This document shows positions 1 to 30,350 of a stretch of 30,350 nucleotides of DNA, one piece after another. Both the position numbers and the translations under genes were made by a program. Origin of the DNA: Candidatus Gastranaerophilales bacterium (GTDB lineage: Bacteria > Cyanobacteriota > Vampirovibrionia > Gastranaerophilales > Gastranaerophilaceae). The notes below the pieces were generated by a model. It had not been told where the DNA came from. It saw nothing but the letters and a program-made list of their open reading frames with translations, and did no database searches. How positions within the stretch are numbered: the stretch's first letter is position 1; each line of letters opens with the position of its first letter. The DNA is taken from contig CALUUL010000023.1 in assembly GCA_944323945.1 (NCBI GenBank), forward strand, positions 1 through 30,350, read 5' to 3'.

Positions 1-315
1 ATTTTTATTCTTTTCTTTGAGTTCCTTTGATATTATTTTATCTTTTATGTTCTCTATTCTAGATTTTATACCATCTCTTTTTATTTCATTTTTCTCTACT
101 CCACCATACAAAACTGTTTTTTCTTTATTTACATTTGAATTATCTTTTGCAGAACTACCACTGCCTTTTTCTGTATAAGTTTTTGATTTTGTTCTATTTC
201 GAACCTGTCATTCGCTTGGCTTTGCCTGCTGCTCATTTCGGTTCTCATTTCTTCGAGTTCGCTCGTTTCAATCGACTTCACTCTACACAAAATCAACTTC
301 ATTCCAAACTGCCAT
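1..315 (-). pseudogene. Degraded or frameshifted partial gene, unknown function
   Basis: On the minus strand an ATG at 315 follows a good ribosome site (AAGGAG at 327-322, 6-nt spacing) and starts MAVWNEVDFV, but a TAG ends it after ten codons. The same frame meets two more TGA stops (the last at 210-208) and is then open for 69 codons to the window edge, with a Lys/Glu/Asn-rich sequence including GSGSSAKDNS and VLYGGVEKNE. A second minus frame is open over 353-129. The 205-310 stretch is richer in G+C than its surroundings and reads as Arg/Glu/Gln-rich in more than one frame. I read this as a real gene broken by point changes or frameshifts, with its 3' end outside the window. The family is not recognised. 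Confidence 0.35.
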
Positions 316-356
316 ATTTTTCTCCTTTCTTGTTTATGACTTTTTATGGACACAAA

Positions 357-386
357 AAATAGACAAGTTATAAAACCTGTCTATTT
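357..386. terminator. Terminator-like hairpin
   Basis: A 9-bp stem (AAATAGACA 357-365 with TGTCTATTT 378-386) encloses a 12-nt loop. On the minus strand it is followed by a T run, on the plus strand by a T-rich stretch. It lies just upstream of the broken minus-strand gene at 315, so it may insulate that gene from tRNA-side transcription. No gene clearly ends here. Confidence 0.4.
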
Positions 387-763
387 GTATTTATTTTAAT
401 TATTTATTATTCTATGCTAACAAGTAATACTTTATTACAAAGCGTTTACTTTTCTCTAAAAAATTTACTCAAACTTTCAATATATTATGAATTTTTTCAA
501 TTTAATTTATATTTAAACACTATTATACCTGAAGTTTTGTGATAATGGTCACCTTTTCCTTTTTTAGTACTCAAGTCTCTTATCAAACTTCACTTACATT
601 ATAATGTAAATATTGTATTTTTTCAACCCTAAACTCTTTAATATAAAAGGACTTTTTTTATTAGGCAAAAGAGAATTTTAAGTTATATCGCGAAAAATCT
701 TAAAAAGATCACAAAAGGAAATTCTCTGTTTTTGGGTAAAACGCGCAGTCTGTGGGATTCTGA
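387..763. other. Gene-free stretch with palindromes
   Basis: I see no convincing coding region here. The stretch holds a perfect 16-bp palindrome (594-609, TTACATTATAATGTAA), a shorter inverted repeat GTAATA/TATTAC (424-429/433-438), and a nested structure at 670-727: a perfect 9-bp repeat AGAGAATTT/AAATTCTCT enclosing a 5-bp hairpin (697-701/705-709). The one ORF here (683-919, minus) runs through tRNA-Val antisense-fashion and is not a gene. Confidence 0.5.
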
Positions 764-793
764 CATAAAAAAAGAGACCTTAGTCGGTCTCTT
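764..793 (-). terminator. Intrinsic terminator of tRNA-Val
   Basis: AAGAGACC (772-779) pairs with GGTCTCTT (786-793) around a 6-nt loop. On the minus strand the stem is followed by a T run (complement of 767-773). It lies 12 bp past the tRNA 3' end. Confidence 0.85.
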
Positions 794-804
794 CCTTATA
801 AATT

Positions 805-877
805 TGGGCAGTACTGGACTCGAACCAGCGACCTCCACAATGTCAATGTGATGCGCTACCAACTGCGCTAACCGCCC
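805..877 (-). tRNA. trnV: tRNA-Val (anticodon GAC)
   Basis: A full cloverleaf is visible on the minus strand: acceptor GGGCGGT/ACTGCCC, D arm GCGC/GCGC with AGTTGGTA loop, anticodon stem TCACA/TGTGG (one G-T pair) with loop TTGACAT giving anticodon GAC, and T arm GCTGG-TTCGAGT-CCAGT. The discriminator base is A. CCA is not encoded. A terminator follows directly, and the MATE gene lies upstream on the same strand. Confidence 0.95.
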
Positions 878-929
878 AAAACTTATGCTTATTATAAATG
901 AATTATTTTGTTTTATCAATATTTTCTTA

Positions 930-2321
930 TTAACTATGTAAGTGATTATGATGATTATGATCTTGATGTATTCTTACTTTATGGACAATTGGCTTTATAC
1001 TTCTAAAATAGCCTATAGACAATATCAAACAGGCACTTACCCACGCAATTGGCCCAGCATAAAATATTCCGACATAACCAAATTTAATCGCCCAATATAC
1101 TGCTGCAAAAGTTCGCATTAAAAGTTCAGCTATACTTGCACATAATGGAAAAACAATTTCCCCCATACCTTGAAGTGCATTTCTGTACACAAAAATTTGC
1201 GAAAGAAAAATATAAAAGAATGTACTAATTAAAAGATACTCATGAGCAATGTCAATAATTTCAAATGTTGCACTACCTATAAATTCTTTTATTATGTCAG
1301 CACCCCAAAATCTCATTATGAGTGCCATTAGAATACTTAAAATGATATTTAAAATAGAAATTTTAACAACACCAGTACGAATTCTTCTAAACTTCCTTGC
1401 ACCAAAGTTTTGAGCTACAAAAGTTGCAAGTGCTACACCAAAAGATATCATAGGAAGTGTAGCAATCTGCTCAATTCTTAATGCAGCAGTCATAGCTGCT
1501 ATTATGTTGGAGCCAAAAGAATTACAAACACTTTGTATAACAATTACACTAAGTCCAATTATAGAAAACTGTATCGACATAGGTATGCCTACTCGTAAAT
1601 GTTCAATTACAGATTCTAAAAATTCATCATCAAGTTTAATTAACCAATCTTGTTTTTTTAAATGTAAAATAGGAAATTTCTTCTTTACATATATAAGACA
1701 AAGAAGAACAGAAATTCCCTGAGACAACACAACAGCAAAAGCAGAACCTGCAACTCCCCATTTTAAAATTTCTATAAAATATAGAGCTAAAATTATATTT
1801 ACAATAGATGCCAAAATTAAAAAATATAATGGTGTTTTACTATCACCCAATGCCCTAATTATACTTGCAAGGAGATTATATAAAGATGTGGCAATAAGTC
1901 CCAATATAATAACTTCTATATACCAAAATGCATTATGATATATATTTTGAGGAACGTTTAACCATCGTAAAACAGGATTCATTAATAAAGAACAAAATAA
2001 AGTAAAAAATATAGTTGCAGATATACTTAAAACAGTAGAAATAACAACAGAGTTTTTTACTCCGTCTATATCTTTAGCCCCGAATCTTTGACCTGTGACT
2101 ACTGCAAAACCATTTGTCAATCCAACTATAATAAAGGTTATAAGAAAAAATAAAGGAGCAACTGCTCCAACAGCAGCAAAAGCCTCAACTCCTAAAAGCC
2201 TTCCTACTATGACTAAGTCAGCAATATTATATAGCTGTTGAAATATATTACCAATTAATAACGGAACTGAGAATAATAATATTAGCTTTAAAGGTTCACC
2301 TTTTGTTAAATCTTTAATCAT
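930..2321 (-). CDS. MATE-family multidrug/cation efflux transporter
   Basis: A 463-aa inner-membrane protein with about twelve hydrophobic segments. It belongs to the MATE family, which exports organic cations, drugs or metabolites in exchange for Na+ or H+. The opening (EPLKLILLFSVPLLIGNIFQQLYNIADLVIVGRLLG, residues 8-43 in part) and the ALGDSKTPLYF and ALQGMGEI stretches at equivalent places in the two halves are typical of the NorM/DinF-like MATE fold. Length is normal. The last 17 residues are unusual: nearly half histidine (HQDHNHHNHLHS), outside the normal family end. No clear ribosome site precedes the ATG. The His-rich secreted peptide gene lies 41 bp upstream on the same strand. The family call is firm; the substrate is unknown. 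Confidence 0.93.
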   Translation of the reverse strand: MIKDLTKGEPLKLILLFSVPLLIGNIFQQLYNIADLVIVGRLLGVEAFAAVGAVAPLFFLITFIIVGLTNGFAVVTGQRFGAKDIDGVKNSVVISTVLSISATIFFTLFCSLLMNPVLRWLNVPQNIYHNAFWYIEVIILGLIATSLYNLLASIIRALGDSKTPLYFLILASIVNIILALYFIEILKWGVAGSAFAVVLSQGISVLLCLIYVKKKFPILHLKKQDWLIKLDDEFLESVIEHLRVGIPMSIQFSIIGLSVIVIQSVCNSFGSNIIAAMTAALRIEQIATLPMISFGVALATFVAQNFGARKFRRIRTGVVKISILNIILSILMALIMRFWGADIIKEFIGSATFEIIDIAHEYLLISTFFYIFLSQIFVYRNALQGMGEIVFPLCASIAELLMRTFAAVYWAIKFGYVGIFYAGPIAWVSACLILSIGYFRSIKPIVHKVRIHQDHNHHNHLHS

Positions 2322-2362
2322 AAGTATAAATCCGTACTTATTAATATATAAAAATAAACAAA

Positions 2363-2626
2363 TTAATTACACCACCATAAACACATATGATGTTTTGTCC
2401 TCTTATGAGAATGTTCGTGTTTTGGTTTATGTTTATGTTTTGGTTTGTGCTTTTTATGATGACATTTATGAAGTTTACACTCATCATTTTCAGAATGTGA
2501 ACTAAAAACAATTTCAGTATTATTCTTTTTTAAACCAAACCAAGTAAAATCACCATCAGCTTTGGCAATGGAAGAAAAAGACGTAATTATTATACAAAAA
2601 AATACGACCAAAAATTTCTTAGACAT
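2363..2626 (-). CDS. Small secreted His/Lys-rich, probably metal-binding peptide
   Basis: An 87-aa protein. Residues 1-23 form a clear Sec signal peptide (basic start, hydrophobic VVFFCIIITSF core, SSIAKA-D cleavage site). The mature part ends in a low-complexity His/Lys tract (HKCHHKKHKPKHKHKPKHEH region) with several Cys. This composition suggests binding of Ni, Zn, Co or Cu, but no family is recognised. The ATG at 2626 is preferred over an upstream TTG because GAGGA sits 7 nt before it. It lies just upstream of the MATE gene, whose product also ends in a His-rich tail, so the two may form a metal-handling pair. Function is inferred from composition only. Confidence 0.7.
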   Translation of the reverse strand: MSKKFLVVFFCIIITSFSSIAKADGDFTWFGLKKNNTEIVFSSHSENDECKLHKCHHKKHKPKHKHKPKHEHSHKRTKHHMCLWWCN

Positions 2627-2639
2627 CAAAGTATCCTCT

Positions 2640-2991
2640 TGGAAAAACTACACCCAAACATATAAAAAACTCCCCTCATTGTACGACATTGGAACTTTTT
2701 GTGCAAGAGTTTTATGAGAAAATTGTTAATATTAATAGCTTAAAAGTTTTTACATTGATAGAAAATTTTAGAAAATTGGCATAATGTTCAAATAGAGGTT
2801 ATTAATAAGTACCCAGTTTAATCCTTAACTAACAATAAATTATATTTTATTAGAATATATGCTTGTTTTCATTCTATTATCATTTTTTTATTTTTTAAAG
2901 ATTTTTAAAATTACAAAATTACAAAGACTAAAAATAAGGTTGAAAAATAATCAGCATAATACTTTTGAATGTAATAAAAAAGTAATTTTGT
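2640..2991. other. Intergenic stretch, possible left end of the mobile element
   Basis: This AT-rich stretch separates the divergent His-rich peptide (minus) and toxin (plus) genes; I see no ORF in it. It probably holds the peptide promoter. The sequence at 2664-2679 (AAAAAACTCC followed by CCTCA) loosely resembles the recombinase/tRNA-Asn junction at 20429-20440 (AAAAACTCCTCA) with a 2-nt gap. That is only a weak hint of the left boundary of the element. Confidence 0.3.
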
Positions 2992-3032
2992 GAATTACTG
3001 TAATTCAAGCGTTCTTATGCTATAATTAGCAT
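2992..3032 (+). promoter_or_regulatory. Toxin promoter with two palindromes
   Basis: An extended -10 box (TGC-TATAAT, 3018-3026) ends 6 bp before the toxin ATG, so transcription should start at or next to the start codon. A perfect 7-bp inverted repeat, GAATTAC-T-GTAATTC (2992-3006), covers the -35 area. A second, ATGCTA-TAAT-TAGCAT (3017-3032), overlaps the -10. Both are good candidates for repressor operators. Confidence 0.6.
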
Positions 3033-3389
3033 ATGACTCAGCGTGCAGAAGCCTTGGAAGTATATTTTTATAAAACAAATTCAGGTAATGAGCCTGTTCG
3101 TGAATGGTTAAAAGATTTACCCAAAGAAGATATGCGTACAATCGGCTTTGATATCAAAACTGTTCAATATGGCTATCCAATTGGTATGCCGTTAACTCGT
3201 GTTCTTCATGGAACTGGTGGTTTGGAGGAAGTTCGCTGTAATATTTCAAACGGTATAGCACGAGTAATTTTCTATGTTGAAGACAATACAATGGTTCTTT
3301 TGCACGCATTTATCAAGAAAACACAGGAAACTCCTAAAAAAGAATTAGATGTTGCTATTAAACGATATAAGGAATTATACAAAAAATAG
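3033..3389 (+). CDS. Gp49/HigB-type toxin of a toxin-antitoxin system (RelE fold)
   Basis: A 118-aa protein that fits the phage-derived Gp49-like family (PF05973), whose members are HigB-like, usually ribosome-dependent mRNA endonucleases. Visible signatures are the N-terminal VYFYKTNSGNEPVREWL, the central LEEVRCN...ARVIFYVED strands and the typical end LLHAFIKKTQETPKKELDVA. Length is normal. The usual partner, a HigA-type XRE antitoxin, normally follows immediately on the same strand. Here the next gene is the ABC-3C effector, and the only HigA-like gene is 3.5 kb away on the opposite strand (6909-7193). No ribosome site precedes the ATG and the -10 ends 6 bp upstream, so the transcript is probably leaderless. 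Confidence 0.85.
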   Translation: MTQRAEALEVYFYKTNSGNEPVREWLKDLPKEDMRTIGFDIKTVQYGYPIGMPLTRVLHGTGGLEEVRCNISNGIARVIFYVEDNTMVLLHAFIKKTQETPKKELDVAIKRYKELYKK

Positions 3390-3495
3390 TATATTATAAT
3401 GATTGATTGTACCTCTTAATATAATTTAACATTTTCTAAAACTTATACTTTTTATTGTATCATGCAAGTAATGTGGATAAATTGTTTAGGTACTA

Positions 3496-4659
3496 ATGGC
3501 AGATAATAGAAATGACCAAAGTGGATTATACAGTTTGTCAGGCTTTGCTTACCAAATAAAAGTCTTTTTTTATTATGCAATGCTACTAAAAGATGAAAAC
3601 AGTTCTATAGAATTTGAATCATTAGATGATATTGCTATTAAGAATATAGAAAAATTTGACAACTATGACACAACTTTTATTAGTAAAATTGAAGATGAAA
3701 ATTCTACTTATCAAATTATTCAAGTTAAGTATACAAAAATAACTGAAAAGAAAACTAAAGATGTAATATTGCGATGGCTATTAGCGTTAAAAAGCCATTC
3801 TAATATTAAAAAATTTATACTATTTACAGACGAAAAATATTCAAATAATAATTTGATTAACAATATATCTGCAAAAGAATTGTATAGATATGTACTAAGT
3901 GCTAAAAAAGAAAAAGCAAATTCAATCAAAAGTAGGGTTAAAACATTATTCTTTACAGAAGGTACCTATAGAGAGTTTTATAAGTTATTAAAGAAAATAA
4001 AAGATAATATGCATTATATAAGCAATAATGATATTGATGATAACATAAAATCTGTTGCTAGTAATCATTTTAAACGCAAGGCAGTTTCAGAAGTTATTTA
4101 TTGTGCAAGGTTAGTATCTGCTCTAAAAGATATAACTCATAATATTCTGGAAAATGTTTTATTAACAAAGCCCTATATTCTTAATTTAGCGGAATTAAAT
4201 AAGATTGAAGAAAAAATAATACAACATACAAATGAAATAATGCCAATTCCACTATCCTACGCTGAATTCAAAAAGGTAAACACAATTGATATTGATTCTT
4301 ACACACGTAAAAGAGAATATAAACAACTTCAACATTGTGAACTACCATTAACAGGAATTAAAAGGAATTTACAACAATGTTGCTATTATGTTGATTTTAG
4401 ACATAGAATTCTTGCAATGGGCAATCATGAAAAAATTGCCGATATAGAGCTGCAATCCTATGAAAATTTTGAGAGAGTACAAGAAACATTAGCATATAAT
4501 AATAAAGATACTCCTCGCAATAGATTAGATGAAACTCAAAAAATTAAAAATGAAATAGTACCAAAGCCTGAACTTAGCTTAGGGACATATATTTATTTAA
4601 CAAAAGAAAAAGAAATCGTAGGAGAAAATCAAATTTCTTGGAAGGATGAAGATGAATAG
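3496..4659 (+). CDS. ABC-three-component system effector: DUF4297/Cap4-like nuclease with C-terminal ABC-3C domain
   Basis: A 387-aa protein, first of three overlapping genes. The N-terminal third resembles the DUF4297/Cap4-type restriction-endonuclease fold: GFAYQ at 16-20, acidic residues E39, D44 and D45, then a strand ending Q76-V77-K78, the QxK version of the (D/E)xK site. The extreme C-terminus (LGTYIYLTKEKEI...QISW) resembles the C-terminal domain that couples effectors to the middle component and ATPase in ABC-3C systems (described by Aravind and colleagues). By analogy it should cut DNA when the ATPase complex senses invading nucleic acid. The start lacks a strong ribosome site. Architecture supports the call; target and trigger are inferred. 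Confidence 0.75.
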   Translation: MADNRNDQSGLYSLSGFAYQIKVFFYYAMLLKDENSSIEFESLDDIAIKNIEKFDNYDTTFISKIEDENSTYQIIQVKYTKITEKKTKDVILRWLLALKSHSNIKKFILFTDEKYSNNNLINNISAKELYRYVLSAKKEKANSIKSRVKTLFFTEGTYREFYKLLKKIKDNMHYISNNDIDDNIKSVASNHFKRKAVSEVIYCARLVSALKDITHNILENVLLTKPYILNLAELNKIEEKIIQHTNEIMPIPLSYAEFKKVNTIDIDSYTRKREYKQLQHCELPLTGIKRNLQQCCYYVDFRHRILAMGNHEKIADIELQSYENFERVQETLAYNNKDTPRNRLDETQKIKNEIVPKPELSLGTYIYLTKEKEIVGENQISWKDEDE

Positions 4660-5089
4660 TTTAGAAAATGAAGCTGAAGCAATACAACTAAGCATATACT
4701 GCGATATTATATGTCAAATCTTATTTTTGCATAGGAATATTTCAGTGAATAAACTATTACCAATTGCGTACTTACTAAAAAAATATAATTTATACAAAAA
4801 AGCATATACTGCACATGATTCCAATGACTTAGCGTACAAACTGATATCGTTGCTTAATGGAAAATATTCTGACTATTGTCATAATATCAAAATTATATCA
4901 AAGGCCTTACATCTTTTATTATTAAATGAAAATATTACTTTAGAAGATGGTATTTTATTCTTTTTAGAACGAAAAGATAATGCAAAGAAATTTTTGTATG
5001 ATGAAAATACATTCTTTTATAACGCAATTGAAGAATGCAAAAAAATGCCAGAAATTCAATTTTTAAAGGAGATTTTACAAAATGTTTAA
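4652..5089 (+). CDS. ABC-three-component system middle component
   Basis: A 145-aa, mostly helical protein with no motif I can name. Its position between a DUF4297-like effector and an SMC-like ATPase, its size (middle components are about 150 aa) and its helical opening (EAEAIQLSIYCDIICQILFL then VNKLLPIAYLLKKY) fit the middle component of ABC-3C systems, thought to bridge effector and ATPase. The ATG at 4652 is preferred because AAGGA at 4642-4646 sits 5 nt before it; the ATG at 4646 overlaps that site. The gene overlaps the effector stop by 8 bp and the ATPase start by 8 bp, implying coupled translation. Confidence 0.7.
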   Translation: MNSLENEAEAIQLSIYCDIICQILFLHRNISVNKLLPIAYLLKKYNLYKKAYTAHDSNDLAYKLISLLNGKYSDYCHNIKIISKALHLLLLNENITLEDGILFFLERKDNAKKFLYDENTFFYNAIEECKKMPEIQFLKEILQNV

Positions 5090-6878
5090 GATAACAGAGT
5101 TAACATTTTATAATAATTTGGAAGAACCATATAGTTATGAATTTGTTTCAGGGGTAAATTATTTTAAAGGCGAAAATAATTCTGGAAAGACAGTTTTCTA
5201 TAATTTGATTGATTATATGCTAGGCTCCAGCAAAGAAATTAAAAATGAGGAATGGTATAAAAATGTAAAAAAAATAACCATGAAAGTTTCCAATAATGGA
5301 ATTTCGTATATTTTAACTCGAACCAAAAATAAAGATGAGAATTATTTTACAGTAGAAGGAACTACAAATTTTGAGTCAATGCAACCAATTTCTTACAGAG
5401 AATATAAAATAAAACTAGAAAGCATTTTTACCTTGAATGAGTTATTATTAAATAATATAAAAATATTTACTGGGCAGGAATTAACATATCGAACTTTTAC
5501 AATATTTAATTTTTTAGGTGAAAAGCGACAGGGAAATATCCAAGATTTTTTGGATAAAGGTAGAGATATTGAATACTCTGTAAAGCTTCCATCTTTATTA
5601 AATTTCATATTTAATAAGAATTTAAAAAGAATTTTTGAATTGGAAAAAAAACTTGAAAATTTAGAAAAAGAAGTTAAAAAGTTAGAATTAAAGAAAAACC
5701 AATATGATTTTATAGCGAAAGAAATAAATAACAATATTATAATTTTAAACTTGAATATACAGTATAATGGCAAAAATTTAGAGTTGATAAAACAAAGACT
5801 TGAACAATACAAGTTAATGGAAAAAGATACAAAGTCCGTTAATAGCAATAATAAAAATATAACTGAGCTCTCATTAATGCTTGAAAATATTGATGAACAA
5901 TTGAAAACATATCAAAGTTATAAACATGGTATTAAAAATATTGAAAAAGAGAGTAACAATAGGAAAAAATTATTAGTTGCTTTAGATAATATATTAAAGA
6001 ATAACAATGAGTATACATATTTGTTTGATGCAATAAAAAAACTTTTAAATGAGCTAAATACTACCATATCGTTTAGTCAAAATTCCATCTGTGACAAAAC
6101 AATTGATACTTTGCAAAAGCAGAGAGAACTTATTAAAAATGAAATCAAGAAAAATGATTCTAAATTTAAACTATATTCAATAAAGGAAAAAGAAAAAGCT
6201 GTAATTTTACTTGAAAACTATTTAAAACAAAATATAGTCGATTCTAATGAAGAATTAGCAGAAAAAATTTCAAAAATTAAATCTATTAAAGATGAATTGA
6301 TTGAACTTAAAAACAAAGATGACTTAACCAAAATCAATGATTTGTCTGAGTACATAACAAATTTATATAATTCTGCAAAAGATGTTTCAGATTTTGTCAA
6401 GATAGATACCGATAAATCTAAATTCCATATTCGGTATCTTAAAAAAGGTAATATTTTACAACCAGAGATTGAAGAAGTACAAATTATTGAAAAAGGTAAA
6501 AACAAAGAAAAAGTCCAACAATATGTATTAACAAACTACTATACTGGAAGTATGGCTAGACATACTCTAATTCAAATCTGTGGATATTTCGGCTTTTTAA
6601 AACTACTGATAAAAAATGGTGAATACCCTTTAATTCCAATATTTATTGGTGACCATTTATCAAAACCATTTGATGAAAAAAATATTAATGCACTAGGAAA
6701 AGTATTAAATACTGCGATAGAGGACATTGGAAAAGATAATATTCAAATCTTTTTATTTGATGATGAAGAAGCATCTAAATTAGGACTTAATACAGATAAA
6801 ATTATTAATTTAATAGAATATAACAAACATAATCAGAAAGTAAAAACAGGTTTCATACCTTTTTATAAAACTCTTTAA
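5082..6878 (+). CDS. ABC-three-component system ATPase (SMC/RecN-like ABC ATPase)
   Basis: A 598-aa ABC ATPase of the SMC/Rad50 type. Walker A is GENNSGKT (30-37) near the N-terminus. A Lys/Glu/Asn-rich coiled coil spans roughly 180-430. The C-terminal lobe has a degenerate signature (TGSMARHTLIQI) followed by a Walker B-like strand PLIPIFIGDH and SKPFDE. The two ATPase halves pack after the coiled coil folds back. In ABC-3C systems this subunit is thought to sense foreign nucleic acid and license the nuclease. AAGGAG at 5066-5071 sits 10 nt before the ATG, inside the previous gene. AT content is very high, as in the other two genes of the cassette. No clear terminator follows. Confidence 0.85.
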   Translation: MFKITELTFYNNLEEPYSYEFVSGVNYFKGENNSGKTVFYNLIDYMLGSSKEIKNEEWYKNVKKITMKVSNNGISYILTRTKNKDENYFTVEGTTNFESMQPISYREYKIKLESIFTLNELLLNNIKIFTGQELTYRTFTIFNFLGEKRQGNIQDFLDKGRDIEYSVKLPSLLNFIFNKNLKRIFELEKKLENLEKEVKKLELKKNQYDFIAKEINNNIIILNLNIQYNGKNLELIKQRLEQYKLMEKDTKSVNSNNKNITELSLMLENIDEQLKTYQSYKHGIKNIEKESNNRKKLLVALDNILKNNNEYTYLFDAIKKLLNELNTTISFSQNSICDKTIDTLQKQRELIKNEIKKNDSKFKLYSIKEKEKAVILLENYLKQNIVDSNEELAEKISKIKSIKDELIELKNKDDLTKINDLSEYITNLYNSAKDVSDFVKIDTDKSKFHIRYLKKGNILQPEIEEVQIIEKGKNKEKVQQYVLTNYYTGSMARHTLIQICGYFGFLKLLIKNGEYPLIPIFIGDHLSKPFDEKNINALGKVLNTAIEDIGKDNIQIFLFDDEEASKLGLNTDKIINLIEYNKHNQKVKTGFIPFYKTL

Positions 6879-6908
6879 CAATCTATCAAATCAATAATAC
6901 AAGGGGAG

Positions 6909-7193
6909 CTAAGCAAAAGATAAAATAATCTTTTTATCTAAGTATTTTGCAACTTTTTCTATTGTGTTCAATGTGATTGAAGTGTTTTCAGGGTCTAAAA
7001 TACGACATATAGCAGTTCTTGAAGTATCAAGTTCTTTTGCAAGACGATTAACCGAAATCTTATCAGATTTCATTTTTGCTTCCAATGCATAGGCTATAAC
7101 TCTTTTTATTGCAATAGCTTCTGACTCTTGAAGTATATTTTCTTCTTCAAGAAAAGTATCAAAATTTGACCCTATATGTTTTTTATTTAACAT
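6909..7193 (-). CDS. HigA-type antitoxin, XRE family
   Basis: A 94-aa HTH protein matching the antitoxins that partner Gp49-like toxins. The opening GSNFDTFLEEENILQESEAIAIKRVIAYALE and the helix-turn-helix SVNRLAKELDTSRTAICRILDPENTSITLNTI (about 49-80) follow that family closely. It should neutralise the toxin and repress its own promoter. GAGG sits 4 nt before the ATG. No toxin gene is next to it: the region downstream is the ABC-3C ATPase on the other strand, and a Gp49-type toxin sits at 3033-3389. It may be the displaced partner of that toxin, or an orphan acting as an anti-toxin or regulator. Confidence 0.82.
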   Translation of the reverse strand: MLNKKHIGSNFDTFLEEENILQESEAIAIKRVIAYALEAKMKSDKISVNRLAKELDTSRTAICRILDPENTSITLNTIEKVAKYLDKKIILSFA

Positions 7194-7219
7194 ATTACCT
7201 CACTTTTAACTACATTATT

Positions 7220-7248
7220 ATTGTACCAAAATTGGTGCAATATTTCAA
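7220..7248 (-). promoter_or_regulatory. Antitoxin promoter with embedded palindromic operator
   Basis: On the minus strand TTGAAA (7248-7243) and TACAAT (7225-7220) are separated by exactly 17 bp, a near-consensus promoter. The -10 and spacer lie inside a 22-bp inverted repeat (7220-7241) of ATTGTACCAA and TTGGTGCAAT, with 9 of 10 positions paired. This is a textbook layout for autorepression by the HigA-type protein. Confidence 0.7.
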
Positions 7249-7505
7249 CCCCTATACTTTAAATTTGTAAAAATAGGTTAAATTTCTTTGTTATCAACGG
7301 TTTACGACCGAATTTATTTATTTTATAATAATAAAAATGGTTAAAATGGAGTAATAGCTCCCTTTTTAGCCGTTTTGGGTTACAATTTTCAGTTTACTCA
7401 ATTCAGATTGTATCTGATTAAACGGAATTAAGGTTTTAAATATATTTATATATAAAAAAATATTTCGTTAAATCAGAATTATTCTGGAATAAACAAGGTA
7501 AAATT
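7249..7505 (+). promoter_or_regulatory. Gene-free stretch with candidate promoter for the methylase-like gene
   Basis: TTTACG (7301-7306) and TATAAT (7324-7329) are spaced by 17 bp on the plus strand, which predicts a leader of about 170 nt before the gene at 7506. The leader contains TTCAGTTTACTCAATTCAG and a later AATCAGAATTATTCTGGAAT stretch that can form a small hairpin. No ORF is convincing here. Confidence 0.4.
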
Positions 7506-8189
7506 ATGGATTATTTAAAAGAATTTATTTCAAAACTTCAAAATTTAGACCATTCAAAACGGGTTGATAATGTATTTCAAGACTTTTTGAAATTAAGTGC
7601 TTATGCAATAGCACAACCATTTTATCGAAGCCCAGAAATTGAGCAAAATTACTTAGATATAATAAACAGATACACTAAAGAGCAAGCAGAAAAATTTTCA
7701 AAACTGCTTGCTCTTTTAGTTATGGGGCTTGAAGAAAAACATCAAGATTTTTTAGGCTGTGTATATATGAAATTAAATTTAGGTAATATTGCTACTGGTC
7801 AGTTTTTTACACCTTATCATGTCAGCAAAATGATGGCAGAGATATGTTTTGTTGATATTGAAAAACAGCTTGAAGAAAAAGATTTTATAACATTATCGGA
7901 ACCTTGCTGCGGTAGTGGTGCAATGATTATTGCATATGCGCAAACGCTTAAAGAACAGGGCTATAATTACCAAAATCAACTATTTGTTGAGGCTATTGAT
8001 ATAGATGAGCTTTGTTTTTTAATGACTTATCTGCAATTATCACTGTATGGAATTCCTGCAAGAGTAATGTTAGGTGATACACTTGCTTGGAAATTTAGTC
8101 AAATGATTTATACACCAATGTATTTTTTAAACGGCTTTTCTTGGCGGTTAAAAGAATTTAAAAAGACTGAAACAAAATCAGAACAATAA
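7506..8189 (+). CDS. N-6 DNA methylase-like protein, small mobile-element type, no NPPY motif
   Basis: A 227-aa protein resembling the SAM-binding half of HsdM-type N6-adenine methylases (PF02384). Visible are GQFFTPYHVSKMMAE, the SAM loop EPCCGSGAMIIAYA and an acidic motif VEAIDIDELC. The catalytic motif IV, (N/D)PP(Y/F), should follow the next strand. Instead the chain reads GDTLAWKFSQMIYTPMYFLNGFSWRLK and ends. Short methylase-like proteins of this shape occur on conjugative and integrative elements. It may be inactive or use another site. No HsdS or HsdR gene is near. The two small genes 3' of it on the same strand may share its transcript. Function is therefore unsure. Confidence 0.75.
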   Translation: MDYLKEFISKLQNLDHSKRVDNVFQDFLKLSAYAIAQPFYRSPEIEQNYLDIINRYTKEQAEKFSKLLALLVMGLEEKHQDFLGCVYMKLNLGNIATGQFFTPYHVSKMMAEICFVDIEKQLEEKDFITLSEPCCGSGAMIIAYAQTLKEQGYNYQNQLFVEAIDIDELCFLMTYLQLSLYGIPARVMLGDTLAWKFSQMIYTPMYFLNGFSWRLKEFKKTETKSEQ

Positions 8190-8292
8190 CTTATAAAAGA
8201 AACCGTAGAGGTAAGGCAATTAAGCCTATTTTAGCTATGCCACAATCTGACATGGGTGTATTGCATAATAAAAACACAAAGGAACAAAATAT

Positions 8293-8742
8293 ATGGCAGA
8301 ATATCATTGGTACAAATTAAAGAAAAAACTTAAAAGTATCGTAGCACCAAGCTTAGATATATCTTTCAATTATAGCCCTCTAAGAAAGAGAACAAATCGG
8401 AGTGAAATAACTTTGAGGTTTTTTCAAGTAAAACTTAATGATGAAATAATTTGGCAATTTCCAAAAGATACAAGTCAAACAATAGATGAAAACTTTATTT
8501 ATGGACAAGCTAAGATTGACAACAAACTTATCAATATAGAATTTCCAATTCAATCAATAATAGCTTATCTTAATTTACCTAAAAACAAACTGCTTGATTA
8601 TATAGACAAAGCGGGTTTGGCTGAAATTTTAAAAGTTTGCGATAAAAGAATTGGCTATAATCGGTTAAAAAAATTGCAATTATCAGGGGTGGGACAAAAG
8701 ATTTTTAATAAGAGATTCATGAATAAGGAGTATTGCTTATGA
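8293..8742 (+). CDS. Hypothetical protein, possibly SF0329-like
   Basis: A 149-aa basic protein. The opening HWYKLKKKLKSIVAPSLD and the later KVCDKRIGYNRLKKL resemble, from memory, the SF0329 family pattern (W-KLKK near the start, D-R-R-x-G-x-R-L near the end), whose function is unknown. AAGGA lies 8 nt before the ATG. The stop overlaps the next start as ATGA, so the two genes are translationally coupled. It follows the methylase-like gene after about 100 bp. I cannot assign a function. Confidence 0.6.
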   Translation: MAEYHWYKLKKKLKSIVAPSLDISFNYSPLRKRTNRSEITLRFFQVKLNDEIIWQFPKDTSQTIDENFIYGQAKIDNKLINIEFPIQSIIAYLNLPKNKLLDYIDKAGLAEILKVCDKRIGYNRLKKLQLSGVGQKIFNKRFMNKEYCL

Positions 8743-9176
8743 CAAATAGCAAATTAAAAATGGATGATTTATATCAAATATTTGATGAAAACGGACAACA
8801 TAAGCTAAATAAATTTTCAACAGAACCTAAAGCTGAATTCGACATTGATTTTTCTATAGAAAAATTAGAAGTTTTTGTAATTATACCTGAATTAACAAAG
8901 ATTAGTACAAATAAAGTTATAGGCTCACTTGAAAATGCCAGATATGAACTTATCTTATCAAAAGATTTTAAAATCTCATCTGATTTTCAAACGGTAATAA
9001 TTGATGAAATAAAACATTCAATACCGAATTTTTTTAATAGAAAAATGATTCAAAAAGAAGATAAAAACACTTGGGAAATAATTTTTAGACAAATTCTTCA
9101 AAAAGAAATATTTGATGAAATTCAAAAACAAAAAGAATTGCAAACCGAACGCATAAGAAATTTGAGATTACGGTGA
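8739..9176 (+). CDS. Hypothetical protein
   Basis: A 145-aa protein with alternating charged and beta-prone segments in the middle (about 35-70) and a Gln/Lys/Glu/Arg-rich helical end (EIQKQKELQTERIRNLRLR). No family is recognised. The ATG at 8739 is chosen over the TTG at 8733 because AAGGAG (8725-8730) stands 8 nt before it. It overlaps the previous stop by 4 bp (ATGA), so both proteins are probably made together and may interact. Confidence 0.65.
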   Translation: MTNSKLKMDDLYQIFDENGQHKLNKFSTEPKAEFDIDFSIEKLEVFVIIPELTKISTNKVIGSLENARYELILSKDFKISSDFQTVIIDEIKHSIPNFFNRKMIQKEDKNTWEIIFRQILQKEIFDEIQKQKELQTERIRNLRLR

Positions 9177-9203
9177 TTTTATAAATCAAAACTTAAATAA
9201 AAT

Positions 9204-9290
9204 ATAAACAGGCAAGCGTTTCGCTTTATGCCACGAATAACAAATAGTGATAACTCCGTTCACTCCCTGCGGTCGTGAACACAAAAATCC
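9204..9290. other. Structured non-coding stretch beside the reverse transcriptase gene
   Basis: Two hairpins stand close together. One is built on GGCAAGCG-TTT-CGCT with a further TGCC closing around it after a small bulge; the other on GTTCAC/GTGAAC around an 11-nt G+C-rich loop. This patch is richer in G+C than its surroundings. It could be a 3' untranslated structured RNA linked to the RT gene, or filler typical of mobile elements. I cannot choose between these. Confidence 0.3.
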
Positions 9291-9294
9291 AAGT

Positions 9295-9318
9295 CCGGCT
9301 TTATTTTAATAGAGCCGG
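9295..9318. terminator. Bidirectional terminator at the end of the RT gene
   Basis: A 10-bp stem: CCGGCTTTAT (9295-9304) pairs with ATAGAGCCGG (9309-9318), one G-T pair, 4-nt loop. It includes the RT stop codon. T-rich runs follow on both strands (TTTTT about 8 nt away on the minus strand, TTTCTTGATTTTTT on the plus strand), so it could end both converging transcripts. Confidence 0.7.
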
Positions 9319-10185
9319 TTTCTTGATTTTTTGAAAAGACGGAAAAGAGATTTTGTATTTTTCCAAAAGTTTTTCATTATATAATTTTAATCTGATGTAA
9401 AAACCGTAATCAACATATTTAATATACGCAATTTTCCCCGTAAGTTTTGATACTTCTTTTTCGGTCCATATATGGTGTTTCAAATCTTTTGTTGTAGAAT
9501 ATGCCATACTTATGACATAATTATGCAACGAAGCTCTGATTCTTCTTTTTTCTTCATTAGTAATACAAGCATCCTTGTTATTAACAACAAGCCCCAATAC
9601 TTTTTGCTGTTTATTTTTGCTTATGTATTTGGTCTTTTTTGAATTAACTTTGTAACCGTAAAAGAATAAAATATTTTTTACTCTCTTTTCAATGATTTGC
9701 AAGAGTTTTTTATTATTGGATGAAAATGTTAAATCATCCATAAACCTTGAAAAATCCACACCATAAATATTACAGAGCCTTCGTATTTCATCTTCTGTTT
9801 TTTTAAAGCAAGCATTTGCAATATGCGCAGAAGTTGGAGCTCCTGTTGGCAATTTTTTATCAACAGTAACCAAATTCAAATAATAATTTGTATCAGCATT
9901 TTTAATCTTTGTACATACTTTTTGTATAAATCTTTCTATATCAGAATAAGGCACAGAATTATAAAAATCCTTGATATCCATTTTTAAAATCCATTTTTTT
10001 GCTGTGTGAATTTGTGCTGCGTTATATGTATCTGTTTTTAATTTATATTCCCATTTTATAGCATTTAAAATATATTTTTGAGCCTTTTTTAGTTTTTCAC
10101 AAGGAGCCAAAATTATACGGTTTTTTATTCTGAAAACTGTATAGTAAAATCCTGAGCTTATGAATACTTTATTAAAATACATCAT
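9301..10185 (-). CDS. Retron-like reverse transcriptase
   Basis: A 294-aa RNA-directed DNA polymerase. The RT blocks run in order: R-I-I-x-A-P-x-x-x-L-K-x-x-Q (23-36), LKMDIKDFYNSV with catalytic D70, LPTGAPTSAHIAN (112-124), FSRFMDDLTFS with D150 and D151 (FMDD in place of YADD), and KVLGLVVN (195-202). Short length and the GAPTS block fit retron/Abi-like RTs rather than group II intron or DGR RTs. It departs from canonical retron RTs: VLG stands where VTG is usual, and NAAQIH (55-60) is a near miss of NAxxH. The start overlaps the end of the DnaB-like gene by 14 bp, with GGAG 10 nt before the ATG. No obvious msr/msd lies directly upstream. Confidence 0.85.
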   Translation of the reverse strand: MMYFNKVFISSGFYYTVFRIKNRIILAPCEKLKKAQKYILNAIKWEYKLKTDTYNAAQIHTAKKWILKMDIKDFYNSVPYSDIERFIQKVCTKIKNADTNYYLNLVTVDKKLPTGAPTSAHIANACFKKTEDEIRRLCNIYGVDFSRFMDDLTFSSNNKKLLQIIEKRVKNILFFYGYKVNSKKTKYISKNKQQKVLGLVVNNKDACITNEEKRRIRASLHNYVISMAYSTTKDLKHHIWTEKEVSKLTGKIAYIKYVDYGFYIRLKLYNEKLLEKYKISFPSFQKIKKPALLK

Positions 10186-11002
10186 AATGAATTGGCTCCA
10201 AAAATTTTGCGATTGGACTTCTAAATAACAATTCTATTGTACATACTGTTCCCATCTTGTTTTTTGCAATAATTATTTCAGCTTTGCCTTTATTTAAGGC
10301 ATCAGCATTATAATATTCATCTCTATAGATAAACATAACTACATCCGAGATATTTTCAATATCACCGCTTTCTTTTAAATCAGAAAGGATTGGACGTTTG
10401 TCACATCTGCTTTCTAATGCTCGTGAAAGTTGTGAATTAATAAAAACAATGCAATTATTTTGTTTTGCAATTTTCTTTAAATCGAGTATTATATTTGCAA
10501 TAGCTTCACTGCGTTGTTTTTTGCGTGGTATATCAATTAACTGTAAATAATCAATAAAAACATATTCAGGTTTTTCTGTTTCAATTCTGCTAAGAATTTC
10601 TTCAATTTTGTATGTGTCATCAAATATTGAAAGGTTACAACTTGATATAATATCCAGTGCTGTTTTTATATTTTCTTTATTTTTATCATCTAAAACATTA
10701 GGGTTGTTTAAGCTGAATAATCCTATTTCACCAATATGAGCTATTAGCCTTTTTAAATACTGACTTGTACTCATTTCTAAAGAAAATAGCAGACATTTTT
10801 TATTCTGTTTTAAAAAATTATATAAAATAGATGTCATAAATGCTGTTTTGCCTATAGCAGGTCGTCCACCTATAGTAATTAAAACACCTTTTTCCACCCC
10901 TGATAATACAGCGTCTAAATCTCTAAAACCAGTGTTCAGCATATCAGTTTTTTCTTCTGTAATTTGTTTAAATGTTTTTTCTAAAATTTCTTTGTCTATC
11001 AT
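10172..11002 (-). CDS. DnaB-type RecA-fold replicative helicase domain (no N-terminal DnaB domain)
   Basis: A 276-aa protein covering only the C-terminal ATPase domain of DnaB. Visible are Walker A GRPAIGKT (46-53), catalytic Glu in SLEMS (76), Walker B FIDYLQL with D151, the SQLSRALESR strand with Q191, and DLKESGDIENISD (208-220). Bacterial DnaB is about 450 aa, so the primase/loader-binding N-terminal domain is missing, as in some phage and element helicases. AAAGGAG lies 7 nt before the ATG. It overlaps the RT gene, so both products are made together. A 5'-3' ring helicase or an ATP-driven partner of the RT are both possible. Confidence 0.88.
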   Translation of the reverse strand: MIDKEILEKTFKQITEEKTDMLNTGFRDLDAVLSGVEKGVLITIGGRPAIGKTAFMTSILYNFLKQNKKCLLFSLEMSTSQYLKRLIAHIGEIGLFSLNNPNVLDDKNKENIKTALDIISSCNLSIFDDTYKIEEILSRIETEKPEYVFIDYLQLIDIPRKKQRSEAIANIILDLKKIAKQNNCIVFINSQLSRALESRCDKRPILSDLKESGDIENISDVVMFIYRDEYYNADALNKGKAEIIIAKNKMGTVCTIELLFRSPIAKFLEPIHYDVF

Positions 11003-11031
11003 TTTGGTTCTCCTTTGCTGTAATTATTGCA

Positions 11032-11045
11032 TTGACCTATGTCAA
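11032..11045. promoter_or_regulatory. Small palindrome before the helicase gene
   Basis: TTGACCTATGTCAA is an inverted repeat (TTGAC/GTCAA, 4-bp spacer) in the 57-bp gap between the tyrosine recombinase stop and the helicase start. It may be an operator. A perfect TTGACA is present on the minus strand, but no well-spaced -10 is clear. Confidence 0.35.
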
Positions 11046-11059
11046 TTTTGGTCATAGGT

Positions 11060-11623
11060 TTACAAATCTAAACCCAAATACACATCATCCATTTCATCTT
11101 GTGTGATTCCTATATAGCGTAAGGTTACGGCAGTCGAAGAATGATTGAATAGCTTTTGAATGATTGCTATGTCGTAGCCATTATTATATGCGTGATAACC
11201 AAAAGTCTTTCTTAGAGTATGTGTTCCTATCTTTTCTTTTATACCGACAGATTTTGCAACATCATTAATGATTTTATAAGCTTGTTGTCTTAATAAAAAG
11301 CCTCTATTCTTTCTTGATATGAATAAAGGCTCATTTTCTTTATAATTTCTTGTTTTTAGATATTCTTTTATTGCTTGCTTTGTTTTTTCTGATAGTGGAA
11401 AATCTTTAAATTTATTTGTTTTTTTCTCTCGAAGCCTAATCCTATCTTTAATCTTACCATTTTCAGTTACATCAATTACTTGTAATTTCAACAAATCACT
11501 TATTCTTAAGCCTGAATTAATCCCAAGAACAAACAAGCAATAATCTCTTAGATTTTGCTGTTTTAAAAGCTTTTTGATTGTTTCAATCTGTTTTAAATTT
11601 CTAATTGGTTGTACAAATTCCAT
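11060..11623 (-). CDS. Tyrosine recombinase (XerC/D-like integrase), catalytic domain
   Basis: A 187-aa phage-integrase-family protein with nearly the whole catalytic set: R40 (SGLRISDLL), K near 67 (REKKTNK), H135 and R138 (THTLRKTFG), H161 (LFNHSS) and the nucleophile Y170 (LRYIGI). It is shorter than typical integrases (300-400 aa) and lacks the arm-binding and most of the core-binding domain. Such short forms often act as resolvases or inverters. The ATG at 11623 is chosen because GAGGT lies 7 nt before it. It heads a minus-strand run with the helicase and RT, under a promoter region with AATAATACA palindromes. Confidence 0.88.
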   Translation of the reverse strand: MEFVQPIRNLKQIETIKKLLKQQNLRDYCLFVLGINSGLRISDLLKLQVIDVTENGKIKDRIRLREKKTNKFKDFPLSEKTKQAIKEYLKTRNYKENEPLFISRKNRGFLLRQQAYKIINDVAKSVGIKEKIGTHTLRKTFGYHAYNNGYDIAIIQKLFNHSSTAVTLRYIGITQDEMDDVYLGLDL

Positions 11624-11651
11624 AATAAATACCTCAAATTCAGTCATAATC

Positions 11652-11692
11652 AATAATACACAATATATTTATATTATAAATTATGTATTATT
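11652..11692. promoter_or_regulatory. Operator-like inverted repeat before the tyrosine recombinase
   Basis: AATAATACA (11652-11660) and TGTATTATT (11684-11692) form a perfect 9-bp inverted repeat spaced by 23 bp. The spacer contains a TATAAT-like minus-strand -10. The same half-site recurs at 11772-11780 and 11792-11800. Confidence 0.55.
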
Positions 11693-11769
11693 CTATGTAC
11701 ACCTTAATATTTACAAGCATTTACAATGATATTGAAATTTAATTAGGGTAATTTTTCGCATAATTTCTG

Positions 11770-11802
11770 TGAATAATACAAAATATAATTGTGTATTATT
11801 CA
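11770..11802. repeat. Perfect 11-bp inverted repeat at the end of the XRE gene
   Basis: TGAATAATACA (11770-11780) pairs with TGTATTATTCA (11792-11802) around an 11-nt spacer. It covers the XRE stop codon and shares its half-site with the operator at 11652-11692. It could be a second binding site, or a hairpin ending the XRE transcript. Confidence 0.6.
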
Positions 11803-12011
11803 AAATCAAATAAATCTTTAGCAGGAATTTCAAGAGCATCTGCTATTTTAAAAATCATTTTAAGGTTAGGATATTTCTCAGCTCGTTCAATTTTACCAAT
11901 GTACGACAAATCGCAACCAACCAATTCAGACATTTTGCCTTTATTATAGCCTTTTAATTCTCTATATTTCTTAACATTATTTGCAAATTTTATGCATAAA
12001 TCGTCTGTCAT
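11796..12011 (-). CDS. XRE-family transcriptional regulator (Cro/CI-like)
   Basis: A 71-aa protein that is essentially one helix-turn-helix domain: ANNVKKYRELKGYNKGKMSELVG, then recognition helix DLSYIGKIERAEKYPNLKMI, then IADALEIPAKDLFDF. Such small repressors control excision, replication or lysogeny-type switches on mobile elements. It lies between the recombinase-helicase-RT run (same strand) and the nuclease/WYL operon (divergent), so it could control both. Candidate sites are the GTCTA/TAGAC repeats in its own promoter and the AATAATACA repeats downstream. No strong ribosome site precedes the ATG. Confidence 0.85.
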   Translation of the reverse strand: MTDDLCIKFANNVKKYRELKGYNKGKMSELVGCDLSYIGKIERAEKYPNLKMIFKIADALEIPAKDLFDFE

Positions 12012-12021
12012 AATAACATTG

Positions 12022-12060
12022 TGCTATAATACTCTCAGTCTAGTATAGACTTGTGGTCTA
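12022..12060. promoter_or_regulatory. Divergent control region with GTCTA/TAGAC repeats
   Basis: On the plus strand an extended -10 (TGC-TATAAT, 12022-12030) could drive the operon starting at 12134. Downstream lie three alternating half-sites: GTCTA (12038-12042), TAGAC (12046-12050) and GTCTA (12056-12060). The minus-strand XRE promoter must fall in the same stretch. The layout suggests binding by the XRE protein. Confidence 0.5.
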
Positions 12061-12133
12061 TTTATAAATTTTGTTACGCCATATTCTGACGGTGTTATGT
12101 GCTAAACTGTTGATAAAAAGAATGGAGCTAATT

Positions 12134-12433
12134 ATGACAATAAAAGAAGCAAAACAGAATGGAAGTAATGTGTATGTAAAATGTGGGAACACACGAAAAG
12201 CACTTTTAGGTACATTAATCGGTTACACTTCAAATGCTGTGTTTATTCAAAATGATAGAAATCTGAATGTATTTATTGAAAGTAATGGAAGTGTTGTAAC
12301 AAGTGGCGTGCAAATTTCACTAAGCGGAAATGAAGATATCAGAATGTACGGTAATCAAGTCGGTATAAAAAAAGGCTCAACAATTCACTTGTATGATGAA
12401 AACGGCAAAAACGCAGGAACAAGACAGGCGTAA
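12134..12433 (+). CDS. Hypothetical small beta-rich protein
   Basis: A 99-aa protein. GGAG 6 nt before the ATG at 12134 supports this start over longer upstream readings. The sequence is rich in beta-prone segments and Gly/Asn turns (VYVKCGNTRKALLGTLIGY, VFIQNDRNLNVFIE, IRMYGNQVGIKKGSTIHLYDENG), suggesting a small barrel, perhaps Sm-like, but I recognise no family. The nuclease gene starts 13 bp later with its own ribosome site, so the two are very likely co-transcribed and may act together. Confidence 0.6.
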   Translation: MTIKEAKQNGSNVYVKCGNTRKALLGTLIGYTSNAVFIQNDRNLNVFIESNGSVVTSGVQISLSGNEDIRMYGNQVGIKKGSTIHLYDENGKNAGTRQA

Positions 12434-12446
12434 AGGGGAAGGATGT

Positions 12447-13625
12447 ATGACAGAAACATTTAAACAGCAACAACTGCTAGAAAAGTTCTTGTTATCGGAA
12501 GACTTAGAAGAACTGAACAATTTAACAGGGCATTTTAATATCTTTAATGCTTTAAAACTTCAAAATAATGAGATTCGGCATTCAAATTTCTTGAGTTGGA
12601 TTATGGCTCCTTATGAGAGTCATAAGCTTGGTGCTTATTTTCTTAAAGAATTTTTAAAGTCAGCAATTAAGGAATATTCATTAAATGATAAGGTAAAACT
12701 AGGCTTAAAAGATATTATATTTTTCAATCTAGACGATGTTGAAATCAGGCGAGAATATAAAAATATTGACTTACTGATTATTAGCCCGCAAAATAAGTTC
12801 TTATGTATTGTCGAAAATAAAATTTGGACAGGTGAACATGATTGCCAGCTTGAAAGATATGCTGCTATTGTAGAAAAAGAATTCAAAGACTACAAGAAAT
12901 TATATATTTATCTTGCTCCTAACATTGAATGCAAGGAATTGTTATATCGAGCAAAAGATAAGGTTACACAAGCATATTATATTCCAATGTCTTATGAACA
13001 AGTCCATAAAGCCATAGATAAAACATTACGTTTCAGAGCTGATAATATGAGTGACGACGTTAGAATATTTATAGAACATTATAAAAAAATGGTAGAAAGG
13101 AATATTATGGGAAATACAGATAAAGAGATTGTTGAATTATGCCGGAGAATATATCGCGAAAATAAAGAAGCAATTGATTTGATTACAAGTTATTCCAATA
13201 TTACAGGGGAAATTATTGAACATATCCAAGAAATATATGCTGATGAATTATTTTCACTAAATAAGGATGGAATGTTTGTAATAAAAAGTCTTAAAAATTT
13301 ACAGAATGGTAACAGTAAATATGGTGAGGATTTGGTCTTATTGCAATTGGAAAAGGGTGCAAAATATTATTCATTTTGTATAAATATTGTTCCTGCAAAA
13401 AATAACACCGAAACTCAGAGAAAAGAAGTTATCAATAAAATTGAAAAAGGGCTAAATATTTCTCTGAAAAATAATGATAAAGAAAATGTTTGGTGTTATT
13501 ACAATGTGCCACATATTACAGAAGATGAATATTACAGCTTTTCAACATCAGAACAAATTCAAGAATTTTTAAAAGCCAAAATTGATGAGACAGGTTTTAT
13601 TAAATTTTTCTCAAACAATTTCTAG
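12447..13625 (+). CDS. PD-(D/E)XK nuclease superfamily protein (PDDEXK_4 type)
   Basis: A 392-aa protein. The N-terminal half matches the PDDEXK_4 family: RHSNFLSW (44-51), SHKLGAYFLKEFL, then the active-site stretch with E103, IDLL (D108), IVENKI (E123, K125) and GEHDCQLERY. These form the E-D-ExK metal site of a restriction-like nuclease. The C-terminal part (from about 230) is unassigned. Family members are common in defence islands and phages; the substrate is unknown. A ribosome site (AAAGGGGAAGG) precedes the ATG at 12447. It follows the 99-aa gene and precedes a WYL regulator, with a 10-bp inverted repeat in between. Confidence 0.85.
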   Translation: MTETFKQQQLLEKFLLSEDLEELNNLTGHFNIFNALKLQNNEIRHSNFLSWIMAPYESHKLGAYFLKEFLKSAIKEYSLNDKVKLGLKDIIFFNLDDVEIRREYKNIDLLIISPQNKFLCIVENKIWTGEHDCQLERYAAIVEKEFKDYKKLYIYLAPNIECKELLYRAKDKVTQAYYIPMSYEQVHKAIDKTLRFRADNMSDDVRIFIEHYKKMVERNIMGNTDKEIVELCRRIYRENKEAIDLITSYSNITGEIIEHIQEIYADELFSLNKDGMFVIKSLKNLQNGNSKYGEDLVLLQLEKGAKYYSFCINIVPAKNNTETQRKEVINKIEKGLNISLKNNDKENVWCYYNVPHITEDEYYSFSTSEQIQEFLKAKIDETGFIKFFSNNF

Positions 13626-13655
13626 TACGACACAATTTGACATACTTGTGTCGTA
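13626..13655. promoter_or_regulatory. 10-bp inverted repeat between nuclease and WYL regulator
   Basis: TACGACACAA (13626-13635) and TTGTGTCGTA (13646-13655) are perfect inverted repeats with a 10-nt spacer, starting immediately after the nuclease stop. It may be a terminator (weak T-rich tail), an operator for the WYL protein, or both. Confidence 0.65.
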
Positions 13656-13686
13656 TTATTTATTATATAGAAGTTGGTAAAAAGAT

Positions 13687-14658
13687 ATGTCAAGATTAAC
13701 AAAAGCGGAACAAATAATTGAACTTGCAATGATGTTTCAAAACAGTTATTGCGGTTTATGTATTGATGATATTAAAGAGCATTTTGAATGTTCAAGGCGT
13801 TCGGCAGAACGCATGAAAATGCTTTTGTTTGATATGTTTCCAGATAAGATTGAAGAAGTTCCGACATCCGACAAGAAAAAACGTTGGAGATTTGTTAAAG
13901 GAACGGCTAACATGCTGATTTCATTTACTCCAGATGATTTTGCAAATCTTGAATACTTAAAAGGCTTATCAAATGACGAAAATAAAAAGCAACAGCTCGA
14001 TGAACTTGTTGCTAAGATTAAGGCTTTGACACCCCAAAAGAATTTAAGAACTCTTGATACAGATGTATCTGCAATAATGGAATCGGAAGGTTTTGCAGTA
14101 AGGCAATATTCCCGAGTAAAAGCAGATATGAAAGTATTAGAAAAATTAAGAACGGCAATGCTTGCTTTTAAAAAGATATGTTTTGAATATCAGATAAATG
14201 GTGAAAATAAGACAATTACTATAAATCCTTATGGGCTAGTTATAGCAGATAAATATTATTTAGTTGCGTTTAACGATTATGTAAATGCATTAAGGCAATA
14301 CAGAGTCGATAAAGTATGCAACCTTATTATTTTAGATGAGTATTTTGAAAAAGATGAAAAGTTTTCTCTAATAGATTATTGTAACAATTCATTCGGGGTT
14401 TATCAAGAAAAGCCTTTAAATATAACACTGGAATTTGATAAAGCCGTTGCAGAAGATGTGCTTAATTATCATTTTCACCCGACACAGAAGATGAAACTAC
14501 TTGAAAATGGCAATATAGAAGTTAAATTCACATCGGGTGGAACTTATGCAATATGTCAGGAGCTTTTTAAATGGGGTTGTGATGTAAAAATTAAAAAACC
14601 TGCAGAACTAAAAACTTACTATAAACAATATTTATCCGATGTTTTGAATAATCAATAA
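13687..14658 (+). CDS. WYL-domain transcriptional regulator
   Basis: A 323-aa protein with an N-terminal winged HTH (DIKEHFECSRRSAERMKMLLFDMF, about 27-51), a WYL domain (about 153-215, with NPYGLVIADKYYLVAF and RQYRVDKV) and a C-terminal WCX-like extension (LNITLEFDKAVAEDVL onward). This layout and length match YafY/BrxR/CapW-type regulators, which often repress defence operons until a ligand binds the WYL pocket. It follows the PD-(D/E)XK nuclease gene by 61 bp, across the 10-bp inverted repeat. The ribosome site is weak. Control of the adjacent nuclease is an inference from position. Confidence 0.9.
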   Translation: MSRLTKAEQIIELAMMFQNSYCGLCIDDIKEHFECSRRSAERMKMLLFDMFPDKIEEVPTSDKKKRWRFVKGTANMLISFTPDDFANLEYLKGLSNDENKKQQLDELVAKIKALTPQKNLRTLDTDVSAIMESEGFAVRQYSRVKADMKVLEKLRTAMLAFKKICFEYQINGENKTITINPYGLVIADKYYLVAFNDYVNALRQYRVDKVCNLIILDEYFEKDEKFSLIDYCNNSFGVYQEKPLNITLEFDKAVAEDVLNYHFHPTQKMKLLENGNIEVKFTSGGTYAICQELFKWGCDVKIKKPAELKTYYKQYLSDVLNNQ

Positions 14659-14774
14659 TTTAATGAGAGGTTATCAGAATAAAGCTGAATAAATTTTCGA
14701 TAGCACTTTAATATAAATTATTAAAAGAAGCCTAAAGAATTTATTTGATTATATTATGAAAGCGTTATTTTTCA

Positions 14775-14789
14775 TGATACTATTGTACT
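14775..14789 (+). promoter_or_regulatory. Candidate leaderless promoter
   Basis: An extended -10-like TGA-TACTAT (14775-14783) ends 6 bp before the ATG at 14790, and no ribosome site is present. Transcription would begin at or next to the start codon. The -35 is not recognisable. Confidence 0.4.
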
Positions 14790-15368
14790 ATGAATTTGAA
14801 AAAATGTTGTTTGATAAATACTCCCATAGAAAATGTGTTGCAAGATATGGTAGAATACATTTCCTTGTGTTACCAATATCCACTTATTATATTTAAAAAT
14901 GAAAGGGTTATATCTTTTTATTCAGTTATTATAGAATTGGAACAAAAAGAAATTGATTTAATTCAAGCTCTGATAAATAATAGAACGCAAAAAGAAAAAT
15001 TAAAAAAGCCTTTTGGTCTTTCTCCTAAAAGGCTTTGCTCTAAAATAGGTTACGAGCCAAGAAGTCAAAATGTAGATGAAAAGTATTATGATAAAAGAGT
15101 AAGCCAATATAAATGCGATATAATTGCCAAAATAAAAAATGGATTTAAGATAGATAAAATTAGCCTACAACCTATAGCTAATAAGAATATTGTGGAAGAT
15201 ATTAATGGTCAAAAATTTTTAAGCGGATATTATGTAGAACCATCAAGTCCTTATTATTCATTTAATTTTGGTCAAGCAATTAACGACCTGATATATTACA
15301 GTTCGGAAACCAGCAAGAAAAAGGTTTGCACTAATTTTTTTATACCCACATTTTATCCTGAAGTGTAA
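14790..15368 (+). CDS. Hypothetical protein, possibly DNA-binding
   Basis: A 192-aa basic protein not assigned to a family. The middle (about 50-95) has a helix-rich stretch, KEIDLIQALINNRTQKEKL, then Pro/Lys-rich FGLSPKRLCSKIGYEPR, which could be a winged-helix end. The C-terminal part is aromatic-rich (SGYYVEPSSPYYSFNFG). It stands alone between the WYL gene and the replication region and lacks a ribosome site, so it may be translated from a leaderless transcript. A role in replication control would fit its place before the putative origin, but this is speculative. Confidence 0.55.
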   Translation: MNLKKCCLINTPIENVLQDMVEYISLCYQYPLIIFKNERVISFYSVIIELEQKEIDLIQALINNRTQKEKLKKPFGLSPKRLCSKIGYEPRSQNVDEKYYDKRVSQYKCDIIAKIKNGFKIDKISLQPIANKNIVEDINGQKFLSGYYVEPSSPYYSFNFGQAINDLIYYSSETSKKKVCTNFFIPTFYPEV

Positions 15369-15494
15369 ACATTTGTAACAAATGACACTTTTGACTTGTA
15401 AGGGTTTCCTGTTTTGTAAAAAAATTTTTAAATATTTGTTTTTTTGTTTTTGCAGAAAATAATCCTGTTAAATATTTTAGCCCTTTTAAAAGAC

Positions 15495-15524
15495 AAAAAG
15501 TGATAAAAAGTGATAAAAAGTGAT
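15495..15524. repeat. Three tandem 10-bp iteron-like repeats
   Basis: AAAAAGTGAT occurs three times in perfect tandem with a 10-bp period, so all copies face the same side of the DNA helix. This suits cooperative binding of an initiator protein. Confidence 0.75.
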
Positions 15525-15611
15525 ATCAAACAATAGGTTAAATTCTTGCTGTGAAGGGGTTTGCAGCTTTTCTTTTGAATTTTTTGAAATTATAATAAAA
15601 ATAAAAAGAAA

Positions 15612-15708
15612 GCCTCAAGCAATAACCTGAGACTCATAAATAAATTACATTAAAAATTATAATATAAGTCAACAAAGACTTCAAGTCTTACTGATTATTG
15701 CTTGAGGC
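15612..15708. repeat. 14-bp perfect inverted repeat with inner hairpin
   Basis: The arms at 15612-15625 and 15695-15708 pair without mismatch; the inner hairpin is at 15675-15689. Such a stem-loop can act as a single-strand origin or as an RNA. The arms also resemble the closing repeats of retron msr-msd RNAs, but the RT is 5.4 kb away. Confidence 0.75.
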
Positions 15709-15779
15709 AACCTCTAAACAGCTTAATGTTGCGAGTAGTTTTGAGGCTGTAGTATAAAGCAACAAGAAAAGGAGACTTT

Positions 15780-16655
15780 ATGTCAAATGTTGACATTTAC
15801 AGGCAATGGGGACAGTTTGCCATATTTCCTTGTAAGGGAAATTCAAAAATACCTGCAACTCGTAATGGATTCAAAGATGCTAAATTTGGGCAAGATATAG
15901 AATCCATAGTTAATCTTGGCTACAATATTGGTCTAGCCTGCGAAAAATCTGGAGTTATTGTTATTGATGTTGATTATCATGATGAAAATTCTACAGCTAT
16001 GGACGATTTAAAACAGCTAGAAATAGAGCTTGGGGCACAATTACCACTTACTTTAACTCAAGCAACTGCAAGCGGTAATGGCAGACATCTGATTTATTCT
16101 GCAAAGGGAATCATTTCACCTAAAGGGAAAATTGGTAAATTCTGTGATATAAAGTATAACGGCTATATTATTATATCGCCATCTGCTATTAATGGGAGTC
16201 AGTATGAAATTATAGATGGCATTGATAAAAGTGGCAGGTTTATAATAGCGGATTTACCACACGCGTGGCTTGATTACATTAATAAGACCGCTAAAAACTC
16301 AAAGACAATGGCTTATAACGATACAGATACCTCTGAAAATAAGATTTACACTAACATTAACATTGAAAGAATGTTTAATAATTGTGCATTTTTGCAGTTT
16401 TGCAGAGATAATGCAGAAAATTTACCTGAGCCTATGTGGTATTCAATGATTACTGTTCTTGCTCAAATTAAAGATTCGGATGAACTGATTCACAGGCTAT
16501 CCGAGCCTTATTATGGTTACAGTTATGATGAAACACAGAAGAAAATCGATTATGCCCGTCAATTCGGACATGCTCAAAGCTGTAAATATTTATCAGTAAA
16601 TTATCAAGAAGTATGCAAAGACTGCCATTCAGCAGTATCAGAAAGGTTGGTGTAA
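15780..16655 (+). CDS. Bifunctional primase-polymerase (PrimPol) domain protein
   Basis: A 291-aa protein with an N-terminal archaeo-eukaryotic-type PrimPol domain (PF09250). The metal site VIDVDYH (D63, D65), the SGNGRHLIY stretch with H103, and D123 followed by IKYNGYIIISPS are all in the expected order. It should lay down primers, and possibly extend them, at the element's origin. The C-terminal part (about 200-291) carries EPMWYSMI and Cys/His-bearing ARQFGHAQSCKY...CKDCHS, as in primase-C-terminal linkers of plasmid and phage proteins. GGAG precedes the ATG by 6 nt. The helicase gene starts 2 bp after its stop, so the two form one unit. Confidence 0.9.
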   Translation: MSNVDIYRQWGQFAIFPCKGNSKIPATRNGFKDAKFGQDIESIVNLGYNIGLACEKSGVIVIDVDYHDENSTAMDDLKQLEIELGAQLPLTLTQATASGNGRHLIYSAKGIISPKGKIGKFCDIKYNGYIIISPSAINGSQYEIIDGIDKSGRFIIADLPHAWLDYINKTAKNSKTMAYNDTDTSENKIYTNINIERMFNNCAFLQFCRDNAENLPEPMWYSMITVLAQIKDSDELIHRLSEPYYGYSYDETQKKIDYARQFGHAQSCKYLSVNYQEVCKDCHSAVSERLV

Positions 16656-16657
16656 TT

Positions 16658-18586
16658 ATGACTGATGTCGCAAGCAAAAATAAAGTACAAGCGGGTAAAA
16701 ATCCGCTTGTACAAGGTAAAAAGACAATTTTTGACTTCTATGAAGAACATAAAAAACTACTTGATACATTGTCTTTTATCTCTACAGTAAACATAAACTA
16801 TAATGCAGAAGACTACAATTTGACAAATCAGAATAAGTTTATGTATCAGGTGTGTAATCAAACGTTTTTAATTTCAAAGAAAAAAGGTAAGTTGAGTATA
16901 AAGTTAGTAGCTAATTTTATTATTGTTAATGTCAAAGAATGCATTTTTTTTTATAACGATAAAAGCGGTAAAAAACCATTAAAATATTATATTATCACGC
17001 TAAAAAACCATAATGGAAAAATCGAAAAAGACATCGAAATTACTGGAAACTCAAAGACAGACTTTAAACAATTTCAAACGTCAATAAATAATAAATTAAA
17101 TGATTTTGTTATTAATATGAATGAAGCCGAGTTTAAAACTTTTGTAGCTGAATACATATCACCTAAAGTCGCTTCAAACGTAATAATATACAAAAATGCA
17201 GGTGTAACTCCAAATGGTAATTTATTGTATGAAAATGCTCTTGCTACACCAAATGGAATTACATGGATTGATGAGGACGGTTATATAAAAATAGGTGAAA
17301 ATTCATATATAAAGCTTGCAGAAGCTGATCACTATCTCCCTAAGCTGGCAAAAACCCTAAAAACTGGGGAACAAATCGCCAATGAGTTAATAACTAACCT
17401 TATAAAATGTTGGAGCGAAAATATTATATTACCATTGATTGTGCTAGGGCATATGATTATGGCTATATATTACGAAGAATTTATTAAGCGTTACGGCTGC
17501 CCTACTTTAGTTCTTTATGGGGAAACAGGTACTGGAAAATCAACACTTGTTACTGTTGGTCTTGCAATATTTGGACTATCAAGAGACGCATTAACCTCAG
17601 GTGGTTCTACTGCAAAAAGTAATGAATATTTTAGCTCGAATTATAACGGAATGAACCTATGTATTGATGATGTAAAAGGCGAGACTCTTAATTCAAGCAA
17701 CTTTACAGCTCTAATTAAAGGAGTATACAAAGGAATTCCCCGTACTAGAATGCTACCATATGGAAAAGGTGTAGAATATATTCATACTTGTAGTCCGCTT
17801 GCCTATTCGACTAATGAGGCTCTACCGGATCTGCAAGAAGTTGTAAATAGACTGAATATTGTCGAAATTTTTGGAAAAACTTTCAAGGCTGATAAGTTTA
17901 AATATCATGAAGTTGACAAAGGCAACAGTGATAATATTAAAGAGCTTTCATTGATTCTGCCTGAAGTTTTAAAAATATCAAAAGAAGATGTAATTCAGTT
18001 ATATGAACAAGTTTTTGAAATGCTTGAAAATAAGGTTCAAGACACGCAAAAACGTGTTATTAACAATATTGCATATGCATATACCGGAGCATTATTATTG
18101 CTTAAAACAGCTGATATTAGCATTGATGAGCTGGAAAACAAGGTCATTGAATATACAAAAGAGCAAATAGCAAACTACGAAAACATAAAAACACCTGTTG
18201 AAAAAGTCTTTGATGGTATTATAAGTTTAACTAAATTAGGACTGTTAAAACTTGGTGAACATTTTAAAATAGTTGATAGCGAATTTGAAGGGATTCCTGA
18301 AACTCATCTTCTCTTTCATAAAGATTTAATTTTAAGTACAATAAATAAATATTATGCTTATGATAAATCAAAGCAGATAGATGAGAAAAAGTTTTCAGCC
18401 TATGCGAAAAACCATAAACGTTATAGAAGTGGTAACCATAGTACTAGATATAGCAATGACATGGATAAAGTTATTGGCTCAATGTGTTTTAATATTTCTG
18501 GTATTAATGATTTTGTCAGTATTAGTCAGCATGGCATTATGACATATCAAGATTTAGTTAAAGCTACGCAAGGTAATAAAATGTAA
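16658..18586 (+). CDS. DUF927/SF3-like replicative helicase
   Basis: A 642-aa protein. After an N-terminal region of about 260 residues without a known domain come Walker A GETGTGKST (288-296) and Walker B NLCIDDVKG (333-341), with AYSTNEALPD as a likely sensor strand. The arrangement matches the DUF927 helicases that accompany PrimPol-type primases on plasmids, prophages and satellites. It should unwind the element's DNA during autonomous replication. The ATG at 16658 is chosen over an upstream start inside the PrimPol gene. The ribosome site is weak, so reinitiation after the PrimPol stop is likely. A strong terminator follows. Confidence 0.85.
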   Translation: MTDVASKNKVQAGKNPLVQGKKTIFDFYEEHKKLLDTLSFISTVNINYNAEDYNLTNQNKFMYQVCNQTFLISKKKGKLSIKLVANFIIVNVKECIFFYNDKSGKKPLKYYIITLKNHNGKIEKDIEITGNSKTDFKQFQTSINNKLNDFVINMNEAEFKTFVAEYISPKVASNVIIYKNAGVTPNGNLLYENALATPNGITWIDEDGYIKIGENSYIKLAEADHYLPKLAKTLKTGEQIANELITNLIKCWSENIILPLIVLGHMIMAIYYEEFIKRYGCPTLVLYGETGTGKSTLVTVGLAIFGLSRDALTSGGSTAKSNEYFSSNYNGMNLCIDDVKGETLNSSNFTALIKGVYKGIPRTRMLPYGKGVEYIHTCSPLAYSTNEALPDLQEVVNRLNIVEIFGKTFKADKFKYHEVDKGNSDNIKELSLILPEVLKISKEDVIQLYEQVFEMLENKVQDTQKRVINNIAYAYTGALLLLKTADISIDELENKVIEYTKEQIANYENIKTPVEKVFDGIISLTKLGLLKLGEHFKIVDSEFEGIPETHLLFHKDLILSTINKYYAYDKSKQIDEKKFSAYAKNHKRYRSGNHSTRYSNDMDKVIGSMCFNISGINDFVSISQHGIMTYQDLVKATQGNKM

Positions 18587-18600
18587 TTACTCATGAATTA

Positions 18601-18643
18601 CACCTCAAAGGTAATCCAGTGTTATCTTTGGGGTGCATTTTTA
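18601..18643 (+). terminator. Intrinsic terminator after the helicase gene
   Basis: CACCTCAAAGGTAA (18601-18614) pairs with TTATCTTTGGGGTG (18622-18635) over 14 bp with two wobble pairs and a 7-nt loop, followed by CATTTTTATG. It ends the PrimPol-helicase transcript. Confidence 0.85.
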
Positions 18644-18700
18644 TGTGCCGTAATTTTGTAATACAAAAAATTAATTAAAAATAAAAAATAAAAAATAAAA

Positions 18701-18862
18701 ATGTTAACATTAAAAGCTGATGATATAACAATCAATATACTGCAAAATAGCTCTCAAAGTACCTCTGAGAGAGATTTTGAGTTACTTGTTGATTATGTCA
18801 GCACAATTCAAGAAATATTTAACGATACAAAACTTCATGAAAATTTTGCAAGTCAAAAGTAG
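18701..18862 (+). CDS. Small hypothetical protein (53 aa)
   Basis: A 53-aa reading frame, MLTLKADDITINILQNSS to a TAG at 18860-18862, acidic and probably alpha-helical (ERDFELLVDYVSTIQEIF). No ribosome site is seen: the start follows a run of A-rich repeats. It fills the gap between the replication genes and the serine recombinase on the same strand. Size and position suit a small accessory such as an excisionase or antitoxin, but no family is recognised. Confidence 0.4.
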   Translation: MLTLKADDITINILQNSSQSTSERDFELLVDYVSTIQEIFNDTKLHENFASQK

Positions 18863-18893
18863 ATAAGTTAAAATTAGACTAGAGGTCAAGAAA

Positions 18894-20546
<1,653 letters not shown>

Positions 20547-20589
20547 ATAACTTTTTTAGATAATTCAATTTACTTATATAAGTATTTTA

Positions 20590-20618
20590 TTGTAAAAGGT
20601 TTAAAATACATTTATAAT
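20590..20618 (+). promoter_or_regulatory. pdxJ promoter
   Basis: TTGTAA (20590-20595) and TATAAT (20613-20618) are separated by 17 bp. Transcription should start near 20625. A 12-bp palindrome ACTTATATAAGT (20572-20583) lies just upstream. Confidence 0.65.
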
Positions 20619-20640
20619 AATAAAAGAATGGAGATAAAAT

Positions 20641-21357
20641 ATGCTATTAGGAGTTAATATAGATCACGTTGCAACATTGAGAAATGCTAGAGGCGAAATT
20701 GAACCATCTGTTATAGATGCTGCAAAAATTTGTATCGAATCAGGTGCTAACGGAATTACAACACATTTAAGAGAAGATAGAAGACATATTGTAGATTTTG
20801 ATGTTTTTTCAATTAAAAACGATTTAAAGTGCAGACTAAATTTAGAGATGGCTGCAACATATGAAATGCAGAAAATAGCATTGGATTTACTACCAGATGC
20901 TTGCTGCATAGTTCCAGAAAAAAGAGAAGAAATAACAACAGAAGGTGGATTAGATGTAGCTTCTGATCCTGAGAAAATATCAAAATTTATTAAACCTTTA
21001 ATTGATGCAGGCATACAGGTAAGTTTATTTATTGATCCAGATAGAAATCAAGTAAGTGCTGCTTCTGATACAGGAGCACAATTTATTGAATTACATACAG
21101 GAGCATATTCAAGAGCTTTTGGTAAAAGTAATGAAGAAGAAGAATTTATCAAATTAAAACAAGCAGCTTCCCTTGCACATTTATTAGGAATAAACGTTAA
21201 TGCCGGACACGGTCTTAATTATAAGAATGTTTATAGAATGTCTGAAATTCAAGGAATTCACGAGCTTAATATTGGACACAGTATTATATCGCGAGCTGTT
21301 TTTGTTGGTTTGGATAAAGCAGTAAAAGAAATGCTTGAATTAGTTAATAAAATTTAA
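20641..21357 (+). CDS. pdxJ: Pyridoxine 5'-phosphate synthase
   Basis: A 238-aa TIM-barrel enzyme that condenses 1-deoxy-D-xylulose 5-phosphate with 3-amino-2-oxopropyl phosphate to pyridoxine 5'-phosphate in the DXP-dependent vitamin B6 pathway. Family signatures are GVNIDHVATLRNARG (4-18), THLREDRRHI, CCIVPEKREE, SLFIDPD, ELHTGAYS and the phosphate-binding NAGHGLNY. Length is normal. GGAG precedes the ATG by 8 nt. It stands in its own transcription unit behind a good promoter, directly past the tRNA-Asn site, and marks return to core chromosome. Confidence 0.97.
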   Translation: MLLGVNIDHVATLRNARGEIEPSVIDAAKICIESGANGITTHLREDRRHIVDFDVFSIKNDLKCRLNLEMAATYEMQKIALDLLPDACCIVPEKREEITTEGGLDVASDPEKISKFIKPLIDAGIQVSLFIDPDRNQVSAASDTGAQFIELHTGAYSRAFGKSNEEEEFIKLKQAASLAHLLGINVNAGHGLNYKNVYRMSEIQGIHELNIGHSIISRAVFVGLDKAVKEMLELVNKI

Positions 21358-21363
21358 TATACT

Positions 21364-21403
21364 GTCAAAAAGCGTCAAAAAAATTGTTTTAAGTGTTTTA
21401 AGT
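21364..21403. repeat. Short tandem repeats between pdxJ and the 175-aa gene
   Basis: GTCAAAAA occurs at 21364-21371 and 21374-21381, and GTTTTAAGT occurs twice in perfect tandem at 21386-21403. They lie in the likely promoter region of the 21431 gene. Confidence 0.5.
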
Positions 21404-21430
21404 ATTTAGAAAAGAATAAGTGGGGTAAAT

Positions 21431-21958
21431 ATGTCAGATATTTTTAGTAATATTCAAATACCATATGCAACTCAAACTAAGTCTAAAGAAAATTCTACTA
21501 CAAATCCGACTGTTCAGCCGATTATGGTAAAAAACGCAATTGCTTCTTCTGATGTTAAAGATACATCAGCTGATTCTGTTGAAATTTCAACACAAAATAA
21601 AGAGAAAAAAGGACCTATAAAGTCAATAAAAGGCTTTATTGCTAATGTTAAAAAGTTCTTTGCATCAACAGGCGAATATATAAAAGGAACAGCTAAAGGA
21701 ATAACATCAGGCGTTGTAGCTGGTTCTGTAGTTTATACAACAGGCTCAATTATTAATTACGCAAAACAAAAAGCAGCAAATTCTGCAGCTAAGAAAGCTG
21801 GGGAAGAAACTGCCAAAATCGCCAAAAAGATTCCAAATAAAGCATTAGCTTTTATTGCAGGTGGAATTACATTAGCTGCAAATATTTGGACTGCATCATT
21901 AAATGCAACTGAAGCAGGTTCTAAAATAGATCATCGTTGGACAGGACATCAGCAATAG
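21431..21958 (+). CDS. Hypothetical lineage-type protein with Gly/Ala-rich helix
   Basis: A 175-aa protein without a recognised family. The first 60 residues are polar and Ser/Thr/Lys-rich. Residues about 80-110 (KGTAKGITSGVVAGSVVYTTG) and 135-155 (KALAFIAGGITLAANIW) are Gly/Ala-rich and moderately hydrophobic and could associate with membrane. They are linked by a Lys/Ala helix (KQKAANSAAKKAGEETAKIAKK). I associate this style with Gastranaerophilales orphans, but that is memory, not a search. GGGG precedes the ATG; a strong terminator follows the stop. Confidence 0.7.
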   Translation: MSDIFSNIQIPYATQTKSKENSTTNPTVQPIMVKNAIASSDVKDTSADSVEISTQNKEKKGPIKSIKGFIANVKKFFASTGEYIKGTAKGITSGVVAGSVVYTTGSIINYAKQKAANSAAKKAGEETAKIAKKIPNKALAFIAGGITLAANIWTASLNATEAGSKIDHRWTGHQQ

Positions 21959-21974
21959 TTTTTATTTTTATACT

Positions 21975-22010
21975 AAAGACAGGCTTATATATAGCCTGTC
22001 TTTATTTATT
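21975..22010 (+). terminator. Intrinsic terminator
   Basis: AAAGACAGGC (21975-21984) pairs with GCCTGTCTTT (21994-22003), with a 9-nt loop, followed by ATTTATTTT. It ends the 21431 gene and lies upstream of the TOPRIM gene's extended -10 (TGA-TATAAT, 22018-22026). Confidence 0.88.
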
Positions 22011-22017
22011 TTCATTA

Positions 22018-22026
22018 TGATATAAT
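22018..22026 (+). promoter_or_regulatory. Extended -10 promoter for the TOPRIM gene
   Basis: TGA-TATAAT at 22018-22026 predicts transcription from about 22033, leaving a leader of about 25 nt with a GGAG site before the TTG start. No -35 is clear because the preceding terminator stem occupies that place. Confidence 0.55.
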
Positions 22027-22058
22027 ATCAATCGTTAACAATATTATTGGAGTCATTT

Positions 22059-23087
22059 TTGAATCAACTTGAAAAAAAGTCTGATATAAAATATAAACTA
22101 TTAACTTTTGATGAATTAATAATAAATTTAGACAGATTATCAAGGTTTAAAATTCCTGAAGAAAGTTTCAGCAGAGTTTTTTATTCTATAATATACAAAA
22201 ATCTTATTTACCCAAAATTCTCAAAAGTTGACATTGAAAAACTAGACTCTAAAATTATCAAAAATATTGTAGAGGAAATATGGAACAAGTCTGTCGAAAA
22301 TATTTTTGAAGTTAAAAATATAAATAGATCTTCAAATAAAGCCTTAAAAATTTCTATTGAACAAACATTTAAAAATATAAATAAAAGAACAAAAACTTAT
22401 ATCAACGCAAAACTAAATTTTTCAGATATTCTAAAAAATTTAGATTATGAAACTGTCCCAATAAATCTCAAATTCTTAATAAAAGCTAATAACGAATTTA
22501 TTAATGAAAAAGAAATCGATATTGAAGAATTAAGAAATTTAAGAACTAAATACTCACTTTTATTTCCTATTGAAAAATTAATAATAGTAGAAGGAATCAC
22601 AGAAGAAATACTTTTACCTGTATTTGCAAATAAAATGAAATCTGATTTCAATAAAAAAGGTATTTTCATTTTAGGTGCAGGAGGAAAAAGTAAGAGTCCA
22701 ACTCTTTACACAAAAGTTAAAGATAAACTTAAAATTCCAATCATATTTCTTTTTGATTCTGATGCAAAAGAAATTTGTGCATCATTAGAAAAAAATATTT
22801 CAGAAAAAGACAAGACTATTTTAATTAAAGAAGGTGAGTTTGAAGATATTTTATCTTTGAATCTTATAAAAAGATCATTAAATGATGAATATAAACCCGC
22901 ATCACCAATTTTAAAAGAGGAATTACATTTACACAATAAAATGTGTGATAACATTGAATATTTTTATAGAACAAGACATCTCGGTGAATTTAAAAAATCT
23001 AAATTATCTAGAATCATTGCTAAAAATGTAAAATATAATACAGATCTTACAGACGAAATAAAAAAAATTATACATACAATTGTTTAA
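22059..23087 (+). CDS. Standalone TOPRIM-domain protein (OLD-nuclease-like C-terminal half)
   Basis: A 342-aa protein. From about residue 160 it carries a TOPRIM fold: IIVEGITEEILL with E168, GIFILGAGGKSK, then IIFLFDSDA with D213 and D215. These match the C-terminal nuclease half of OLD-family proteins, which normally follow an ABC ATPase; no ATPase half is present here. The N-terminal 150 residues are helical and basic with no known domain. The TTG at 22059 is chosen because TTGGAG sits 6 nt before it; an ORF could also start at the TTG at 22047. Metal-dependent nuclease activity is predicted from the motif only. Confidence 0.72.
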   Translation: MNQLEKKSDIKYKLLTFDELIINLDRLSRFKIPEESFSRVFYSIIYKNLIYPKFSKVDIEKLDSKIIKNIVEEIWNKSVENIFEVKNINRSSNKALKISIEQTFKNINKRTKTYINAKLNFSDILKNLDYETVPINLKFLIKANNEFINEKEIDIEELRNLRTKYSLLFPIEKLIIVEGITEEILLPVFANKMKSDFNKKGIFILGAGGKSKSPTLYTKVKDKLKIPIIFLFDSDAKEICASLEKNISEKDKTILIKEGEFEDILSLNLIKRSLNDEYKPASPILKEELHLHNKMCDNIEYFYRTRHLGEFKKSKLSRIIAKNVKYNTDLTDEIKKIIHTIV

Positions 23088-23146
23088 TATTGCACAACAG
23101 CAAATCAAAATGTTATTATTCTCATAGATTTAACAAAGGAGAATTT

Positions 23147-24358
23147 ATGAAGAAAAATTTTTTATTATTGATATTATTAATAGGTTTTTTAGGGACATTT
23201 CAGTTCTCATATGCAGATGACAGTATAAAAAATAAATACGAAATTATAACAAACACATACGACAATAAAGCAGATGAAATTGATTATGATAATATTGAAT
23301 CTATTATTGAATCTGATAAAGTAAAAATATTTAAAATTGACAATAAATATGCAGTGTATGATAAAGAAAATAATTCTATACTAATAGAACCAATTATCAA
23401 TGAAATAAAAGCATTTAATGAAAAAGAATATAAAATAAAATCAGGAAAATTAGTTGGATACTTAAATATTGAAAATAAAACGAATTTTTTAACAGAATAT
23501 AACGATATAATTCTTTTCAACAAATATTTAAAAACAAAAAAAAATAATAAATATGGCTTAATAGACAAAGAAGCAAATTTGATTTTAAAACCGATATATG
23601 AAAAGATTGGTATATTTTATAATGAAAACGAAGAATACATTTCAGCAAAATATGATGGAAAATATAAACTTTATAAGAATACAGGAAAACTTATACCTGA
23701 AAAAGATTTATATGTTATTTCAAATGATGGATATTATCTATTAGCTCAGAATTTAAAACCGGAATTAAAAAAATACAGACATAACAATGCAATGATTTAT
23801 CAAAAAGAAAGCCCTAATATTGACAATATGGCATATGATATTGAAGAAATAAACATTCCAGAAAACATAAAAACTGCCTCAATATCAAAAGATATTGTAA
23901 ATAATAGTGAAACTCAATTGGTAAATAATGGTGATTTATATACAGTAGACAATATTCAATATGTACTTATAAAAGAAAATGATAAATATGGACTTAGTAC
24001 AAAAAAAGGTGATGTTCTAATACCTGCAATTTATGAGGAAATAATCCCAGTAAAACCATGCAAACATTATAAAAAACCTATATTTATTACTATAAGAAAT
24101 GGAATATATTCAGAATATAATTCTTCAGGTAGATTACTTGCGGAGCAAGTTTATGACAAAATAAATTTCTACAAGTATGGAAAAGTTTATACATACAAAA
24201 AAGGAAATAACATATGGACTTTGAGATGCAATGGAGAGCTTATAGGCAACTTACTATATGATAATAATACATATACATTTTCTAAGCAAAAATTTCACTT
24301 GTTTGGATTACATAAAATAAATGAACTATTTATATCTATATTAGAAAATACAAAATAA
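23147..24358 (+). CDS. Secreted WG-repeat protein
   Basis: A 403-aa protein with an N-terminal signal peptide (KKN then hydrophobic FLLLILLIGFLGTF, cleavage near SYA-DD). The exported part carries WG (KWG)-type repeats, such as NKYGLIDKEANLILKPIYEKI and DKYGLSTKKGDVLIPAIYEEI in part, plus weaker copies (KYAVYDKENNSILIEPII). Such repeats form beta-propeller-like surfaces used in cell-surface binding. AAAGGAG 5 nt before the ATG at 23147 and the fitting signal peptide support this start over an upstream in-frame one. It ends at a shared terminator. A surface or periplasmic role is likely; the partner is unknown. Confidence 0.82.
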   Translation: MKKNFLLLILLIGFLGTFQFSYADDSIKNKYEIITNTYDNKADEIDYDNIESIIESDKVKIFKIDNKYAVYDKENNSILIEPIINEIKAFNEKEYKIKSGKLVGYLNIENKTNFLTEYNDIILFNKYLKTKKNNKYGLIDKEANLILKPIYEKIGIFYNENEEYISAKYDGKYKLYKNTGKLIPEKDLYVISNDGYYLLAQNLKPELKKYRHNNAMIYQKESPNIDNMAYDIEEINIPENIKTASISKDIVNNSETQLVNNGDLYTVDNIQYVLIKENDKYGLSTKKGDVLIPAIYEEIIPVKPCKHYKKPIFITIRNGIYSEYNSSGRLLAEQVYDKINFYKYGKVYTYKKGNNIWTLRCNGELIGNLLYDNNTYTFSKQKFHLFGLHKINELFISILENTK

Positions 24359-24361
24359 ATA

Positions 24362-24399
24362 ATTATAAAAAGAGAGGTTTACCCCTCTCTCTTTTTATA
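24362..24399. terminator. Bidirectional terminator between convergent genes
   Basis: AAAAAGAGAG (24367-24376) pairs with CTCTCTTTTT (24387-24396) around a 10-nt loop, with T runs on both strands. It separates the WG-repeat gene (plus) from the 162-aa gene (minus), whose stop codon it touches. Confidence 0.85.
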
Positions 24400-24883
24400 A
24401 TTTTGTACCAGCTTCAAGAATACCAATATGTTTTACATATTCTTCCGGAGAAAATGAATCTTTTACCTTTTCTAGTAAAATTCTGGTTGTTCTTAATGAC
24501 AATTCAGGATTATCATAATTATGTAAATATAATTTCATAAATCCTTCTTTTTTTGAATCAGGATTAACTCTTTTTAAAGCTGAATCAGATTTAGAAGATA
24601 AAATTTGATTTTCAATAAATTCTGAATTTGTTTTTGAATTATTCGAACATCCATAAGTTGTACATATATCAACAAAATCAGCACCTCGTTCTAATTCTTT
24701 AGCTAATTGTGATTTATGGAACAAACCTTGTTTGCGGAACATATCTGCATTTAAAAATTGATTATTTTGATAGCCAAAAGAGTCTGCTGTAGTTCGTCCT
24801 AAATCATTTAACTTTGCAAAACCAAATGATGGTGTTGATAGAACATTTTTTGAAAAATTAGAAACACTAACTTTTGTAATCAT
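24395..24883 (-). CDS. Hypothetical lineage-type protein with TPSFGF motif
   Basis: A 162-aa protein with no known domain. The N-terminus (TKVSVSNFSKNVLSTPSFGF) has a short peptide of the kind also seen in the 27392-28834 protein (TPSFKG). I associate these with Gastranaerophilales, where such N-termini open many orphan proteins. The rest is polar and mostly helical, with two Cys (ICTTYGCSNN). GAGGG precedes the ATG by 8 nt. Function unknown. Confidence 0.7.
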   Translation of the reverse strand: MITKVSVSNFSKNVLSTPSFGFAKLNDLGRTTADSFGYQNNQFLNADMFRKQGLFHKSQLAKELERGADFVDICTTYGCSNNSKTNSEFIENQILSSKSDSALKRVNPDSKKEGFMKLYLHNYDNPELSLRTTRILLEKVKDSFSPEEYVKHIGILEAGTKL

Positions 24884-24948
24884 ATAAATTCCCTCATTAT
24901 TAAACTAATTATATAAATACTGTAAAAATAAATTTTGTTAGTAAAAAA

Positions 24949-26238
24949 TTATTTATAAAATTGTCTAACACCTGTAGTGAAATCATTTACAATATCACCA
25001 TTGCCAAATAATTTATATTTATAAATAGTTAATCCTTCCAGACCAACCGGACCTCTTGCATGTGTTTTATTTGTTGATATACCGACTTCAGCGCCAAAAC
25101 CATATCTAAAACCATCCGCAAATCTTGTAGAAATATTTTTATATACACCGGATGAATCAACAAACATCATAAATTTTTCCGCATTTAAATCATTTTCTGT
25201 AATAATGCAATCAGTATGACCAGATCCATATCTATTTATATGTGAAATAGCATCATCAATATTTTCAACAATTTTTAATGATAATTTTTTTTCGCCATAT
25301 TCTTTATGCCACTCAGTGACAACAGAACTTATTTCATTTAAATATTCATTTTTTAATTCTTCGTCAGAATTAATAACTACAGAATTTTCTTTTAAAGATT
25401 TAAGAAGACGAGGAAGAAATTTATCTTTTATATTTTTATGAACAAGAACAGTCTCTACAGAATTACAAGCACTAGGATACTGGCATTTTGCATCAACAAT
25501 AACCGGAATAGCTTTATCTATATCAGCAAACTCATCAACATAAATATGACAAATACCGTCAGCGTGACCTAGCACAGGAATTTTTGTATTTGACTTAATA
25601 AAACTAACAAGAGAATTTGAACCTCTTGGTATAATTAAATCAATGTATTTATCTGCATCAAGCATTTTTTTTACATCTTCACGAGAAAATATAAGGTTTA
25701 TCATATTTGCAGGAAAATTATCAATTTCTAAAAGTGTAGAAGTAATAATGTTAAATATAGCTGTATTTGTTTTTTCTGCTTCAGAACCACCTTTTAATAT
25801 AACAGCATTAGATGATTTTATAGCTAAAGCAGAAATTTGAGAAATAACATCAGGTCTGGCTTCAAAAATAACACCAATAACACCTATAGGACAACTTACT
25901 TTTTTTAAATTTATTCCTTGCGCTATATCTTTTTCCCAAATAACTTTACTTATTGGATCATCAAGAGAAGCAATATCTCTAACACCTTGAATCATGTCTC
26001 TAAGCTTGTTTTCATCAAGCTTTAATCTATTATAGGCAGACTGAGTAATTTCACCTTTTTCTAACAATAATTTCGCATTATCTAAATCTAGATTATTAGC
26101 AGATATAATTTCATGTTTATTTATGTTTATAGCATCTGCAATTTTATACAAAGCATCATTCTTTATTTTTGTAGATAATTGTAATGCTAAAATTGATGCT
26201 TCTTTTGCTTTTTGAGCAATTTCTATTACATTAGACAT
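24949..26238 (-). CDS. proA: Gamma-glutamyl phosphate reductase
   Basis: A 429-aa enzyme of the aldehyde-dehydrogenase fold that reduces gamma-glutamyl phosphate to glutamate-5-semialdehyde with NADPH, the second step of proline synthesis. Signatures include PIGVIGVIFEARPDV, LKGGSEA, IPRGSN, DGICHIYVDE and the catalytic Cys region YPSACNSVETVLVH, plus FGAEVGISTNKTHARGPVG near the end. Length is normal. AGGAG lies 7 nt before the ATG. The gene starts 9 bp after the proB stop on the same strand, so proB and proA are co-transcribed. Confidence 0.97.
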   Translation of the reverse strand: MSNVIEIAQKAKEASILALQLSTKIKNDALYKIADAININKHEIISANNLDLDNAKLLLEKGEITQSAYNRLKLDENKLRDMIQGVRDIASLDDPISKVIWEKDIAQGINLKKVSCPIGVIGVIFEARPDVISQISALAIKSSNAVILKGGSEAEKTNTAIFNIITSTLLEIDNFPANMINLIFSREDVKKMLDADKYIDLIIPRGSNSLVSFIKSNTKIPVLGHADGICHIYVDEFADIDKAIPVIVDAKCQYPSACNSVETVLVHKNIKDKFLPRLLKSLKENSVVINSDEELKNEYLNEISSVVTEWHKEYGEKKLSLKIVENIDDAISHINRYGSGHTDCIITENDLNAEKFMMFVDSSGVYKNISTRFADGFRYGFGAEVGISTNKTHARGPVGLEGLTIYKYKLFGNGDIVNDFTTGVRQFYK

Positions 26239-26247
26239 TGATATCTC

Positions 26248-27369
26248 CTACAATAATGCTATATTATCTTTAGTTACAACAGCATCATAATTTTTATGAC
26301 CTAAAATTTGAAAAATATTATCAGAATGCTCACCAATAATTTTTTTACAGTCTTCAGAATTGTAATTTGCGATGCCTCTTGCAAACTCAACGTTATTTTC
26401 ATCAACAATAGAAACAACATCTCCGCAATCAAAAGAACCATTAATTTTCAAAATACCAATAGCAAGTAAGCTTTTATTCTTTTCTGTAATTGCCTTTTTA
26501 GCACCAAAATTAATTACAATCTGCCCATTAATATTAGTTGCATAAGCAATCCACCTGCGTTTTTGAGAAAGCTGTTCTACAGGGTAAAAAGTTGTTCCTA
26601 TTTTCTCACCTGAAAATAATTTGGTTATAACTTGCGGCATTTTACCATTAGCTATTTTTACACATCCACCAGAGTGAGTTACAACTTTTGCTGCTTGAAG
26701 TTTTGTTTTCATTCCACCACGTCCACCTTTTGAAGCAGATTGTGCATAACTTTCTATTTCTTCTGTGATTTCTTTTACATCACTTATTAAATTTGCTTTT
26801 GGATTTTCCTTCGGATTATCATCATACAAACCATTTATATCAGATAATATTACTAATAAATCCGCATCTAACTTACTAGCTACGAGTGCTGACAATTTAT
26901 CATTATCAGAAAAACTTACACCATATATTGGCTCTAATTCAGATGTAGATACAGTATCATTTTGATTAATAATCGGTATAACTTTAAGTTCAAGCAAAGT
27001 ATTTAAAACATTACTCAAACTTAAATATTTTATTCTGTTAGTAAAATCATCTTCAGTTAATAAAACTTGAGCAGTATTAATTGAATATTTTCCAAAACCA
27101 TCTTCATAAATAGACATTAATTGACATTGACCAACAGCCGCACATGCCTGTTTTATTGATAAACTTTCACTTGAATCAACATTTAGTTTTTTTGAACCCA
27201 AACCAACAGCACCTGATGTAACAACAATTATTTCTTTTCCTTGTCTATGTAATTTAGAAATTTCTTCAATAAAAGAATATACACGTGATAAAGAAATTTC
27301 TTTATCATCATTTCTCAGAACATTAGTTCCAAACTTAAAAACAATCCTTTTTGCATCATTGATATTCAT
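26248..27369 (-). CDS. proB: Glutamate 5-kinase
   Basis: A 373-aa enzyme that phosphorylates glutamate at the gamma-carboxyl to start proline synthesis. An amino-acid-kinase domain (VFKFGTNVLR, VVTSGAVGLG, INQNDTVS, FSDNDKLSALVA, KGGRGGMKTKLQAA) is followed from about residue 270 by a PUA domain (SIVDENNVEFARGIANY). Both domains are present, as in typical feedback-inhibited enzymes. No ribosome site precedes the ATG. A minus-strand TATAAT (27382-27377) ends 7 bp before it, with TTGCAA 16 bp further upstream inside the previous gene's end, so proBA may be transcribed as a leaderless mRNA. Confidence 0.97.
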   Translation of the reverse strand: MNINDAKRIVFKFGTNVLRNDDKEISLSRVYSFIEEISKLHRQGKEIIVVTSGAVGLGSKKLNVDSSESLSIKQACAAVGQCQLMSIYEDGFGKYSINTAQVLLTEDDFTNRIKYLSLSNVLNTLLELKVIPIINQNDTVSTSELEPIYGVSFSDNDKLSALVASKLDADLLVILSDINGLYDDNPKENPKANLISDVKEITEEIESYAQSASKGGRGGMKTKLQAAKVVTHSGGCVKIANGKMPQVITKLFSGEKIGTTFYPVEQLSQKRRWIAYATNINGQIVINFGAKKAITEKNKSLLAIGILKINGSFDCGDVVSIVDENNVEFARGIANYNSEDCKKIIGEHSDNIFQILGHKNYDAVVTKDNIALL

Positions 27370-27404
27370 ATGATTTATTATAGCTTAAACCTTATTCATT
27401 GCAA
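27370..27404 (-). promoter_or_regulatory. Candidate leaderless proB promoter
   Basis: On the minus strand TTGCAA, a 16-bp spacer and TATAAT (27382-27377) end 7 bp before the proB ATG. The -35 lies within the last codons of the upstream gene. Confidence 0.5.
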
Positions 27405-28834
27405 TAAGCAATAACATTTTTAGCTTCCAGATTTAATTGTTTAAGCATTGAATCAAATAAAGTTCTTGATTTCGAGTTAAAGGTAATATTTCCTTGTTCA
27501 TCAACATTCTTTTTAATTGAAGTCAAAACTTCTAATGGCATGCCTATGTATTTACCATTTTTTATAGACTTCATAGCTGATGAGAAATCTTTTTGAGAAC
27601 CGAGATCAGACCAAGTATTATCATCAGGAATAATTGAAAGTTTCATTTGCATAGGTTGATAATCAGAATCAACTATTTCGCCTGATTTTATTGCTTCAAG
27701 TATTGGTGCAATAATCATTGAAGAGAAATCATAACCCTTATCAGGATTTTTAAAATTTTCAGGATTTTGAATATATTTTGATTTAATCCATTCTAAAGCT
27801 TGAGGAGAAATAACATAAGGTCCTACAGCAGCCAAACACGTATTATCACCTAATTCAGAAATAACGCAAGAATCTATAAATGCTTCATCTTGTGGTTTTT
27901 CCACAAATTGATTAATAGTTTTAGAATCTAAAGAATCCAGTTTAACAATACTCAAACTTTTTGTTTTTTGTTTATCGACAGGAATCGTTGTAATTGTAAA
28001 AGCAGCACCAGATTTTTCGTGTTCTTGCATTATCTTTGAGACATTAACATCGGAAAAATTATCTCCCCAACTAAATACTAAAGGTTTTTCAGTTGAAATT
28101 TTACCATTTGCTAACCCTTCAAGAAATGCATAAGCACTACCTTGTGCTGGTTTAACCCTAACAAAATCAAATAAATTATCAAGTTTTCCGGTCTTTGTAT
28201 AATTTGTAATTACAGTTTGAACCAAAGACATATTTTTACCATTTAAAGTGGCTGGTATATATGAAGCAGGTTTTGTAATACCACCTTGTAGCGCAGTAAT
28301 ATCTTTATATCTTGTACCATCACCATCACTTGGAATGAAAAAGTTATAGTCATCATTTAACAAAGGTGCATATGTTGCATCCAAATATTTTTGAGATACT
28401 TCATTATGCATACCTTCTTGCCAAAAACGAATATATTCATTTTCCATTTTATAATCTCGTTGACCATTTTCTTCTCTTATACTTCCATATAAACGGCCTT
28501 TGAAACTTGGTGTTTTTTCTTCTTTTTTTGTAATACCAATATAAAAATCATCTGATTTTATAGCACTATCTGGTGTTATTAATAATGTCAAATCTTTATA
28601 TTCTGGTAATTTTGATTTTATTAAAAACTTTGATCCTACTTTAGGATTTGAAAGATTTTGGCATAATTCAAAATATTCAGATGCTTTTCCTTTCATTACA
28701 AATCTATCACCATCCATCCCTTTTGTTGATAAAGGAATCTGGGCAGATGAAAAACTTTGTAATTTTTCTTTTTGTTTAGAATTTGAATTATAATTAGAAA
28801 TAGTATAAAAGGAAGAAACACTTTGTATTTTCAT
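27392..28834 (-). CDS. Sugar-phosphate nucleotidylyltransferase-like protein with N-terminal extension
   Basis: A 480-aa protein. From about residue 160 it resembles NTP-transferase enzymes: the nucleotide-binding loop SDGDGTR (169-175, cf. GGxGTR), then ITKPASYIP with the substrate Lys near 188, SWGDNFSD, and VEKP later. It should join a sugar phosphate to an NTP. The first Gly of the usual loop is replaced by Ser-Asp, so specificity may differ. The N-terminal ~150 residues are not part of the family and contain TPSFKG (about 108-113). The ATG at 28834, with GGGG 7 nt before it, is chosen over the GTG at 28840. The gene may share a transcript with proBA. Confidence 0.78.
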   Translation of the reverse strand: MKIQSVSSFYTISNYNSNSKQKEKLQSFSSAQIPLSTKGMDGDRFVMKGKASEYFELCQNLSNPKVGSKFLIKSKLPEYKDLTLLITPDSAIKSDDFYIGITKKEEKTPSFKGRLYGSIREENGQRDYKMENEYIRFWQEGMHNEVSQKYLDATYAPLLNDDYNFFIPSDGDGTRYKDITALQGGITKPASYIPATLNGKNMSLVQTVITNYTKTGKLDNLFDFVRVKPAQGSAYAFLEGLANGKISTEKPLVFSWGDNFSDVNVSKIMQEHEKSGAAFTITTIPVDKQKTKSLSIVKLDSLDSKTINQFVEKPQDEAFIDSCVISELGDNTCLAAVGPYVISPQALEWIKSKYIQNPENFKNPDKGYDFSSMIIAPILEAIKSGEIVDSDYQPMQMKLSIIPDDNTWSDLGSQKDFSSAMKSIKNGKYIGMPLEVLTSIKKNVDEQGNITFNSKSRTLFDSMLKQLNLEAKNVIAYCNE

Positions 28835-28939
28835 AAACACACCCCATTTTGCAGAAATAAATTACTTATGTAGTAAAATTATCATAAATACTACAAGTTT
28901 AATAGTCTTAAAATACATATATTTAAAAAAGATTTACAA

Positions 28940-30151
28940 TTAAATATTAGTAAGATAATCAGTAATAAATTGTCTTGCAACTCTTGGTGTTCTTATTGAT
29001 TTTAACGCGGCAAATTCTTCTGCTTTGTTGAATAAATCTCGATTTATAGGAACACAGCAATCATTTGCAATTTTTTCCACTATATTTAGATACTCATTTT
29101 TGGTCAACATTGAAAATGTCAACATAATTCCAAATCTATCAGAAAGAGAGACCATTTCATCAATCGTATCATTATAATGAATTTCATTTCCTTCTCTTGC
29201 TGTAAAACTTTCTTTTACTAGATGCATTCTATTTGTTGTAGCATATATTATTGTGTTTGAAGGTCTATTCGATAAAGAACCCTCTAAAACAGCTTTAATT
29301 GAAGAAAAATTCTTATCATCTTCTTCAAAAGAAATATCATCTGCAAAAATTATAAATTTCAAAGGAAGATTTCTTATTTGTTCATATAAATCAGAAAGAT
29401 AAATGAAACTCTCCTTATAAACTTGAATGATTTTTAAGTTGTAATCAGAAAATTCATTTATTAAAGCTTTAACTGTAGATGATTTACCGCAACCTCTATC
29501 ACCATAAAGTAAGATATTATTAGCTTCTTTTCCTTCTAAGAAAGCTTTTGTATTTTGCTTTATTACACTTTTCTGATATTCATAATTCTTTAAATCGTTA
29601 AAAGTCAAAGCATCAAAATATTTTACAGGTTTAATCTCTTTATTTTCCGTATACGAAAATGCTGAATAACAAGAGAAAACACCATATCCATAATTTTTAT
29701 AAGATGCTAATATTGAATCCAAATTAAAATCTTGTTTATTTGCAAAAGAAAAAGATGGTAAATGAGAAATTATATCTTTTTGTTCTGGAAAATTTTCTTC
29801 AAGCAAAGTTTTTATTTTTAAATAATCAAAAGAAAGTAAATTATCAAATAATGATAATTCATACCTTGCAGTTTCTAAAATTTGATTATTTTTACTGATA
29901 CAGTCACTACAACCTTTAGACAATAGATTTTCATCAGTATAAATTAAATTTTTAAGATAATTATATAAATTTTGATTTGGTTCTTTTTCATATAGCAAAG
30001 AAATAAACTCTGAATACGTTTTTAATATTATATTTATATCAGCATTAGACTTTATACTATTTAAAAGTCCTATAAATGAAGATATTATTGAATCTTTCAA
30101 TATATTTCTGAATATAGATATTAACAATAAAGATGTTGTAAGTTTACTCAT
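28940..30151 (-). CDS. DUF815-family AAA ATPase
   Basis: A 403-aa protein. The N-terminal half is helical with a few Cys. From about residue 185 it matches DUF815 (PF05673): Walker A GDRGCGKSS (217-225), Walker B FIIFADDISFEEDD (D271, D272), sensor IIYATTNRMHL and the late SDRFGIMLTF and SIRTPRVARQF stretches. The cellular role is not established; the AAA+ fold suggests ATP-driven remodelling or loading. The ATG lies 1 bp after the stop of the preceding radical-SAM gene, so the two are translationally coupled. Confidence 0.9.
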   Translation of the reverse strand: MSKLTTSLLLISIFRNILKDSIISSFIGLLNSIKSNADINIILKTYSEFISLLYEKEPNQNLYNYLKNLIYTDENLLSKGCSDCISKNNQILETARYELSLFDNLLSFDYLKIKTLLEENFPEQKDIISHLPSFSFANKQDFNLDSILASYKNYGYGVFSCYSAFSYTENKEIKPVKYFDALTFNDLKNYEYQKSVIKQNTKAFLEGKEANNILLYGDRGCGKSSTVKALINEFSDYNLKIIQVYKESFIYLSDLYEQIRNLPLKFIIFADDISFEEDDKNFSSIKAVLEGSLSNRPSNTIIYATTNRMHLVKESFTAREGNEIHYNDTIDEMVSLSDRFGIMLTFSMLTKNEYLNIVEKIANDCCVPINRDLFNKAEEFAALKSIRTPRVARQFITDYLTNI

Positions 30152-30152
30152 A

Positions 30153-30350
30153 CTAGTTCTTTCCGCACAATATTTTTATAATTTTATTTTTGCATTTATG
30201 TATAAAACCTTTATTAAAGTTTGCAAAATTATGTTTAAAATTACAATTAAGCATTCTACAATACATTTTACAGGTTTTAGTTAAAGCTCTGCATTTTTGA
30301 GAATTAGCATTATTCCAAATTTCTTCAGGTGAATTTTCTTTAATATTACC
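30153..30350 (-). CDS. Radical-SAM/SPASM-type protein, C-terminal fragment
   Basis: An open frame of 65 codons enters from the right edge and stops at 30153. It reads GNIKENSPEEIWNNANSQKC..., a layout (G-N-I, then E-I-W-N, then a cluster C-x6-C-x3-C-x4-C) typical of the SPASM extension of radical-SAM enzymes that binds auxiliary iron-sulfur clusters. The catalytic CxxxCxxC core would lie beyond the window. It is followed directly by the DUF815 ATPase gene. The family call rests on a short Cys-rich tail, so it is moderate. Confidence 0.6.
   Translation of the reverse strand, partial: GNIKENSPEEIWNNANSQKCRALTKTCKMYCRMLNCNFKHNFANFNKGFIHKCKNKIIKILCGKN

Follow-up and report, generated by a model that had tools for sequence, protein, structure and literature searches.

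The window, by which we mean the whole 30,350-nucleotide stretch that was analysed, carries a minus-strand run of three genes for a retron-like reverse transcriptase (RT), a DnaB C-terminal domain protein and a tyrosine recombinase. Genes, strands and coordinates agree with the initial annotation, as does the 14 bp overlap between the RT and DnaB genes (10172-10185). That inventory was incomplete, however, as it overlooked a conserved non-coding RNA. The features considered here are as follows.

9210-9330, plus strand: small RNA of ~115 nt with three hairpins, convergent to the RT gene (alignment and covariance model)
9211-9232, plus strand: hairpin 1 of the small RNA, with a UUU triloop
9258-9280, plus strand: hairpin 2 of the small RNA, variable
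9290-9325, plus strand: hairpin 3 and terminator of the small RNA, reaching 25 bases into the 3' end of the RT gene
9301-10185, minus strand: RT, 294 amino acids, retron-like (Pfam RVT_1, 75.8 bits)
10172-11002, minus strand: DnaB C-terminal (RecA-like ATPase) domain protein, 276 amino acids (Pfam DnaB_C, 231 bits)
11023-11028, minus strand: -10 box AATAAT of the DnaB-RT operon, between the recombinase and DnaB
11038-11056, minus strand: operator of the DnaB-RT operon, TATGACCAAAATTGACATA, 9 nt from the -10 box
11060-11623 counted from ATG, minus strand: tyrosine recombinase, 187 amino acids (Pfam Phage_integrase, 105.5 bits)
13626-13644: operator of the WYL gene (operator scan)
13654-13659: -10 box of the WYL gene (operator scan)
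13687-14658, plus strand: WYL-domain regulator (Pfam WYL and WCX)
15780-16655: Prim-Pol, in the mobile region of the window
16613-18586: weakly DUF5906-like protein, in the mobile region
18894-20546: serine recombinase, its gene end lying over tRNA-Asn

The three genes do lie head to tail, but an operator and a -10 box stand directly before DnaB, and the three need not constitute a single operon. Likewise, the hairpin taken to be a terminator ending the run is present, but it is the 3' end of the conserved small RNA and belongs to the plus strand. In its longest reading frame the tyrosine recombinase begins with a TTG at position 11653. A whole recombinase gene was found in only five of the DnaB loci read (the window, L009, L010, L034 and L122), and its 3' end alone precedes DnaB in L007 (at a contig start) and L008; all of these are close relatives. 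The recombinase had been proposed as a working part; with so few whole copies and a separate DnaB promoter, we rejected it as a component of the module and regard it, from this gene content, as a neighbour. Nothing in the analysis speaks for the circularisation role assigned to it.

The pairing of an RT with a DnaB-type ATPase, flagged at the outset as unfamiliar, is a real and conserved arrangement. The proposed search for this adjacency beyond the window found DnaB immediately upstream of the RT in 36/36 family loci (28/28 in clade 1 and 8/8 in clade 2) and adjoining none of 12 RTs outside the family. The RT family loci are ~34-99% identical to the window, where measured, and the two genes overlap or are separated by 2-18 nt, with the exception of L124 (62 nt). 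RT and DnaB distances were strongly correlated (r = 0.952, with 32 of the 36 loci included; 0/2000 permutations as high). dN/dS ranged over 0.09-0.17 in the 13 of 14 RT pairs that could be computed and over 0.04-0.35 in all 14 DnaB pairs. Judged from these sequence comparisons, both genes are under purifying selection and are inherited jointly. An open DnaB gene accompanies a deleted or degenerate RT in G225 (L122), G579 (L127), L034 and L036; G225 and G579 share a common RT deletion, are close relatives (DnaB dS 0.018) and have both retained the small RNA. Persistence of DnaB after loss of the RT at these loci speaks against DnaB being toxic on its own. Among the titles and abstract openings listed by the literature searches, we found no report of a retron-like RT paired with DnaB, and none of RTs of Gastranaerophilales.

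The retron-like nature of the RT was borne out by HMM scores, PDB sequence matches and the predicted fold. The catalytic D70, D150 and D151 are invariant in the 36-row family alignment, and the window RT has VLG and FMDD as described, the second motif being usually YVDD or YMDD in the family. The VTG of retrons is replaced by V/I-L-G throughout, and A57 and H60 are invariant while the N of NAxxH is replaced; thus neither NAxxH nor VTG, named as conserved motifs of Eco1 and Eco2 in PMC12405507, was found in the family alignment. The NCBIfam model retron_St85_RT scored 162 bits, below its curated cut-off of 235, and the best PADLOC model was RT_II-A (152 bits); two clade-2 RTs reached 157-179 bits, where seven other RTs scored 328-514 bits with their best PADLOC type. 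All 25 PADLOC families listed (PADLOC-DB 2.0.0), which are retron RT models except for one named RT_other, match 36/36 family members, and there was no clear fit to any typed retron (X, III-A, XIII, VI, I-A and others). The RT is therefore retron-like as suggested, but without a PADLOC type. No UG or DRT model was among the best 25 of 59 PADLOC matches to the window RT. A group II intron maturase is not indicated either (TIGR04416, 41.7 bits against a cut-off of 300), and Rfam at gathering scores returned two tRNAs and no group II intron RNA in the window. Retron RTs ranked first in the PDB sequence search and occupied rows 1-18 of the Foldseek search with the AlphaFold model (pLDDT 88), with the DRT2 and DRT9 structures and the DGR RT structure (rank 23) under every retron RT. 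In the tree, the 32 DnaB-linked RTs grouped together, apart from 12 other RTs (support 100/98). On sequence and predicted fold the window RT is of retron type, and it would belong to a separate branch of such RTs; by its scores it lies on the retron side and outside UG/DRT/Abi.

The DnaB-like protein has a Walker A motif (GGRPAIGKT) and a Walker B motif (VFIDYLQL), with a helix at residues 4-15 preceding the motor domain. Chains of DnaB hexamers were the top Foldseek matches of its predicted model (pLDDT 90), which superposes on the ATPase domain of phage G40P (3bh0) with TM 0.89/0.87. It shares with the replicative helicase a RecA-like ATPase domain and both Walker motifs, but the N-terminal domain is absent, the alignment beginning after that of full-length DnaBs, and the protein is paired with an RT. 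It has 276 amino acids against 460-470 in 12 full-length DnaB proteins of other Gastranaerophilales genomes, to the best of which clade-1 members are 40-49% and clade-2 members 31-37% identical. In L124 the protein is shorter, and its end is unlike that of the family.

The small RNA was modelled from an alignment of 23 rows; its match in the window scored 112.6 bits, the window itself being one row, and the fold has z = -4.06. Across these rows 98.0% of 357 cells are paired, 28 cells are altered on both sides of a pair and the covariation score is 0.280 versus 0.171, none of which was reached in 500 shuffles. The other two of the five measures did not exceed shuffles, namely pairs with changes on both sides (6; 18/500 as high) and further pair types (12; 499/500 as high). 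Hairpin 2 alone passed in just 17 of the 23 sequences (criterion: at most 5 of 100 shuffles equally stable). The model matched 27/28 close (clade 1) loci, 23 of these being its own rows, and 4/8 distant (clade 2) loci. Of 286 genomes of the order, 18/21 with the RT had the RNA (14 had supplied model rows and four none), versus 2/265 without it. No adjacent RNA was found at L029 and L124, although the RT is there. In L012, L027 and L028 an extra gene separates the RT gene from the RNA, and the two therefore do not overlap. Copies with neither DnaB nor RT alongside occur at L118 and L119, in two genomes with an RT elsewhere, one of which has no cis copy. A further, weak match in G385 (L057; E 5.3e-6) was rejected by eye as a terminator behind an apparent ribosomal protein gene end. 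There was no sign of a1/a2 repeats: the longest complementarity between the 25 nt before hairpin 1 and the region around and behind hairpin 3 averaged 7.3 bases over 30 copies, against 7.2 in shuffles. No priming G was identified in the RNA. In 29 loci the stretch preceding the DnaB gene was inspected by eye over up to 220 nt; it held no conserved RNA, and the operator, -10 box and ribosome site were its only recurring elements.

The operator and -10 arrangement also precedes the RNA in 33 of 36 RNA copies (score of at least 10/15, for a motif defined by eye and without a shuffle control). In 21 of the 36, operator and a perfect TATAAT are spaced by exactly 9 nt. In L008, L009 and the window the RNA promoter lacks the operator, which was lost in the window. 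In most relatives the same operator stands before DnaB, the RNA, the WYL-regulator gene and defence-like genes, and the WYL cluster c2 is present in 19 of 32 loci read, including the window. From this arrangement, the WYL protein likely regulates the island. The neighbours include nuclease, restriction-like, HipA and methylase genes, several of them behind the common operator; nuclease, AAA and other neighbours differ from locus to locus, and no second constant effector was found. The three parts occur together, and DnaB-RT and the RNA have a common promoter architecture in most loci, which points to co-expression.

Two scans of viral contigs gave no relative, and viral carriage was rejected. 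RTs of phage and plasmid records (42 and 163) were all <60% identical, with 23-33% among the 20 and 15 matches listed. Christensenella (G001, the nearest of the genomes compared) was considered as the host and rejected: the window and G001 share two short matching stretches only and the chromosomal genes of the window match the order Gastranaerophilales (74-75% identity in G321), so the 15-kb contig in the Christensenella bin is probably misplaced.

The module invites comparison with retron Eco1 (Ec86), which is the closest PDB sequence relative of the window RT (E 2.2e-32) and its closest fold (TM 0.74, 24% identity), and which we take to be a type II-A retron, the class of the best PADLOC model. 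Both sets comprise an RT, an RNA and a partner protein. The Eco1 partner is a nucleoside deoxyribosyltransferase-like protein, whereas here it is a DnaB motor domain, a partner named in none of the PADLOC models matched; the window RT further differs in its VLG for VTG and in A57xxH60 without the N. The operon holds a constant protein, DnaB (36/36), which may be an effector. In contrast to the single msr-msd-RT transcript given for retrons in PMC8867640, the RNA here lies downstream, is read from the other strand by a separate promoter and has no a1/a2. DRT2, DRT9 and DRT10, which PMC12632851 gives as defence RTs with a neighbouring ncRNA, likewise have the RT beside an ncRNA gene, but the window RT is on the retron side (Drt3a 41 and Drt5 24 bits, far below their NCBIfam cut-offs, versus 162 for retron St85).

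We propose, with about even confidence, that these genes form a WYL-regulated, three-part retron-like antiphage module of RT, DnaB C-terminal-domain ATPase and ~115-nt RNA. The initial annotation had left open defence or a replication aid; antiviral defence is probably the function, given the genes nearby. A replication aid is less likely because of the nuclease, restriction-like, HipA and methylase genes adjoining the module, several behind the common operator, because the viral-contig scans gave no relative, and because the element in the window encodes its own primase-polymerase. We infer the cDNA and helicase action of the module as follows. The RT would bind the RNA through hairpin 1 and the single-stranded stretch behind it, and would use the variable hairpin 2 as template for a short DNA. 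The resulting RT-RNA-DNA complex may keep the DnaB-like ring at rest until infection perturbs it. The ring, which in clade 1 shares about 40-49% identity with the motor domain of the order's replicative helicases, would then engage the replicative helicase or the forks themselves, and DNA replication would stop. An RT immune system in which a free-standing, convergent RNA may serve in trans, and in which RT-made DNA sets a partner copied from the motor ring of the replicative helicase, this DnaB-like ring poisoning or blocking the fork, is advanced tentatively, as a possibility.

Another explanation, which follows the initial annotation, is that the DnaB-like ring handles the cDNA instead of being the effector, loading on it, unwinding it, protecting it or feeding it to a fork. 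DnaB does behave as the primary gene, in that the RT is never without DnaB in the 36 loci and DnaB outlives the RT, and its ATPase fold and Walker motifs are retained. Against it, none of the varying neighbours is constant as a second effector, and the short hairpin proposed offers less single-stranded DNA than a helicase generally requires; we consider this unlikely. The RNA may instead regulate the DnaB-RT operon, or be a partner of DnaB only, rather than a template or ligand of the RT. This would fit its convergent overlap with the RT gene 3' end in the window, its persistence with DnaB after the RT deletion (G225, G579) and the lack of a1/a2, but not the loci where a gene intervenes (L012, L027, L028), the orphan copies in genomes with an RT elsewhere (L118, L119) or the promoter architecture pointing to co-expression, and we hold it to be rather unlikely.

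The tyrosine recombinase underlies two further alternatives. The run could be what remains of the replication or integration functions of a mobile element, namely recombinase and helicase, the RT being cargo, and the region of the window is indeed mobile, with the Prim-Pol, the DUF5906-like protein and the serine recombinase at tRNA-Asn. DnaB-RT is conserved at loci without the recombinase, however, strict pairing and correlated distances are a misfit for cargo, and no relative appeared in either viral-contig scan, which makes this improbable. Finally, the three-hairpin element might be a folded DNA recombination site, attC-like, for the adjoining recombinase, as either strand folds with similar energy. 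The recombinase is missing at most element loci, though, the element has by sequence a promoter and a U-rich terminator, and in the 23 rows the G-U cells of the RNA strand number 15, against five C-A/A-C cells (G-U on the other strand); we regard a DNA site as very improbable.

The conserved three-part set in gut Gastranaerophilales appears to give a bacterial RT a new set of partners, through which the motor of a replicative helicase joins the proteins that travel with retron-type RTs. The place, strand and ends of the RNA depart from the usual retron plan, and retron finders that seek msr-msd upstream of the RT would therefore overlook the module. We know of no earlier RT system aimed at a helicase; if the proposal is true the module would be the first, and a retron-type RT would be working without a1/a2. 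If it works, it would test the need for a1/a2 and for NAxxH/VTG in RNA-primed synthesis, and whether RT-made DNA controls a helicase ring. The common operator offers a handle on the switching of a whole defence island in gut Gastranaerophilales.

The reverse transcriptase (RT) gene (9301-10185, minus strand), the gene for the DnaB C-terminal-domain protein (10172-11002, minus; the DnaB gene) and the tyrosine recombinase gene (11060-11623, minus) were confirmed where the initial annotation had placed them, with Pfam matches to RVT_1, DnaB_C and Phage_integrase respectively, and the RT and DnaB genes do share the 14 bp that it had claimed. The catalytic residues that it had named, D70, D150 and D151, are present and are invariant across a 36-row alignment of relatives. 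When the RT family alignment was used to scan genome contigs, 31 loci were obtained, and a DnaB_C gene lay directly upstream in 26/26 loci with a full RT of at least 44% identity (L007-L032); the RT remnants of L034 and L036 were handled apart. Including the window and genome G321 (L071), clade 1 showed this arrangement in 28/28 loci. A second RT clade, about 34-39% identical to the window RT where measured, came to light when 286 genomes of the order were searched; it has DnaB in 8/8 loci (L120, L121, L123-L126, L075, L077). The adjacency among homologues, put forward earlier as a point to be checked, was therefore conserved in 36/36 loci. Same-locus copies were removed before counting (L001, L048, L049, L051-L054, L056, L058-L070, L072), and L073, L074, L076 and L078 were counted under longer copies of the same locus; one assembly is the source of both L027 and L028, another of L015 and L019. 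DnaB was beside none of 12 other RT loci from the same searches (L033, L035, L037, L079-L087), the upstream DNA read for L033 and L079-L087 being about 0.25-1.3 kb only. Among 292 genomes drawn from the phylum there were 10 positives, all already found within the order, and two scans of viral contigs gave no relatives.

RT and DnaB distances correlated at 0.952 over 32 loci (0/2000 permutations as high), and dN/dS was 0.09-0.17 for the RT (13/14 pairs) and 0.04-0.35 for DnaB (14 pairs). In an unrooted tree with flagged long branches, the 32 DnaB-linked RTs formed one group (100/98) apart from 12 other RTs, namely eleven of the listed loci (without L086) and the second RT of L031, which represent 11 different sequences. 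Comparison of the loci shows that, at the level of sequence, the RT, the DnaB gene and a small RNA occur together, that RT and DnaB are co-inherited, and that there is a common promoter type. The recombinase had been read as a working part alongside helicase and RT, which was not supported: among the DnaB loci read, it is whole only in the window, L009, L010, L034 and L122, its 3' end alone is found in L007 (at the contig start) and L008, and DnaB's own operator and -10 box separate the two genes. The recombinase is a neighbour of the DnaB-RT pair.

Across loci, conservation continues past the RT stop. The hairpin there had been taken as the terminator of the run; a U-rich terminator is present, but it reads as the end of an RNA gene of the opposite strand (9210-9330, plus, about 115 nt, convergent to the RT). 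The parts of this RNA are as follows.

Promoter, most copies: TATAAT, exactly 9 nt after the operator and 9 nt before hairpin 1
Hairpin 1: stem and triloop, mostly NUU; AAU in L031, AUA in L121 and L123
Single-stranded stretch after hairpin 1: mostly AYGAAUAA; ACGGUAAA-like in L019, L022-L024 and L026
Hairpin 2: 6 to about 20 bp, differing between copies in both length and sequence
Hairpin 3: with a U-rich tail

The operator scored at least 10/15 in 33/36 RNA copies, and an exact TATAAT stood 9 nt from it in 21/36, both being counts without shuffle control. For hairpins 1 and 3, 98.0% of 357 cells were paired, 28 cells carried both-side changes and the covariation score was 0.280 as against 0.171 in shuffles, each with 0/500 shuffles as high; sliding the partner columns by 1-3 lowered pairing to 33-51%. 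The six pairs changed on both sides (18/500 shuffles as high) and the 12 further pair types (499/500) were not outstanding. Hairpin 2 alone beat shuffles (at most 5/100 as stable) in 17/23 sequences; L009, L011, L014, L019, L023 and L032 failed this threshold, which is noisy, as L009 has the same letters as the window. We favour transcription from the plus strand because of the promoter, the terminator and 15 G-U cells versus 5 C-A/A-C cells; folding energy did not decide the strand. In classic retrons, the RT recognises a stem that has a UUU loop and adjoins the priming G; hairpin 1 would presumably fit such recognition.

A covariance model, R1, placed the RNA near the RT in 27/28 clade-1 loci. 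Of these, 23 had served as rows of the model and L007 and L028 are near copies; the independent matches are L012 and L071. A gene of 174-196 aa intervenes between RT and RNA in L012 (3384-3974) and L028 (6840-7364), with weak MvaI/BcnI or GIY-YIG matches under cut-off in L028 and none in L012; a gene also intervenes in L027. In clade 2, R1 matched 4/8 loci at E<1e-4; the RNA anatomy was recognised by eye in L120 (E 0.019) and L126 (E 0.22), and L077 stops at a contig end, an RNA copy lying on another contig of its genome (L055). The 12 other RT loci lacked a full R1 match, the best being partial (E 0.031, L033). Among the 286 genomes, 18/21 with the RT (E<1e-60) had an RNA match (E<=1e-5), 14 of which had contributed rows to the model and four (G228, G312, G321, G352) had not. 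Of 265 genomes without RT only two matched: G225, which has lost its RT by deletion, and G385, whose match was rejected as false. L029 has no RNA in cis and carries a copy elsewhere in its genome (L118), and the genome of L031 has a second copy (L119); neither DnaB nor RT was found beside these copies in the 6.5-7.5 kb read. Both orphans (L118:3217-3362, L119:3725-3867) have a long hairpin 2, similar between the two, and have WYL genes nearby.

The operator TATGNCMNNANTTGACRTA (at least 12/15), followed after 8-10 nt by a -10 box, occurred 135 times versus 20 in letter shuffles (369 kb, 32 sequences), a count that is not an independent test, the motif having been read by eye from the same sequences. 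It is often found where a gene begins, for example WYL, DnaB, the RNA, a nuclease or an SF0329-family gene, also in many of L010-L036 and L122-L126. In the window it does not precede the RNA, and the operators (TATGNCM..TGACRTA) 9 nt from a -10 box are:

8236-8269, plus strand
11023-11056, minus strand
13626-13659, plus strand

Neighbours in the island include PD-(D/E)XK, McrBC, HipA, AAA and N6-methylase genes. Because the operator precedes WYL, DnaB, RNA and defence-like genes and the neighbours are of defence type, a defence role for the module is likely, as is an island that is a WYL-controlled regulon with WYL (13687-14658, plus) as regulator.

The window is probably chromosomal Gastranaerophilales DNA carrying an integrated element, since 5.2 kb of ordinary genes (24949-30151) match genomes of the order, the best being G321 at 74-75%; G001, the nearest genome by shared words, matches there at two short stretches only. 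The genes at 15780-20546 encode a Prim-Pol, a protein with weak resemblance to DUF5906 and a large serine recombinase, the end of the last gene overlapping tRNA-Asn (20433-20506, minus); they probably mark an integrated mobile element in which the defence genes reside. Behind the RNA, at 7506-9176 (plus), are an N6-methylase-like, an SF0329-family and an unknown gene, which also adjoin DnaB-RT in some close relatives. A three-gene cluster at 3496-6878 (plus), with a terminal AAA_23/SMC-like ATPase and two genes without Pfam match, is possibly another defence system, and a Gp49-like (DUF891) gene at 3033-3389 (plus) may encode a HigB-type toxin. We note that L007 (CASFHD010000018.1), a 15-kb contig in a Christensenella bin, has DNA resembling the window; judged by its sequence, this placement is a probable binning error.

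The pairing is one-sided. At E<1e-100 there are 19 DnaB places in the order, 15 with an intact RT, one with a one-stop RT (G100, L008) and three without: G225 (RT deleted), G123 (L034, first 60-70 residues left) and G124 (L036, a remnant). The DnaB frames of all three are open; in pattern checks the L034 protein did not match G-x-RP-x-x-GKT, reading SGRPSI there, and that of L036 did not match SDL-x-x-SG. The G225 deletion is common to a second species, G579 (L127), with DnaB and RNA kept (L122:5135-6139 in G225). The two are close relatives (DnaB dS 0.018; 5 differences in 849 DnaB bases versus 4/126 in the RNA), so they would not establish long-term upkeep without RT. DnaB of this lineage matches clusters of many contigs (P0186, 335 contigs, 95% identical; P0188, 34, 100%) and no RT cluster exceeds 9 contigs among the 120 listed of 322, a hint that loci without the RT may be common. 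Decay in the opposite direction is possible in L124, where DnaB is shorter with a departing end, the RT follows only after 62 nt and the RNA is absent.

Sequence models, PDB relatives and the predicted fold speak for a retron-like RT (model pLDDT 88; Foldseek rows 1-18 were retron RTs). Its best type model gave 152 bits, and two clade-2 RTs 157-179, versus 328-514 for the seven other RTs scanned (L033, L035, L037, L079, L080, L081, L084), whose scores are those of typed retrons. The NAxxH and VTG motifs, conserved in Eco1 and Eco2 according to a 2025 structure paper (PMC12405507), are absent from the RT. The retron plan, as outlined in a review (PMC8867640), is a single msr-msd-RT transcript, from which this module differs, and a1/a2 repeats were not found; these three absences speak against filing it as a retron.

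Walker A and B are both retained in the DnaB protein, which has no N-terminal domain. Its predicted structure is the DnaB motor domain (pLDDT 90) with a helix at residues 4-15, presumably where DnaB has its linker helix, and the clade-1 proteins reach 40-49% identity, those of clade 2 31-37%, with the closest of 12 DnaB proteins from the order. We propose that the RT would use the RNA, which we consider probable, and would make DNA, for which the chances seem somewhat better than even. A DnaB ring could then be the effector that hits replication, a tentative step that we put at a little under even; DnaB genes that stay open without RT count against it. Mixed rings of the DnaB protein are thinkable as a hypothetical case. 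The module as a whole is quite likely antiviral. Among the papers listed by the text searches, beyond whose reach most subscription papers lay, none reported a retron-like RT with a partner of DnaB type.
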